From Bryobacteraceae bacterium (GTDB lineage: Bacteria > Acidobacteriota > Terriglobia > Bryobacterales > Bryobacteraceae): a stretch of DNA of 57,467 nt. The DNA lies in contig JASHQT010000024.1 in assembly GCA_030039005.1 (NCBI GenBank), forward strand, positions 1 to 57,467. Reading direction: 5' to 3'. The notes under the pieces were generated by a model. That model saw only the letters and a list, made by a program, of their open reading frames with translations, ran no database searches and was not told the DNA's origin. Shown in pieces: positions 1 to 57,467 of this stretch. The position numbers and the translations under genes were made by a program. The number at the start of each line of letters is the position of its first letter. The first letter of the stretch is position 1.

Positions 1-6
1 CCGTTC

Positions 7-810
7 ATGGTCCATCAACTCAAGCCGAATGTCTACTGGGTGGAAGGCGGCGGAGGAAATAGCGGCGTCATCATCGGCGACAAGGGCGTCATCGTCGTGG
101 ATGCGAAGACGACGCCCGAAGGCGGAAAAGAACTGCTGGAGGACATCGCCAAAATCACACCCAAACCGGTGACTGCCGTGATCCTCACCCACAGCGATGG
201 CGACCACGTGAACGGCCTCGCTTCGTTTCCCGCGGGCATCACGATTATCGCGCACGAGAACAACAAGAAAGAGCAGGAGGAGGCTCTCGCCAAAGGCGGA
301 CGCGGCGCTCCGCCCGCCGATCATCTGCCCACCCAGGTAGTGGCCAAGAACAAAGAGAACCTCAAGATCGACGGCGTAAAATTTGAGTTGCTGCACTGGG
401 CGCCCGCGCATACCAGCGGCGATCTCATCATCTACTTGCCCACCGAGAAAATCGTTTTTACCGGCGACATCATCGCCACGCAGCGTCCCGATCCGCTGAT
501 CCATCTGGAGAAAAACGGTTCGTCGGAGGGCTGGATCACCACCACCAAGGGAATCGTCGCGCTGGATGCGGACACCTTCGTGCCCGGTCACGGCGATGTG
601 CAGAATAAATCCGACATCGAGACGCGGCTGAAGAACACGGAAGCCAAGCGGGCCAAGATCAAGGAGCTGGTTGCGCAGGGCAAGTCTTTGGATGAGATTC
701 GCGCCGCGGTCGGCGATCCGCCGCCTCCGGCGCCAGGTGGTCGCGGTCCGGTGTTCGCTAGCTTCACCGAAACGGTGTACAAAGAGCTCACGGCGAATAA
801 GGGCGCTTAA
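7..810 (+). CDS. MBL-fold metallo-hydrolase, possibly 5'-partial
   Basis: Metallo-beta-lactamase-fold hydrolase of unknown substrate, 267 residues from the first visible ATG. The metal motif near residue 60 reads THSDGDHVNG, so the usual HxHxDH is HxDxDH here. The later ligands are visible: a His in APAHTSGDL, an Asp in VFTGDI and the terminal His in FVPGHGDV. A short C-terminal helical tail follows (residues 210-267). The frame is open to the left edge (codons before the ATG read Pro-Phe), so a signal peptide or further N-terminal residues may lie outside the window. It ends 17 bases from the convergent GMC oxidoreductase gene. The fold is certain; hydrolase type (lactonase, glyoxalase II-like or other) is not resolvable. 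Confidence 0.85.
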   Translation: MVHQLKPNVYWVEGGGGNSGVIIGDKGVIVVDAKTTPEGGKELLEDIAKITPKPVTAVILTHSDGDHVNGLASFPAGITIIAHENNKKEQEEALAKGGRGAPPADHLPTQVVAKNKENLKIDGVKFELLHWAPAHTSGDLIIYLPTEKIVFTGDIIATQRPDPLIHLEKNGSSEGWITTTKGIVALDADTFVPGHGDVQNKSDIETRLKNTEAKRAKIKELVAQGKSLDEIRAAVGDPPPPAPGGRGPVFASFTETVYKELTANKGA

Positions 811-827
811 AGCCTGCCGCAACGGCG

Positions 828-2528
828 CTAACCCGCGATCGACTTCCAATTGCGCACCAGGTGCTCGGCCGTGCGCCATGCCAGCGCCTGAATGGTGAGC
901 GTCGGATTGCGCGCACTGCTGGTTGGGATCACCGATCCGCCGAGCACGCCGAGATTCGGCGCTTCGTGCGAAAAACCCCAGCGGTCCACGACGTTGGTCT
1001 CTGGATTGTCGCCCATGCGCGTCCCACCGAATGCGTGCGTGCTCAGCGCGGGTCCGTTGTTGGGAAACGTGACCACCTCGATGGCTCCGGCCGACCGGAA
1101 CCATTCTTCCATCTTCTTTTCGCCGAACGCGCCGGCGCGCGCCTCATTCACCTTGGGACCGCTGGTGACACGGCACACCGGATCGCCCAGCGGGTCGCGT
1201 ACTTCCGGATCGAGATCGAGCCACGTGTTCTCGTACGGAAAGCTTGTGGTTTGCAGATAAGCCGCTACCCAGCGGCCCGCGTTCTCGCGCACGAAAGCCT
1301 TCCACTTCGAGCCCCAACCGGGCGCGCGTCCGAAGGTAGTCATCGCCGCCGCGCCGATGGGATGCTTTTCCGTGCTGACGTGCAGCCCCGTGCCGCCGAT
1401 GAACCCGAGCCCGGAATGATCGAAATGATCGTCGCCCCAATCGTCGATCTCCACGCTCTGCGCCATCGCGCCGTACCAGATGTTCAGATCGAACGGGAAC
1501 AGGCTCATGACATTAGTCCCCGACCAATGTCCGAAATAATGCTTTCCGACCTGGCCGTGATTGTTCGATAAACCTTTCGGAAAGGCCGTGGATTTCGAAA
1601 GCAGCAGCAGGCGTGAATTCTCGTATGTGTACGAGGCCAGCAAAACCACCTTCGCCGGCTGGAAGTATTGCTTTCCATCCCGAACGTACTCCACGCCGCT
1701 CACTCGCCCATTGGCGTCCGCTGCGATGCGCGTCACTTGCGACCGGTCCGCAATCGCGAGGTTTCTCGTCTTCAGCGCGGCCGGTATGGTGGTCACCGCC
1801 GTCGAATTCTTCGCGCTGATGTGGCATCCGCCGCGATCGCAGTAGCCGTGCAGCGCGCAGCCTGGCCGTCCGCCATACGGCTCCGAATTGATCGCCGCCG
1901 GGCCGCGAAACGGATGCCAGCCGAGCTTCTTCGCTCCGGCCATCATCAAATCCGTGAACGCGGTGTCGCGCAGCGGCGGCATCGGATATTCGCGCTGGCG
2001 CGGCCCTTCGAAAATGTTTCCGCGCGCGTCGAGCTTTCCCTGAATGTTGCCCGCTTTGCCCGAGACACCGATTTCTCGTTCGATGCGGTCGTAATATTGC
2101 TCGAGTTCGTCGTAGGTGAGCGGCCAGTCTTCGAGGGTCGTCCCCGCCGGAATCGCGCTCGCGCCATAGCGCCGCGTGACCTCCGAGCGCACGCGAAAAT
2201 CCCAGGGATGATAACGCCAGCTTTGCGCCCAATAGTGGATCGACGTCCCACCGATGGCGTTCATCATCGGATGCACGGCTGCTTGTTGCGCGCGCACCTG
2301 GTCGCTCGTACGAAACGTCGGGATCTCGCGCTTTGCTTTGGGTACCGAAGTCACCAAGGCGCGGACATTGTTATGGATCTCGTCGGGCTTGAAGCTGCGG
2401 GGGTTCATCCACGTGCCCGCTTCGACGCCAGCCACTTTCAGCCCCGCCTGAGCCAGCGGCAGCACCGCGACACCGCCGGCCGCGCCCAGCCCGATCACGG
2501 CCACATCCACGGGTTTCAATCGGATCAT
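828..2528 (-). CDS. GMC-family FAD-dependent oxidoreductase
   Basis: Flavoprotein of the glucose-methanol-choline family, 566 residues, resembling the large subunit of membrane-bound gluconate/sorbitol-type dehydrogenases. The N-terminal Rossmann motif GLGAAGG (residues 13-19) binds FAD. The C-terminal GMC domain carries THAFGGTRMG with the probable catalytic His498 and SARNPTLT with Asn541, the usual His/Asn pair. CALHGYCDRGGCH (about residue 235) is the Cys-rich segment common in this subgroup. Its ATG overlaps the stop of the upstream small gene by four bases (ATGA), so the two are translationally coupled. No signal peptide is visible, so export, if any, would depend on a partner. Substrate unknown; an alcohol or sugar is the family expectation. 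Confidence 0.9.
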   Translation of the reverse strand: MIRLKPVDVAVIGLGAAGGVAVLPLAQAGLKVAGVEAGTWMNPRSFKPDEIHNNVRALVTSVPKAKREIPTFRTSDQVRAQQAAVHPMMNAIGGTSIHYWAQSWRYHPWDFRVRSEVTRRYGASAIPAGTTLEDWPLTYDELEQYYDRIEREIGVSGKAGNIQGKLDARGNIFEGPRQREYPMPPLRDTAFTDLMMAGAKKLGWHPFRGPAAINSEPYGGRPGCALHGYCDRGGCHISAKNSTAVTTIPAALKTRNLAIADRSQVTRIAADANGRVSGVEYVRDGKQYFQPAKVVLLASYTYENSRLLLLSKSTAFPKGLSNNHGQVGKHYFGHWSGTNVMSLFPFDLNIWYGAMAQSVEIDDWGDDHFDHSGLGFIGGTGLHVSTEKHPIGAAAMTTFGRAPGWGSKWKAFVRENAGRWVAAYLQTTSFPYENTWLDLDPEVRDPLGDPVCRVTSGPKVNEARAGAFGEKKMEEWFRSAGAIEVVTFPNNGPALSTHAFGGTRMGDNPETNVVDRWGFSHEAPNLGVLGGSVIPTSSARNPTLTIQALAWRTAEHLVRNWKSIAG

Positions 2529-2998
2529 TTTTTCTGATTCGCCTCTTGCTCCGCCAGCCGCTTGGCGATGCGTTCGTCCAATAGGCGGAAAAACTTCTGG
2601 ATGCCGGCGAATGTGGTCGCCGGGTCGTTGTTGTAGTTCATCAGGCGATGATGGTAGCTCTTGGCATTCGGCGCAATGTCGTCAATCACGAACCGCGCCT
2701 CTTGCATCGCGGCGCCCCGGTGCTTGAAGTCGCCGGTGATTTCGTTGGTGGCCTCTTCGAGCGCACAGTACAGGCTGAAAGTCTTGGCGCCGGCGGGACA
2801 GACGCGTGTGTCCGCGCGGTTCCATTTCGCGGACGAATCCAGGATTTCGCGTGCGCGCTGTACGATGCGCAGGTCCGCTTTGGTCACGGCAGGCCTCGCC
2901 TCCGAATCGTCCGAGTCCGAAGGTTTTGCTTGGGGCTTTGCTTGTGCAACTGTGCTGAGCAGAGCTGCCACGATCCAGAGCCGGAGGTTGAGCTTCAT
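2525..2998 (-). CDS. small exported protein coupled to GMC oxidoreductase
   Basis: A 157-residue protein that starts with a clear Sec signal peptide (MKLNLRLWIVAALLSTVAQA), which is why the ATG at 2998 was chosen over upstream in-frame starts. The mature part is helical and charged, with two cysteines (VCPAGAK and LYCALEE) that could form a disulfide, and a conserved-looking segment ATNEITGDFKHRGAAMQEARFVI. Its stop overlaps the start of the GMC gene. By position it could be the small (chaperone or Tat-hitchhiker) subunit that gluconate-dehydrogenase-type enzymes require, but it lacks a twin-arginine motif and I do not recognise the family. Function is inferred from coupling only. Confidence 0.75.
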   Translation of the reverse strand: MKLNLRLWIVAALLSTVAQAKPQAKPSDSDDSEARPAVTKADLRIVQRAREILDSSAKWNRADTRVCPAGAKTFSLYCALEEATNEITGDFKHRGAAMQEARFVIDDIAPNAKSYHHRLMNYNNDPATTFAGIQKFFRLLDERIAKRLAEQEANQKK

Positions 2999-3030
2999 CG
3001 TCACCCGCCACAACACATTATTGCGCGGCA

Positions 3031-6000
3031 TTATTGTTTGGCGGGGCTCACGAACAATAGCGCGCTGTTCTGGCTTTGCACCCCATTGACCGACGCCGTC
3101 ACCGAGACCGACCCGGTGGGTGTATTGTCCGGCAGTTGGATCGTGATCTGATACAGGCCGGCGCTGCCCGCGGAAAGAATAGAGCTGATTAGTTTCGCCG
3201 TCACTCCGCCGACGGTCACTTGCGGCAGGGTGACCGTCGCAGGCGCACCCGTCACCGTGGTGCCCGCCGGAACCGGCGGGTTGGTCGTGCCGAATCCCGT
3301 TCCCCACAGCGCGATGGTCTGCCCGGGCTGGGCGGCCACGGTTCCCGGCACCGCCGCTGGATCCCCGAGCGGCGTGTAGTCCGGCAACAGCGAAGCGACG
3401 GCATAGCTGGTGCCCAGATACAAGAACAGCGCGGGCGCTACGGCTTGGAGCTGCGCGGTCGCGGGCGCGCTCACCGTGCCGTTGTTGTCCACTACGACAT
3501 TCACGGGACCGATCGTGCTATCCGATGGCGCCTGCACATTGATTTGCACGGGACTGATGTAATACACAAACGCGGGTTTGCCATCGATGGTCACGCTCAC
3601 GCCGTCGAGCGACGTCGGCAGATTGCCATTCACGATTTGAGCATCCGTCCAGGTCTGGCCCGGAAATGTATTGGCCAGGTTCGAGCCTTTGATGGTCACC
3701 CACGATCCGGCTTCGATGCCGGGCTCGTTGCTGGCGTTGTTATATACGCTGCTGATTACCGGTGGTCCCGGCATTTCGATCTTGGTGACGAACGCTTCGC
3801 CAAAGCCGGTCGGCGCCAGCAGCGGCTGCGAACGCGGGAAATTGGGAGACCAAGTTTGTCCCGCGAAAATCACGTTGCCCATCGAGTCGAGCGCTGCCCC
3901 CAACGCGCCATCGTCCTGCGCACCTCCGAAATAGGTGGAAAAGTTGAGCGCGCTGCCATCCGGTGCAATCGTCGCGACCCATGCGTCGGCCATTCCGGCG
4001 TTCGCCGGCTGCACAGCCTGCACCGTCGGAAAGTCGGCCGAGCGCGTCCCGCCTGCTACCGTCGCATTCCCCGCGGCATCGACTGCAATGGCTGAGATCC
4101 ACGTCTGGTCCTGAAAGTCGTTCGGCTCGGCTTCGAACAGTGGAAACGGACCCATGGATGCGTGCCCGCGCAGATACGTGGAGAACACGGCGCTCGATCC
4201 ATCCGCGCTGAGCTTGGTGACGAATCCACTCGTCGCCACCTGGCCGGTCGTGGCGTCGAGTGTGCCGCCCGCGCCGGCCGGATTGAGCGCGGTAATCGAC
4301 GGCCCGCCGGCCTCCATTGTGAACGGCGGAATGAACGAGCCCGTCGCGGTCCACGTCTGCGCATGATCGTGCGAAACGTAGTTGCTGCCGCCCGGGACCG
4401 CCGTGTAAAGCGTGCCGCTCGGATCCAGTGCCGCGACTGAGGAATTCACGTACCCTCCCGGCGGGGGGCTGATCTGGGTCCACGTCGTACCGCCATCGGA
4501 GCTGCGATCGCCGAGACCGTCGTAGACCGTCGAAGGACTCGTCGAGCCGTCCACTAACAGGGGCGAATACGGATACACCGCCGTGATCGGGGTCCAACTC
4601 TTGCCCCCGTCAGCGCTGGAATAAATGTAGGGCGGCTGGTAGCTGATGCAGCCGATGAGGCAGGGCATCGTCTCGGAGCTGGCGAACACGTGCCCGCTCA
4701 CGCGCGGGTCGAGCGCCAGGGCTTGCACGGTCCCGGGAAAGCTCACCGCATTCCAGGTCATTCCCCCGTCTGTGGTCTTGCGAATCGAACCATTGAACTC
4801 CCAAACGATATTGGGGTTCTGCGCGTCCACTGCAAGCTGCGTGCCGATCGGCGCCGACGAATCCACCAGCGTCCACTGGGCTCCGCCGTTCACGGTTTTG
4901 TAAACGGACGTGACGGACGGCGAGTTGCTGACCGGCGCGGTGGCCGCGTAGAGCGTCGCAGTGTTCACCGGATCGATCGCTAACGCTTCCACGTCAGTTC
5001 CCGCAATGCCTGTAGACGCGCTGGTCCATGTCGCGCCGCCATCCAGGCTCTGGAACACGCCCCGGTCGGCGGTTGCTTCATAGAGCGTGCTCGGAGTGCT
5101 CGGATCCACCACCATCGCCTGTGGAAGCGCGAACGGCAGATTGTCCAGCGGCATCCACGTGGCTCCTCCATTCGCGCTCATCCATAAGGGCCGTGCGCCC
5201 GGGGTGCTCTGCAGGGGTTTCACCAACGGAAAATCCACCGAGGTCGTGATCCCCGCCACGTACGCCTCGCCCGCGCCGTCTACGGCGACTGCCGTTCCGT
5301 TGGCCCAGGTGCTTCCGCCCAGGTCTGCTTCGTACACTTCGGCCGATCCATCTGCGGAAAGCTTGAAAACCATGGCCTGCTGGCTTCCCATCGCGCCTAG
5401 CCGCAGCGTTGCACTGGACGCGCCGAGCGTCGAGCCGGCGACATATACGTTGGTAGCGGAATCGAGCGTGATCGCAGCCGCTTCGTCATCGGGATGAAAG
5501 TAGGTGTACGACGACGCGCCGGCAGAATTCAGCTTGACCACGAAAATGCCAAACTGATCCGGCCAGGATGGCTGATTTAGAAACCCCATCGCCTGGTTCA
5601 CGTTGATGGCGACGTACGCGTTCCCCTGCGGATCAGTCGCGATACCCACTCCGCCGTCATCCTGCGGACCACCGAGATAGGTGGAATAGTAAAGCTGGCT
5701 GCCGTCGTTGCTGAGCTTGGCGACGAACGCGTCGAAATCGTCGGAGGCGCCGTTGTCCAGCGCGCTTTGGATGGGATTCACCAGCGGGAAGTTGGCCGAT
5801 CTTGTATAACCGGTCACCCAAACGTTGCCCGCGCTATCGAGCGCGATGCCTGTGGCCCAATCGTCCAGGAGGCCGCCCAGGTACGTCGCCCAGATCAATT
5901 TGCCGTCCGGGTCGAGCTTGGCGATGAACGCGTCGCAGGTGCCGCCGAAGGTGGTTTGCGCCGCTCCCGGCGTGACCGGAAAATCGGGCGAATAGGTCAG

Positions 6001-6219
6001 ACCGGCGACGTACGTGTTGCCCTGCGCATCCGACGCAACGGACGTAGCGTAATCCTGGCCGCTGCCGCCGACAACGGCCGAGAAAACCGGTCCCGCCTGG
6101 GCCGCCGATGCCACCAGCAACGCTAATAGGACCGCGCGAACCGCGGTGATCCATATGGCCACATCCCTCGTGTCCGGCAGCGCCAGCCAGCGGGAATCTG
6201 CTCTACGGAAAGCCAGCAT
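3031..6219 (-). CDS. secreted SBBP/Asp-box repeat protein with TIGR03437 C-terminus
   Basis: Large secreted protein, 1062 residues from the ATG at 6219, which has a GGGAG ribosome site seven bases upstream. An uncleaved-looking N-terminus precedes a hydrophobic signal segment (about residues 22-42, ending ASAAQAG). Residues about 44-345 are SBBP-type beta-propeller repeats (GGSGQD, DAQGNTYVAG, TYLGG). Residues about 345-630 are Asp-box/BNR repeats (SLDGGATWT, SADGGKSWT, SSDGGTTWT), as in sialidase or sortilin-like propellers. SBBP repeats resume to about 800, and residues 820-1062 form the TIGR03437 domain with two Ig-like halves (ISSVYNNAS, TIALWGTGFG). Such proteins are surface or extracellular and abundant in Solibacter; their ligand is unknown. 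Longer in-frame starts would run into the divergent SPFH gene and lack a ribosome site. Confidence 0.9.
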   Translation of the reverse strand: MLAFRRADSRWLALPDTRDVAIWITAVRAVLLALLVASAAQAGPVFSAVVGGSGQDYATSVASDAQGNTYVAGLTYSPDFPVTPGAAQTTFGGTCDAFIAKLDPDGKLIWATYLGGLLDDWATGIALDSAGNVWVTGYTRSANFPLVNPIQSALDNGASDDFDAFVAKLSNDGSQLYYSTYLGGPQDDGGVGIATDPQGNAYVAINVNQAMGFLNQPSWPDQFGIFVVKLNSAGASSYTYFHPDDEAAAITLDSATNVYVAGSTLGASSATLRLGAMGSQQAMVFKLSADGSAEVYEADLGGSTWANGTAVAVDGAGEAYVAGITTSVDFPLVKPLQSTPGARPLWMSANGGATWMPLDNLPFALPQAMVVDPSTPSTLYEATADRGVFQSLDGGATWTSASTGIAGTDVEALAIDPVNTATLYAATAPVSNSPSVTSVYKTVNGGAQWTLVDSSAPIGTQLAVDAQNPNIVWEFNGSIRKTTDGGMTWNAVSFPGTVQALALDPRVSGHVFASSETMPCLIGCISYQPPYIYSSADGGKSWTPITAVYPYSPLLVDGSTSPSTVYDGLGDRSSDGGTTWTQISPPPGGYVNSSVAALDPSGTLYTAVPGGSNYVSHDHAQTWTATGSFIPPFTMEAGGPSITALNPAGAGGTLDATTGQVATSGFVTKLSADGSSAVFSTYLRGHASMGPFPLFEAEPNDFQDQTWISAIAVDAAGNATVAGGTRSADFPTVQAVQPANAGMADAWVATIAPDGSALNFSTYFGGAQDDGALGAALDSMGNVIFAGQTWSPNFPRSQPLLAPTGFGEAFVTKIEMPGPPVISSVYNNASNEPGIEAGSWVTIKGSNLANTFPGQTWTDAQIVNGNLPTSLDGVSVTIDGKPAFVYYISPVQINVQAPSDSTIGPVNVVVDNNGTVSAPATAQLQAVAPALFLYLGTSYAVASLLPDYTPLGDPAAVPGTVAAQPGQTIALWGTGFGTTNPPVPAGTTVTGAPATVTLPQVTVGGVTAKLISSILSAGSAGLYQITIQLPDNTPTGSVSVTASVNGVQSQNSALLFVSPAKQ

Positions 6220-6319
6220 TTTTCGGCTCCCAATCTTAGGTTTGCCGCCAAAGGAGCAAATGAAGCGCCAGTGGTGTTCGCGGCCGGGTGTATAGTGAAT
6301 TGTTCCCCGGTCAACCGCC

Positions 6320-7114
6320 ATGCCCGACCTCACTGTTCTGATTCCCGTCCTGATCGTCGTGATATACGTGCTCTCGTCGATCAAAATTCTGGCCGAATAC
6401 GAACGCGGCGTGATTTTTCGGCTGGGCCGCGTGCTCGCGCAGCCCAAGGGCCCGGGCGTCATCCTGGTATTCGCGCCCATCGACCGCATGGTGCGCATGT
6501 CGCTGCGCATCGAGGCCATGCCGGTTCCGGCGCAGGACGTGGTCACGCGCGACAACGTCACGGTAAAGGTGGACGCGGTCGTCTACTTCCGCGTGGTGGA
6601 ACCCATCAAGGCGGTCCTCGAAGTCGCGAACTTTCTCTACGCCACGTCGCAAGTCGCGCAAACCACGCTGCGCAGCACGCTCGGTGAAGTGGAACTGGAT
6701 GAATTGCTCAGCCAGCGCGAGAAACTCAATCTGCGTTTGCAATCCGTTCTCGATACCCACACCGGACCCTGGGGCGTGAAAGTCACCGTAGTCGAAGTCA
6801 AGCAGGTGGACCTGCCCGAGCAAATGATCCGCGCCATCGGCCGCCAGGCCGAGGCCGAGCGCGAGCGGCGCGCCAAGATTATTCACGCCGATGGCGAATA
6901 TCTGGCGGCCGAGAAACTGAGTATGGCCGCCGAACAGATCCAGCGCCAACCCGTCGCCATCCAGCTTCGCTACCTGCAGACGCTGGTCGAAATCGGCTCG
7001 GAAAAGAACACGACGGTTGTTTTTCCGCTGCCCATCGATATATTCTCATCTTTAGGAAGAGCACTGGATCGCTTGGCTGGGAAGGAAGCGACGGGGGAGA
7101 AACAGGAAGGGTGA
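6320..7114 (+). CDS. SPFH/Band 7 stomatin-like protein (slipin)
   Basis: Membrane-anchored scaffold protein of the stomatin/prohibitin (SPFH) superfamily, 264 residues, normal for bacterial slipins. One N-terminal membrane segment (residues 4-20, [17 protein letters not shown]) is followed by the Band 7 domain (about 25-185; [53 protein letters not shown]) and a helical, Ala/Glu-rich oligomerisation tail. Family members organise membrane microdomains and interact with membrane proteases. It is the first gene of a plus-strand run with a SPOR protein and lnt, six bases before the next start, fitting an envelope role. No NfeD partner is present next to it. Confidence 0.92.
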
Positions 7115-7120
7115 GAGATT

Positions 7121-7795
7121 TTGCCCAAGAACGATGAGGGAGAGTTTGAGTTAGTCCTCGGCAACCGGCAACTGATCAGCGTTTTCGTGATCGTGGTCGT
7201 TTTGCTGGGGGTATTCTTCTCCATGGGCTACATCGTCGGCCGCAACTCGTCGCAGGGCGCCGTCGAAAGCGCCCGCAACGACCGTCCGAAGCCCGATACA
7301 GATTCCACCGACGGCTCGAGCGCCGCATCGAGTGCCGATGCCACGTCGCCCGATACGACGCCGGCCGATAAATCGTCCACTCCCGCTGCGGCGGATTCCG
7401 CTCCGGCACCGGCGCCGGAGGCCACCACACCCGCCCAGCCTGAGGCACCCGCTCCTGCTCCTGCCAAGCAAGCCGCGAAGGAAGCGAAACCCAAACCCTC
7501 GCCCGCGCCGCCGCCGGCTTCGCCAACCTCGAGCGCGCCCGTGCATGCCGCGGCAGCCGGAGAGCCGGCTGGAGGCGAGTATTGGCAGGTGGTGGCCACC
7601 GCGCGCCCGGATGCCGAAATTATCGCCGAGGCGCTCGGTAAGAAGGGATTCCAGGTTGTTCTCGCGCCCGCGCCCAACAAGGACGGCATCTTTCGGGTGT
7701 TGGTGGGCCCGCTCGCCAACGCCTCGACGCAAGCCTCCACGCGGACCAGTTTGGAATCGGCGGGTTTCAAGAATCCGATCCTGCGCAAATACTGA
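7121..7795 (+). CDS. SPOR-domain inner-membrane protein
   Basis: A 224-residue bitopic protein starting with TTG. A short cytoplasmic N-terminus is followed by a single membrane span (about residues 14-36, ISVFVIVVVLLGVFFSMGYI), a long Ala/Pro/Lys-rich periplasmic linker (about 45-145), and a C-terminal SPOR domain (about 150-224; YWQVVATARPDAEIIAEAL ... FRVLVGPL). SPOR domains bind denuded septal peptidoglycan, so the protein probably localises to division sites. It lies six bases after the SPFH gene and six before lnt, consistent with one transcript of envelope genes. The linker is compositionally biased, which makes the antisense frames look artificially open. Confidence 0.9.
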   Translation: MPKNDEGEFELVLGNRQLISVFVIVVVLLGVFFSMGYIVGRNSSQGAVESARNDRPKPDTDSTDGSSAASSADATSPDTTPADKSSTPAAADSAPAPAPEATTPAQPEAPAPAPAKQAAKEAKPKPSPAPPPASPTSSAPVHAAAAGEPAGGEYWQVVATARPDAEIIAEALGKKGFQVVLAPAPNKDGIFRVLVGPLANASTQASTRTSLESAGFKNPILRKY

Positions 7796-7800
7796 GGCCT

Positions 7801-9348
7801 TTGAATCAACATTGGCGGCCGGCGATCCTCAATTTCGGGCTGGCGTTGCTCTCCGCGATGCTGCTCGTCCTGCTGTACCCCAACTGGTTCTCGCCGGGGT
7901 TCGGATTGCCGTGGCTGGCTCCCATCGCACTGGTTCCGCTGCTGATCGCGCTGGCGCGCGAACCTCGCCCGCTGTGGCGTTTTGTGCTCGGTGAATTCGC
8001 CGGGATCATTTACTGGTTCGCGATTTGTTACTGGATCCAGTTCGTGCTTGAAGTCCACGGCGGCATGGGTTACTGGGGCAGCCGTGGAACATTTTTGCTC
8101 TTCTGTGTTCTGAAAGCCCTGCACCTGGCATTCTTCGCTCTCCTGGCCGCCGCTCTGCTTTCGACGCGCTGGGCTGTTCCGGCTATCGCCGCGCTATGGA
8201 CCGGCCTGGAGCGGACGCACGGGACCTTCGGCTTTGCCTGGCTGATGCTGGGCAACGCGGGCATCGGGATGCCGCTGCCGCTGCGCCTAGCGCCGTTCCT
8301 CGGTGTCTACGGACTGTCATTCCTGTTCGCCCTGATGTCGGCGGCAGTCGCGCTCCTGATCTTGCGCCGCGGCCGGAAAAACCTGTACTGGCTGGCGGCC
8401 GTCCCCGCGCTGCTGCTCCTGCCGGGCCTGCCGGTTCCGAAGCAACCCAATGAGACGGCGCTCGTAGTCCAGCCCAACGTTCCGCCCGAAGAAGAATGGA
8501 CCTCCGCGTCCTTCGGCGACGAGCGCGAGCACCTGATCATGGAATCGCTGGAACCCTCGCTGCACGGCGCCGACCAATTGGTGATCTGGCCTGAATGCCC
8601 CGCGCCGCTGTACTTCTATCGCGACCCGACGTTTCATCGGGAGGCCATGGAAGTCGCCCAGATGGATCGTGCATACTTTCTCTTCGGGACGGTCGCCGAA
8701 ACGCCCGACGGCGCGCCTCTAAACTCCGCCGTCCTGCTGCGCCCGGAGGGTACTGTAGTCGACCGCTACGACAAAATCAACCTGGTCCCGTTCGGCGAAT
8801 TCGTCCCGAAAGTCTTCGGCTTCGTCAACCGCATCACGCAGGAAGCAGGCGATTTCGCACCCGGCACGCGCATCGTCGTCTTTACGATGGACGGCCACAA
8901 GCTGGGCGTGTTCATCTGCTACGAGTCGGTTTTCCCGGAGGAAGTGCGCCAGTTCGTCAAAGGCGGCGCGAACCTGCTGGTCAACATCTCTAACGACGGC
9001 TATTTCGGCCACAGCGCCGCGCGCGAGCAGCATCTGGAAATCGCGCGCATGCGAGCGGTGGAAAACAGCCGCTGGCTCATCCGCTCCACCAACGACGGCA
9101 TCAGCGCGGTCATCGACCCCACCGGACACATCGACGAACGCCTGCCGCCATACCAGGAACTGGTCACGCCCATGCATTTCGCCTTTCGCAGCGGGACCAC
9201 CTTTTACACGCTGTACGGGGACTGGTTCGCCTGGGGCTGCCTGATCGCGGCCGGATTCGCGCTGGTCTGGTCGCAGCGCCCGCACTACGAGCGGCCGGCG
9301 AAAGCCGAGGTCACCCGTGCCGGATCACCAGCACGTCGCCATCCTTGA
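7801..9348 (+). CDS. lnt: apolipoprotein N-acyltransferase
   Basis: Integral inner-membrane enzyme that N-acylates the amino-terminal Cys of lipoproteins, the last step of lipoprotein maturation; 515 residues, the normal length. Several N-terminal membrane spans (residues about 10-210) precede a periplasmic nitrilase domain (about 220-470) and a last span near 480-500. The catalytic triad is visible: Glu265 in WPECPAP, Lys325 in RYDKINLVPFGEF and Cys373 in FICYESVF, matching E. coli Glu267/Lys335/Cys387. NGYFGHSAAREQH is the usual downstream loop region. TTG start, six bases after the SPOR gene. Its last 38 bases overlap the convergent ychF gene. Confidence 0.95.
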   Translation: MNQHWRPAILNFGLALLSAMLLVLLYPNWFSPGFGLPWLAPIALVPLLIALAREPRPLWRFVLGEFAGIIYWFAICYWIQFVLEVHGGMGYWGSRGTFLLFCVLKALHLAFFALLAAALLSTRWAVPAIAALWTGLERTHGTFGFAWLMLGNAGIGMPLPLRLAPFLGVYGLSFLFALMSAAVALLILRRGRKNLYWLAAVPALLLLPGLPVPKQPNETALVVQPNVPPEEEWTSASFGDEREHLIMESLEPSLHGADQLVIWPECPAPLYFYRDPTFHREAMEVAQMDRAYFLFGTVAETPDGAPLNSAVLLRPEGTVVDRYDKINLVPFGEFVPKVFGFVNRITQEAGDFAPGTRIVVFTMDGHKLGVFICYESVFPEEVRQFVKGGANLLVNISNDGYFGHSAAREQHLEIARMRAVENSRWLIRSTNDGISAVIDPTGHIDERLPPYQELVTPMHFAFRSGTTFYTLYGDWFAWGCLIAAGFALVWSQRPHYERPAKAEVTRAGSPARRHP

Positions 9349-10384
9349 CGATGTATTCCTTGCCTTCCAGGCGCAGCAGACCTTTTTCGCGCACGCCGGG
9401 GTATCCGCCGTTGTCGATCAGCGCTTGCCAGTTCACCACCTCGGCGCGAATGAACTTCTTTTCGAAATCGCTGTGGATGGCGCCTGCGGCCTTTTGCGCC
9501 GGGCTGTGCATCGGGATGGTCCAGGCGCGCACCTCGGTATCGCCCGCGGTCAGAAACGACATCAGCCCGAGCAGGGCATAGGTGGCCGAGATCAGCCGGT
9601 CCAGGGCCGATTCCTTCAGCCCGTAGCTCGCCAGATATTCGCGGGCTTCCTCGGGCGCCAGCTCCGCCAGCTCTGCTTCAATCTTCCCGCAAATCGCCGT
9701 CACCGCCGTGTGGCTGCGGCCGGCCAATGGCCCTTTGCGATATTCTTCTTCGATTTCGTGCAGCCGCCCTGCGTCTTGTTCGCCAATGTTCAGGACGAAC
9801 AACATGGGCTTTTGCGAGAGAAACTGGAAACCGCGAATCAGTTTTTCCTCCTCCGGCTCGAGCTCCAGCGTGCGCAGCGCGACATTCGCCTCCAGCGTTT
9901 TCTTGCACTGTTCGAGCAGGGCGAATTCGCGGTCCAGATCCGCGCTCTTGATCTTCTTGCGATCTTTCTCCAGCCGCTCCAGGCGCTTTTCCACCACCAC
10001 CAGGTCGCTCAGGATCAGCTCCGTCTCCACGTCTTCAAGATCTCGGATCGGATCTACGCTGCCTTTCTCATGCGGCACGGTCTCGCTTTGAAAAAGCCGC
10101 AGAACGTGCGCCAACGCGTCGGCGACGCGCATGCTGGCCAGGTAACTCGGATCGCGTAGCGCTTCTTTGGAGATCGCCGGAAAATCCAGATACTCGACGG
10201 TGGCGTGCGTGATCTTGGGCGGCTCGAAAATCTTCGCTAGCGCGTCCAGCCGCGGATCCGGCACTTTGGTCATGCCCACGCGCGCTTCCATGGCTCCCAC
10301 GCGCGTCGCTTCGTGCACGCCGGTGAGGATGGTGAACAGGGATGTCTTGCCTACCATGGGCAGGCCGATAATGGCAGTCTTCAT
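9311..10384 (-). CDS. ychF: YchF/OLA1-type ribosome-associated ATPase (divergent)
   Basis: P-loop NTPase of the Obg/YchF group, 357 residues. The Walker A/G1 motif GLPMVGKTS is at residues 7-15, followed by the PDPRLDALA segment typical of YchF. A helical coiled-coil insert (about 120-190) and the NIGE motif, equivalent to the YchF NxxE that favours ATP over GTP, follow. The C-terminal TGS-like domain (about 275-357) contains FLTAGDTEVRAWTI and GYIVKDGDV-like residues. The canonical G3 sequence DIAGLVKGA is degenerate here (DFPAISKEA), losing the invariant Gly. Family members bind ribosomes and respond to oxidative stress. The odd switch region suggests a lineage-specific variant rather than the textbook enzyme. 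Confidence 0.85.
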   Translation of the reverse strand: MKTAIIGLPMVGKTSLFTILTGVHEATRVGAMEARVGMTKVPDPRLDALAKIFEPPKITHATVEYLDFPAISKEALRDPSYLASMRVADALAHVLRLFQSETVPHEKGSVDPIRDLEDVETELILSDLVVVEKRLERLEKDRKKIKSADLDREFALLEQCKKTLEANVALRTLELEPEEEKLIRGFQFLSQKPMLFVLNIGEQDAGRLHEIEEEYRKGPLAGRSHTAVTAICGKIEAELAELAPEEAREYLASYGLKESALDRLISATYALLGLMSFLTAGDTEVRAWTIPMHSPAQKAAGAIHSDFEKKFIRAEVVNWQALIDNGGYPGVREKGLLRLEGKEYIVKDGDVLVIRHG

Positions 10385-10394
10385 CTGTTTTTTG

Positions 10395-10416
10395 GCTCAG
10401 GCACGTGTGCCTGAGC
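10395..10416. repeat. perfect inverted repeat between ychF and moxR-like gene
   Basis: Two 10-base arms (GCTCAGGCAC and GTGCCTGAGC) flank only two bases, so the RNA would form a nine-pair stem with a four-base loop. A second imperfect stem follows (GGCACGC at 10417-10423 pairing with GCGTGCC at 10442-10448), ending at the stop codon of the upstream gene. There is no T-tract. It may be a processing or attenuation hairpin in a co-directional ychF/ATPase transcript, or a REP-like element. Confidence 0.6.
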
Positions 10417-10448
10417 GGCACGCGCCCAGAGGGCACCCGGTGCGTGCC

Positions 10449-11408
10449 CTACAAGGGTACCTCAACGAGCGTCATGATCTCTTCGAGCGTCCGCTCGGCT
10501 AATTCCGTGCCGCGCTGCGCGAGCGACATCCGCGCATTGATCGCCACGCGATGCGCGAATACCGGGACCACCAGGCGCTTGATGTCGTCCGGAATTGCGT
10601 ACTCGCGCCCTTCCATCAGCGCCAGCGCCTGTGCCGCCCGATACAACGCCTGCGACCCGCGCGGGCTCACGCCCAGCGCCAGCGATTCGTGCGAGCGTGT
10701 TTTTTCCACGATAGCCAGCATGTAGTCCACCAGGCTGTCGTCCACCATCACCTGCCCAGCCTGCTCCTGCAAGCGCAGCAGTTCGGCCGCCGATAGCACC
10801 GGCGTCACGTCATCGGCGTGCGCCCCCTCCGGCCCGCGCACAATTTCGCGCTCTGCTTCGCGCTCCGGATAGCCGATGCGGATGCGCATCAGAAAACGAT
10901 CCAGTTGGCTTTCGGGCAGGGGATAGGTGCCATGGTGCTCCACCGGATTCTGCGTCGCCACCACCATGAACGGCCGCTCCAACGGATGCGAGTGCCCTTC
11001 GATGGTGACCTGCACCTCGTTCATCGCTTCGAGCAGCGCCGATTGCGTCTTGGGAGTCGCGCGGTTGATCTCATCCGCCAGGAGAAAATTCGTGAAAACC
11101 GGGCCCGGCTTGAACTGAAACTCCTGGGTTTGCGCGTTATAAATCGTGACTCCGAGGACATCGCTCGGCAACATATCGCTGGTGAACTGGAGCCGGTGAA
11201 AGCGGCAGTGCACCGAACGCGCGAGTCCTTGGGCCAGCGTAGTCTTGCCGACACCCGGAACATCCTCGATCAGCAGATGCCCGCGCGCCAGCAGGCATAC
11301 CAGTGAGAGGCGCACCACCTCCGGTTTGCCGCGAATGACGGCGTTGAGCGACACTTCCAACTCGTTCAGCTTGGAAAGCGTCACCGGGGCCGCAATCATT
11401 ATTGCCAT
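10449..11408 (-). CDS. MoxR-family AAA+ ATPase
   Basis: AAA+ chaperone-like ATPase of the MoxR family, 319 residues from the ATG at 11408 (an alternative ATG lies at 11399). The Walker A motif GVGKTT (about residue 49), Walker B LLADEINRA, sensor 1 VVATQNPVE and the family signature LPESQLDRFLMRI are intact. A C-terminal lid domain (about 215-319) contains GVSPRGSQALYRAAQALAL. MoxR proteins usually work with a DUF58/VWA partner in metal insertion or envelope maturation; no such partner is next to this copy, only ychF downstream and the PilZ-J protein upstream. The open frame runs further upstream, but that part is low-complexity and overlaps the next gene's terminus. Confidence 0.9.
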   Translation of the reverse strand: MAIMIAAPVTLSKLNELEVSLNAVIRGKPEVVRLSLVCLLARGHLLIEDVPGVGKTTLAQGLARSVHCRFHRLQFTSDMLPSDVLGVTIYNAQTQEFQFKPGPVFTNFLLADEINRATPKTQSALLEAMNEVQVTIEGHSHPLERPFMVVATQNPVEHHGTYPLPESQLDRFLMRIRIGYPEREAEREIVRGPEGAHADDVTPVLSAAELLRLQEQAGQVMVDDSLVDYMLAIVEKTRSHESLALGVSPRGSQALYRAAQALALMEGREYAIPDDIKRLVVPVFAHRVAINARMSLAQRGTELAERTLEEIMTLVEVPL

Positions 11409-11478
11409 TGTACCGTGCCGTCCGGCGAAATAGGCCGAAAAAGCGTCGCAAACGCCTGCCGGGTCTTGATTCAAGCGG

Positions 11479-11516
11479 CCTGGCGGCCTTAGTTCAGAAC
11501 GCCCTGGCGGCCTTAG
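11479..11516. repeat. two 14-bp direct repeats at the end of the PilZ-J gene
   Basis: CCTGGCGGCCTTAG occurs at 11479-11492 and again at 11503-11516, offset by 24 bases. The second copy overlaps the stop codon of the PilZ-J gene. This looks like a small local duplication in the 104-base spacer before the MoxR gene. No terminator or promoter is evident in that spacer. Confidence 0.7.
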
Positions 11517-12409
11517 CTGCGGTGGGATTCGGTGCGGCGCGCTGCCTCGAGCAATCGATCCGCGCGCAACTTCTCGGCTGCTTCTTCCTGCTCGGCCCAA
11601 TCGACGCCCTTTGCGGTAACGGCGATGCGGCCATTGTCCTGCCGCGCGATGAGCCCGTTTTCCTTCAGGTACCAGATGCTGAACTCCAGATGCTCGCGCG
11701 GGCAACCGAGCAGATCCTCCAACTCGTGCAGTGTCATGGTGGGCTTTTCGGGCTCGTTGCAGCGCTTAGTGTAGAGGAGATCCAGAATGCCTTTGCGCTT
11801 GGATTTTTCCGCCAATTTGCCGATTGCCGCCTGGCGCTGGTCGAAGATCCGCCACCGAAGCCGCCGCTGGGAATGCAGGTTTACGTCATAGGCGGCGCGT
11901 TTTTCCGCATCGCTGAGTACCTGATAGGCCTCGGTAATGGCCCGAAATATCTTTTCGTCGCCGCTCTCGGTGTTGTCGGGGTGGTAGCGCTGCGCGAGCA
12001 GCCGGTAGACCCGGTGGATCATGTCCGGATCGGCATTGGGACTGATCTGGAGCACTTCATAGTGATCCGCAACCGGCTCTCCCGATCCAGTCTCATGTCC
12101 GTTCGTAAACGTCCCTTCGATTCGCAGACCGCACCGGAAGACATCCTGAAACGGCTTACAATCCACCACGCGCGCACGAACCTTGCTGGCAGAACCCTGC
12201 GCGCCGACATGCCCGTCCACAGTGAGCACGGCATCTTGCTGGAGCTGGCAATCGGTCTCGATGCCGAGGCCTAAATCATTGCTGTCCAAAAGCTTGGCCC
12301 GAATCCCCTCGGTTGCCCCAGAGACGCCATGCAGAACAACCCATGTGGCTTCCCCAGGCGGTCCGGTCCGATGGCGGGATTTCCTGCGGCGTTCGGAGGC
12401 GTCCGGCAT
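11513..12409 (-). CDS. PilZ - J domain - winged-helix fusion protein
   Basis: A 298-residue cytoplasmic protein with three parts. Residues about 5-95 resemble a PilZ domain: an Arg-rich RRRKSRHR start (RxxxR) followed by a beta-barrel segment LLDSNDLGLGIE, where the usual D/NxSxxG is DSNDLG, so the Ser is Asn. Residues about 113-180 are a J domain with an intact HPD (RYHPDN) and the helix IFRAITEAYQVLSDAEKRAAYD. Residues about 200-285 look like a winged helix (LHELEDLLGCPREHLEFSIWYLKENGLIA). The J domain would recruit DnaK; PilZ could sense c-di-GMP if the altered motif still binds. No G/F or zinc domain, so it is not DnaJ itself. It lies 37 bases downstream of the co-directional SBBP/discoidin gene. 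Confidence 0.8.
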   Translation of the reverse strand: MPDASERRRKSRHRTGPPGEATWVVLHGVSGATEGIRAKLLDSNDLGLGIETDCQLQQDAVLTVDGHVGAQGSASKVRARVVDCKPFQDVFRCGLRIEGTFTNGHETGSGEPVADHYEVLQISPNADPDMIHRVYRLLAQRYHPDNTESGDEKIFRAITEAYQVLSDAEKRAAYDVNLHSQRRLRWRIFDQRQAAIGKLAEKSKRKGILDLLYTKRCNEPEKPTMTLHELEDLLGCPREHLEFSIWYLKENGLIARQDNGRIAVTAKGVDWAEQEEAAEKLRADRLLEAARRTESHRS

Positions 12410-12446
12410 AAGTGATTCGCTTGTAATATATCGGCAATCACGGGAT

Positions 12447-13796
12447 TCAAGGATAGTGGCTGAACACCTGGACCTCGGCCAAGCTCAAGTAGTTCGTGCC
12501 GGCAAGCTGCACACGGACATAACGGCCCTGTGCTCCGGGGATAATGATCGTCGCACTCGGATCGGGCGCAAGCGTTTGATAGCTGCTAAAGACTCCGGAC
12601 TCGTTTTGCAATGTACTAGGAGTGTCGGTGGCTGCGAACGGCGTATTCGAGACAAAGACCCAATAGTCGGTCAAGCGGCTGCCGCAACAGTCCGTGCGGT
12701 TCCAGACGACAATGGGTCCTATCGGGAACGACGCGCCTAAATCCACCTCCCACCACGCATTGGGGTTGTCCATCGTCGTACTTAAAGAACCATCGTAATA
12801 GCTGCCATCGGTGTCTCCATCCACTGCGTCAGAGGCGTTGCTGAATCCGGGAACCAAGGTGCTGCTTTGTGTCGCGGGCTGATTCAGTGCGAGGTCAACT
12901 GGCGCAGTGCCGTACACTTGGACCTCGGCCAAGCTCAGATAGTTGGTGCCGGCGAGTTGTACCCGAACGTAGCGACCCTTGGCTCCTGGGATCACGATGG
13001 AAGAGGCGGGATTGGGCTGGGCGGTCTGATAGCTGCTAAAAGTGTCTGCTCTATTCTGGAGCGTGGCGGGCGTGTCTGTCGCTGCGAACGGGATGTCGGA
13101 GACAAATACCCAATAATCCGTGAGACGGCTCCCGCAGCAGTCGGTTCTATTCCAAATCACAATTTCACTGATGGAGGGGGAGGTGCCCAAGTCTACCTGC
13201 CACCAGGCGTTGGTATCATCCAGAGTGGTCGTCACCGACCCATCGGAATAGGTGCCGTCGGTATCTCCATCGACTGCATTCGACGCGTTGCTAAACCCGG
13301 GAGCATAGGTACTGCTTTGCGTCGCCGGCTGGTGTAGCGCTAGGTCCTGAACTGCGGAGCCGTACACCTGGACCTCGGCCAGGCTCAGATAGTTTGTGGC
13401 GCTCAGTTGTATTCGGACAAAACGGCCCTGCGCTCCGGGGATAATAATATTGGAGCTGGAATTGGGAGCGGTTGTTTGATAGCTGCTGAAGACTCCCGCG
13501 CGACCCTGCAGCGTTGTGGGAGTGTCGGTGGTTGCAAACGGGGTGTTGGAGACAAAGACCCAGTAATCGCTCAGACGGCTGCCGCAGCAGTCGGTGCGGT
13601 TCCAGATCGTGATGGAGGTCAGCGCGAAGGTATTACCCAGATCGACCTCCCACCAGGCATTCTGATCGTCCCCGGTCGTGCTGACCGAGCCGTCGGAGTA
13701 GCTCCCGTTCGTGTTGCCATCCACCGCGTCGGATGCATTGCTGAATCCGGGAGCATAAGTGCTGCTCTGCGTTGCAGGCTGGTTTAGCGCAAGGTC
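12447..13796 (-). repeat. three tandem 450-bp discoidin-coding repeats
   Basis: Three direct repeats with an exact 450-base period: 13347-13796, 12897-13346 and 12447-12896, the last ending with the stop codon. Each encodes DLALNQPATQSS or DLALHQPATQSS at its start and AEVQV(Y/F) near its end. Anchors such as gacctcggcc recur at 12471, 12921 and 13371. Preserved period without indels points to recent in-frame duplication or ongoing homogenisation. Confidence 0.95.
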
Positions 13797-15845
13797 AAAC
13801 ACGCCCGAAATCTTTAGTAAAAAGCCGGCGTATGACCCGCTCAACACAGGCTCCAACGCATCGCCGGCCGGAAAATTGCTCGACGATGTTAAGCCGGCGG
13901 CGTAAAAGCTGCTTCCTGCCCCAAGCGCTCCGGCGTAGGCGCGATCATCGCCAGTCCCGCCAAGATAACTGGAGAAAATGAGAGTTTTTGCTTCCGGATC
14001 CAGGACGCTCGCGAAAGCATCGAAGTAGCCTTGAAACTGCGGGTCCGGAGCGTTTTCTTGGGGAAAATTCACCGAAGACGTAAAGCCAGCCAGAAATACT
14101 CTTCCCGAATTGTCGAGGGCAATCGAGGTGGCCGTATCGGAACCTGAACCGCCCAAGAAAGTGGAATAGACCAGGCTCACTCCGCCTGGGGCCAGCTTGG
14201 AGACGAACGCGTTGTAAATACCTCCTAAACTAGCCTGGAAAACACCTGGCGTTGTGGGAAAGTCCGGAGATGCTGTCGCACCGGCAACGTAGGTGTTACC
14301 GGAGCTGTCTACCGCGATGGCGTACCCTTGGTCGAGATTCGTCCCGCCAAGAAATGTGGAATACACCAACGCGGATCCGGTTGGATTGATTTCCGAAACA
14401 AAAGCGCTGGCGGTTCCGCCGAGGCTTTGCAACGCTCCCAGGGTCGGGAAGTTCGCCGAGTAAGTCGTGCCCGTGACATAGGCATCGCCCGCCGAGTCGA
14501 CGGCGACCGCGCTGCAGGCGTCCAGGCCCGAGCCTCCCAGGAAGGTGGAATACACCAGCGCGCTCCCCGACGCGTTCAGCTTGGAAACGAAACAGTCGGA
14601 AACGCCTCCCTCATAGGCTGGCTGCAACGCACCAGGCGTCACCGGAAATAATGGAGATTCGGTCTCGCCGGCGACAAACGCCTCTCCGGCCGAATCGATT
14701 GCGATCGCATCACCAAAGTCGGCTGTCGCGCCGCCGAGATACGTCGAGTATTGCAATGCACCCAGAGGGCTTACTTTTGCGACAAAAGCATTCTGGGGTC
14801 CGGGAGCGATCGTGGAGAAGGATCCGGCCGTGACCGGAAAGTCGGGCGAAGACGTAATGCCGGCGACGTATGCATTTCCGGAGGAGTCCACGGCTATGGA
14901 TTTAGCGGTATCGCTCCCACTGCCGCCCAGATAGAGCGTGTATAGGACCTGAGTTGCCGCGCCATTCAATTTCACGAGGAAAGCATTACTACTGGAGCGC
15001 ACCGGCCCAGCGCCGTTCCACAGGCTCAGGGAACTGGTCTGGCCAGCGATGTACAGATTGCCGGAGCCATCGGTTGCCATGGCGTAGATCGCGCTGAATC
15101 CCGGTCCTCCGATAAAGGTGGTAAAGGACAGGACCGGATCGATGGTCAGGGGAGCGCTACGATCGTAAGGCCCTGTCTTCAGCCGCAACTCTTGCGGACC
15201 GGCCAGTACATAGCTGCACGCAACGGAATGCCGCCCTCCGGCGATTTGAAAAGCATTCGGATTCGATTGCAGGATCTTGAAGCCAGATCTGTAAACCGTT
15301 ACCTCGCCCGAGCGGTCCAAGGAAAATGTCGCGCCCTCGAAGCGCATGCGAATTGCACCCGGGTCGGCGCCCGGGGACACCTCGAAGCTGTATTCCAGAT
15401 GGCCCGAATTCGACGCGAATATGAGATCAATGCCCGGATAGATGGCCCGGTAGCGTACCTGGGCGAAATGCGAATCCACTCGCCATTTCAACGGTTTTCC
15501 CCAATAGAAAAGAGTCCTGCGCGGGACCTGCGCTTCGCCCACCGGCTCTGCCCGCGGATTGGCGCCCGGAATGGTCATCCGAAGGGTTACGCCATCGGCG
15601 CAATGGAGCGCGACAATGGCGCCTGCGGTCAACGTGGCGGTCACACCCGGGGTTTCCCAACTGTATTGCCTCCTCCCGGAATCGCAGCAGCGCTCTTCGA
15701 AACTGGGCGAGATAGCAACTCCGGCCCGTTGCAGAACCGGCGCAATCGATGCTCCTTGCGCGAGGCCCATGATCGCGATTGCGGCCAAGGGGCATACGCT
15801 CCCAAGGCGGAATGTTCGGCTGATCGAGCATCTGGGGAACGGCAC
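12447..15845 (-). CDS. secreted SBBP-repeat protein with three discoidin-like domains
   Basis: Predicted surface or extracellular adhesin-like protein, 1132 residues. A signal-like hydrophobic stretch (about residues 15-32) follows a GTG start that lacks a good ribosome site, so the exact start is uncertain. Residues about 40-240 are the N-terminal beta domain that commonly precedes SBBP repeats (YPGIDLIFASNSGHLEYSFEV). Residues about 245-680 hold about eight SBBP repeats (STFLGGSGLDACSAVAVDSA style). Residues 684-1132 are three consecutive 150-residue F5/8 type C (discoidin, galactose-binding-like) domains, each with NAWWEVDLG or NAWWQVDLG and WNRTDCCGSRL, the Cys-Cys pair conserved in all three. 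These domains usually bind carbohydrate. It is divergent from the glycan operon, suggesting it could recognise surface polysaccharide. Confidence 0.88.
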   Translation of the reverse strand: MPFPRCSISRTFRLGSVCPLAAIAIMGLAQGASIAPVLQRAGVAISPSFEERCCDSGRRQYSWETPGVTATLTAGAIVALHCADGVTLRMTIPGANPRAEPVGEAQVPRRTLFYWGKPLKWRVDSHFAQVRYRAIYPGIDLIFASNSGHLEYSFEVSPGADPGAIRMRFEGATFSLDRSGEVTVYRSGFKILQSNPNAFQIAGGRHSVACSYVLAGPQELRLKTGPYDRSAPLTIDPVLSFTTFIGGPGFSAIYAMATDGSGNLYIAGQTSSLSLWNGAGPVRSSSNAFLVKLNGAATQVLYTLYLGGSGSDTAKSIAVDSSGNAYVAGITSSPDFPVTAGSFSTIAPGPQNAFVAKVSPLGALQYSTYLGGATADFGDAIAIDSAGEAFVAGETESPLFPVTPGALQPAYEGGVSDCFVSKLNASGSALVYSTFLGGSGLDACSAVAVDSAGDAYVTGTTYSANFPTLGALQSLGGTASAFVSEINPTGSALVYSTFLGGTNLDQGYAIAVDSSGNTYVAGATASPDFPTTPGVFQASLGGIYNAFVSKLAPGGVSLVYSTFLGGSGSDTATSIALDNSGRVFLAGFTSSVNFPQENAPDPQFQGYFDAFASVLDPEAKTLIFSSYLGGTGDDRAYAGALGAGSSFYAAGLTSSSNFPAGDALEPVLSGSYAGFLLKISGVFDLALNQPATQSSTYAPGFSNASDAVDGNTNGSYSDGSVSTTGDDQNAWWEVDLGNTFALTSITIWNRTDCCGSRLSDYWVFVSNTPFATTDTPTTLQGRAGVFSSYQTTAPNSSSNIIIPGAQGRFVRIQLSATNYLSLAEVQVYGSAVQDLALHQPATQSSTYAPGFSNASNAVDGDTDGTYSDGSVTTTLDDTNAWWQVDLGTSPSISEIVIWNRTDCCGSRLTDYWVFVSDIPFAATDTPATLQNRADTFSSYQTAQPNPASSIVIPGAKGRYVRVQLAGTNYLSLAEVQVYGTAPVDLALNQPATQSSTLVPGFSNASDAVDGDTDGSYYDGSLSTTMDNPNAWWEVDLGASFPIGPIVVWNRTDCCGSRLTDYWVFVSNTPFAATDTPSTLQNESGVFSSYQTLAPDPSATIIIPGAQGRYVRVQLAGTNYLSLAEVQVFSHYP

Positions 15846-15952
15846 GATGAATTGTGTCTTCAGGCGACGCTTTTTCTCAGCGGACCGGCGAGCCGCTGGA
15901 ACGGGCGTGAGCTTACCCGCGTGATCGCGGATCCCCTTGAAGGTGAAAGCCC

Positions 15953-15980
15953 AGAATGGTTAAAGCAGAATCGTTAAAGC
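15953..15980 (+). promoter_or_regulatory. tandem 14-bp direct repeat upstream of the glycan-operon promoter
   Basis: AGAATGGTTAAAGC (15953-15966) is followed without gap by AGAATCGTTAAAGC (15967-15980), 13 of 14 bases alike, and abuts the -35 hexamer. A weaker third unit ending GGTGAAAGC lies at about 15937-15950. The placement is that of an activator site for a regulator binding direct repeats. The binding protein is unknown. Confidence 0.6.
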
Positions 15981-16009
15981 TTGTGCTTAGAAATGGTTTT
16001 TGCTAATAT
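15981..16009 (+). promoter_or_regulatory. sigma-70-like promoter of the glycan operon
   Basis: TTGTGC (15981-15986) and TAATAT (16004-16009) are separated by exactly 17 bases. Transcription from about 16016 would give a leader of about 20 bases before the ATG at 16036. The local AT-richness contrasts with the surrounding DNA. The weak -35 fits dependence on the adjoining direct-repeat site. Confidence 0.55.
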
Positions 16010-16035
16010 GTTCGATTCCGTGGATTTTCCTTTCA

Positions 16036-17271
16036 ATGGCTCAGGATCAAGGTAGGCTGGCCCCGCGTTCCCTATTTGACGTTTGCGTAGTCGGCGGAGC
16101 CGGGCACGTGGGTCTTCCGCTATCCATTCTGTTCGCGTCTCGCGGCCAGCGCGTCCTCATTTACGACACCAATTCCAGTGCGCTGGAAACGATCCGAGGC
16201 GGCAAAATGCCTTTCATGGAGGCTGGCGCCGAGCCCTTCCTGGCCAAGGTGTTAGGCGATGGTTCCCTCGAGCTAACTTCGGACGTGGCGCTGGTGGCCG
16301 AGGCTAGAGTGCTGATCGTGGTCATCGGTACGCCAGTCGATGAATTTTTGAATCCCAGCCTGAAAGCCATCACGCGATGCATCGACGGCCTGTTTCCCTA
16401 CATTTCAAACGATCAGCTGGTTATTCTCCGCTCCACCGTATACCCTGGGGTAACGCAAGCGATTGCCAACTATTTCCTGGCGAAAGGCAAATCTCCCAAA
16501 TTGTCGTTTTGTCCGGAGCGGATTGTGCAAGGCAAAGCCATTGAGGAGCTGCTCACTTTGCCGCAAGTCGTCAGCGGGACCACTCCGGAAGCCGAGGACG
16601 AGGCCGCGGCTCTGTTTGCAACGATTGCGCCCGAAATTGTGCGGTTATCCGCCATCGAAGCCGAACTGGTGAAGCTTTTTAGTAACGCCTATCGATATAT
16701 CCAATTCGCCACCACCAATCAGTTCTATTTAATCGCCCAGGCCGCGGGAGCGGATTATTATCGCATTCTCGACGGAATGAAGCATAATTATCCGCGTCTG
16801 GCGGACGTTCCGCGCGCCGGTTTCGCCGCCGGCCCCTGTTTATTCAAGGACACCATGCAGTTGACTGCGTTCTACAAGAACCAGTTCAGTTTAGGGCTCG
16901 CGGCGATGCTGGTGAACGAGAGTCTGCCGATGTTTGTGCTGGATCAGTTGTCCTCCCGGTATCCGCTCGAAACCATGACGGTCGGACTGCTGGGAATGGC
17001 TTTTAAGGCCAACAACGACGACCCGCGCTCCTCCTTGAGCTACAAGTTGAAGAAGCTGGTGGCGTTTCGCGCCAAGCAAGTGCTCACGACAGATCCTTAT
17101 GTTGTGGGAGACCCGGATCTGCTGCCGCTCGATGAAGTGGTTTCCCGGAGCGACATTATTGTGCTTTGCACGCCGCACGACGTGTATAGAGACATCGAAA
17201 TAAGGGATAAAATCGCAATCGACATTTGGAATTTTTGGGAGCGAGAGAGGCTGGTTGCCGTAACCGTGTAG
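16036..17271 (+). CDS. nucleotide-sugar (UDP-hexose/HexNAc) 6-dehydrogenase
   Basis: NAD-dependent UDP-glucose/GDP-mannose dehydrogenase family, 411 residues from the ATG at 16036; an upstream in-frame TTG at 16000 lies inside the proposed -10 region. The Rossmann motif VVGGAGHVGLPLS starts near residue 16. The central helix SNAYRYIQFATTNQFYLIAQAAGAD and the catalytic Cys in GFAAGPCLFKDTMQL are present, as is the C-terminal domain (LLGMAFKANNDDPRSS). It oxidises a UDP-hexose or UDP-HexNAc C6 alcohol to the uronic acid; sequence features lean to the WecC/TviB side because of the GPCLFKD context, but the substrate is not proven. First gene of the operon; three bases before the acyltransferase gene. 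Confidence 0.9.
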   Translation: MAQDQGRLAPRSLFDVCVVGGAGHVGLPLSILFASRGQRVLIYDTNSSALETIRGGKMPFMEAGAEPFLAKVLGDGSLELTSDVALVAEARVLIVVIGTPVDEFLNPSLKAITRCIDGLFPYISNDQLVILRSTVYPGVTQAIANYFLAKGKSPKLSFCPERIVQGKAIEELLTLPQVVSGTTPEAEDEAAALFATIAPEIVRLSAIEAELVKLFSNAYRYIQFATTNQFYLIAQAAGADYYRILDGMKHNYPRLADVPRAGFAAGPCLFKDTMQLTAFYKNQFSLGLAAMLVNESLPMFVLDQLSSRYPLETMTVGLLGMAFKANNDDPRSSLSYKLKKLVAFRAKQVLTTDPYVVGDPDLLPLDEVVSRSDIIVLCTPHDVYRDIEIRDKIAIDIWNFWERERLVAVTV

Positions 17272-17274
17272 GTT

Positions 17275-17811
17275 ATGAAGGCCATCATTTCTCCGCGCAC
17301 GAGAATCCGGCATCGGGAGTTTTTCTCGGTTGGAGAGGACTCAATCATAGACGACTTCTGTTATTTCTCCACCAAGGTTTTGGTCGGCCGCTGTACCCAT
17401 ATTGCCTCCGGATGCAGTGTGGCCGGCGGCGTGGAGCGCCAGTTTGCGATTGGGGATTTTTGCAGTCTGTCGTCGGGGGTAAAGATCTGGTGCACTAGTG
17501 ACGATTTCACGCAAGACTTGGTTACCATCATTCCCCCAGGCGTGCAGGAGGTAAAAGATCATCTGATCGCCGGCGATGTGGAGCTCGGAAACTACACCGC
17601 CGTCGGATCCAATTCCGTCGTGATGCCCGCCAATACGCTTCCGGAAGGGACCGTAGTCGGAGCGCTGAGCTTCGTTCCCGCGCGCTTCCAATTCGAGCCT
17701 TGGTCAGTCTATGCCGGTGTCCCCATTCGATATCTGCGGCCTCGCAATCGCGACAATGTACTGAAACAGGTCTCCTCCCTGGAGCAGCAGTTGCGGTCGA
17801 GAGCTTTGTAA
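17275..17811 (+). CDS. left-handed beta-helix acyltransferase
   Basis: Hexapeptide-repeat (LbH) acyltransferase, 178 residues. Imperfect hexapeptide turns run through residues about 20-135 (SVGEDSIIDDFCYFSTKVLVG, VELGNYTAVGSNSVVMPANTLPEGTVVGA), and the C-terminus AGVPIRYLRPR is the usual substrate-site tail ahead of a short helix. Such enzymes transfer acetyl or formyl from a CoA or folate donor to an amino or hydroxyl group of a nucleotide sugar or polymer. Next to an aminotransferase, N-acylation of the amino sugar is the simplest reading. The TAA stop overlaps the next ATG by one base (TAATG). Confidence 0.88.
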   Translation: MKAIISPRTRIRHREFFSVGEDSIIDDFCYFSTKVLVGRCTHIASGCSVAGGVERQFAIGDFCSLSSGVKIWCTSDDFTQDLVTIIPPGVQEVKDHLIAGDVELGNYTAVGSNSVVMPANTLPEGTVVGALSFVPARFQFEPWSVYAGVPIRYLRPRNRDNVLKQVSSLEQQLRSRAL

Positions 17812-18944
17812 TGCACAAAGAGATCCCCTGGTGGGCGCCCCAGATGACCGGCGCCGAAATTCAAAACGTTCAAGAGGTAGTGGATAGTAACTACTTGAAC
17901 GAAGGCAAGTATACCGAACGTTTTGAAGATGAACTCTCCCGTTTGCTGGGTGTCCGGCACGTGGTTGCCGTGACCAGCGGTACGGCCGCCATCTTCCTCG
18001 CACTGAAAGGACTGGGGATCGCCCCCTCCGACGAGGTCCTTGTTCCCGATCTGACTTTCATCGCGACCGCGAATGCCGTGGAAATGACGGGTGCAAAACC
18101 GGTGCTGGTGGACGTGGACCCGCAAACGCTCAATATTGATCCCGATAGTGTACTGCGTGCGATCACCAAGCGGACCAAGGCCATTGTCCCGGTGCATGTC
18201 AGCGGGCGCGCGGCCAACCTGCCAGCGCTCGACGAGATCGCCCGGCGGTATGGGCTGCTGGTGGTCGAGGATGCTGCCGAAGCATTCGTCTCCCAATATG
18301 GTGGACGATATCTGGGCACGATCGGCTCGGCGGGATGTCTCTCGTTTTCGCCGAATAAAACTATCACTACCGGCCAGGGCGGGGCCATCTTAACCGACGA
18401 TGATTCCCTTTACCACAAGCTGCGCGAATTGAAAGACCAGGGGCGCCCTACCCGTGGCACCGGGGGCGATGACGTTCACCACAGCATTGGATACAATTTC
18501 AAGTTTACGAATCTTCAAGCCGCGATCGGTCTGGCGCAGATGGGGGCTCTGCCGGCTCGCCTGCGAAGGATGAAAGAGATCTATTTGGCCTATTTGAGCC
18601 AACTGCGGAATGTGCCGGGAATCTCCCTCCCCGGCTTCGACATCGAGCGCGGCGAATCACCGCAATGGACTGACGCGATCGTAGAATACCGTGATGAGTT
18701 GGACCGCTACCTGGAGGCGCACCACATCCATTGCCGCAGGTTCTGGCGTCCGATTCATACTCAGGCGCCCTATAAAGAGCCAGATGACAGGTTTCCGAAT
18801 AGCTCCCGCGTCGCTCCCGCCGCACTCTGGCTGCCGTCAGCGTTCACTTTGCTAGAGGACGACGTCGCGACGGTGTGCGATCGCATCCGGCAGTTCGTTC
18901 AACAGGAAGCGCCGAAGCTGGTTTTGGCCGGCGGTGCGGAATGA
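17811..18944 (+). CDS. DegT/DnrJ/EryC1-family PLP sugar aminotransferase
   Basis: Fold type I PLP enzyme that installs an amino group on a keto nucleotide sugar; 377 residues from the ATG that overlaps the previous stop. Typical elements: VTSGTAAIFLALKGLGI (phosphate/substrate loop, about residue 50), VPDLTFIATANAVEMTGAKPVLVDVD, VVEDAAEAF (the Asp that holds the PLP ring nitrogen), and the Schiff-base Lys in FSPNKTITTGQGG (about residue 185). The C-terminus HHIHCRRFWRPIH is the usual substrate-side segment. Together with the dehydrogenase and acyltransferase it predicts an acylated amino sugar. The final ATGA overlaps the next gene's start. Confidence 0.92.
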   Translation: MHKEIPWWAPQMTGAEIQNVQEVVDSNYLNEGKYTERFEDELSRLLGVRHVVAVTSGTAAIFLALKGLGIAPSDEVLVPDLTFIATANAVEMTGAKPVLVDVDPQTLNIDPDSVLRAITKRTKAIVPVHVSGRAANLPALDEIARRYGLLVVEDAAEAFVSQYGGRYLGTIGSAGCLSFSPNKTITTGQGGAILTDDDSLYHKLRELKDQGRPTRGTGGDDVHHSIGYNFKFTNLQAAIGLAQMGALPARLRRMKEIYLAYLSQLRNVPGISLPGFDIERGESPQWTDAIVEYRDELDRYLEAHHIHCRRFWRPIHTQAPYKEPDDRFPNSSRVAPAALWLPSAFTLLEDDVATVCDRIRQFVQQEAPKLVLAGGAE

Positions 18945-19735
18945 CACCCTCCCCGGTCTTGCTCTCGATTCTCCTGCCGGTCCGCAACGAAGGGATCAAT
19001 CTGAAGATCATGCTCAAGATCCTTCGGGCTGCGCTGGAGATTCCCCACGAAGTGCTGGTCATCTGCGACGACCCGGCGGACACCAGCATTCCGGTCGTGG
19101 CCTCGATGCAGGGCCAGTATGTCAACCTGCGGCTGGTACACAATCGATTTGGACGTGGAGTGACGAACGCCATCCGCGCCGGCGTCGAGGCCGCCCTGGG
19201 CGAACACGTGTTGATTTTCGCCGCCGACGAGATCGGACCGGTGCTCGCGATCGAGGATATGCTGGCTTTGGCTGCCGAAGGCTGCGATTTCGTGAGTTGC
19301 ACGCGCTACGCTCACGGAGGCCGCAGGCTGGGCGGATCGTTCATCGGTCAGATTCTTTCGCGTATCGCCAACCGCCTCTTTCACGTCCTTTCCGGCTGCG
19401 TATTGACCGATGCCACAACCGGGATCAAGCTTTTGCGGCGTTCCGTGTTTTCTCAACTGCAGCTTGAGTCGCGCCCGGTAGGATGGGCGGTTGCGTTCGA
19501 GATGAGCATGAAGGCGCAGTTGGCCGGCTTGAAGCTGGGCGAGGTCCCCATTATCTCCATTGATCGCCTGTATGGGGGAGAGTCCACATTTCGCCTCGGC
19601 TCGTGGACGCTGGAATATTTGCGTTGGTTCCTCTGGGGAAGTCTCCGGCTGCGCCAAAATTCCAAGACCCAGCCGCGGGTAGCGGTGAGAGCGACCTCCG
19701 GTGTTCCGCTCGCGGCACAGGTGAGGCGTCCGTGA
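18941..19735 (+). CDS. family 2 glycosyltransferase
   Basis: GT-A-fold glycosyltransferase of the dolichyl-phosphate-sugar synthase type, 264 residues from the ATG at 18941 that overlaps the DegT stop (ATGA). SILLPVRNEGINLKIML is the nucleotide-binding start, VICDDPADTS gives the first acidic site, and LIFAADEIGP sits where the metal-binding DxD normally is (here AADE). TDATTGIKLLRRSVF and FEMSMKAQLAGLKLGEVPI are typical of polyprenyl-phosphate transferases. A C-terminal hydrophobic stretch (WTLEYLRWFLWG) may touch the membrane. It likely transfers a sugar to a lipid carrier or growing glycan; donor unknown. Confidence 0.88.
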   Translation: MTPSPVLLSILLPVRNEGINLKIMLKILRAALEIPHEVLVICDDPADTSIPVVASMQGQYVNLRLVHNRFGRGVTNAIRAGVEAALGEHVLIFAADEIGPVLAIEDMLALAAEGCDFVSCTRYAHGGRRLGGSFIGQILSRIANRLFHVLSGCVLTDATTGIKLLRRSVFSQLQLESRPVGWAVAFEMSMKAQLAGLKLGEVPIISIDRLYGGESTFRLGSWTLEYLRWFLWGSLRLRQNSKTQPRVAVRATSGVPLAAQVRRP

Positions 19736-20736
19736 CACGCTATCTGGTGACAGGCGGGTCCGGCTTTCTTGGAAGCGCCGTCGTGGCCCGTCTGGTGCGG
19801 CAAGGTCATTTCGTTCGCGTGTTCGACAACAATTCCCGCGGCAGCCTGCGGCGTCTCGCCGGACTAGACGGAGGCTTCGAGTTTTTTGACGGCGACATTC
19901 GCGATCCTAACGCGGTTGCCAGCGCGATGCGAGGCATCGACAGTGTCTTTCATCTGGCCTTTGTGAATGGCACGGAATTCTTCTACACGAAGCCGGAGCT
20001 TGTACTAGAGGTCGGCGTCAAAGGCATGACCAATGTGCTGGACGCGTGCCTTAAATTTAATGTTCCGGAATTGATCCTGGCCTCGAGTTCCGAGGTTTAT
20101 CATGAAGCCGCGGTCATTCCTACTGACGAGACCGTGGCTTTAACGATCCCCGACCCGCTGAATCCCCGCTATTCCTACGCCGGCGGAAAGATCATCAGCG
20201 AACTGCTGGCGCTCAACTACGGGCGAACGCATTTCCAGCGGGTGCTTGTCTTCCGGCCGCACAACGTCTATGGCCCCGACATGGGCTGGGAGCATGTCAT
20301 TCCGCAGTTCGTGCTGCGGATGAAGCTGGCTTGCCAGGATTCCACGGACCCGGTGCGGTTTCCGATCCAGGGAACGGGTAAACAGACGCGCGCGTTCGTC
20401 TATATCGATGACTTTGTCGACGGGTTGATGTTGTTGATGGATCGCGGTGAGCACTTGGGCATCTATCACATCGGAAGCATGGAGGAGGTCACCATCGAAA
20501 CGCTGGCGCACATGGTCGGAGATTACTTTGGGCGCAGAGTCGCGCCCATGCCGAGCGAGCCTGCGCTGGGGGGAACTTCCCGGCGCTGTCCGGATATCCA
20601 CCGGCTGAGCGCGCTTGGGTTTCTCCCCAAGTGGAGCCTCGCTGCCGGCTTGAAGATCGCCGCCGAGTGGTACGATCGCAACACGCATTTGGCTCCCTCG
20701 CAGCCCAAATTGCAACTCCAAGAGAACGTACAATGA
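19732..20736 (+). CDS. NAD-dependent epimerase/dehydratase (extended SDR)
   Basis: Extended short-chain dehydrogenase acting on nucleotide sugars, 334 residues. The GTG start at 19732 overlaps the previous stop (GTGA). TGGSGFLGSAV (about residue 7) binds NAD, DGDIRD gives the adenine-contact Asp, and the catalytic triad is represented by ASSSEVY and YSYAGGK (YxxxK). RPHNVYGPDMGWEHVIPQF is the usual substrate loop. It could be a 4-epimerase, dehydratase or reductase; it lacks features that decide between them. Ends with ATGA overlap into the methyltransferase. Confidence 0.9.
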   Translation: MTRYLVTGGSGFLGSAVVARLVRQGHFVRVFDNNSRGSLRRLAGLDGGFEFFDGDIRDPNAVASAMRGIDSVFHLAFVNGTEFFYTKPELVLEVGVKGMTNVLDACLKFNVPELILASSSEVYHEAAVIPTDETVALTIPDPLNPRYSYAGGKIISELLALNYGRTHFQRVLVFRPHNVYGPDMGWEHVIPQFVLRMKLACQDSTDPVRFPIQGTGKQTRAFVYIDDFVDGLMLLMDRGEHLGIYHIGSMEEVTIETLAHMVGDYFGRRVAPMPSEPALGGTSRRCPDIHRLSALGFLPKWSLAAGLKIAAEWYDRNTHLAPSQPKLQLQENVQ

Positions 20737-22025
20737 CATCCAATCCGCGTTTAGCTGCTGGCACGAAATCCAGCGTCGTGGTCGAAGAGTGCCAGGTCTG
20801 CGGGAGTTCCGACCTCACTCCGGTGTTCTTCCTCGGCTACCTTCCGCCGGTAAATCAAATGTCGCCCATCGGCGAGCAGCCCCACGAACAACCCGCCTAC
20901 CCGGCCCAATGGCTGCACTGCGCCAAATGCCACTTGGTCCAGCTCGGCCTCATCGTCGACCCTCAGGTACTGTTTCCGCCTGAGTATCCCTATACCAGCG
21001 GCACGACGAAAATTCTCCGCGACAATTTCGCGGAGATGTATCAAGAGGTAAAAGGTATTGTGCCGCTGGAAAGCCAGGATCTGATTGTCGATATCGGCTC
21101 CAACGATGGCACCCTGCTGAGCAATTTTCATAATGGAGGCCACCGCGTTCGCGGCATTGAGCCGAGTTTGGTGGGAAACCTGGCGAACCAGCGTGGGATT
21201 CCTACTTGGATTTCGTTCTTCGGCCAATCCATTGCGAATCGGGTGCGCAGCGAAGAAGGCCCCGCCAAAATAATCACCGCGACCAATGTATTCGCCCACA
21301 TCGAAAATATTCACGACATCGTGGACGGAATCATGCTGATGCTCGGCGAGCGCGGCATCTTCATTTCAGAATCGCATTATCTGATGGCGCTGCTCGAGAC
21401 GCTGCAATACGACACCATTTATCACGAGCATCTGCGGTACTATTCGCTCCACAGCCTCAGTTATCTCCTCCAGCAGCACGGCCTGGAAGTGATCCACGCC
21501 CGAAGAATCCCGACCCATGGCGGTTCCATCCGTGTTTACGCGGCCCGGCAGGGAGTCTATCCGCCGCAATCGTCGGTTGCCTCGATGCTCGAAGCTGAGG
21601 TCTCGGCTGGGTTGGATGCTGCTCGGCTAACCAAGTTCAAGGAGCGCGCGATGATCTCCAAGCTGGAACTGTACGCGCTGTTGGCCGGCATCAAGAAATC
21701 CGGAGCACGAGTGGTGGGCATCGGCGCCCCCTCGCGGGCCAGCACCTTGATCCATTATGTCGGCCTGGACGACGGCATTCTGGATTGCGTCTTAGAGGTA
21801 AAAGGCTCGCTGAAAGTTGGCAAATATATGCCGGGGACGCTGATCCCCGTCATTGAAGAATCGCGCCTGTACGAGGAACAGCCCGATTATGCGATGCTGC
21901 TGTCTTGGCACATTGCTGACGAACTGATTCCCAAACTGACAGCCAAGGGGTTCAAGGGGGGCTACATCGTCCCGCTGCCATCGCCTCGCATCGTGCGCGC
22001 TGAGAGTGCCATTGCTGCTGGCTGA
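20733..22025 (+). CDS. sugar C-methyltransferase (TylC3/NovU type)
   Basis: SAM-dependent methyltransferase with the three-part build of deoxysugar C-methyltransferases, 430 residues from the overlapping ATG at 20733. Residues about 15-75 are a zinc-binding domain with two Cys pairs (CQVCGS and CAKC). Residues about 95-250 are the SAM domain (motif I DIGSNDGTLLSNF; ATNVFAHIENIHDIV; YHEHLRYYSLHSL, with the acid/base His-Glu-His typical of the group). Residues about 290-425 are the C-terminal Rossmann-like domain (GIGAPSRASTLIHYVGLDD). It predicts a branched, C-methylated sugar in the product. Downstream gap of 39 bases to the membrane protein gene. Confidence 0.9.
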   Translation: MTSNPRLAAGTKSSVVVEECQVCGSSDLTPVFFLGYLPPVNQMSPIGEQPHEQPAYPAQWLHCAKCHLVQLGLIVDPQVLFPPEYPYTSGTTKILRDNFAEMYQEVKGIVPLESQDLIVDIGSNDGTLLSNFHNGGHRVRGIEPSLVGNLANQRGIPTWISFFGQSIANRVRSEEGPAKIITATNVFAHIENIHDIVDGIMLMLGERGIFISESHYLMALLETLQYDTIYHEHLRYYSLHSLSYLLQQHGLEVIHARRIPTHGGSIRVYAARQGVYPPQSSVASMLEAEVSAGLDAARLTKFKERAMISKLELYALLAGIKKSGARVVGIGAPSRASTLIHYVGLDDGILDCVLEVKGSLKVGKYMPGTLIPVIEESRLYEEQPDYAMLLSWHIADELIPKLTAKGFKGGYIVPLPSPRIVRAESAIAAG

Positions 22026-22064
22026 GGCGAACCCGCAATACTCGCATGATGTGAGCAAGTAACC

Positions 22065-25046
22065 ATGGCGTCCATCGGCGTAGCGCTTTTTCTGTTTTGT
22101 CTTTTCGTGTTTTTCGGAAAAGCGCTGCTGCAAGTTCTGAACTTTCGTCTTCCCGTCTTGCAAAGCTGGCTCATTGCGCCCACGGTCGGTTTTGCTTTGA
22201 TCGAAATTCACGTCACCATCTTCAATCAGGCCTTGGCGCTGCCCGTCCAGGTTTTTGCGCTCTGGACACTGCTCGGTTTGACGCTCCTCGGGGCGTCCGC
22301 ATGGGCCTGGAAGAAACCGATCGTACCCTGGCCCTATGTCCTCAAATTCGCCCCGGTGCTTTTGTTCTCGTTGTTTTACACGGGCTGGCCGGCCTTGCTT
22401 CACGGTTTCAACTGGTTCAGCTATGTAAATAGCGACATGGTTTATTTCAGCGCCGGCGCCGTGAGGATGTTGGCACACCCGTTTTATTCCATGCCGTCTC
22501 TCACCGATCTGTTAGGTCGTGACTACACGCAGGCCACTTGGTACTCCCATGTTGTGGCGCAAGTCAGGTACGGCGGGGAAATGCTGCTGGCCTGGAGCGC
22601 GGGAATTACCAGGCTCAATCCCCTCCAGGCCTATATGCCGCTGATGCTGGCGCTCCAGTTGACGCAATTGTGCGCGGCAACGGCTCTCGTGCTGATCAAT
22701 TCCCGCTGGAAGCGAGTCGCGTTTCTCACGGCCGCCCTGTTGAGCTTGAGCCCGCTGTTCTCCCTCGGTACGCTCTATCAACTGCTTCCGCAAGCGGGCG
22801 GCATACCTGGCATGCTCGTGCTTTTTCTGCTTCTGATAAGACAGCCCGAGCGCGGCAGTCAGGCCTTCTCGTACTGCCTGCTTGTGGCGGTGGTGCTTTC
22901 GGGGCTTTGTTTGCATTACCCGGAGGTAATCGCTTTTGCTGTACTACCCGCGTTCGCATTCCTCGCCGTCCGTTGCCTTCGCGAGCGCTCGATCCCATGG
23001 TTGTTGCTCGGCTCCGTGCTGGCCGCGCTTCCCGCCGTTTATCTCTTGATCCGCAATGACGTCTTCGCCGGGATTGTCAATACGTTAGGGAACGTTCGGC
23101 AGGCTGGCCTCACCGGGGTTACCCCGGGCGAATCGATATTCCCGCAATTCATGATCCCGTCCGGATTGGCCAACCTTTTTGGCTTTTTGCCCATCGGCTA
23201 TTACGCCCAGGGACCACTGTCGTCGGTGCTGATTGCAGCCGGCCTCGCATTACTGCTCGTTGTTGCCGTGCGGACGGCCATCGATATTTGGCGCGAGAGG
23301 CCTTACGCTTTCCTGCTCGGCCTCATGCTCCTCGTTAGCCTGGTATTTTTTCAGGGGGCCAACGATTATGGACTCTTCAAGCTCGCCATGTTCTGCCAAC
23401 CGGCCCTCGCCGGCTGCCTGGCTCTTTTGTCCCGTTCGGCATTCCAACGCAAATGGATGCTAGCAGCGCCAGTAGTCGTGTTTCTGTGTACGGCTTTTGC
23501 CCAGAATTCCTACGCCGTTGTTTCTGCTGGGTTTCGGGGTGGTGGCGTGGTCGAAGTTCCTCAGGTATCCACTTTGGGCCTCACTTACCAAGTGCCCAGG
23601 ATTTGCGCGATTTCTGACATGAACCTGATGCCCGCTCAGGAACTGGCGGGCATTGTATTTCGCATCAGCGAAGTGCTCTACCCGTCCGTCGCTCAAGGCA
23701 AGCTACCGCGAAACTCTTCCAATACGCCCGATTCGACTGACGCCAGCACAGGGGGTGCGACTACCAGTCCCACGACGGCAAAGGAAGCGCCCCTAAACTC
23801 GACGGGGTCGCGTCTGCGCGAACTCACGACGGAAGGAACGTTGAGCCCTAATGATACGAGCGGCCACCCGTCTATTCGGGACCGGATGAGAGCTGCATTG
23901 GAGGCAATCGCGAATTTGGCTCGATTTCCGGCAAGAAAATATTCGACAGCCTTCCTGCCTTTGGACAGTGCTAGACGGGATCTGTTGACGCACACTTACT
24001 CTCTCTGGGGCTCTGTATTCTACGAGTATTTGCCGCAAATCATCGACACCGTGGGGCGTCCCTCGCAGCTTTTGACGTTGCATACCGAATTTCTGATCAA
24101 CGCGGATTCGCAAGTGAGGGATTTCTCAGACTTCGGCCTATTCCGCGTCCTTCCATTGGGCGCGGTTCACAATTGGCTTTTCTTCATTCCCTCCAGCCGC
24201 GGGCCGGATTATTTCTGGGAGCGTTTTGGCGCCGCCTTTTATCAGCCTGAGCGCGACGTGTATCGTCCGGGCGGATACATGTCGGGAATCGGCAATTTTA
24301 TGCTTCTTCAGGTTCTGAATCCCAGCGATCGTTTGCGTTTTCGCCTCAGTCTTTCACGGACCCTCCTGGGGCCAGGAAACGTGTGGCTGCCGCCTCACGC
24401 CGTTGCTAAGGGCCAAAAGGATGTAAGCCTTCATCTGGTGGGTGCTGGTTCCGCAAACGTTGTTTCTGATCCGATCTCGCCCTACTGGCTGGACGGACGC
24501 GCCTATGTTGCCTTGGATTTCAAGGAACCGTCCATCGCATTCCCGAACGACAAACATGGCCTGATGCGGTTGTATAACGTGGATTTTCCGGTCGACTCTC
24601 GCAGGAGTGTAGGATTTTCGAGAAATATTTCGGCCATCTCGGAGCCAGAATATGAAGCTCTGCCGCGGCCTACTCACATTAACAGCTTTCCAGGAGAATT
24701 GCTGGATCCGAACCTGGAGTACTCCGGAATTTACGAGGACGGTTGGATTTCCGATCAATCGTTTGTCAAGCTCGGGCCCTCCAGGAAGGGCGAGACCCTG
24801 GCTCTCAGCGGCGTCGTACCCGGCCTTGGAGTTTTGGCCACGGGCCAGCAATCACTAAGTGTTCAAATCAACCAGGGGCCGGTTCATACGCAGATACTCC
24901 GGCCCGGGAGTTTTAAAGTCGCTGTTCCAATCGATAATCCGGCGCCAGTAACCGAGATTCACATGCGTTTTTCCCTGCGCACCGCACTTCCGGGCGACGA
25001 CGGGCGTTACGTCTCGGCGCTGATCAAATCCGTCGCACTGCAGTGA
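22065..25046 (+). CDS. large polytopic membrane protein with long exported tail, possibly GT-C-like
   Basis: 993 residues, ATG start at 22065. The first half (about 1-490) is very hydrophobic with about twelve membrane spans, beginning with VALFLFCLFVFFG. The second half (about 490-993) is soluble, with a Ser/Thr/Pro-rich low-complexity segment (about 545-590) and a beta-rich end. An early loop holds SYVNSDMVYFSAG, whose Asp is placed like the catalytic acid of GT-C glycosyltransferases; this is inference. I do not recognise a named family. Its position between glycan enzymes suggests a polyprenyl-phosphate-dependent transferase, flippase or polymerase. The stop overlaps the next start (GTGA). 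Confidence 0.8.
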   Translation: MASIGVALFLFCLFVFFGKALLQVLNFRLPVLQSWLIAPTVGFALIEIHVTIFNQALALPVQVFALWTLLGLTLLGASAWAWKKPIVPWPYVLKFAPVLLFSLFYTGWPALLHGFNWFSYVNSDMVYFSAGAVRMLAHPFYSMPSLTDLLGRDYTQATWYSHVVAQVRYGGEMLLAWSAGITRLNPLQAYMPLMLALQLTQLCAATALVLINSRWKRVAFLTAALLSLSPLFSLGTLYQLLPQAGGIPGMLVLFLLLIRQPERGSQAFSYCLLVAVVLSGLCLHYPEVIAFAVLPAFAFLAVRCLRERSIPWLLLGSVLAALPAVYLLIRNDVFAGIVNTLGNVRQAGLTGVTPGESIFPQFMIPSGLANLFGFLPIGYYAQGPLSSVLIAAGLALLLVVAVRTAIDIWRERPYAFLLGLMLLVSLVFFQGANDYGLFKLAMFCQPALAGCLALLSRSAFQRKWMLAAPVVVFLCTAFAQNSYAVVSAGFRGGGVVEVPQVSTLGLTYQVPRICAISDMNLMPAQELAGIVFRISEVLYPSVAQGKLPRNSSNTPDSTDASTGGATTSPTTAKEAPLNSTGSRLRELTTEGTLSPNDTSGHPSIRDRMRAALEAIANLARFPARKYSTAFLPLDSARRDLLTHTYSLWGSVFYEYLPQIIDTVGRPSQLLTLHTEFLINADSQVRDFSDFGLFRVLPLGAVHNWLFFIPSSRGPDYFWERFGAAFYQPERDVYRPGGYMSGIGNFMLLQVLNPSDRLRFRLSLSRTLLGPGNVWLPPHAVAKGQKDVSLHLVGAGSANVVSDPISPYWLDGRAYVALDFKEPSIAFPNDKHGLMRLYNVDFPVDSRRSVGFSRNISAISEPEYEALPRPTHINSFPGELLDPNLEYSGIYEDGWISDQSFVKLGPSRKGETLALSGVVPGLGVLATGQQSLSVQINQGPVHTQILRPGSFKVAVPIDNPAPVTEIHMRFSLRTALPGDDGRYVSALIKSVALQ

Positions 25047-25612
25047 GGCCAGAGCTTATGTTGCCCGAAGAAGCCAGCACCCCTCGGATCTTGAGGCGTA
25101 AAAAAAGCCGCATATCGCCCTACGTTGAACTGGTCGAAAAGGAGGTTCAGTTTGACCGGAAACCCCAGGCGGAGATATATCACTGCGTGACGCAAGAACC
25201 GTATGTGGCGATGTTTGCGCGCACTGAGGACGGACGGATTCCGATTGTCAGCCAGTATCGGCCCGCCGTGGAAGCCTACACTTGGGAATTTCCGGCCGGC
25301 ACGTTGCACCCCGAGGAAACACCCGAGCAGGCCGCCAGGCGCGAGCTACTGGAGGAAACCGGTCTGGAGTCTACCGAGGCCATCTATTTGGGGTGCCAAT
25401 ATCCCGACACAGGACGGTTGCAGATTGATTCGCATGCCTTCTTCATGCGAGCCCGAAAGGCGCCCGTACAACCTCCTCCCGAAGAAGGCCTGGTCGTCCA
25501 GTTCGTGAATCACGCAGAGCTGCGGCAGATGATTGCGACTGGAGAATTCCGGCATTCCATCCATCTAGCTATCTACGCCGTGGTTCTCGTCCGGGGTCTC
25601 AAGATTGACTAG
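25043..25612 (+). CDS. Nudix hydrolase (NDP-sugar or ADP-ribose pyrophosphatase-like)
   Basis: Nudix-fold pyrophosphatase, 189 residues from a GTG that overlaps the previous stop; an ATG at 25058 is an alternative. The full Nudix box Gx5Ex7REUxEExGU is present (GTLHPEETPEQAARRELLEETGL, about residues 92-114; shown here in pieces: REL, EETGL). The preceding WEFPAGTL is typical of ADP-ribose/GDP-mannose pyrophosphatases. In this operon it may recycle or limit a nucleotide sugar, but a housekeeping role is equally possible. Its last four bases overlap the convergent methyltransferase gene. Confidence 0.9.
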   Translation: MRPELMLPEEASTPRILRRKKSRISPYVELVEKEVQFDRKPQAEIYHCVTQEPYVAMFARTEDGRIPIVSQYRPAVEAYTWEFPAGTLHPEETPEQAARRELLEETGLESTEAIYLGCQYPDTGRLQIDSHAFFMRARKAPVQPPPEEGLVVQFVNHAELRQMIATGEFRHSIHLAIYAVVLVRGLKID

Positions 25613-26337
25613 TTGGCAGTCTCACGCAACTCGATGAATCGCTCCTGCTGCTCCAAAAGGTTCGGGCTGAGAGCCGGGATGGCCAGCGGTCTCCGGGATG
25701 CCACCAATACAACACGGATCAAGTTTTGTCCGTCGGAAACGGCCGACCAGTCAAGGGGAAATTCGGGATGATTGGGCTGCGTGCGGGTCTGGTAAACAAA
25801 CTCGAAATATCGCGATAAGGAACGGAATAACCATTGCCTGGTGGGGCGGCAGCCCACGCCTCGAATGGACTGCGTAAAGTCCTCCATTAGCTCATTGGCG
25901 GCCAAATATTCCACGGACCGGCGAGCGGAAACACAGCTCTCCAAAAGCAGCAAGTCATCGCACGCCGCAGCCATGCTTGCGATCCCGGTTCCCGGGTCTT
26001 CCAGGTGATAAAGAAGGCCGTAGCAATGTACGATCTCGAAATTTCCGAGACCAGCCAGCGCATTCGGTTGATTCATGTCCGCTTGAACGGCGGCTACCTG
26101 GGGAAAGCGGGATTTTAGTGCTGCAACACATTGGGGTCGTGCATCCACGGCGACCAGGGAACAGCCGCGCTCTAAGAAAAACTCCGCGTGATCACCCGGG
26201 CCGCACCCTACATCGAGAACCTTCCGGCGGGCGATCGGCAGCCCAAGGCTGGCGAGATGATTGAGGCGCGCTGTATTGTGTACCTGATAATGCTCAGAGT
26301 AGAAATAATCCATCCCTGGTCCAGTTGAGGGGCTCAT
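25609..26337 (-). CDS. class I SAM-dependent methyltransferase
   Basis: 242-residue methyltransferase. Motif I VLDVGCGPGDHAEFF (about residue 40), the acidic post-motif VAVDARP, motif II region QADMNQPN and FEIVHCYGLLYHLEDP are all in place. The C-terminal part has conserved aromatic residues (RQWLFRSLSRYFEFVY) often seen in O-methyltransferases of surface-glycan loci. Substrate unknown. No ribosome site is evident before the ATG at 26337; an internal ATG eight codons later is possible. It lies 124 bases downstream of the next minus-strand methyltransferase gene. Confidence 0.88.
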   Translation of the reverse strand: MSPSTGPGMDYFYSEHYQVHNTARLNHLASLGLPIARRKVLDVGCGPGDHAEFFLERGCSLVAVDARPQCVAALKSRFPQVAAVQADMNQPNALAGLGNFEIVHCYGLLYHLEDPGTGIASMAAACDDLLLLESCVSARRSVEYLAANELMEDFTQSIRGVGCRPTRQWLFRSLSRYFEFVYQTRTQPNHPEFPLDWSAVSDGQNLIRVVLVASRRPLAIPALSPNLLEQQERFIELRETAN

Positions 26338-26461
26338 GCGTTTTTCTTAATCATAACCTCGATGGTGGCTGGGGGAGGCTATGTGCTTCATTGGTCCGCC
26401 CCGGCATACTACAAGCAACGGCATTAGCGGTTCCGCTCCGTCCCTGCGGAGCTGCTCGATT

Positions 26462-27697
26462 TCAAGGGGCTGCCCCTTTTAACCTCGCGTCCATTTCCAG
26501 CAGCCCCTTTTTCCGGACCTCCAATTCGTCATACAGCCTATGCAGCTCCGCGTTGGCAAGCTCCAGCGCTTGCAGCCGCTCCTCTGCCGCCTGCTGGTAA
26601 GCCTTCGCCTGTTCGACGAACGCCAGGTCGCGATGGGCCTTCTTGCATAGGCGCGTCAACAGATCGGGCAACTTCACGTCGCTCATAAGCGAGCTCGTGC
26701 GGTGGATCACGGTGGGGATGGGCGGTGTCTGCAAGGGTGCCTTGCCCAGGAACAGCGCGCCGATCGTATAGGACACTTGGTCGGTGTGGAACAGGCTCCC
26801 GGGAACGGGATCCTCGAGCGTAAAATCTCCTAAAATCTCCAGCCCGCTGTGTACGTAGCGCCTGCGTACCTCGGCTGCGCTGTCAGGCGGGTCATGCGGA
26901 GGCGGCAGGTAAGGATTCGCGCCGGCAGCGCCTGGCCCGTAGTCGAAGGTGAGTCCGATGATCCCCCCAGGAGCGAGCAGCCGAGCCATTTCCGATACAG
27001 CCGTCTCTTGATCCCGGCTAGTCAAATGCTCGAGTACCGAACAGCAGATGATGCCGTCCACGCTGCCCGGCGCGATACTCGATAAATCGCGCATGTCACC
27101 GACTTCAGCCCGGTAATTCTCCAGCCGAAAAGCGCCGGCGCAATGCCGACCGGCCTCGACAATCGCGGGGTTCAAATCCACACTGTGAAGGTGGTTGCCC
27201 GCCAGCGCCGCGGAGATCACGATGTGCGAGGCGGGTCCGCCCAAGTCCAGAATGGTCTTGCCGCCCGCAGCCAAACGCAGGGTCTTGTACAGCCAAACAT
27301 ACTCCCACAGCCGGAACGGACGAAGCCCCAGATCGGGTACCAGCTCCAGTTCTCCGGTCGAGCTAATTCGGGCGTCTATGGCGACTGCGAGCAGGTCCAG
27401 CAGCAGAAAGTCCTGCAGGTCGGAGTCACTCGCAAACCGGTCCAGAAAATCGGCCAAGCGCCTCCGGTTCAGTGTTAGACTGATGCTTTCAAGCCCCCGA
27501 GGTAAATTGGAGTCTTCTGGCAGGTATCCGACTAGCTTATTTATCGATTCGCTGAATTCTGTCTCGCCTTGAGACGGCGTCTGCAATCGTGCGGCCTCCG
27601 CTGCTATGGTATCGCGTCCCGGAAAATACCAAACTGCCCGCTGTGCCGGGGACAACGAGCTGCGGCTTGGTTGTTCCCTGGGCGGCGTTGACGGCAT
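26462..27697 (-). CDS. SAM methyltransferase with C-terminal coiled coil
   Basis: 411 residues from the ATG at 27697, chosen because longer in-frame starts run into the divergent sulfotransferase gene. An N-terminal helical region (about 1-140) precedes the SAM domain (about 145-310): motif I ILDLGGPASHIVIS, SVDLNPAIV, VGDMRDLSSIAPGSVDGIICCSVLEHL. Residues about 345-405 form a heptad-rich coiled coil (EERLQALELANAELHRLYDE). A methyltransferase plus coiled coil is the arrangement of WbdD-type O-antigen chain-length terminators, although no kinase domain is present here. A modifying role in the neighbouring glycan pathway is likely. Confidence 0.85.
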   Translation of the reverse strand: MPSTPPREQPSRSSLSPAQRAVWYFPGRDTIAAEAARLQTPSQGETEFSESINKLVGYLPEDSNLPRGLESISLTLNRRRLADFLDRFASDSDLQDFLLLDLLAVAIDARISSTGELELVPDLGLRPFRLWEYVWLYKTLRLAAGGKTILDLGGPASHIVISAALAGNHLHSVDLNPAIVEAGRHCAGAFRLENYRAEVGDMRDLSSIAPGSVDGIICCSVLEHLTSRDQETAVSEMARLLAPGGIIGLTFDYGPGAAGANPYLPPPHDPPDSAAEVRRRYVHSGLEILGDFTLEDPVPGSLFHTDQVSYTIGALFLGKAPLQTPPIPTVIHRTSSLMSDVKLPDLLTRLCKKAHRDLAFVEQAKAYQQAAEERLQALELANAELHRLYDELEVRKKGLLEMDARLKGAAP

Positions 27698-27760
27698 CCT
27701 CCTCAGCAGCTGTGCCCTCGTTCGTCTGAACTGCGGGGTTGGGCGACTTTCGTTAGATTT

Positions 27761-28456
27761 ATGATCGTTTGGCTGGCATCCTATCCGAGGTCCGGAAACA
27801 CATTCATCCGTGCGCTTCTGCATTATCTGTTTGGGTTTGAGACTTATTCGGTCTATCAGGAGAATAACGAAACGCAGATCAGGGACAGCGACACGGAAAC
27901 GCTGCTGCGCCTTGTCGGCCAAACCGACGACTTCAAAGATATGGAAGCGCTTCGGCGCGATACGGCATTACACTTTGTGAAAACCCATGAGCCAGCCCCG
28001 GAAGACGACTTCCCAGCTATTGTTCTGGTCCGCGATGGTCGCGACGCTCTGATTTCTTATGCCTACTACATCCTGAAGACGGAGCGAGGGATTGAGCACC
28101 CCAGCCGGGATATTCTCTGGAGCACGCTGGAGGAGGTAATTACCGGCGACCATTTTGGCGGCTGGAGCCGCAACGTGGGCTCCTGGGTCGGCCGGGTCGG
28201 TCTCCAAAACGTTGTTCGATATGAGCAGCTCATCCAGGAACCGGTGAGTATTGTGACGGCCGCACTGAAGCGCCTGGGCGTGACCAAAGGGCACAGAGCC
28301 ACAGTGCCCACTTTCGAGGAGCTGCACGCTGCCGTTCCCTGGTTCTTCAGAGCGGGACGACCAGGAACATGGTCGAGCGAGATGCCCGCGCACCTTCAGG
28401 AGCTTTTTCTCCAAAGGCACGGTGATACACTGGCGCGACTGGGCTATCGTGATTAG
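27761..28456 (+). CDS. PAPS-dependent sulfotransferase
   Basis: Cytosolic-type sulfotransferase, 231 residues. The 5'-phosphosulfate loop WLASYPRSGNTFIR is at residues 4-17, the catalytic His lies in FVKTHEP, and the 3'-phosphate site is VLVRDGRDALISYAYY (about residue 90). The C-terminal RAGRPGTWSSEM matches the RxGxxGxW signature that closes over PAPS. It transfers sulfate from PAPS to a hydroxyl or amine acceptor; next to this locus a sugar or glycolipid is the reasonable guess. Divergent from the coiled-coil methyltransferase with only 63 bases between, which must hold both promoters. Confidence 0.9.
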   Translation: MIVWLASYPRSGNTFIRALLHYLFGFETYSVYQENNETQIRDSDTETLLRLVGQTDDFKDMEALRRDTALHFVKTHEPAPEDDFPAIVLVRDGRDALISYAYYILKTERGIEHPSRDILWSTLEEVITGDHFGGWSRNVGSWVGRVGLQNVVRYEQLIQEPVSIVTAALKRLGVTKGHRATVPTFEELHAAVPWFFRAGRPGTWSSEMPAHLQELFLQRHGDTLARLGYRD

Positions 28457-28459
28457 CGT

Positions 28460-28891
28460 TTAGGCCCGCCTTTCCCAGGGTTCGATTCCGCCTGGCACCG
28501 CCCGCAGCAAGGGATGCGGTTTTATCGTGGCGGATTTCAGCAGGCGCAAACGCGACGGATTGCGCGCCCGCAGCTTGCGCTTTAGATGATCGAGCTCGAA
28601 TTCCAGTTGGCCTTGCGTGACGGTGATCGAATCGATGCGCGGTCTGGGCCTTGCAATTTTGGAGGCGTCGAAATTGTAGCCGCGCGCCTCGGCCTCATCC
28701 GCCACGGCCCGGAGATAGGCGCCGATGGCCGCCAGGGGATTTCCCGTGGCACGAAATCGATCGAGCTGCGGGTGAGAGCGATAGCCTTTGGTTTGACCGA
28801 GCAGCACCTTCTGTGCGAGCAGGCCCTCGCGCCAGAGAGCCACTAGTCCTTGAGGATCGAGCAGCGATGGGTGCAATGACCAGAGCCGCAC
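28460..28891 (-). CDS. pyrimidine-dimer DNA glycosylase-like protein
   Basis: 143 residues starting with GTG. The N-terminus MRLWSLHPSLLDPQGLVALW and the segment AQKVLLGQTKGYRSHPQLDRF are the pattern of bacterial proteins commonly annotated as pyrimidine dimer DNA glycosylase/endonuclease V (Pfam Pyr_excise). Residues about 105-143 are basic (LKRKLRARNPSRLRLLKS), fitting nucleic-acid binding. I assign it by recognition of that pattern; the catalytic N-terminal amine chemistry of T4 endonuclease V cannot be confirmed here. It lies 10 bases downstream of the co-directional amidohydrolase and converges on the sulfotransferase. Confidence 0.65.
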   Translation of the reverse strand: MRLWSLHPSLLDPQGLVALWREGLLAQKVLLGQTKGYRSHPQLDRFRATGNPLAAIGAYLRAVADEAEARGYNFDASKIARPRPRIDSITVTQGQLEFELDHLKRKLRARNPSRLRLLKSATIKPHPLLRAVPGGIEPWERRA

Positions 28892-28901
28892 GCCGGGCAG
28901 A

Positions 28902-30110
28902 TTAGCGCTTATCTACAACGACTACTCCGCCCTTGACCACCAGCTTCGTCTTGAGCCAGTTCCAATAGCCTTCGAGCGGATCGCCACCGAGGAGAATGAT
29001 GTCGGCCAGCTTGCCAGGTTCGAGCGTTCCCAATTGATCGCCCATTTGAATATAGGAGGCGGTATTTGGCCCCATCATCTTGATGAGATCGCGCATGGAG
29101 AACATCACGTTCAGCATCTTGAGCTCGTGATCCAGGCCCGCCTTGGGATCATAATTGGTATCGGTGCAGTAGCCGAGCGTGACGCCGGCGTCCCAGACGG
29201 TGCGCGCGTTCACGGGCATGTATCCGGCTTCCTGGCCGACTCGCACGCCATCCAGGTAGTCGCCGTCGATGATGTCCGCGGGCCACGCCTTGCCGTCGCG
29301 AAAGCGCGGGGTGTTGTCGTTGGCGAAAACGCCGAAGACGGGCGAGCCGAAGCTAGTCGTGCCGAGCACCTTCACGCCTGCCGCCGCCACTTTCTGCGCT
29401 TGCGCCTTGGTCACCCAATCCTTGTTGGGAAGGTGAACCAGCAGCGGAACGCCGGCATCCACCGCCGCTATCATCGCGGAAGAACTGACGGCATGCACCT
29501 GGACGATGACTCCGACCTTTTTCGCTTCGTCCACCACGGCGCGCAGCACTTCCAACTCATGCGCGCTGGGGCCGGGGATGGGCGTGAGCGCGATTTCGCC
29601 GGTGAATTTCACGCCCAGATCCGCCATATGCCGCACCGCGGCGCGCGCGCTTTCCGGTGTGCTCTGAGCCAGACGAATGAAGGAGCCGGAGGGGATGATG
29701 CGCGGCCCGTTGATCATGCCGCTATTGATGTGATCGCGCAACGTAATGTTGCCTTCCGCCGGACCGCCGCCCGAGAGCACGGTGGTATAACCGGCTTCGA
29801 GCAACGCCTGCATCTCGGCTTTTTCGTTGGGGCCGGTGTTAATGTGGCGATGGCCGTCGATAAAGCCGGGCATGGCTGTCATGCCTTGGGCGTCGATGAG
29901 TTTGCCGGCCGTCGCGGAAGGATCGCCTGCGGCGACCGAAGCGACCTTTCCGCCGCGAACGAGGATGTACCCGCGCTCGATCACGCTGGCATCGGGGCCG
30001 ATGATGCGGGCGTTGGTGATGGTGAGGTCCTGTGCGGATAGGGCCGCGGCGAGCGGGGCGAAGCCGGCAAACGTGAGGGCGGCGAGTCGTGCGAACGAGG
30101 TCCGTTTCAT
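28902..30110 (-). CDS. secreted amidohydrolase-family metal hydrolase
   Basis: Imidazolonepropionase/dihydroorotase-like amidohydrolase, 402 residues from the ATG at 30110 that opens a signal peptide (MKRTSFARLAALTFAGFAPL, cut after LSAQ). The beta-sandwich start (TITNARIIGPDASVI) leads to the first metal motif GFIDGHRHIN (HxH), a later His in VQVHAVS and HLPNKD, and a probable catalytic Asp in GYCTDTNYD. ADIILLGGDPLEGYWNW closes the sandwich domain. Substrate unknown; exported copies in acidobacteria often act on small amides or dipeptides. Divergent from the ABC permease at 30184, with 73 bases between. Confidence 0.88.
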   Translation of the reverse strand: MKRTSFARLAALTFAGFAPLAAALSAQDLTITNARIIGPDASVIERGYILVRGGKVASVAAGDPSATAGKLIDAQGMTAMPGFIDGHRHINTGPNEKAEMQALLEAGYTTVLSGGGPAEGNITLRDHINSGMINGPRIIPSGSFIRLAQSTPESARAAVRHMADLGVKFTGEIALTPIPGPSAHELEVLRAVVDEAKKVGVIVQVHAVSSSAMIAAVDAGVPLLVHLPNKDWVTKAQAQKVAAAGVKVLGTTSFGSPVFGVFANDNTPRFRDGKAWPADIIDGDYLDGVRVGQEAGYMPVNARTVWDAGVTLGYCTDTNYDPKAGLDHELKMLNVMFSMRDLIKMMGPNTASYIQMGDQLGTLEPGKLADIILLGGDPLEGYWNWLKTKLVVKGGVVVVDKR

Positions 30111-30183
30111 AGGAAGCATCCAATATACAACCAGTCCTATACAACCAGCGGCGGCACCCTTCGCGCGGGTGGATAATGAATCC

Positions 30184-32670
30184 ATGCCGCCGTGGCTGCA
30201 AGACTTACGTTGTGCTTTTCGCCAATTGCGCAAGACTCCGGGCGTGGCAGTGCTGGCTGTCTGCACGCTGGCGCTGGGGGTGGGCGGGAACACGGCGATA
30301 TTCACGGTAATCGAGAACGTAATCCTGCGGCCGCTGGCGTATGCGCACCCCGACCGGCTGATTTCGATCGGTTCTGCGGCGGACAAAAACACGATCGGCG
30401 CGACCTCGTGGCTCAATTACCGCGATATTCGCGGCCAGGCTCGCCAGTTGCGCGATGTTGCGGCGTATTCACAGGATGTGAGCGTAGTACAGACGGAGGA
30501 CGAATCCGAAAGTGTCGTGGCGCCGCGAGTGACGCCGAATCTGTTTGCGATTTTAGGCGCGCGGCCGTTGCTGGGCCGCACCTTCACCGGAGCGGAAGGC
30601 CAGGCGGGCGGGGCGCAGAGCGCAATCCTCTCCGAAGGCCTGTGGCGCGAGGCGTTTCATTCCGACCCCCAGGTTCTGGGGCGTCTGGTGAAGATCGGCG
30701 GTATCGCTCGCACCGTGGTGGGCGTAATGCCTGACGCGTTTCGCTTTCCGGAATTGGCCGGGCCGGACGTGCACAAGGGTTTGTGGCTGCCGTTGCAGCC
30801 GACGGCGGAAATGCTCAAGGGGCGGGGCTATGTGTTCCTGAATATCCTGGGCGAGCTGCGTTCGGGCGCGAGCGTCGCGCAGGTGCAGCAGGAACTGAAC
30901 GCCATCGCCGCGCACATTCCGCGCGACGCGGGCAGCCAGCCGGTGGCGTTGCGGTGCATTCCGTACCTCGAAACGCTCATCGGGCCGGCCCGCCCGGTTC
31001 TGTATTCGCTGTCGGCAGCGTTGGTGCTGGTGCTGCTGATCGCCTGTACGAACGTGTCGAATCTGCTGATCGCCCGTTGTCTCGCCCGCCAGCATGAGTT
31101 CGCCGTGCGGGCGTCTTTGGGCGCGGGGCGCTGGCAACTGATCCGGCAGATGCTGGCCGAAGGTCTGGCGTTGAGCGTGCTCGGCGGCCTGGCCGGCGTT
31201 TTGCTCGCCGACTGGGCGATCCTCGGCGTACATAAGCTCCCTGCGGGCACACTCCCGCGCGGGGATTCCGTTGCGATTCATTGGACCATCGTGCTGGCGC
31301 TGGCGGCGATTGCCATCGCGACCACGGTTTTATCCTCGCTAGTGCCCGCGCTTCTGGTGGCGCGGTCTAGTCCCCAGGCGGCTTTGCAGGCCGGAACGCG
31401 AGGCATGGTCTCGCGGTCGATGAGCGGCAGACTGAGCGGGTGGCTGGTGGCGGGCGAGGTGGCGCTCTCCACGCTGCTGCTGGTGGGAACCGGACTCCTG
31501 TTTCATACGTTGTGGAACCTGGAGCGTGCGCGGTTGGGGATCGTCGCCACTCGCGTCACCACATTCACCGCTATGCCGGCCGATTCGGCGGGTTTTTCCT
31601 CGATGGCGGTTTCCGAAGATACCAGCCACGCGCCCCCTTCTGTGGCCACGCTCATTTACGGGCCGGTGCTGGACCGCATCCGCCAATTGCCCGACGTGGA
31701 AAGTGCGGCTTTGGCGACGTCGCGGCCGCTTTCAGGGATGGACGTGAGCAGCAGCTTCGAGATCTCCGGCCAGCCCAAGAATCCCGCAAACGATCGCGAC
31801 GCACGCGTTTCGGCGGTCAGTGGAGATTATGCGCGCACCTTGGGAACGGCGCTGGTGCGCGGACGCATGATCGAGAGTGCGGATGTCGCGGCGGCTCCGT
31901 TTGTCGCGGTGGTCAACGAGGCATTCGCGAAGAAATATTTTGCCGGCCAGGACCCGCTGGGGAAGCGCATCGAGCTAGGCGGCAAGGACACGGGAATGGT
32001 TCAGCCCTACGCGATTGTGGGCATTTTGGCCAACCAGGTAGAAGACAAGGTTGGCGGGGAAGTGCAGCCGCTGATCCTGTTGTCGCAACAACAGATCCCG
32101 ACGACGTCGCTGTTCTACCAGGCGCTGCTCAAAACCGTGGTCAGCTTTGTGGTGAAGACGCGCGCAGACACGCCGGTCGCCGCGGAGATGCGTGGGCTGT
32201 TTCATCAGGCCGCGCCGGGCTTTGCGCTGGATGATTTTCAGACCATACAGGAGGCAATCGGGAAAAACACCTTCAGCCAGCGCCTGGGATTGTATCTTGT
32301 GGGCCTGTTCGCCGCACTGGCGGCGGCGATGGTGTTTGCCGGGCTTTACGGAGTGCTTTCGCAGGTGGTGAGCTACCGGCGACGGGAAATCGGATTGCGC
32401 ATGGCTCTAGGCGCGACGCAACAGGGCATCGCGCGGCTGGTATTGCGGCAGGCAATGAGCGTGATCGGCTGGGGACTGGCCATCGGTCTGATCCTGGCGC
32501 TTGCGGCGGGCCGATTTGTAGAAAGCTACTTGTACCAAGTCCGCCCGCTCGATGTGTTCACCTATCTAGGTGTCGCGGTGATGTTGTGCGCCATCGGACT
32601 CGCCGCGGTTCTGGTTCCGGCGCGCCGCGCGGTGGCGATTGATCCGATGCAGGCGTTGCGCGAGGATTAG
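30184..32670 (+). CDS. ABC permease, acidobacterial duplicated orphan type (ADOP)
   Basis: MacB/FtsX-like permease with two repeated halves, 828 residues from the ATG at 30184 (the open frame upstream is antisense to the amidohydrolase). Each half has a periplasmic MacB core (about 50-280 and 440-680) and FtsX spans. Landmarks are LRCAFRQLRKTPG at the N-terminus, SNLLIARCLARQHEFAVRASLGAGRWQLIRQ in the middle and SYRRREIGLRMALGATQQGIARLV near the end, with the closing VPARRAVAIDPMQALRED. Such permeases occur alone, without a neighbouring ATPase, in acidobacteria. Cargo unknown; macrolide- or lipoprotein-type efflux is the family analogy. Confidence 0.92.
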   Translation: MPPWLQDLRCAFRQLRKTPGVAVLAVCTLALGVGGNTAIFTVIENVILRPLAYAHPDRLISIGSAADKNTIGATSWLNYRDIRGQARQLRDVAAYSQDVSVVQTEDESESVVAPRVTPNLFAILGARPLLGRTFTGAEGQAGGAQSAILSEGLWREAFHSDPQVLGRLVKIGGIARTVVGVMPDAFRFPELAGPDVHKGLWLPLQPTAEMLKGRGYVFLNILGELRSGASVAQVQQELNAIAAHIPRDAGSQPVALRCIPYLETLIGPARPVLYSLSAALVLVLLIACTNVSNLLIARCLARQHEFAVRASLGAGRWQLIRQMLAEGLALSVLGGLAGVLLADWAILGVHKLPAGTLPRGDSVAIHWTIVLALAAIAIATTVLSSLVPALLVARSSPQAALQAGTRGMVSRSMSGRLSGWLVAGEVALSTLLLVGTGLLFHTLWNLERARLGIVATRVTTFTAMPADSAGFSSMAVSEDTSHAPPSVATLIYGPVLDRIRQLPDVESAALATSRPLSGMDVSSSFEISGQPKNPANDRDARVSAVSGDYARTLGTALVRGRMIESADVAAAPFVAVVNEAFAKKYFAGQDPLGKRIELGGKDTGMVQPYAIVGILANQVEDKVGGEVQPLILLSQQQIPTTSLFYQALLKTVVSFVVKTRADTPVAAEMRGLFHQAAPGFALDDFQTIQEAIGKNTFSQRLGLYLVGLFAALAAAMVFAGLYGVLSQVVSYRRREIGLRMALGATQQGIARLVLRQAMSVIGWGLAIGLILALAAGRFVESYLYQVRPLDVFTYLGVAVMLCAIGLAAVLVPARRAVAIDPMQALRED

Positions 32671-32692
32671 CCGGCGCCGTTCACACGCCGGC
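32670..32692. terminator. hairpin between convergent permease and esterase genes
   Basis: GCCGGCG (32670-32676) pairs with CGCCGGC (32686-32692) over a nine-base loop. It starts at the permease stop codon and covers the last codons of the esterase. A bidirectional terminator is the likely role, although neither side has a clear T-tract. Confidence 0.45.
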
Positions 32693-33652
32693 CTGTTTGG
32701 TAAGACCCGACGCGATCGCCTCCCCTACTACCTGGATCGCCTTCCGGCCATCGGGAATAATGCCGTGCATCGAAACGAAGCCGTGAATCATGCCGTCGTA
32801 GCGGTGGAGGGCGACGGGCACTCCGGCTTGTTCCAGACGCCAGGCATATGCTTCGCCCTCGTCGCGCAGAGGATCGAACTCGGCGGTGATGACCAACGCG
32901 GGCGGAAGGCCGCCGAGGTTCGAGGCGAGCAGCGGCGAGACTTCGGGATGAGTCACAAGATCCGGGTTCGCGAGATAATGTCGGGTGAGATATTGCATTC
33001 CGCTGCGGCCAAGAAAATAGCCTTCGCCGAACTGGCGGTGCGATTCGGTTTCGAACGAACTCTGGTCGGTCACCGGGTAAATCAATATCTGCGCGGCCAG
33101 AGAGGGACCACCGGCATCGCGGCAGCGCATCGCGACCACAGTGGCGAGATTGCCGCCTGCGCTGTCGCCGCCCACCGAAATGTTGCGCGCATCGATGCCC
33201 AGGCGCTCGGCATTGGCCGCGACCCAGCGGGTGGCCGCGTAGGCATCGTCGACGCCCGCCGGAAACTGGTGTTCGGGCGCGAGGCGGTAATCCACCGCGA
33301 TGATCACCGCGCCGGAATCCTTGGCCAAAGCACGGCAGACGCTGTCGTGCGATTCCAAATCCCCGAAGAGAAACCCGCCGCCGTGAAAATACACCAGCGC
33401 GGGAGGAAGGCCCCCGGCGCCGTCAGAGTACACGCGGATGGGCAAATCGCTGCCCGGTCCGGGAATGGTGAGGTCTTCCACACGCGCCAATGGTTCCGGC
33501 GCGCCGCGCAGCGCGGCCAGCCCTTCCCTGGGGTTTTGGCGAAATTGTGCAGGCTCGAAACTTTCCATCGGTGGACCGCCTTGCTGATCCATCATCTCGA
33601 GTATCGCGCGCACAGCCGGGTGCAGCCGTTCACTTCGCGTAATCGCCGCCAT
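32681..33652 (-). CDS. HSL-family alpha/beta hydrolase (acetyl esterase/lipase)
   Basis: Hormone-sensitive-lipase-type esterase, 323 residues. The ATG at 33652 was chosen because GGAGG sits six bases upstream; a TTG at 33670 is a longer in-frame alternative. The oxyanion-hole motif YFHGGGFLFGD (about residue 90), nucleophile elbow GGDSAGGN (about 160), acid in TAEFDPLRDEGEAY and His in DGMIHGFVSM form the full HSL signature. It hydrolyses short-chain esters. No signal peptide. Its start faces the tannase gene 64 bases away, so the two may share a divergent control region. Confidence 0.93.
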   Translation of the reverse strand: MAAITRSERLHPAVRAILEMMDQQGGPPMESFEPAQFRQNPREGLAALRGAPEPLARVEDLTIPGPGSDLPIRVYSDGAGGLPPALVYFHGGGFLFGDLESHDSVCRALAKDSGAVIIAVDYRLAPEHQFPAGVDDAYAATRWVAANAERLGIDARNISVGGDSAGGNLATVVAMRCRDAGGPSLAAQILIYPVTDQSSFETESHRQFGEGYFLGRSGMQYLTRHYLANPDLVTHPEVSPLLASNLGGLPPALVITAEFDPLRDEGEAYAWRLEQAGVPVALHRYDGMIHGFVSMHGIIPDGRKAIQVVGEAIASGLTKQAGV

Positions 33653-33716
33653 AGCGAACCTCCGGACCAATCATACATCGGAGTCGGGTAGACTAGGCGA
33701 ACGAGGAGAGACCCGG

Positions 33717-35333
33717 ATGCGGCTCGGCGGAACGTTGGCTGTAGTGATGACTTCCTTCAGCGGGATGGCGCTGGGCGCCACGTGCGACAGCGTCGCGCAG
33801 CTGCAGCTTCCCGATACGAAGATCACGGCCGCGAAAATGGTCGCGGCGGGAGAATTTACACCGCCGGAGGGCGCAGCCAATCCGGCCGATGCAGCCGAAT
33901 ACCTGAAACTGCCGGCGTTCTGCCGTGTCGCCGGTGCGATTCATCCGTCGAGCGATTCGGATATCGAGTTCGAAGTCTGGATGCCGATGTCGGGATGGAA
34001 CGGCAGATATCTTGGCGTAGGCAACGGTGGATTTGCCGGTTCCATCAACTACAATGCGCGCGGCGCGGGCAACGCACCGGGTATGGCGCAGGCGCTCGAA
34101 ACCGGATACGCGACTTCTTCGACGGACACGGGGCATGAAGCCGCAACCACAAATGCCGATTGGGCCGTGGGGCATCCCGAGAAGGTGATCGATTACGGCT
34201 ACCGCGCGATTCACGCGACGGCGTTGGACGCGAAGGCGATTATCGGGGCGTTTTACGGAAACGATCCGAAATCCTATTTCAGCAGTTGTTCCAACGGCGG
34301 ACGCCAGGCGCTGATGGAGGCGCAACGCTATCCGGCCGATTACACCGGCATCGTCGCGGGCGATCCCGCCTGGTTTGCGACGCGTCTGAGCGCCGCCCAG
34401 ATCTGGAATGTCCAGGCGCTGATGTCGGATGAGGCGAGCTATATCCCGGCGAGCAAGATTCCAGCTATCTCCGGCGCGGTTCTCGATAAGTGCGATGCGC
34501 TCGACGGAGTGAAAGACGGCGTGATCGACGATCCGCGGCAGTGCCACTTCGATCCGGCGGTCCTTCTGTGCAAAGGCGCGGACGCGAACACGTGCCTGAC
34601 CGCGCCGCAGGTGGAGACGCTGAAGAAGATCTATGCCGGGCCAACGAACTCATCGGGTCAGCAGGTTTTTCCGGGAATTTTTCCGGGCAGCGAAGGCGGG
34701 CCGGGTGGATGGGGGCTGTGGATCGTCGGCGCGCAGCCCGGAAAAAGCTTGAATTATTCGTTCGGCGTCGGAGCGCTGGCCAAGATGGTCTACCAGGATC
34801 CGCAGTGGGACTTCCGGCGCTTCAATTTCGATCGCGAGGTCGCGCTTTTGGACGATAAGCTGGGGCCGGTGCGCAATGCGACGAACGCCGATCTGAAGAG
34901 GTTCAAGGATCGCGGAGGAAAGCTGATCCTGTATCACGGCTGGGCCGATCCGGACATTTCGCCGCTGAGCACGGTGAACTATTACGACAATGTCATCGCC
35001 AAAATGGGCCGAAAGAGCGCCGAGGATTTTGTGCGCGTCTACCTGGCGCCGGGTATGCAGCATTGTGGAGGCGGCGCGGGCGCTACGGTGTTGGGTGCGG
35101 TTCCCGGTTCGGGCGCCGAACCGCGGCTGGGCGTTCAGGCTGCGATCGAGCGCTGGGTGGAGAAAGGCGACGCGCCGGCGGAGATCGTCGCGACGAAGTA
35201 CAAGAATCCCCTGAACCCACAAGCGGGCGTGGCTGGAACGCGGCCGATTTGCGCCTATCCCAAGATCGCGCGCTATAAAGGCAGCGGCAGCACGGACGAC
35301 GCAGCCAATTTTACTTGCGCGGACGATCGCTAA
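33717..35333 (+). CDS. tannase/feruloyl-esterase-family secreted esterase
   Basis: 538-residue esterase of the tannase/feruloyl esterase/MHETase family. A signal peptide (MRLGGTLAVVMTSFSGMALG) leads the protein, and GAGGAGA lies just ahead of the ATG. The family CS-D-HC arrangement is complete: Cys191-Ser192 in SSCSNGGRQ, Asp411 in GWADPDISP and His449-Cys450 in GMQHCGGG, where the adjacent cysteines form the characteristic disulfide. A lid contains the calcium-loop-like CDALDGVKDGVIDDP. It likely cleaves plant phenolic esters (gallate, ferulate or similar) in the periplasm or outside the cell. Four bases overlap with the convergent ankyrin gene. Confidence 0.92.
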   Translation: MRLGGTLAVVMTSFSGMALGATCDSVAQLQLPDTKITAAKMVAAGEFTPPEGAANPADAAEYLKLPAFCRVAGAIHPSSDSDIEFEVWMPMSGWNGRYLGVGNGGFAGSINYNARGAGNAPGMAQALETGYATSSTDTGHEAATTNADWAVGHPEKVIDYGYRAIHATALDAKAIIGAFYGNDPKSYFSSCSNGGRQALMEAQRYPADYTGIVAGDPAWFATRLSAAQIWNVQALMSDEASYIPASKIPAISGAVLDKCDALDGVKDGVIDDPRQCHFDPAVLLCKGADANTCLTAPQVETLKKIYAGPTNSSGQQVFPGIFPGSEGGPGGWGLWIVGAQPGKSLNYSFGVGALAKMVYQDPQWDFRRFNFDREVALLDDKLGPVRNATNADLKRFKDRGGKLILYHGWADPDISPLSTVNYYDNVIAKMGRKSAEDFVRVYLAPGMQHCGGGAGATVLGAVPGSGAEPRLGVQAAIERWVEKGDAPAEIVATKYKNPLNPQAGVAGTRPICAYPKIARYKGSGSTDDAANFTCADDR

Positions 35334-36969
35334 CGGGACGCGCTCGCGTGGCGGCGAAGCAGAGCATCAATTTCGTCATAGCCGGACGGGATCTCGATGC
35401 CGTCGAGCGTCGCGCCGGCGGCGAGCAGCGCTTCCACCGATTCCGGCGAGCGCTGGTTTTTCCAATGAGAATCCACGCAAGCCTTGACGGCCAAAGCCAG
35501 CGCCGTGCGCCCTTTCGCGTCACGAGCATTCACTGGAGCACCGCGAGCGATTAATTCCTTCACTGCCGCATGCCGCGCGCGCCAGGCGGCTACGTGCAGC
35601 GCGGTGCTGTTCTTGGCGATGCCGAAATAGGGGTCGCCTTCGGCGTAGAGCGATGCGACGCTGACTCCAAGGTCGAGCAGGCAGCGCAGGCCCTCTACAT
35701 TGCCGTTGCCCGCGAATTCGGCCAGCGCGGTTCCGCCGCTCGCGATCAACTGCTCCCCGAGTTCGGGCTCGCGCGCGGTGATTCGGGCGATCGCATCCCG
35801 ATCCGTCCTCGCGCAGGCCGCGAGAAGGCGGTCCGCCGCATCAAGAGCGAGCTCGATGCCGCGCTGCTCGAAGAGCGCGAGCACGTCGCCGCGGCCTCGA
35901 TGCGCCGCTATCGCAATCGCCGACTGGCCGTCGCGCGTATTCTTCAGCCGCGGACCGGCGCCGTGATCGAGCAACGCCGCGATCGCTGACAGGATGTTGT
36001 CGCGGCGCAGCGCGTGGTGCAGCGCGTTGCCTCCCCAGTGCGTCACGATATTCGGATCGGCGCCGTGTTCGAGTGTGAGGCGGAGGCCCTGCTCATCGTG
36101 CCAGTCCGCTTTCCGTCCCAGGATCCAAGTGAGGCTGGTTTCGTTCAACGTGCCGCTTTCGAGCAAGATCTTCAGAACGGTGTTGTCGTAGCCTTCGGGG
36201 ACATGATACGGAGTCTCTTCGTCGTTGGGATCGGCCCCGCGCTCGAGCAACAGGCGCGTCAGCTCGGCGTGCCGGGCGACGCCCGCGGCGCCATAGATCG
36301 CGCTTTCAAACGTCGGGCGGGGATTGGGATAATCGATCATTTCCACCCAGCCGGTTTTGGCGCTGGCGCCCGCATCGAGGAGCGCGCGAGCGGTGCGGAC
36401 AAACGCGTCCGAGCGTCGCTTGTCGATACGCAGATACCTGGAAAAACAAAGATAGGCGAGCGCGTCCCAGCCGTGCGGACCTCCGGTGGCCGTGGCGCTT
36501 TGGGGATCGCGCGCGAGAAAATCGCGCACGGCGTCTTCGTCGGCGAGGATCGCGGCGGTGTGGATGTTGGCGCGGGCGACGTGCGGGTACCGCGCCAGGA
36601 TCATTTCGGCGTGATCCAGCGTGCCTGACGCATGCCCGGTGTGGCGAGGCGCGCAAGCCACTTCGATGAACGCGGCCACCGGATCGTCGAGCGACGAGAC
36701 CGAATCGATCAGGTTCACCAGCTCGATGTGTTTCGCAAACTTTGGCCAGCTCTCGAAACCGTGTTCGCGCGCCAGCACCAATTGGGCGTCGGTGCGTTTT
36801 ACGTCTTCACCGCGAATTTTGGCTTCCGGCAGATGATGAAAGCGGGGATGGTGCCGCTTGAGGCGGGCGAGCGCGCCGCGATCACCGCTCGCGCAACCGC
36901 TGACCAATCTTTGGCCTGTTTCTTGTATTGCTCCAGGTTGGGACGCGGGGGTAATTCCCGGTCGGACAT
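35330..36969 (-). pseudogene. ankyrin-repeat protein with a one-base frameshift near its start
   Basis: The natural start is the ATG at 36969: AAAGGAG lies six bases upstream and it reads MSDRELPPRPNLEQYKKQAK, the standard opening of a common acidobacterial ankyrin family. That frame stops at 36799. The rest of the protein (LVSGCASGDRGALARLKRHH onward, then ankyrin repeats such as TALHVAAWRARHAAVKELIARGAPV) continues in a second frame from 36907. Adding one T in the AAAGATTGG run at about 36907 restores one 546-residue protein (KQAKD-LVSG). The ankyrin region (about residues 115-540) is otherwise intact and uninterrupted. Either a recent inactivating deletion or an assembly error. Ankyrin repeats mediate protein binding; partner unknown. 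Confidence 0.85.
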
Positions 36970-37176
36970 ACGAAGCTCCTTTCGCTATTCGCCTGGAGTC
37001 CGCGCGCGTCAGGCTGGAAAGAAGTTTCGTCAGAAACTTTCTATTGAAGGTGGGCACGGCCCTTTTCGCGGACTGAATGCGCCCTTCGCGCTCGATCTTA
37101 TTTTAACCGGCGTCGCGAGTTAGAAGTCAATCGGACGGAGAGGCTGTGATAAAGTCACTAAGCGGAAGGAGAAATA
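36970..37176. promoter_or_regulatory. divergent control region between ankyrin and FSGMWGW genes
   Basis: This 207-base spacer holds the AAAGGAG ribosome site of the ankyrin gene at its left end and GGAAGGAG six bases before the TTG at 37177 at its right end. The middle (about 37085-37160) is AT-richer than its surroundings (ATCTTATTTTAACC; GATAAAGTCACTAAG) and is the likely site of promoters. No clear hexamer pair or operator stands out. Confidence 0.4.
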
Positions 37177-37998
37177 TTGTCAGCTCGTTCGAGCTTGCGC
37201 CACGCTGCGATGGCCGCGATCTTCGCTGCGGCGCCGGCAGCGTTGTTCGCGCAATGGCTGGATTATCCGACCCCCGGTGTGCCGCGCACCGCCGACGGTA
37301 AACCGAATCTTGAAGCCCCAGCGCCTCGCACCGCCGATGGCAAGCCGGATTTCTCCGGCATGTGGGGATGGCAGACCATTGGGCCGCCGTGCGGCGCACG
37401 TTGCACGGACTTACAAATCGGTTGGGAGTTTATCAATATCGCGCGTAATCTCAAAGGCGGGTTGCCTTATCAGCCCTGGGCCGCGGAGTTGGTGAAAAAG
37501 CGGAAAGCTAATCTAGCGAAAGACGATCCCAACGTGCGTTGCATGCCGCGAGGCGCCCTGCGGATCTGGACCGACGACTACTACAAGCGGATCTTTCAAC
37601 TTCCGGATCACTTGACCATACTGACCGAACGCAATATGCAATACCGGCAGATCTTCATCGATGGCCGGCCGCTTCCCAAGGATCCCAATCCCACCTGGAA
37701 CGGCTATTCGACGGCGCAATGGGACGGCGACACGCTGGTGGTGCACACGATCGGATTTCGCGATGATCTGTGGTTGGACTCCGACGGTAACCCGCTCACC
37801 GAGGCCGCCAAAGTGACCGAAAAGATCCGCCGCCCGAACTACGGAACTCTGGAGATCGAAATCACGGTGGACGATCCGAAAGCCTACACCGCGCCGTGGA
37901 CGGTGACCATGAAGCAGCCCATCGTACTCAACAGCGAGCTGATCGATTATTACTGCCTGGAAAACGAGAAGGACTATAAGCACATGGTGGGAAAGTAA
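37177..37998 (+). CDS. secreted FSGMWGW-family protein, copy 1
   Basis: 273-residue exported protein, TTG start with a strong GGAAGGAG ribosome site. A signal peptide (about 1-25, ending ALFAQ) is followed by WLDYPTPGVPRTADGKPNLEAPAPRTADGKPDFSGMWGW, a signature (DGKPDFSG) repeated across many acidobacterial secreted proteins of unknown role; the stretch is split here as DGKPNL and DGKPDFSGMWGW. Two Cys (CGARC) precede a conserved core: MPRGALRIWTDDYYKRIFQLP, TERNMQYRQIFIDGRPLP, WNGYSTAQWDGDTLVVHTIGF. No catalytic motif recognised. It is immediately followed by its paralogue, with no spacer. Confidence 0.85.
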   Translation: MSARSSLRHAAMAAIFAAAPAALFAQWLDYPTPGVPRTADGKPNLEAPAPRTADGKPDFSGMWGWQTIGPPCGARCTDLQIGWEFINIARNLKGGLPYQPWAAELVKKRKANLAKDDPNVRCMPRGALRIWTDDYYKRIFQLPDHLTILTERNMQYRQIFIDGRPLPKDPNPTWNGYSTAQWDGDTLVVHTIGFRDDLWLDSDGNPLTEAAKVTEKIRRPNYGTLEIEITVDDPKAYTAPWTVTMKQPIVLNSELIDYYCLENEKDYKHMVGK

Positions 37999-38847
37999 AT
38001 GAGCCAAGTGAGTGAGGCGTTGAGCAGGCTCGAATTCCTGCGCCGTGGCGCGGTGGCATTGGTTTTCCTGGCAATGCCTGTGGGCTTGTTCGCGCAGTGG
38101 CTGGATTATCCGACGGCCGGCGTGCCGCGCACGCGCGACGGCAAACCGAATCTCGCGGCGCCCGCGCCCCGTACCGCGGACGGGAAGCCGGATTTTTCGG
38201 GCATGTGGGGATGGGAAGCGCGCGTGCCTTGCGGCGCGCATTGTTCCGACGTCGCCTTCAACGACATCGGGCGCGAGTTCTTCAACATCGCATGGTCGCT
38301 CAAGGGCGGGCTTCCGTATCAGCCATGGGCGGCCGCGCTGGTAAAGAAACGGCGCGCGGATAATGCCAAGGACGATCCCAATGTCCATTGCATGCCGCGG
38401 GGCGCGCTCAGAATCTGGACCGATGACTACTACAAGAGGATCTATCAGCTTCCGGATCATTTGATCATATTGACCGAACGCAACATGCAATATCGCCAAA
38501 TCTTCATCGATGGGCGGCCGCTGCCCAAGGATCCCAATCCAACTTGGAATGGCTATTCGACGGCCTCCTGGGAAGGCGATACGCTGGTGGTCCATACCAC
38601 CGGATTCCGCGACGATTTGTGGCTGGATTCCGACGGCAACCCGCTGACCGAGGACGCTAAGGTAACCGAAAAGCTTAGCCGTCCGAATTATGGAACGCTC
38701 AATATCGAAATCACGGTGGACGATCCGAAGGCCTACGCCGCGCCCTGGACGGTGACGATGCGCCAGCCCATCGTGCTCAACAGCGAGCTGATCGATTATT
38801 ACTGCCTGGAAGACGAGAAGGACGCCAAGCACATGGTTGGAAAGTAA
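37999..38847 (+). CDS. secreted FSGMWGW-family protein, copy 2
   Basis: 282-residue paralogue of the preceding gene; its ATG follows the previous stop directly. The mature halves are mostly identical from QWLDYPT to the shared end KHMVGK, including DPNPTWNGYSTA and FRDDLWLDSDGNPLTE. The differences cluster in the signal region (MSQVSEALSRLEFLRRGAVALVFL, which includes a non-consensus RRG) and the linker around the CGAHC pair. A recent tandem duplication with a shared transcript is the simplest explanation. Biochemical role unknown; both probably act outside the inner membrane together with the Tat-exported hydrolase encoded 27 bases downstream. Confidence 0.85.
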   Translation: MSQVSEALSRLEFLRRGAVALVFLAMPVGLFAQWLDYPTAGVPRTRDGKPNLAAPAPRTADGKPDFSGMWGWEARVPCGAHCSDVAFNDIGREFFNIAWSLKGGLPYQPWAAALVKKRRADNAKDDPNVHCMPRGALRIWTDDYYKRIYQLPDHLIILTERNMQYRQIFIDGRPLPKDPNPTWNGYSTASWEGDTLVVHTTGFRDDLWLDSDGNPLTEDAKVTEKLSRPNYGTLNIEITVDDPKAYAAPWTVTMRQPIVLNSELIDYYCLEDEKDAKHMVGK

Positions 38848-38874
38848 GAAAGCCGGGAAATAAGGAGGGGGAAG

Positions 38875-39879
38875 ATGGCCGAACAATCGCGGCGGGATTT
38901 ATTGCAGAAGACGGCTTGGGTTGCGGGAGCGGCCGCGGGTGCGTTGGCACTTGCGGGTCCTCAATCACGCGCACAGACCGCGGCAGGTACGGCGGCGGGC
39001 GCGAGTGAGCCGTCGCCGTGCATGCACTTCTTCCCCTCCAATTTCCGCAACGAGCGGATCAGGACCTCAGGTGCGGAGATCAACACCGTAATCGGCGGCT
39101 CGGGCCCGCCGGTGCTCATGTTTCACGGTGCGCCGCAATCGGTGATCACGTGGCGGCTGATCGCGCCCGATCTCGCTAAGGATTACACGCTGGTGATCTG
39201 CGATCTGCGCGGTTACGGCGATTCGAGCAAGCCGCCGGATGAGCCACGCTACGCCAGCCAATCTAAGCGCCCCATGGCCTTGGACGGCGTGGAGGTGATG
39301 GAGCACCTGGGGTACCGGCAGTTCCTCATGGTGGGCCATGACCGCGGCGGGCGCGTGGGCCGGCGCATGGCGCTGGATCACCCGGACCGCGTCCAGAAGC
39401 TCGTCGTCATGGACATCGTCCCCGCGCATTATCTGTATTCACACGTCACGCTCGAATTCGTGCAGGCGTATTTTCACTGGTTCAACTATCTGCGCGCGGC
39501 GCCGGGCCCTGAAAACGAGCTCAAGATGATGAACGACGCGATGGAGGCCCGAGCGGGCGGCAACGACGTGATGCGCGAATATCTGCGCAACAATACCAAT
39601 CCGCTCACCATTCACGCCATGTGCGAGGATTACCGCGCTTCGGCGTCGATTGATCTCGATCTCGACGCCGCCGATCGTAAGGCCGGCAAACAGATCCAGT
39701 GCCCGCTGCTCACGCTGTGGGCTGAAAAGGGCGCCATGGGCAAGCTGTATGACGTGCTTTCGATATGGAAGGAAGAGGGGGCGAACGTCAGCGGCAAGGC
39801 CATGCCGGGCAATCATTCGTTGCAGGAGAGCGCGCCCAAGGAGACGCTCGCCGAAATCCAGCAATTTCTCCGCTCCTAG
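38875..39879 (+). CDS. Tat-exported haloacetate (fluoroacetate) dehalogenase-like hydrolase
   Basis: 334-residue alpha/beta hydrolase. GGAGG lies just upstream of the ATG. A twin-arginine signal (SRRDLLQ, then a hydrophobic stretch to about residue 33) directs export. The catalytic domain resembles haloacetate dehalogenases: nucleophile Asp156 in GHDRGGR with Arg157 and Arg160, acid Asp180, His314 in GNHSLQE, and candidate halide-site His201, Trp202 and Tyr253. Their spacing equals that recalled for RPA1163 (Asp110, Arg111, Arg114, Asp134, His155, Trp156, Tyr219, His280), apart from about 12 residues missing in the cap. HGAP forms the oxyanion turn. It could also be an epoxide hydrolase-type enzyme, but the two Arg and the His-Trp pair favour dehalogenation. 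Confidence 0.85.
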   Translation: MAEQSRRDLLQKTAWVAGAAAGALALAGPQSRAQTAAGTAAGASEPSPCMHFFPSNFRNERIRTSGAEINTVIGGSGPPVLMFHGAPQSVITWRLIAPDLAKDYTLVICDLRGYGDSSKPPDEPRYASQSKRPMALDGVEVMEHLGYRQFLMVGHDRGGRVGRRMALDHPDRVQKLVVMDIVPAHYLYSHVTLEFVQAYFHWFNYLRAAPGPENELKMMNDAMEARAGGNDVMREYLRNNTNPLTIHAMCEDYRASASIDLDLDAADRKAGKQIQCPLLTLWAEKGAMGKLYDVLSIWKEEGANVSGKAMPGNHSLQESAPKETLAEIQQFLRS

Positions 39880-39912
39880 GGCGGTTACTTCGGGCTCGGT
39901 TCCAGCGTCTTG

Positions 39913-42348
39913 ATGCTCATGACGTGGACCGGCAGCGCCTGGACCTGTGGCGACTGGCTGGGCGACATTCGTTTCGGGCTGCGAGCGCTGGCGAAGAATC
40001 CAGGCTTCACGGCGCTGGCGGTCGCGATGCTCGCTCTCGGCATCGGCGTCAACGCGACGGTATTCACCGTGGCCGACGCGGTGCTGTTCAAGGGATTTCC
40101 CACGGTCGCCGGGAACGATCGCCTGCTATACATCAGCAACGGCGGCTGCTGCATTTCCTATCCCGATTTTTTGGATATCCGCGCGCAGGCGAAATCGTTT
40201 CAGGGGATGGGGATCACCCACGGCATCGGGAGCGCCTTGAACGATGGCGCGGGTTACGCCCAGCGAGTCGAGATTACTGAAGTGAGCGCCGCGACGTTCA
40301 AAACCGTTGGCCGGCGGCCGATCATGGGTCGCGATTTCCTAGCGTCCGATCAAGTTCCCGGCGCGGCGCCCGTGGCAATTTTGAGCTACGGCTTCTGGGT
40401 GCGGCGTTACGGGAAAGACCCGAACATCGTCGGCCACGCCATCCACTTGAACGGCGCGTTGACCACCATCGCCGGCGTGATGCCGCGGGGTTTGTCCTTC
40501 CCGCAGACTGTCGACATGTGGGTGCCCCTGGTGGAGACCGCCGCCGTGATGAATCGGGCCCAAACGTACACCTGGTTCGCGTTCGGCCGCCTGCGTGACG
40601 GCGTTACGTTTGCGAGCGCGAAAGCGGAGACCGAAGGCATCATCCGTAGGCTCGAAACCGAATATCCGGTCACGGATAGCCGCCAGCACCTGGTGGTGCA
40701 GAATTTCGCGCAGTTTTTCATAGGCGCTAACGCCGCGCTGATCTACGGGACCATGTGGGGCGCGGTGGCTTTCGTCCTGTTGATCGCGTGCGCCAACCTG
40801 GCGAACCTGATGCTGGCGCGCGCCATCGGGCGCTCGCGCGAAATTTCGGTGCGCATCGCCCTCGGTGCCGGGCGTTGGCGAATCATCCGGCAGTTGTTAA
40901 TCGAAAGCCTGATGCTCTCCTGCGCGGGCGGTGCGCTCGGTTGGTGGCTCGCCAAATGGGGCGTGCGCGCGTACCAGCTCGCGATGGCGCAAAAGGAATC
41001 CTGGCTCATTTTGGACTACGCCCTGGACCAACGCGTCCTCGCCTACCTCATCGCGATTTCGATTGGAACCGGATTGTTGTTTGGATTGGCGCCCGCGCTG
41101 CGGTTGTCGGGTCTTGACGTTAACGCCACGTTGAAGGACGGCGGCCGAGGCGCGACAGGCGGCCGTGCAAAACATTTGTCGGCGCTGCTGGTCACCGGCG
41201 AAATGGCGCTGGCGGTCGTGCTGCTGGCCGGTGCGGGCGTCATGATCCGTAGTTTTCTCAAGATTCACAACGCCAGCATTGGCGTGGACGCAAACAATGT
41301 GCTGGTTGGGGAGCTTGCGCCGCCTGCATCGCGCTACCCGAGCGCCGAAGCACGCCTCTCCTTTTTCGAGCGTCTTGAAACACGCATTCAGGCGATCCCG
41401 GGGGTGGAGTCCGCGGTTCTGGCGGACTCGCTTCCTTCCTGGGGCTCTCGGCGCCTGGAGTACGAGCTCGCAGGCGAGGCGCCTGCCGGCGACCGAGGCC
41501 GCCCAAAAGTTTCTACTTTGCCGATTAGTCCTTCCTACTTCCGTGCTCTGCGCGCATCCATACTTGCTGGCCGCGATTTTAACGATCATGACAATGCCCA
41601 GAGCGCGCCGGTGGCCATCGTGAACCAGCGCCTGGCGAGCCAGTTCTGGCCCGGTCAAAACGCCCTTGGCCAGAGGATTCGTGTGTTCGACGGCAACGGG
41701 CCGTCGCCATGGCTCACCGTGGTCGGATTAGCTTCGAATATTATTCAAAACGACCAGACGCGTCAGCGCGTGGACCCGGTGGTCTACGTACCTTTCCGGC
41801 AACGTACGCCCGGCGAGGCATGGGTGCTGGCGCGCACCGCGATCCCAGCCGAGGACCTGGAGACCGCGTTTCACGACGCCGTGCGATCGCTCGATACCGA
41901 CTTGCCGCTCTATGGTCCTATGTCGCTGATCCGCCGGCTGGAAGGATATTCGGACAACCGGTTCTACGGAGGACTGCTTCTTATTTTCGCTGCCATTGCG
42001 CTGCTGCTCGCTTCCATCGGTCTTTACACCGTGGTCGCGCACGCGGTGAGCCGCCGCACGCAGGAGATCGGAATTCGCATGGCGATCGGCGCCAACGCGC
42101 ACGATATCCGCCGGCTGGTGTTCCGGCAGGGAATGATTCCGCTGGCGGCAGGGCTCGCGATCGGGATCGCCGGCGCGCTGGGCGTGAACCGGATACTCAA
42201 GAGCGTGCTGGTGAATGTATCGCCGGCCGATCCGCTCACGTTTGTGATCACCGCGGGCGTATTGATTCTAGCCGCCGCGCTGGGGTGTTGGATTCCGGCG
42301 CGTCGTGCGATGCGCGTGGATCCGGTGGTCGCCTTAAGACATGAATGA
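39913..42348 (+). CDS. ABC permease, acidobacterial duplicated orphan type (second copy)
   Basis: 811 residues from the ATG at 39913; ATG at 39919 and TTG at 39910 are alternatives and no ribosome site decides. The architecture matches the permease at 30184: IRFGLRALAKNPGFTALAVAMLALGIGVNATVF in the first span, a MacB core, LANLMLARAIGRSREISVRIALGAGRWRIIRQLLIE in the middle, a second core, then SRRTQEIGIRMAIGANAHDIRRLVFRQG and WIPARRAMRVDPVVALRHE. Sequence identity to the other copy is modest, so they are old paralogues. No ATPase is adjacent. Cargo unknown. It may be co-transcribed with the dehalogenase-like gene 33 bases upstream. Confidence 0.92.
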   Translation: MLMTWTGSAWTCGDWLGDIRFGLRALAKNPGFTALAVAMLALGIGVNATVFTVADAVLFKGFPTVAGNDRLLYISNGGCCISYPDFLDIRAQAKSFQGMGITHGIGSALNDGAGYAQRVEITEVSAATFKTVGRRPIMGRDFLASDQVPGAAPVAILSYGFWVRRYGKDPNIVGHAIHLNGALTTIAGVMPRGLSFPQTVDMWVPLVETAAVMNRAQTYTWFAFGRLRDGVTFASAKAETEGIIRRLETEYPVTDSRQHLVVQNFAQFFIGANAALIYGTMWGAVAFVLLIACANLANLMLARAIGRSREISVRIALGAGRWRIIRQLLIESLMLSCAGGALGWWLAKWGVRAYQLAMAQKESWLILDYALDQRVLAYLIAISIGTGLLFGLAPALRLSGLDVNATLKDGGRGATGGRAKHLSALLVTGEMALAVVLLAGAGVMIRSFLKIHNASIGVDANNVLVGELAPPASRYPSAEARLSFFERLETRIQAIPGVESAVLADSLPSWGSRRLEYELAGEAPAGDRGRPKVSTLPISPSYFRALRASILAGRDFNDHDNAQSAPVAIVNQRLASQFWPGQNALGQRIRVFDGNGPSPWLTVVGLASNIIQNDQTRQRVDPVVYVPFRQRTPGEAWVLARTAIPAEDLETAFHDAVRSLDTDLPLYGPMSLIRRLEGYSDNRFYGGLLLIFAAIALLLASIGLYTVVAHAVSRRTQEIGIRMAIGANAHDIRRLVFRQGMIPLAAGLAIGIAGALGVNRILKSVLVNVSPADPLTFVITAGVLILAAALGCWIPARRAMRVDPVVALRHE

Positions 42349-42362
42349 CCTCAGGCATGAGG
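42349..42362. terminator. weak terminator-like hairpin after the permease gene
   Basis: CCTCA (42349-42353) pairs with TGAGG (42358-42362) over GGCA and is followed by AGTTTT. It is placed just after the permease stop. The five-pair stem is short. Confidence 0.35.
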
Positions 42363-42367
42363 AGTTT

Positions 42368-42943
42368 TCAAGAATGACTGACGGCGCAGGCGAGGCGCGC
42401 GAGCGAGCGCGCCAAAGAACCGGCCACCGAGCCGAGCGAGATACCGAGCACTGCCGCGATCTCGCGGTAGGGTAATCCTTCGGCGCGCAGCGCCAGGCAC
42501 CAGCGGTCCTGTTCCGCGAGTGCGCCGACAGCGGCTTCGAAGCGGCGCTGGCGCTGGGCCCTCGCGAGTCGCTGTTCGGGATTCTCGCCCGGATCCGGCT
42601 GTGTGGCGGCCAGATGGACCAAAACCAGGGCCGAAGCTTCGCGCTGGGCCGCGAAACGGCGCTTTAGGCCCAGATTGTGCGCCACCCGAAACAGCCAGCC
42701 GCGCAGATTGCGGCGGGACGCTCCGCGGCCGAGATGCTGGAACAGAGCCAGGAACGTTTCCTGCACCACCTCTTCGGCATCCTCGGCGCCGAGACCCAGA
42801 GTCAGTAGATAGCGCGCGAGCGGCCGGCGCAATTCGTCGAAGAGATGAACCACGAGTTCGGCGTCCGCAGTGGGCGCGGCGGCCTGCCGGGAGGTCCCGG
42901 CCGTGACCAGGCCCCAGGGCGCTGTCGACTCCGGTTCTTTCAT
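42368..42943 (-). CDS. ECF-type sigma-70 factor
   Basis: 191-residue extracytoplasmic-function sigma factor from the ATG at 42943, which has GGAGGAG six bases upstream. Region 2 (about residues 28-95) includes RRPLARYLLTLGLGAEDAEEVVQETFLALFQ, and region 4 (about 130-188) the helix-turn-helix EGLPYREIAAVLGISLGSVAGSLARSLARL. The linker between them is hydrophilic. No anti-sigma factor gene is adjacent; instead it is divergent from a hybrid histidine kinase, with a 74-base shared control region. The pairing suggests the sigma factor and phosphorelay act in one response, but partner-switching components are not visible. Confidence 0.9.
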   Translation of the reverse strand: MKEPESTAPWGLVTAGTSRQAAAPTADAELVVHLFDELRRPLARYLLTLGLGAEDAEEVVQETFLALFQHLGRGASRRNLRGWLFRVAHNLGLKRRFAAQREASALVLVHLAATQPDPGENPEQRLARAQRQRRFEAAVGALAEQDRWCLALRAEGLPYREIAAVLGISLGSVAGSLARSLARLACAVSHS

Positions 42944-43017
42944 GCGCGTCTCCTCCATGTTGCCACGATTCAACAAATCGGCTGGGAAGCCGATGAGCCA
43001 GATGAGGGTGGACCGCA

Positions 43018-46000
43018 TTGCAGGAAACCGTGAGTTTTGAGAACGGCGCCAGGACACAGCGTCCCGGGTTGGGCGAACGGCTGGAGCGCGCCCGTTTACT
43101 CGCGGCCCTCGAGCAGGCCGCCGATGCGGTGGTCATGACGGACGCCGCCGGAAAGATCGAGTACGTGAATCCGGCATTTACGGCGATGACCGGATATATC
43201 CGCGAAGAAGCGGTGGGCGAGTATCCGCGCATCCTCAAGTCCGGCCGCCAGACGCAAGAGTTTTACCGCGAACTCTGGGCCACGATTACGTCGGGGCGCG
43301 TCTGGCACGGCGAAATGATCAACCGCCGCAAGGACGGAAGTCTCTATACCGAAGAAATGCAGATCACGCCGGTGGAAGCGGGCGGCGAGATCGCGGGCTT
43401 CATCGCCTTCAAGCGCGACGTGACCGAGCGGCGCGCGGCGGAGGAAGCGCAGCACTTTTTGGCGGCCATCGTGGAGTGCTCCGAGGACGCCATCATCGGA
43501 CAGGACCTGGAGGGAAACATCCTTACGTGGAATCCCGCGGCGGAAACGCTTTTCCACTACACGGCGCGCGAGGCGATCGGGAAGCATGTGTCGATGCTGG
43601 TGGCCGCCGAGCGGCGCGACGAAGTGGCCCAACTGAGACAACAAGTGCTGGAAGGTCGTTCCGTCCCCCAGCACGCCTGCCTTTGCTTGCGCCAGGACGG
43701 CAGCCGGTTTGATGGCTCGGTCACCATGTTTGGGATCCGCAACTCCGCCGGTGCGGTTACGGCGACCTCCTGTATCGTTCGCGATGTGACCCGCGAACGG
43801 GAAGCCGAACAGGCCAGAGCTCTGCTTGCCTCCATCGTGGAATATTCCGAAGACGCGATTAACGCCGTCGATCGGAACGGAACCATCCTCACTTGGAACC
43901 GGGCCGCCGAGAAGCTCCTGGGCTATTCGGCCCAGGAAATGATCGGGCAAAACGCGGCCGTCCTCGGGCCCAACGGCACCGAGGAAGTGCGGCGCTGCCT
44001 GGAGATTGTCGGCCAAGGGCAGCGCGTCGCTCCTTTCGACACCGTTAGCCAAGCCAAGAACGGACAGCTTATCGACGTCTCTGTGGCCGTGTCGCCCATT
44101 CGGAATCCGGCGGGCGAGGTGGTGGGCGCTTCAGCGATCGTCCGCGACATCGGACCGCGCTTGATCGTTCAGCGCAGATTGCAGGAGAGCGAGGCGTTGT
44201 TCCGCGAAATCTTCGCGCACGCGCCCTTCGGGATGTGCGTGGGCGGTCTGGATGGCAGCTTCCTGCAAGTGAACGCTCCGCTGTGCCAGATGCTCGGGTA
44301 TTCTGAAGCGGAGCTTCTGGGACGGAACGCGAGCGACATATCGCACCCGGACGACATCGAAAGTACCCTCGCGCGCTTGGACGAGCTGCGGCGCGATCCG
44401 AGCCAGTGCCTGGAGGCCGAGAAACGCTACATTCACCGGGACGGAGGCGAGGTCTGGGCGCGCATCAGGTTATCGCCGGTGAAAGATGCGAGCGGGGCGG
44501 CGTTATATGTTGTGGTCCACATGGAGGACATCTCCGGGCGCAAGCGCACCGAGGAGGCGCTGCGGGAAAGTGAGCAGCGCTTCCGCAACATCGCCGACTG
44601 CTCGCCCACCATGCTGTGGTTCACCGATGCCGAGGGCGGCATCCAGTTTGCGAACCGGATGATGCTCGAGTTCGCCGGCACTTCGCTCGATCAATCGCAA
44701 GGCAGCGGCTGGCGAATGTTCTTGCATCCCGATGACGCGCCGCCGTACCTGGAAGTTTTTGAGCGCGCGGTGCGCGAACGGGCTGCGTTCCGTGCCGAAG
44801 TGCGGGTCCGGCGGGCCGACGGCGAGTGGCGCTGGTTCGGCTCCTACGCGACGCCGCGCTTTTCGCCGGGCGGAGAATTCCTGGGACATGTCGGGCTGAG
44901 CTCGGACATCACCGAGCGCTTGAAAGCCGAGCAGGCGCTGCGCTCAAGCGAAGAGAAATTCCGGCAGTTGGCCGAAAACATTCGCGAAGTTTTCTGGATG
45001 ATACCGTCTTCGGGCGAGGAAATGCTGTACGTCAGCCCGGCCTACGAACAGGTTTGGGAGCAAAGCTGCGAAAGCTTGTACCAGAATCCGCAGGCGTGGT
45101 TCGAAGCCATCCATCCGGAAGACCGCGAAGCCGCGCACCGAGCCATGGTCCGGCAGATGCAAGGCGATCCGGTGGAGTATATCTTTCGCATCCAGACCCC
45201 CTCGGGCCGGGAGAAATGGATTCGGGACCGCGCTTTTCCCATCCGGGATCACAGCGGCCAGATCATTCGGGTCGCGGGGCTCGCCGAAGAGATCACCGAG
45301 CACAAACGGCACGAAGCGGAGCTGATTCAAGCGCGCGAGGATGCTGACGCCGCCAATCGCGCCAAGAGCCGCTTCCTGGCCAACATGAGCCATGAAATCC
45401 GCACGCCCATGAACGGCGTGATCGGCATGATCCAGCTCTTGTTGGACACCCAGCTTTCGGCCGAACAGCGGCAATACGTGAGCGTGGCTCACGACAGCGC
45501 GCGCGTTCTGCTGGCACTCATCGATGACATTCTCGATCTATCCAAGATTGAGGCCGGCAAGATTGTTCTGGAACATTTGAGCTTTTCGTTGCGCGAGGTG
45601 GTGGACGCGGTGGTGCAGGTGCTGCGCATGCAGGCCAAGGCCAAGGGGCTGAAGTTCAGCGCGTGCGTCGCGGCGGCCATTCCACCGCTGGTGACGGGCG
45701 ACGCGCATCGCCTGCGCCAGGTGCTGACCAATCTGGCGGCCAATGCCATCAAGTTCACCGAATGCGGGGAGGTGACTCTGGTGGCCACGCTCGATAGCCT
45801 CGGCGCGGGACGGGCGAGCGTCCATTTCGCCATCAGCGATACGGGGATCGGCATACGGCCGGAGCAGGTCGCGCGATTGTTTTCCGCCTTCACGCAGGCC
45901 GACGCGTCCACCACGCGAAAATACGGCGGTACCGGCCTCGGACTGGCGATTTCCAAGCAACTGGTGGAAATGATGGGAGGCACGATCGGCGCTGAAAGCG

Positions 46001-46875
46001 TCGAAGGCGATGGGTCGCGGTTCTGGTTCACGGCCGTGTTCGAGGTTCCGGCCGAAACTCGCGTCCCCGCGGTGTCGACTGGGCAGAGCGGCTCATTTTC
46101 TTCCGCCGAGCCAAGGTTGGAGCAGCGGCGCTGCTCCTGCATCCTAGTGGCGGAGGACAACGCCATCAACCGGGACGTGGCTCTGGCGCAATTGGAAAAG
46201 TTGGGCCTGCGCGCCGAGGCGGTGGTCAATGGCGCCGAAGCTGTGGCAGCGGTGCGGCGCGGCGGCTACGACCTGGTGCTCATGGATTGCGAGATGCCGG
46301 GGATGGACGGCTATGAGGCTACGCGCACGATCCGCCATTCGTTCGGTTCCCGCATCCCCATCATCGCCGTCACCGCCGACGCCATGCCGGCCGATCGCGA
46401 GCGCTGCCTGAAGGAGGGAATGAACGACTATATCGCCAAACCGGTGGACGTGGCCGAGCTCAAGACCCTGCTCGCGAAATGGCTGCCGTCGGCCGAGCCG
46501 GGCGAGGTGGCCGCGAAAAGCGTCTTCCATGCGGATGCCATGCTGCGGAGATTGATGGGGGACCGCCAGTTGGCCTCGACCGTGGTGAACAGGTTTATCG
46601 AGGACGTCCCCGCTCAGTTGGACACACTCCGCGAGCGGCTGGAACAGGCCGATGCCGAGGGGACACGGCGTCAAGCCCACACGCTGAAAGGAGCGGCGGC
46701 GACGGCGGCGGCCGGGGATTTGCGGGACATCGCGCTGGCGATCGAAAGCGCCGCCCGGGCCGGGAAGCTCGGCGAGTGCGGTGCATTGGTGCGCGCCGCC
46801 GCGGAGGAATTCGAGCGTTTTATGCGCGCCGTGGCCCGGGAAGGATGGACGGCGAATGATCAATCTGGAAAATGA
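43018..46875 (+). CDS. six-PAS hybrid histidine kinase with receiver and Hpt domains
   Basis: 1285-residue hybrid kinase; TTG start at 43018 preceded by GAGGGTGG (a GTG at 43030 is possible). No membrane spans, so it is cytoplasmic. Six consecutive PAS/PAC units occupy about residues 25-770 (for example [38 protein letters not shown]). HisKA has the phospho-acceptor His792 in SHEIRTP; the ATPase domain (about 895-1015) has DTGIGI and [12 protein letters not shown]. The receiver accepts phosphate on Asp1090 ([11 protein letters not shown]), and the Hpt domain carries His1221 (QAHTLKGAA). All phosphorelay residues are intact. It overlaps the next gene by 20 bases. Signal unknown; the PAS array suggests several redox, light or ligand inputs. 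Confidence 0.93.
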
Positions 46876-47689
46876 ATTGGCGGAAGATTACCTGGCGGAG
46901 TGCCGCGAGCATCTCGTCCGCATCGAGGCGGATCTACTGGCGATGCAGAACGCCGCGCCGGATCAATGCCTGGAGGCCGCCGATCGCGCCTACCGGGCGC
47001 TGCATTGGGTGCAGGGAGGGGCCAGCGTGTTCGATCTGCCCAAGATCGGCGCGCTGGCGCGCCAGATGGAACATGTCTTGGGGCTCATCCGGGCGCGGAA
47101 ACTCTCGGTGAATCAGGAGCGCTTCCACGTTTTGCTCAATGCGGCGGACCGGCTGCGCGAATTGGTGGACGATCCATGCGCGAGTAACCAGGCCGACACC
47201 GCCGCGATCATGGCGGCCTTGATGATGTTCGATGAGAACCGCGCCAAACGGCGTCCGTGGGATGCGAACGCCGCGCGGCCCGGCGCGCATCGCCTGCGCA
47301 TGCTGCTGGTGGAAGACGATTTCGCCAGCCGTATTCTGCTGCAAACGTTTCTCTCCAATTACGGGGAGTGTCACGTCGCGGTAAACGGAAGAGAGGCTGT
47401 CGAGATCTTTCGCTACGGGTTGGAGCGGGGCCAGAGATACGACTTGATTGCGATGGACATCATGATGCCGGAAATGGACGGCCGGGAGGCCGTGCGGCAC
47501 ATTCGGGCACTGGAAGAGGAGCACGGCATCCCGTCCACGTCCGGCGCCAAGATCGTCATGACCACGGCCGTGGACGACGTCAAAGAAGTCATCCGCTGCT
47601 TCCACGAACTGTGCGATTCCTACCTTGTCAAACCCATCGATCTGGCCAAATTGCTGGACCAGATGCGGGCCTATCAGTTGATTGAGTAG
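46856..47689 (+). CDS. Hpt-receiver response regulator without DNA-binding domain
   Basis: 277 residues from an ATG that lies inside the end of the kinase gene. An N-terminal Hpt-like helical bundle (about 1-115) has RALHWVQGGASVFDL, where His50 matches the phospho-His of HTLKG but the Lys is Gln. The C-terminal receiver (about 147-277) has the acidic pair VEDDFAS, phospho-acceptor Asp201 in AMDIMMPEMDG, the Thr in MTTAV and the Lys in YLVKPID. With no output domain it probably shuttles phosphate or acts by protein contact. The upstream kinase already has its own receiver and Hpt, so the relay may branch here. Confidence 0.88.
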   Translation: MINLENELAEDYLAECREHLVRIEADLLAMQNAAPDQCLEAADRAYRALHWVQGGASVFDLPKIGALARQMEHVLGLIRARKLSVNQERFHVLLNAADRLRELVDDPCASNQADTAAIMAALMMFDENRAKRRPWDANAARPGAHRLRMLLVEDDFASRILLQTFLSNYGECHVAVNGREAVEIFRYGLERGQRYDLIAMDIMMPEMDGREAVRHIRALEEEHGIPSTSGAKIVMTTAVDDVKEVIRCFHELCDSYLVKPIDLAKLLDQMRAYQLIE

Positions 47690-47735
47690 CCGGGATCCCC
47701 TGCCCACGCGCGGCATGAGACCTCGTTTTGTTTGA

Positions 47736-48383
47736 TCACTTCGGCTCTTGAATATCCAGATCGGTCTTCTCGTCGCCCGCCATCATTTTCGCGCTGTCGT
47801 AGAATCCCGCGGTGACCAGATGAATCTGGACTTCCTTCTTGCCCTTGTTCTCCCAGAACCAGCCGTGGATGCCGGTGCTCGGAGCGGTGAACGATCCGAA
47901 GGAGCGGTCCGAGCCGGGCTGATCGTTCAGTTCGTAGCTTTCAAAGTAGTCCTTGTTCGGCTTGTTGTCAGGCTCGCCATGGAACTCATACGCCACGATT
48001 CCCGTGGCCTTCCACGCATAAGTCATTCCAGCGCCTTTCTGCATGTGATACTTGATCTCGACGCCCTCGCCGGGCATGAGCGAAAGATCTTCGCTGTCGG
48101 TTTTGTACGTGCCTGGTTGCGCGGTGTAAATTCCGGCAGGTGCGGCAACGGGACGAGCGCCCACAACGGGCTTCGGTTCCGCCTTCGACCCGGTGGCCTT
48201 CGCCAAATCGGTCAAATGCAGTGCCTTGCCGGTCCCGAGCGGATCGATTCCGTACTCGGCCGGCAGGACCGCGGTAAAGAGAATCACGAGCGCGACAGCA
48301 AAGGCGATGCCGGTCGCCATGGCAATCGCCTGCTTCGATGGCGCCGCTGGTTGTTGCGTTCCTGGTTGTTCCACCATAGGCAT
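47736..48383 (-). CDS. membrane-anchored periplasmic protein paired with HupE/UreJ
   Basis: 215 residues with one N-terminal membrane span (about 20-42, AIAMATGIAFAVALVILF) and a soluble periplasmic domain (about 90-205) rich in aromatic residues and His: LSLMPGEGVEIKYHMQ, TGIVAYEFHGEP, GIHGWFWENKGK. I recognise it as the protein usually annotated as transmembrane anchor protein beside HupE/UreJ-type permeases in other bacteria. Its beta-rich domain could bind a metal or cofactor, but no proven ligand is known to me. It is the last gene of a five-gene minus-strand run, six bases after the HupE-like gene. Confidence 0.8.
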   Translation of the reverse strand: MPMVEQPGTQQPAAPSKQAIAMATGIAFAVALVILFTAVLPAEYGIDPLGTGKALHLTDLAKATGSKAEPKPVVGARPVAAPAGIYTAQPGTYKTDSEDLSLMPGEGVEIKYHMQKGAGMTYAWKATGIVAYEFHGEPDNKPNKDYFESYELNDQPGSDRSFGSFTAPSTGIHGWFWENKGKKEVQIHLVTAGFYDSAKMMAGDEKTDLDIQEPK

Positions 48384-48389
48384 CTTTCC

Positions 48390-49100
48390 TTAAGCGGCCG
48401 CGACAAAATATCCGGCCACTTGATAACCCACTAAAATGAACCCTACCGTCATGAGCACCGCGTTGGTGGCGAAAGCGTCCCGCAAGAAACTCGGGCGCGT
48501 CCGCCAGACGCTGAGCGCGATCAGAACGGCGGTCAGCGCCAGCACCTGCCCCACTTCCACGCCGACGTTGAAGCTCACGATGTTGGTCACTAGCCCGTTC
48601 TTCGAAAGGGCCAGCTCCTGCAGCTTGGTCGCGAGGCCAAATCCGTGAAACAGGCCGAAGATCAGGACGGCAACTTTTGTATTCGGCTCGAAGCCCAGGA
48701 ATCGACGGAACCCGTCCATATTGTCGAACGCTTTGTAGACCACCGAGAATCCAATGATTGCGTCAATCACGTAGGGATTGGCGTGAACTCCTCCGAGCAC
48801 TCCGCCCAGCAACGTGATGCTGTGCCCCAGCGTGAATAGACTCACGTATTGCACGATGTCTTTCAGCTTGTAAAGGAAAAAGATCACGCCCACCAGGAAG
48901 GCAATGTGATCGTATCCGGTGACCATATGTTTGGCGCCCAGGTAAATGAACGCTGGGATCGCCGCGCCCTGGTTCGATTCGACAAATGAGGCGTCGCGTT
49001 TGGAGACGTTGTGCGCCATGGCGGCGCCTGGAAATAGGAGCATGGTTAGGAAGAAGAGAATCGCCACGAGGGCGGCGGCGCGCCGGTATGAAATCGTCAT
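48390..49100 (-). CDS. HupE/UreJ-family membrane protein, possible metal permease
   Basis: 236 residues. A cleavable-looking signal (about 10-29, ending AMAHN) precedes a hydrophobic core with about six spans. Conserved His residues sit in the spans: KHMVTGYDHIAFL, FTLGHSITL and FGLFHGFGLATKL. HupE/UreJ relatives are associated with nickel or cobalt uptake for hydrogenase and urease; this second subfamily (HupE_UreJ_2) is not near either enzyme here. Together with the anchor protein it likely forms a transporter or membrane complex. Ribosome site GGAGGG precedes the ATG by nine bases. Six-base gaps on both sides indicate one operon. Confidence 0.85.
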   Translation of the reverse strand: MTISYRRAAALVAILFFLTMLLFPGAAMAHNVSKRDASFVESNQGAAIPAFIYLGAKHMVTGYDHIAFLVGVIFFLYKLKDIVQYVSLFTLGHSITLLGGVLGGVHANPYVIDAIIGFSVVYKAFDNMDGFRRFLGFEPNTKVAVLIFGLFHGFGLATKLQELALSKNGLVTNIVSFNVGVEVGQVLALTAVLIALSVWRTRPSFLRDAFATNAVLMTVGFILVGYQVAGYFVAAA

Positions 49101-49106
49101 TGCTTA

Positions 49107-49592
49107 TTAGCCCTCCCAGTAGGCAATCATCCTTCCCATGGTAAACATCGCAGTCCACAGAACGATCGAAAGAATCGCGGCGACTTTGACCTTGGCCGGG
49201 ATGACCGGGGATTTATCCAGCTCCTCCGCATTGTTGTAAATACTGGAGCGAAAGACAAAACCGTGTATGAAAATCAAGGCCAGGATGGTCATTTTGGCCC
49301 AGAAGTAGGGGTTGGGAGCGTATTTAGTCGCTTCCGAGGTCGCCAGCAGCAGTCCCGTACAGACCATGATGGTTCCGCCCAGGCGTTTCCACGGGCGGAG
49401 GTTGGTGATGATCTCGGTGATCGTCACTTGCTTAAACGTCAGCCCGAGAAGGCGCAAATTCGTCATCAGGATCGCGCCGCCGAACAGCGCGATGCAGGTC
49501 AGATGGGTCGAGAGCACGATTGGGTACACCAGCACGGAATCGGCGAAGTCATTGAGGAAGCCGATGTTCTCGAGTGATTGAGCGATGGACAC
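49107..49592 (-). CDS. small four-helix membrane protein A (DUF6644-like)
   Basis: 161 residues, GTG start. Four predicted spans: about 18-42 (VYPIVLSTHLTCIALFGGAI), 66-88, 97-117 and 132-155. The first span contains His and LRLLGLTF and the third ends in IHGFVF, a pattern of intramembrane His shared with its neighbour at 49605-50054. The placement is suggestive of b-type haem or metal ligation, which is inference. Function unknown; the DUF6644 name is tentative. Twelve bases downstream of its relative. Confidence 0.75.
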   Translation of the reverse strand: MSIAQSLENIGFLNDFADSVLVYPIVLSTHLTCIALFGGAILMTNLRLLGLTFKQVTITEIITNLRPWKRLGGTIMVCTGLLLATSEATKYAPNPYFWAKMTILALIFIHGFVFRSSIYNNAEELDKSPVIPAKVKVAAILSIVLWTAMFTMGRMIAYWEG

Positions 49593-49604
49593 TTGAGGAT
49601 CGTC

Positions 49605-50054
49605 CTATTCGAGGAATCCAGTAAAAATCCCACCGAACACAATTAACGCCCAGAGCAGGAGCGATACGATCGCCACCAGCTTGCTCAGCCGCGGCGGCGG
49701 GTTCTCCATTAGGGCCACTTTTCTGTGGAGCGTGAAATTATAAATGACGGCCGCGGCCAGAAGATACATCTTGATGGGGAAGATCGGATTGATCAGATAA
49801 ATGCCCACCTGCGATAGAAACAGCGCCCCACCCGAAAATAAGATAAACACCAGCGCGATGATCGTCCACAGCTCCGTGTACCTCAGAATCCGTGCGGGAG
49901 TTTCACGCCGCAGCCCGAGGTCCAGCATTCGAAAGTCCACCAGCGCGATCGATCCCACGCCAACCGCCATAGCGCCGATGTGAACGCACTCCGCCAACGG
50001 AAATGCCCATTCGGTATCGTTGAGCGCATCCACCAGTGTGTTCTGGAGAAGCAT
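49605..50054 (-). CDS. small four-helix membrane protein B (DUF6644-like)
   Basis: 149 residues, ATG start, no clear ribosome site. Four spans; the first has ECVHIGAMAVGVGSIALVDFRMLDLGL and the third ends YNFTLHRKV (these lines up with the paralogous His positions of gene A). The two small proteins therefore look like a heterodimeric pair. It follows the c-type cytochrome gene by 45 bases, so an electron-transfer partner role is plausible. I do not recognise a named function; the family placement is tentative. Confidence 0.75.
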   Translation of the reverse strand: MLLQNTLVDALNDTEWAFPLAECVHIGAMAVGVGSIALVDFRMLDLGLRRETPARILRYTELWTIIALVFILFSGGALFLSQVGIYLINPIFPIKMYLLAAAVIYNFTLHRKVALMENPPPRLSKLVAIVSLLLWALIVFGGIFTGFLE

Positions 50055-50099
50055 TGGCTCGCTATCTCTCTTCTTCGCTGGCCCGTTTTCTCAAAAATC

Positions 50100-50654
50100 T
50101 CACTTGCAGCGGTCCTCCAGGCTTGGCTTCTCCCGCCACTTGTCGTGGCAATTCGAGCACGCCGTGCTCAGGTCCCCCGCCGCCGTCACAATGTTGTCCA
50201 TATTTTTGGACTGCGCGGCTTTAAACGTTTCCGCACTCGCTTCCCGCAGGTCTTGCACGAATTTCGGCCAATCCGGATTGTTGACCGGGACCGGAAGCCC
50301 GTTCGCGCATTTGCGCCCTGGAAGGATCAGGAGGTTGGCGGCTTCTCCAAGAGCCTTGGCGCTGTTTTCCACAGCCGTCCAGCCGCCGTAGGTACTGGCG
50401 AGCGGATTCGGCGATAGCGACGGGTCCTTCGCCGGCGGCACCCTGGCAGGATCATCTTCCTGGGCGAAAAAGATCACATTGGAGTTGGGAAAGAGGATGC
50501 CGCGCATGAGTTGGCGGAGGTCGGCTGTGATCTCCGACCTCATGGCCGCCGCTGCCGGAACCTTGGCTGCCTTTGACCCGGCTGGCGCGGGCGGTTGCGC
50601 GTAGCAGCCACCTGCCAGGGCTAGCGCTACGAGAGCGGTCCGAATGCGAAGCAT
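50100..50654 (-). CDS. periplasmic monohaem c-type cytochrome, PNSNVI family (copy 1)
   Basis: 184 residues from the ATG at 50654, preceded by GGAAGGTG; a signal peptide (about 1-19) ends at CYAQP. One haem site, CSNCH, lies near the C-terminus (about residue 168), as in class II-type (cytochrome c'/c-556-like) helical cytochromes. A shared core with the gene at 55735 includes LRQLMRGILFPNSNVIFFAQ, LPVPVNNPDWPKFV and the final DLSTACSNCHDKW. Likely a periplasmic electron carrier for the membrane proteins encoded just downstream. An overlapping longer frame upstream lacks support. Confidence 0.85.
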   Translation of the reverse strand: MLRIRTALVALALAGGCYAQPPAPAGSKAAKVPAAAAMRSEITADLRQLMRGILFPNSNVIFFAQEDDPARVPPAKDPSLSPNPLASTYGGWTAVENSAKALGEAANLLILPGRKCANGLPVPVNNPDWPKFVQDLREASAETFKAAQSKNMDNIVTAAGDLSTACSNCHDKWREKPSLEDRCK

Positions 50655-50952
50655 TGTGGGTTCACCTTCCTGATGAATTCGTTTCGATCTGCCGGTTCGC
50701 GATTCCGAAGGGCTTGAGCGCCTGCCAGAGGGGCGGGCCGGAAAAGGCAAAGAAGTCTTCTCATCCAATGACTTTTCCCGCCCGTGTTCGCAGCTTTTCG
50801 GCTGCGCCTCCGCCTCCGATTGGCTTCCCTGGGCCCCGGAGTCGGTCAAGTACGGGGCCTCTTGTCGAGTTGCCTTGGTTCATGGATGGACAGACCGTTC
50901 GAGCGTATCACCGAGTTACGAAAAATCCACGGGCTTCGTAGTCATCAAGCGG
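50655..50952. other. 298-base spacer upstream of cytochrome copy 1
   Basis: No credible gene is visible on either strand. A short stem (GCAGC/GCTGC around TTTTCG, about 50790-50805) and ordinary G+C-rich sequence are present. The spacer ends at a 14-base palindrome. It is the likely promoter region for the cytochrome-to-anchor operon but has no obvious hexamer pair. Confidence 0.4.
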
Positions 50953-51414
50953 TCAGTGACCGGTCACTTGCTGGGCGTAATCGTGCATCCGGCCGAATTC
51001 ATATTCCAGCCGCGACTTGAGAACCACTTCCCGAGTGCCGTCCGTCGTGCCCACGCCCATGCCGAAGCTCCAGGTCAACCGTTCGCCGATTCTCCAATCC
51101 GCGCCGAGAAACACCAGGTGCGTCTGGTCCGCTAGCGGCGATAACTTGCCGAGTTCGCCGAGCGCAGAATAGTACTCGATGCTGGGAGTCCGCCTTTTCC
51201 ATTGTTGCCAGCCCAGCCTGGCCGACGTCTCGGCGTCCCAGCCGAGCCCGGTCCCCGGCTCATGCAGCGCGCGATCGAAGGCGATATTTCCATCCATCTG
51301 CAAACGGCCAATATGCTTTTCAACGATCGCGCGCAGCTCCACTTGCCGGGTGTTTTGATCGAAGAGCGGCCGCTGCGTCGCGATAATCTTCGGTGGCCAC
51401 GAGCACGAGGAGCG
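50953..51414 (-). pseudogene. remnant of an outer-membrane/transporter-like protein, 5' truncated
   Basis: An open stretch ending at 50953 encodes about 150 residues with no normal start; an in-frame TAG at 51415 bounds it. The body (ELRAIVEKHIGRLQMDGNIA, SARLGWQQWKRRTPSIEYYSA, LTWSFGMGVGTTDGTREV, KSRLEYEFG) matches the C-terminal half of beta-rich proteins of about 250-300 residues that I recall from acidobacteria, where upstream beta strands and a signal peptide are expected. A signal-like run (RPISLRVLALLVLVA) occurs just upstream in another frame. The best reading is deletion plus frameshift leaving a remnant next to the TonB receptor. Confidence 0.6.
50955..50968. promoter_or_regulatory. 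14-bp palindrome AGTGACCGGTCACT (site A)
   Basis: Perfect palindrome at the end of the truncated gene and about 300 bases ahead of the cytochrome start. It shares AGTGACCGG with two other sites in this module (55037-55064 and 55696-55722). A dimeric regulator site is one possibility; the site also forms part of the remnant gene's stop region. Confidence 0.4.
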
Positions 51415-51465
51415 CTAGAACGCGAAGCGAAATGGGCCGAAGAACACGATTCGTGGAATGCCGGG

Positions 51466-54400
51466 TCAAAATAAGAATTTGACCGCACCTTGGACCTCGC
51501 GCGGCGGAGCAGCGTTGACTACTTCACCGAACAAGTTGCTGCTGATATCGCCGTCCACGGCCAAGGGGCCGAAGAAGTTCGCGTGATTAAAAGCATTGAA
51601 CGCTTCCAGCCGGAATTGCAACGTCCTCGATTCCTTGATGGTGAACGTCTTCAGAAGCGCCAGGTCGAAGTTGATCTCGCCAGGGCCGATGAACGAGCGC
51701 CGGCTGGCATCGCCCGCAGTACCCAGGGCATTGAGAGTAAACGCATTGATATTAAAATACGGTTGCCCGTTCCTGCCGGCATTTTTATTGATGTCCAGCG
51801 GCTCGCCGTTGTAATCCGGTAAGTCCAGGCTATAGTTGTTCACGCCGTTGGGATTGCTGCCCTGCAGCGAGTTGTCGCCGTCGGAGTGGAGGCTTACGGG
51901 GAAACCGCTGTTCATCCGCGCGATCCCTGTAAGCTGCCAGCCACTGGTCAGGCCCCGGATATGCGCTATCTTGTCGAACGGAAGATTGTACTGAAAGCTG
52001 ATGACCAGGTTCTGCGGAATGTCGAAGGCCGAAAGGGCACGCGTGGCCTCGAGATCGTATGGATCTCCGGGATCGGAAATGCTGGATGCCTGGTCAATCG
52101 ATTTGCTCCAGGTATATCCGGCCAGAACACTGAAGGCGGGTGTCGTGTACCGGAGGGTAATTTCCAGCGCGTTAAAATTCGCATTGCCGACCGTGGCGTC
52201 GTAATCGTCGTTGCCGTAATCCGGCCCCAGGCCTTGCCGCGTTCCCTGGACCGTCTGGCCGGAGGGTAGAATGTAAGTCGTGTTCTCTCCGAAGGGGCCG
52301 CACGTAGGCGTGGCGCCCTCCCGGTTCAGTTGCAGGCACAACGCCGGATTGCCGGGGTTGGCGGAATACACCAGCAGCAGATGATGCGACTGCGATCCGA
52401 CATAACTGACGCTGAACATCATGTGCTGCCCGAACTGCCGCTGCACCGACAGGAAATAGTTTTCCGTGTAGGGATACGTGTCCCACGGCACGGGAGCCGT
52501 CATGCCTTGTTGCGGAATAAATTGCGAAAAACTCTCCGTGGTGTTCGGATTGTTGATGGACGTATTCACCGACGGGACATTCAACGGAAACGGGTTGCCG
52601 GTGAACGACCCATTGGCGGCCAACATGAGCGGCTGCGCAAACAGCGTCGGACCAGGGCTGGTATAGCTCAATCCATAAGGCGGTTGTGGCTCGTCGACCG
52701 CCATGGTGTTCCCTTCGATCTGGTTGTAGTAAATTCCATAGCCGGCGCGAATACTGCTGTTGCCCGGACCACCCGTAAGTTTTTTGAGCCAGCCGTCGGT
52801 AGCGCCCGGCGAGTAGGCTAAACCGATACGCGGCGAGAAACGATTACTCGAAGGCACCAGCGTGCTGGGTACGCCTTTGTCGCCAACATAGACCAAGCTT
52901 GGGAAAGCTTGCGTATAAACCTGCGATTGCTCTCCAGGAATGAAGGTCGGGATCTGGCGATACTTCTCGGACCAGTAGGCCATCCAGTCCCAGCGAACGC
53001 CGAAGTTGATGGTCAAACTATTGGAGGCACGCCAGCTATCTTGCGCGAAGCCGGCCGCATAGTGATGGCGGAGGTAATAGGCGTTAGAGCTAGCCTGATT
53101 GTACAGGCTGTCGACGCCGATGAAGAAGTCCGCGAAATCGTTGCCTGTTTCCTGGCCGGCAAACGTGAACCCTCCGTTGGCTTCCGGGTTCGGATGCACA
53201 TTCACCTGCTCGTAGCTGCCGTTAAAGCCGAACTTCAGCGTGTGCGTGCCCATCACCTTGGTAAAGATGTCGTTCCAGGCGTAGGTATTGTTGTACTGCG
53301 AGAGGTTGGTGATGGGAACGCCCATCGTGAAGGTGTTGAAGATTACGTTCTCAACGCCTTCATATTGTGGAAGAAGCGGAACGATCCCCGGCGTACCCGC
53401 GCCAGTCTCGAATCCCTGTGAGGCAATGCTCACCCCAAGACCTCCCGACGGCTGGCCTACTACATTGGCATCGCGCATAAAGCTGAGACGGGCTTCGTTG
53501 ACCATAGTTGGCCCGAAAGTCGTGGTATCGGCGAGGCTGGTGAGCTGCGAACGCCCGAAATTCACGCCGGCAAATCCAGGAACCGTTGCCCCGCCCTGGC
53601 CGCTGGGATAGGGGTTGACAAGATGGTAGTCGTCAAAGAAGTCGTAGGCCGAGATCTGACCCCACTTCCCCGCATCGACGTCGAAGCGAGCGCTGCCCTT
53701 GTCATCCCGCAAAATCTCTCCATAAGCACCCGAAGTGTAGGTATCCGGGCCGTCGTTGGGGAGTGGAATGTAGGGGAGCAGATGCGAGACGGGCGCTGCC
53801 CACACCGATTGAGGGATGATTGCGCCAGGAAAGACGCAGGGACTGCAGTTCGGCGTATAGTAGGGTTCGCCGGCCTTAACCGTGTAGCCCAGTTTCTGCG
53901 AAAGCAGGTTGGCGATATACGGTCCGCTAACCGTGCCGGTGAGCGAGCTGGCATCGTCGCTGAAGTTGCCCGTCCGCTCCGCTAGCGTAGGCACTTGAAT
54001 TAAGCCTGTATCTTGCCCCTGAAAGTTTCGCGTCCCCTGATAGTCCAGGAAGAAGAAGACTTTGTTTTTCTTGATGGGCCCGCCCACTGTTCCTCCGAAC
54101 TGATTCTGCCGGTAGATACCGCGCTCGGGCGAGAAGAAGTTGCGCGCGTCCAGATCCGTGTTTCTGAGAAACTCGAACGTGCTGCCGTGAATCTCGTTGG
54201 AGCCCGATTTGGTAACCACATTGACGATGCCGCCGCTATAGTTTCCATACTCGGCGTCGAAGTTGTTCGTCAGCACGCGGAACTCGGCGATCGAATCGAG
54301 GTCCGGAATAATCGCGGTACCCCCATTCATCAGCTCCTTCACATCGCCACCGTTTACCAGAAATCCGTTGGCATCTTCGCGCTGGCCGCTGATCGATTGG

Positions 54401-54981
54401 TTTCCGGCATTTAGGCCGCCGGAAGGCTGGATCTGGACGGACGCGCCGGCCATAACGACCGATTGCGCGGTCTGCGTCGACATCGGCACGATGCCTGGCT
54501 GCAGCGCGAGCAAATCCGTATAGCTGCGGCCATTGAGCGCCACTTGGGTCATTTCTTTCTGGCTGACTACCTCGCCCACCTCCGTACTGCTGGTTTCCAC
54601 GTGGACCTGCTCCGTGCTTTCCGAAACGGTCACTTCCGATTTCTGCTCGGAGAGTTCCAGGCTAAAATCCATCCGGATGGACGCGTCCGTGTCCACTGCG
54701 ATCCCCGATTTCTTTTGCGGGCTGAAGCCTTGCAATTCCACCTGGACATCATAGGTTCCTACGGCAAGGCGGGGGAAGTTATAAAAGCCGCTGGTGTCGG
54801 TGGTAGTTTTGGTCTCGATGCCCTGGGCTGTGTTGGTTGCTGTTACCGTCGCGGCGGCGATCACCGCTCCGGTTGGGTCCGTCACGGTTCCAGAGATGCT
54901 GCCGGTAGTTGCAGCAGATAAGACAAACGGAAGGCATGCCGCGAGGCACAATACAAGCGTCCTAGGTAGGTTGCGAGACAC
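51466..54981 (-). CDS. TonB-dependent receptor, Oar-like, with CarboxypepD-reg N-domain
   Basis: 1171-residue outer-membrane receptor. The GTG at 54981 is forced, since a stop lies four codons upstream. A signal peptide (about 1-23) precedes a carboxypeptidase-regulatory-like domain (about 25-115, SGTVTDPTGAVIAAATVTAT; FYNFPRLAVGTYDVQVELQGF), then the plug (ALNGRSYTDLLALQPGI; FDAEYGNYSGGIVNVVTKSGSN; FGGTVGGPIKKNK). The rest is a 22-strand barrel ending in the aromatic KFLF terminus. Substrate unknown; acidobacterial copies are linked to glycans, siderophores or metals. It is next to the cytochrome/HupE module, which favours a metal chelate. A weak hydrophobic TonB box may lie before the plug. 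Confidence 0.9.
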   Translation of the reverse strand: MSRNLPRTLVLCLAACLPFVLSAATTGSISGTVTDPTGAVIAAATVTATNTAQGIETKTTTDTSGFYNFPRLAVGTYDVQVELQGFSPQKKSGIAVDTDASIRMDFSLELSEQKSEVTVSESTEQVHVETSSTEVGEVVSQKEMTQVALNGRSYTDLLALQPGIVPMSTQTAQSVVMAGASVQIQPSGGLNAGNQSISGQREDANGFLVNGGDVKELMNGGTAIIPDLDSIAEFRVLTNNFDAEYGNYSGGIVNVVTKSGSNEIHGSTFEFLRNTDLDARNFFSPERGIYRQNQFGGTVGGPIKKNKVFFFLDYQGTRNFQGQDTGLIQVPTLAERTGNFSDDASSLTGTVSGPYIANLLSQKLGYTVKAGEPYYTPNCSPCVFPGAIIPQSVWAAPVSHLLPYIPLPNDGPDTYTSGAYGEILRDDKGSARFDVDAGKWGQISAYDFFDDYHLVNPYPSGQGGATVPGFAGVNFGRSQLTSLADTTTFGPTMVNEARLSFMRDANVVGQPSGGLGVSIASQGFETGAGTPGIVPLLPQYEGVENVIFNTFTMGVPITNLSQYNNTYAWNDIFTKVMGTHTLKFGFNGSYEQVNVHPNPEANGGFTFAGQETGNDFADFFIGVDSLYNQASSNAYYLRHHYAAGFAQDSWRASNSLTINFGVRWDWMAYWSEKYRQIPTFIPGEQSQVYTQAFPSLVYVGDKGVPSTLVPSSNRFSPRIGLAYSPGATDGWLKKLTGGPGNSSIRAGYGIYYNQIEGNTMAVDEPQPPYGLSYTSPGPTLFAQPLMLAANGSFTGNPFPLNVPSVNTSINNPNTTESFSQFIPQQGMTAPVPWDTYPYTENYFLSVQRQFGQHMMFSVSYVGSQSHHLLLVYSANPGNPALCLQLNREGATPTCGPFGENTTYILPSGQTVQGTRQGLGPDYGNDDYDATVGNANFNALEITLRYTTPAFSVLAGYTWSKSIDQASSISDPGDPYDLEATRALSAFDIPQNLVISFQYNLPFDKIAHIRGLTSGWQLTGIARMNSGFPVSLHSDGDNSLQGSNPNGVNNYSLDLPDYNGEPLDINKNAGRNGQPYFNINAFTLNALGTAGDASRRSFIGPGEINFDLALLKTFTIKESRTLQFRLEAFNAFNHANFFGPLAVDGDISSNLFGEVVNAAPPREVQGAVKFLF

Positions 54982-55222
54982 GCTAACAGTTTATCGGCGA
55001 ATTTTGCTAAAGCCTTGGCTCGGTGTGTCATTCCGGGGTCACTGACCGGTATGTGACGACCGGCACGCAGCGTGATTGCGGGGCCGCTTTCCGAATACTC
55101 CTATCCGGATCATTAGAAAGTGGGGATTGTTCCAGGCGAGATCTTTGTGATGGTCCCGCCCGCGCGGAAACGCGTAGGGGAGCGGTGGGCCTGGTTTAGC
55201 CCCAAGCGTGGCAACCCTTGCG
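54982..55222. other. 241-base spacer upstream of the TonB receptor
   Basis: No gene is visible. It holds site B of the GACCGG-type motif (55037-55064) and AT-rich DNA just before the receptor GTG (TAACAGTTTATCGG). No convincing promoter hexamers; the receptor may be transcribed from here or from the upstream DUF6152-like gene. Confidence 0.4.
55037..55064. promoter_or_regulatory. GACCGG-type repeat upstream of the TonB receptor (site B)
   Basis: Reads GGTCACTGACCGGT followed by ATGTGACGACCGGC, giving two ACYGACCGG-like cores. It lies 56 bases ahead of the TonB-receptor start. Similar to sites A and C; spacing of the cores is near one helical turn. Confidence 0.4.
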
Positions 55223-55636
55223 CTAGGGTTGAGGCCCTCCATCGTTGGGAGAGCCGACGAATACCCGGCGGCCATTGGCTAAGACTATCTCTCTCGCCGA
55301 CGCCACGTACGCGCCATCTCGAGCGCGGTAACCCACCACCGTGATCCGGTCGCCGATCCGGAACGAAGCCCTGCTCCAACCTTGGCGGCTCAGCGTGTTG
55401 GGTCCCGCGGTCTCGCAGGCCCAGTTGGCCGTTTTTCCGCCCTCGGTCACATCTAAATACAAGTACACGTGCGGGTTCATCCATTCGACTTTGGTCAGCC
55501 GGCCCTGGAGGGTGATCCGCTGGCTCAGGTCGAACTCAGCCCCCACAGAATGATGGGCGTAGGAGGGCGTTTGGGACAGCAGAAGCGCGGCCAGGATTGC
55601 CCAAAACGCGGCGAAGCCGATACTTCTCGATTGCAT
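55223..55636 (-). CDS. DUF6152-like exported protein
   Basis: 137 residues from the ATG at 55636 (a GTG at 55648 is possible). A signal peptide (about 8-27) ends at SYAHHS, and the mature domain starts AHHSVGAEFDLSQRITLQG, then VEWMNPHVYLYLDVTEGGK, the pattern of small periplasmic DUF6152 proteins. One Cys (WACETAG) and several His could bind a ligand. Function unknown. It sits between the cytochrome and the TonB receptor on the same strand, so it probably belongs to this module. Confidence 0.75.
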   Translation of the reverse strand: MQSRSIGFAAFWAILAALLLSQTPSYAHHSVGAEFDLSQRITLQGRLTKVEWMNPHVYLYLDVTEGGKTANWACETAGPNTLSRQGWSRASFRIGDRITVVGYRARDGAYVASAREIVLANGRRVFVGSPNDGGPQP

Positions 55637-55695
55637 TTTCGCCTGCACTCAGCCTTTAAGGGCAGCCTAGCACGATTAGCGGGGGGCGGCCAGCG

Positions 55696-55722
55696 GCGAC
55701 CGGTCACTCGCCGGTTACTGAC
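55696..55722. promoter_or_regulatory. GACCGG-type repeat upstream of the DUF6152-like gene (site C)
   Basis: On the minus strand it reads GTCAGTAACCGG-CGAGTGACCGGTCGC in two halves: two AGTRACCGG cores with an 11-base period. It lies about 60 bases ahead of the DUF6152-like start and just after the cytochrome stop. Direct repeats at helical spacing are typical of response-regulator sites. Confidence 0.4.
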
Positions 55723-55734
55723 ATTTGCCGGCTG

Positions 55735-56199
55735 TCATTTCTGCGCTTGATCGCGAAAAACCTTGTGGCAGTTGTCGCAGGCTTGAGTCAGGCTGTCGGT
55801 GCAGTTCATGACCGCGTCCTTACTTTTCTTCAGCGCGGCCACCAGGCAGTCCTTGCCGGCGGGCGCGAGCGCCTTGGCGAACTTCGCGTACTCGGCGTTC
55901 TGAACCGGGACGGGCTGGCCGTTGGATTCGATCCGGCCGGAGATCATGACCAGGTTATAGCTCTCCTCGATCGCGACGGAGGCATTCACCACGTTTTGCC
56001 ACTCGGACTCGTCCTTGGGAGGATTCTGCTGCAGCCCCAGGATTACATTGGAATTCGGCAGCAGGATGCTGTGCATCACCTGTTTCAGGTTGCCGTAGGG
56101 CGTGGGCGAGAACGGCGGGGCCTGGCAAATGGCGGCGCCCACGAGCAAGAATAGAGCAAGCACGAATAGAAGGAACGGCCGCGTTTTTTCGAGCACCAA
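55735..56199 (-). CDS. periplasmic monohaem c-type cytochrome, PNSNVI family (copy 2)
   Basis: 154 residues; TTG at 56199 or GTG at 56196 as start (uncertain). An N-terminal hydrophobic signal (about 8-26, FLLFVLALFLLVGAAI) is followed by QAPPF. The single haem site CDNCH lies near the end (about residue 143). It is paralogous to the cytochrome at 50100: LKQVMHSILLPNSNVILGLQ, GQPVPVQNAEYAKFAKAL and SLTQACDNCH align. Likely periplasmic electron carrier; the head of the module on this strand. 51 bases separate it from the divergent SnoaL-like gene. Confidence 0.82.
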   Translation of the reverse strand: MVLEKTRPFLLFVLALFLLVGAAICQAPPFSPTPYGNLKQVMHSILLPNSNVILGLQQNPPKDESEWQNVVNASVAIEESYNLVMISGRIESNGQPVPVQNAEYAKFAKALAPAGKDCLVAALKKSKDAVMNCTDSLTQACDNCHKVFRDQAQK

Positions 56200-56250
56200 A
56201 ACAGCAGGCTACCACGATTGTTTGAATTGATGAATGGTTGAGGAGCCAAC

Positions 56251-56643
56251 GTGACGAATCCCATCGAAACCGTTCTCGCGTACTTTGAGGCCATCAACGC
56301 GCACGATCCCGGCAGACTGGCCGAGTTGATGACCCACGATCATGTTTTCACCGATGCGCTGGGCGCCTCGGTTCGCGGCCGCGAAAACATGCGCGGCGGG
56401 TGGCAGGGCTATTTCGCGCTTTGCCCGGATTATCGCGTTTCGCACGAAGCCATGTTCCATGACGGCGAAACGGTGGCGGCGTTCGGTTCGGCCGGCGGGA
56501 CGGTCAGCCTCAACGGGAAAATGACCCCGGAAAACAGATGGCAGATCCCCGCGGCCTGGCGCGTGGTGGTGCGCGAAGGCCGGATCCGCGAATTTCAGGT
56601 TTACGCCGACAACAAGCCGGTCTACGAGATTCTCGCGAAATGA
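56251..56643 (+). CDS. SnoaL/NTF2-like protein
   Basis: 130-residue NTF2-fold protein with GTG start, preceded by GAGGAG. The N-terminal helix TVLAYFEAINAHDPGRLAELM and cone-shaped sheet pattern (HDHVFTDALG; RENMRGGWQGYFALCPDY) are typical of SnoaL-type polyketide cyclases and related small-molecule binding or isomerase proteins. His and Asp residues in HDHVF could form the active pocket. No substrate can be assigned. It is followed by an AT-richer lipoprotein gene. Confidence 0.85.
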   Translation: MTNPIETVLAYFEAINAHDPGRLAELMTHDHVFTDALGASVRGRENMRGGWQGYFALCPDYRVSHEAMFHDGETVAAFGSAGGTVSLNGKMTPENRWQIPAAWRVVVREGRIREFQVYADNKPVYEILAK

Positions 56644-56679
56644 ACGGTCAAAATGTGAATTGTGCTATGCTGGCGCCTA

Positions 56680-57228
56680 ATGCGGCCGCAATATGCGGTA
56701 ATAATCGTTTCCGTTTTTCTCTTGTCCTGTGGGTCTCCCAAGCAGTCGTCCAGTTCGTTTGCTCCGGCTACGACCCAGCAGCCCAAGCATACCGAGCCTG
56801 CTGTAGTCTCTCCGTGGAACGTGTCCGTAACCCGAAATGAACTAAGCGGAGAGAGCAACATAACCGCGATCGATGGTTTCGGGGACGAATCTATAGTGAT
56901 TAGGCTTAGAGGAAAGAAACTTGACTGTTACGTTACGACGGGTAAGTTCTTAGAGACCGTAGAGAACCTGGACAGCCGCCGTACCGCAGTGAAGTATAAG
57001 TTTGATGACGGGGAAATAGTAAGGCAGGCATGGATCATTTCTGACGATAACACCGCACTATTTTACCCTGGGAATCCTGCGGCATTTCTCAGCAAGATGA
57101 GAAGAGCCAAAAAGTTTGTCATTGAGTATTCTCCGGCGGATACTATTCCGGAAACGGAATCCTTCGACGTGTCTCAATTCCCGTCCGAAATCAGCGACAA
57201 CGTCGGCCCTAAGGTGACGCGGCCCTGA
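56680..57228 (+). CDS. small lipoprotein of unknown function, atypical base composition
   Basis: 182 residues from the ATG at 56680 (an earlier in-frame start exists at 56662). A type II signal peptide ends in the lipobox LLSCGS, so Cys16 would be acylated. The mature part is beta-rich (ESIVIRLRGKKLDCYVTTGKFL; IVRQAWIISDDNTALFYPG; AKKFVIEYSP) with a second Cys. Its coding sequence is clearly lower in G+C than its neighbours (roughly 40% over a sampled 58 bases), pointing to foreign origin. I do not recognise the family. Confidence 0.75.
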   Translation: MRPQYAVIIVSVFLLSCGSPKQSSSSFAPATTQQPKHTEPAVVSPWNVSVTRNELSGESNITAIDGFGDESIVIRLRGKKLDCYVTTGKFLETVENLDSRRTAVKYKFDDGEIVRQAWIISDDNTALFYPGNPAAFLSKMRRAKKFVIEYSPADTIPETESFDVSQFPSEISDNVGPKVTRP

Positions 57229-57230
57229 TA

Positions 57231-57244
57231 TCCGCTTATGCGGA
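57231..57244. terminator. small hairpin after the lipoprotein gene
   Basis: TCCGC (57231-57235) pairs with GCGGA (57240-57244) over TTAT, two bases after the lipoprotein stop. No T-run follows, so termination is uncertain. Confidence 0.3.
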
Positions 57245-57308
57245 AGGAGCGCGCACGGCAGTCGACGCGGGCGCGAAATCCTGTGTCAAAATCATTGCTA
57301 GAGGAACT

Positions 57309-57467
57309 TTGGCACAGGAAGGCAGCACAAGGGCTGCCGCACCGGGCTCGGTTGGCTCGGTGCGGTTGATGGGCGTTCCCATTCGGCTCCATTTCACCTT
57401 CGTTCTGGTTCTGATCTGCCTGATTGTCTTCGGCCTCAGCACCAGCCAATCTCCGGCCACTTATACA
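57309..57467 (+). CDS. site-2-protease-like (M50) membrane metalloprotease, partial
   Basis: The frame runs off the right edge; 53 codons are seen. TTG at 57309 has GAGG four bases upstream. After a short hydrophilic start, residues VRLMGVPIRLHFTFVLVLIC are the typical opening of bacterial S2P-like zinc metalloproteases, where a GIPIRLHFTF-like motif leads the first membrane span. The HExxH motif would be beyond the window. Assignment rests on this N-terminal signature only. Confidence 0.6.
   Translation, partial: MAQEGSTRAAAPGSVGSVRLMGVPIRLHFTFVLVLICLIVFGLSTSQSPATYT

What the first reader, a model, noticed from the sequence alone, without database searches (positions are those of the whole stretch)
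47736..56199. Candidate new envelope redox/metal module: paired cytochromes, HupE/UreJ-like permease, two small His-bearing membrane proteins, TonB receptor
All genes lie on one strand: cytochrome copy 2, DUF6152-like protein, TonB receptor, a remnant gene, cytochrome copy 1, two paralogous four-helix membrane proteins, HupE/UreJ-like permease and anchor protein; the last five form a tight operon (gaps of 45, 12, 6 and 6 bases). Family knowledge: TonB receptors import chelates, HupE/UreJ relatives move nickel or cobalt, monohaem cytochromes carry electrons. Inference: uptake of a metal chelate coupled to periplasmic redox. No urease or hydrogenase is nearby.
Basis: partly seen in the sequence, partly recalled or inferred. 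Interest (0 to 1): 0.7.

Follow-up and report, generated by a model that had tools for sequence, protein, structure and literature searches.

The report
Two-part metal permease with cytochrome partners
A soil bacterium carries an operon for a probable metal-uptake channel whose capture domain, a fold best known from human transport receptors, is made by a separate gene, next to a small electron-transfer unit; some other bacteria weld these same parts into single proteins, so they probably work together.

The parts
47736..48383 (-). Anchor gene (ANCH): one N-terminal membrane helix (model residues 17-44) and an outer GOLD-like beta domain (92-195) with invariant His135 and His173
48390..49100 (-). 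HupE_UreJ_2 permease: signal peptide, then His30 as predicted mature N-terminus, about six hydrophobic segments, HX5DH motif (H58...D64-H65)
   Evidence: Pfam 182.9 bits; conservation; His after signal peptide in 75 of 77 rows, the 2 others truncated; hydropathy, segments grouped by eye
49011..49013 (-). Codon of His30, the predicted N-terminal residue after signal-peptide cleavage (...GAAMA|HNVSK)
   Evidence: sequence; alignment
49107..49592 (-). DUF6644 paralogue B, four long membrane helices, invariant His30 and Lys100
   Evidence: Pfam 63.5 bits; A4 alignment of 30 rows; model pLDDT 90.8
49605..50054 (-). DUF6644 paralogue A
   Evidence: Pfam 39.6 bits; alignments
50100..50654 (-). Cytochrome c copy 1 (CxxCH near the C-terminus, invariant Met near the N-terminus), first gene of the tight operon; ORF opens at 50849, probable ATG at 50654
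50949..50963 (.). Palindrome GGTCA-N-TGACC (exact part 50951-50961), candidate shared operator about 290 bases upstream of the probable start of the operon; overlaps the stop codon of the small ORF
50953..51342 (-).
   Evidence: no Pfam, no tblastn match in 92 loci
51466..54981 (-). TonB-dependent-receptor-like outer-membrane protein (CarboxypepD_reg + OMP_b-brl_4)
   Evidence: a homologue in the corresponding place in L001
55035..55049 (.). Palindrome GGTCA-N-TGACC, about 54 bases upstream of the receptor start
55223..55648 (-). DUF6152 protein
   Evidence: Pfam 102.9 bits; a DUF6152 gene lies within 3 kb of the anchor gene in 38 of 81 loci, but 6.8 kb away in the window
55700..55723 (.). Degenerate copies of the palindrome upstream of DUF6152
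   Evidence: 2 mismatches each
55735..56199 (-). Cytochrome c copy 2, 34% identical to copy 1

Best explanation
The operon encodes an inner-membrane transition-metal capture-and-uptake unit with a redox partner. The permease (HupE_UreJ_2) and the anchor form one transporter: the anchor holds a GOLD-like outer domain beside the permease, and its two invariant histidines together with the permease's N-terminal histidine bind the metal and hand it to the HX5DH site in the membrane. It works like an 'anglerase' permease, but the capture domain is of another kind and is supplied in trans (or fused at the other end). The cytochrome c and the DUF6644 pair form a membrane electron-transfer unit that probably changes the redox state of the metal or links its supply to respiration. 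The metal is most likely copper. Shown here: families, adjacency, fusions, invariant residues, predicted folds. Inferred: metal binding, copper, direction (uptake), electron transfer, TonB involvement.
For: Permease directly 5' of the anchor gene in 69 of 81 loci, with 5 more separated by one small gene. In whole genomes, 7 of 7 anchor-bearing genomes in the family of L001's genome have the permease beside it (three of these are the genomes of L001, L002 and L009), and 18 of 20 in the class of L067's genome (titled Gammaproteobacteria) have it beside or in the same frame. 11 distinct permease-GOLD fusions in 10 genomes. N-terminal His in 75 of 77 permeases, the trait by which the Cu-binding anglerases were found (Kd Cu2+ 74 and 62 nM; PMC12537917). 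GOLD fold by model. Copper-type context: YcnI/DUF1775-like genes, whose family has a solved Cu(II) mono-histidine brace (PMC8424229), within 1.5 kb in 7 of 81 loci (one, L056, confirmed by Pfam); heavy-metal RND pumps within 5 kb in 11 of 81, 9 of 9 scanned over the CusA/CzcA cut-off. Redox half: 23 of 23 genomes with a strong cytochrome match have DUF6644, one protein fuses DUF6644-DUF6644-cytochrome; a cytochrome of this family directly 5' of the permease in 39 of 81 loci.
Confidence: 0.55

Rival explanations
1. The same permease-GOLD unit imports nickel or cobalt, as characterised HupE proteins do; the cytochrome and DUF6644 genes are there for another reason.
For: HupE/UreJ permeases are described as nickel permeases (PMC12537917); HX5DH is present; Ang-1 also binds Ni2+ (220 nM).
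Against: No urease or hydrogenase listed for the 40 window ORFs scanned; neighbours elsewhere include YcnI/DUF1775 and CusA/CzcA.
Confidence: 0.2
2. The unit detoxifies: it withdraws or exports metal from the periplasm together with RND pumps and is not an uptake system.
For: RND heavy-metal pumps within 5 kb in 11 of 81 loci; DUF3240, DUF2946-like and DUF6488 genes around fused forms and a cation-efflux gene in L180.
Against: HupE relatives are importers by published genetics (cited in PMC12537917, the cited work not read here); 70 of 81 loci show no RND pump within 5 kb in the sequence held (some are short contigs).
Confidence: 0.15
3. Two unrelated modules (permease-anchor; cytochrome-DUF6644) lie side by side by chance in this lineage and do not cooperate.
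For: Most loci have one without the other; in 6 of 7 anchor-bearing genomes of the family of L001's genome no DUF6644 lies within 10 kb of the full-length anchor gene.
Confidence: 0.25

Closest known systems
Anglerase-HupE/UreJ-2 permeases (Ang-1, Ang-2; PDB 9GCE; PMC12537917)
   Same: Same permease family PF13795; histidine exposed as the mature N-terminus; an outer beta-sandwich partner domain; proposed capture-and-feed mechanism
   Different: Here no N-terminal domain (27 residues from the N-terminal His to the KH of HX5DH); the beta domain is GOLD-like, carried by a separate membrane-tethered gene or fused at the C-terminus; far from long-N-terminus permeases in the tree
Eukaryotic p24/TMED, Sec14-like and ACBD3 GOLD domains; putative GOLD domain of Oca2 (PMC10372470, passages)
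   Different: Bacterial; membrane helix comes before the domain; invariant His pair; no sequence match in the PDB search
CopC-CopD / YcnJ-YcnI copper sets (PMC8424229, passages)
   Same: N-terminal-His copper proteins next to a multi-helix membrane protein; YcnI-like genes neighbour this module in 7 of 81 loci; DUF6644 shows weak similarity to CopD and HemJ profiles
   Different: Permease is of HupE type; no CopC seen; a c-type cytochrome is part of the set
HupE of hydrogenase clusters (PF04955)
   Same: HX5DH-type permease (recalled)
   Different: No hydrogenase or urease found beside it; separate Pfam family
Class II cytochromes c (c', c-556; PF01322)
   Same: C-terminal CxxCH; invariant Met near the N-terminus that could be the second axial ligand (analogy recalled)
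   Different: Scores under the Pfam cut-off; tied to DUF6644 pairs

Membership tests
HupE_UreJ_2 permease (PF13795) | Score over the curated cut-off | tested here: met
   182.9 bits against 24.5
HupE_UreJ_2 permease (PF13795) | HX5DH metal motif | tested here: met
   H58, D64, H65 each at 99% of 77 rows; that this motif is the metal site in HupE is recalled
HupE_UreJ_2 permease (PF13795) | Transports a transition metal | not testable with these tools
   needs an uptake assay
Anglerase-type permease | Histidine at the mature N-terminus | tested here: met
   75 of 77 rows, 2 truncated; 68 with a small-x-small motif before it; cleavage judged by alignment, not by a predictor
Anglerase-type permease | Fused N-terminal Ang-1 or Ang-2 domain | tested here: not met
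   no room for it in the window protein
Anglerase-type permease | Cu2+ binding at nanomolar affinity | not testable with these tools
   published for one Ang-1 and one Ang-2 protein
GOLD domain fold | Beta-sandwich superposing on solved GOLD domains | tested here: met
GOLD domain fold | Detectable sequence relation to known GOLD domains | tested here: inconclusive
   profile search of PDB sequences gave no GOLD match
CopD / HemJ superfamily (for DUF6644) | Profile similarity | tested here: inconclusive
   CopD model rings on two DUF6644 ORFs at E 4e-4, below its cut-off; hhalign to HemJ probability 67%, to two CopD-like proteins 6.9%, to the anchor as control 0.3%
Class II cytochrome c (PF01322) | Score over the curated cut-off | tested here: not met
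   25.7 and 16.9 bits against 26.5
Class II cytochrome c (PF01322) | C-terminal CxxCH haem motif | tested here: met
   C, C and H at 100% of 44 rows
TonB-dependent receptor | Outer-membrane barrel with CarboxypepD_reg | tested here: met
   OMP_b-brl_4 594 bits, CarboxypepD_reg 77.8 bits
TonB-dependent receptor | Substrate is a metal chelate | not testable with these tools
   no substrate-specific NCBIfam model passes its cut-off

The most novel reading that the evidence does not exclude
A reductive copper importer: Cu(II) is fished by a membrane-tethered GOLD domain and the permease's N-terminal histidine, reduced by electrons that a DUF6644 pair and a class-II-like cytochrome c bring to the outer face, and released as Cu(I) into the permease; both halves are seen fused in nature (permease-GOLD; DUF6644-DUF6644-cytochrome). 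GOLD-like domains would then have a bacterial branch whose job is metal delivery.
Probability: 0.25. Interest if true: 0.8.

Novelty: new variant of a known kind. Interest (0 to 1): 0.6.

Why it matters
How bacteria bring copper or nickel across the inner membrane is still poorly known. The anglerase idea (2025) rests on permeases with one kind of fused domain; here a separate branch of the same family has its own capture domain, split off or fused at the other end, and, in some genomes, a redox unit beside it. That gives three families without a known function (the anchor, DUF6644 and the cytochrome) a common, testable role, and names a bacterial GOLD-like domain with invariant histidines.
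Full report
WHAT IS THERE. The window is a metagenome contig of an acidobacterium; its nearest named relatives are Bryobacteraceae/Bryobacterales, and no whole genome is held for it. On the minus strand, in order of transcription, lie cytochrome copy 2, DUF6152, a TonB-type receptor, a small unidentified ORF, cytochrome copy 1, DUF6644 A, DUF6644 B, a HupE_UreJ_2 permease and the 'anchor' gene. Gaps in the last five are 45, 12, 6 and 6 bases.

PERMEASE AND ANCHOR. With the window that makes 81 loci. A permease of the same family lies directly 5' of the anchor gene in 69 of 81 (a looser rule, either order within 600 bases, gave 74 of 81). Of the other 12, L020, L025, L044 and L073 have a small DUF5666-like gene between the two, L019 has a YcnI-like gene between them, L017 and L067 are adjacent but were missed because of an over-long ORF and a cut contig, L016 has the permease convergent 200 bases away, L011 is cut by the contig end, and L014, L018 and L056 show none. 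The set was drawn by anchor similarity and holds many related marine Gammaproteobacteria, so these fractions are not independent events.

THE N-TERMINAL HISTIDINE. In 75 of 77 permease rows a histidine stands right after the signal peptide, 68 of them with a small-x-small motif before it; the two others are truncated. In the window it is His30 (...GAAMA|HNVSK). H58, D64 and H65 (HX5DH) and G92-H93-S94 are at 99%, H152 and E182 at 100%. This is the trait by which Cairo and colleagues found the anglerases, HupE/UreJ-2 permeases with a fused N-terminal beta-sandwich that binds Cu2+ (Kd 74 nM for Ang-1, 62 nM for Ang-2) and, for Ang-1, Ni2+ (220 nM) (PMC12537917: abstract, whole section 8, data section and passages seen). 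The window permease has no such domain.

FUSIONS. In 274 genomes of the class of L067's genome (titled Gammaproteobacteria) drawn by the tool, the anchor profile matches in 20 and PF13795 in 79. Of 23 anchor matches, 9 have the permease next door, 11 lie in the same reading frame as the permease, and 3 (two pieces in G242, one in G207) have none. The 11 fused proteins (ORFs of 371-424 aa, from 10 genomes; loci L129-L138 and L142) have the permease first and the GOLD domain last, and 11 of 11 keep the N-terminal His. By eye the hydropathy windows give six membrane segments after the signal peptide (the paper counts eight helices in its model); with an even number the permease's C-terminus is outside, where the GOLD domain of the anchor would also be, so topology agrees. 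In 121 genomes of the family of L001's genome the anchor is in 7 and PF13795 in 72; all 7 have the two side by side. Three of the 7 are the genomes of loci L001, L002 and L009 and so are not new evidence. An eighth, weak anchor match (G001:C92) stands without a permease.

TWO KINDS OF PARTNER. I inspected the 50 loci that searches returned for PF13795 (20 and 30, the best-scoring of all matches, so not a random sample; 2.2 to 3.5 kb each). None of the 19 with a long N-terminal domain (at least 141 residues before the permease) has an anchor gene or GOLD domain; 23 of the 31 others do (7 of 7; 16 of 24). Of the 8 without, L165 is cut by the contig end; of the 7 left, L145, L151, L158 and L159 were checked and have a secreted His-rich DUF6488 gene beside them, L160 has a weak DUF6488 match at its own C-terminus (E 0.004), and L152 and L153 were not checked. 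That the long ones are anglerases is presumed from architecture; of three checked, one matches the solved Ang-1 by sequence. In a tree of 82 permease domains the split type is one group (98/100), the fused type and six of the DUF6488-type or unchecked short ones form its neighbour (99/98), L145 falls outside both, and the long-N-terminus type lies across a long branch (100/100); the bootstrap had not settled and the tool warns of long branches. GOLD was perhaps lost in the short forms nested among the fused ones (inference).

THE REDOX HALF. In the same 121 genomes DUF6644 is found in 33 (141 matches, 123 of them with another within 300 bases, hence pairs). The cytochrome profile matches in 33 genomes (61 matches; in many genomes only 30 candidates were scored, so this is a lower bound); I kept the 45 matches with E under 1e-19, in 23 genomes, and dropped 16 weak ones. 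All 23 genomes have DUF6644; 17 of the 45 lie within 5 kb of a DUF6644 and 13 within 1 kb. In genome G134 one 428-aa frame holds DUF6644, DUF6644 and cytochrome in a row (HMM E 5e-40, 3e-34, 4e-24); this is a single case. In the 81 loci a cytochrome of this family lies directly 5' of the permease in 39, and L001 has a broken one at that place. DUF6644 lies within 8 kb of the anchor in 6 of 81: window, L001, L027, L056, L060, L067. All 7 anchor-bearing genomes have DUF6644, against 26 of 114 others (Fisher p 7e-5, not corrected for kinship). Equal contig lengths suggest that DUF6644 B relatives sit with the anchor on four other metagenomic contigs and with the permease on two; these contigs were not read. 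DUF6644 resembles HemJ (hhalign 67%) and faintly CopD, which would fit haem or copper, but this is inconclusive.

WHICH METAL. YcnI-like genes lie within 1.5 kb of the anchor in 7 of 81 loci and heavy-metal RND pumps within 5 kb in 11 of 81; one YcnI (L056) was confirmed as DUF1775 by Pfam, and 9 of the 11 pumps were scanned, 9 of 9 passing the CusA/CzcA cut-off. YcnI binds Cu(II) through a mono-histidine brace (PMC8424229, passages). With the published copper preference of anglerases this favours copper; nickel is not excluded.

A SHARED PALINDROME. GGTCA-N-TGACC occurs exactly twice in the 57-kb window, at 50951 (about 290 bases before the probable start of the operon) and 55037 (before the receptor), where 0.07 are expected from base composition; degenerate copies stand before DUF6152. 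In the 20.6 kb held of L001 it also occurs exactly twice, before DUF6152 and at 1457, which is before the DUF6644 run if its first gene starts later than the longest ORF. Exact copies occur once each in 11 other loci as well; of the 15 copies in the 81 loci, 4 lie within 200 bases upstream of a DUF6152 ORF (L001, L048, L065, L072), where by my arithmetic about 0.1 would fall by chance; the last three are related marine bacteria. The other six family-level loci have none. This hints at a regulator shared by DUF6152 and its neighbours; none was identified.

VERDICT. A real, composite membrane operon: a GOLD-partnered HupE permease with a cytochrome-DUF6644 unit. The partnership inside each half is well supported by adjacency and fusions (my estimate 0.9 for permease-anchor, 0.85 for cytochrome-DUF6644); cooperation of the halves 0.6; copper 0.55; uptake rather than efflux 0.65; TonB receptor as part of the pathway 0.3.

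Noticed in passing
window 50949-50963, 55035-55049, 55700-55723; L001 1457 and 4717; L048 11253; L065 11313; L072 11303: Palindrome GGTCA-N-TGACC before the receptor, DUF6152 and the operon, and upstream of DUF6152 in L001 and three marine relatives; candidate operator of an unknown regulator. Single copies elsewhere (other loci) are unexplained.
   Followed up: partly
L177-L183 (fused permease-GOLD loci): A small DUF3240/P-II-like gene stands just upstream and a His-rich DUF6488 gene just downstream of several fused permeases, with DUF2946-like genes further up (Pfam checked in L177, L178 and L181 only): a set of small metal-handling candidates.
   Followed up: partly
marine gammaproteobacterial loci such as L042, L043, L065: Cytochrome-permease-anchor faces a divergent DUF6152 gene and a family of about 320 aa without Pfam ('PDLQGFW'), near DUF6351, GMC oxidoreductase and gluconate-dehydrogenase subunit 3 genes, in nearly fixed order.
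   Followed up: no
L208, L209, L210: In other genomes of the family of L001's genome the permease-anchor pair lies near genes that look like glycolate oxidase or molybdenum-hydroxylase subunits (judged by eye from ORF starts).
   Followed up: no
L001 8891-9278: The cytochrome directly before the permease is split across two frames in this relative.
   Followed up: partly
L175 3324-3776: An orphan, divergent GOLD-like ORF in G001 lies beside a cytochrome and a DUF6152 gene but no permease.
   Followed up: no
window 43018-47689: A large multi-PAS hybrid histidine kinase and an Hpt/receiver protein lie convergent to the operon.
   Followed up: no
window 12447-15845 and 3031-6561: Two long proteins with beta-propeller (SBBP) repeats, one also with F5/8-type domains.
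   Followed up: no
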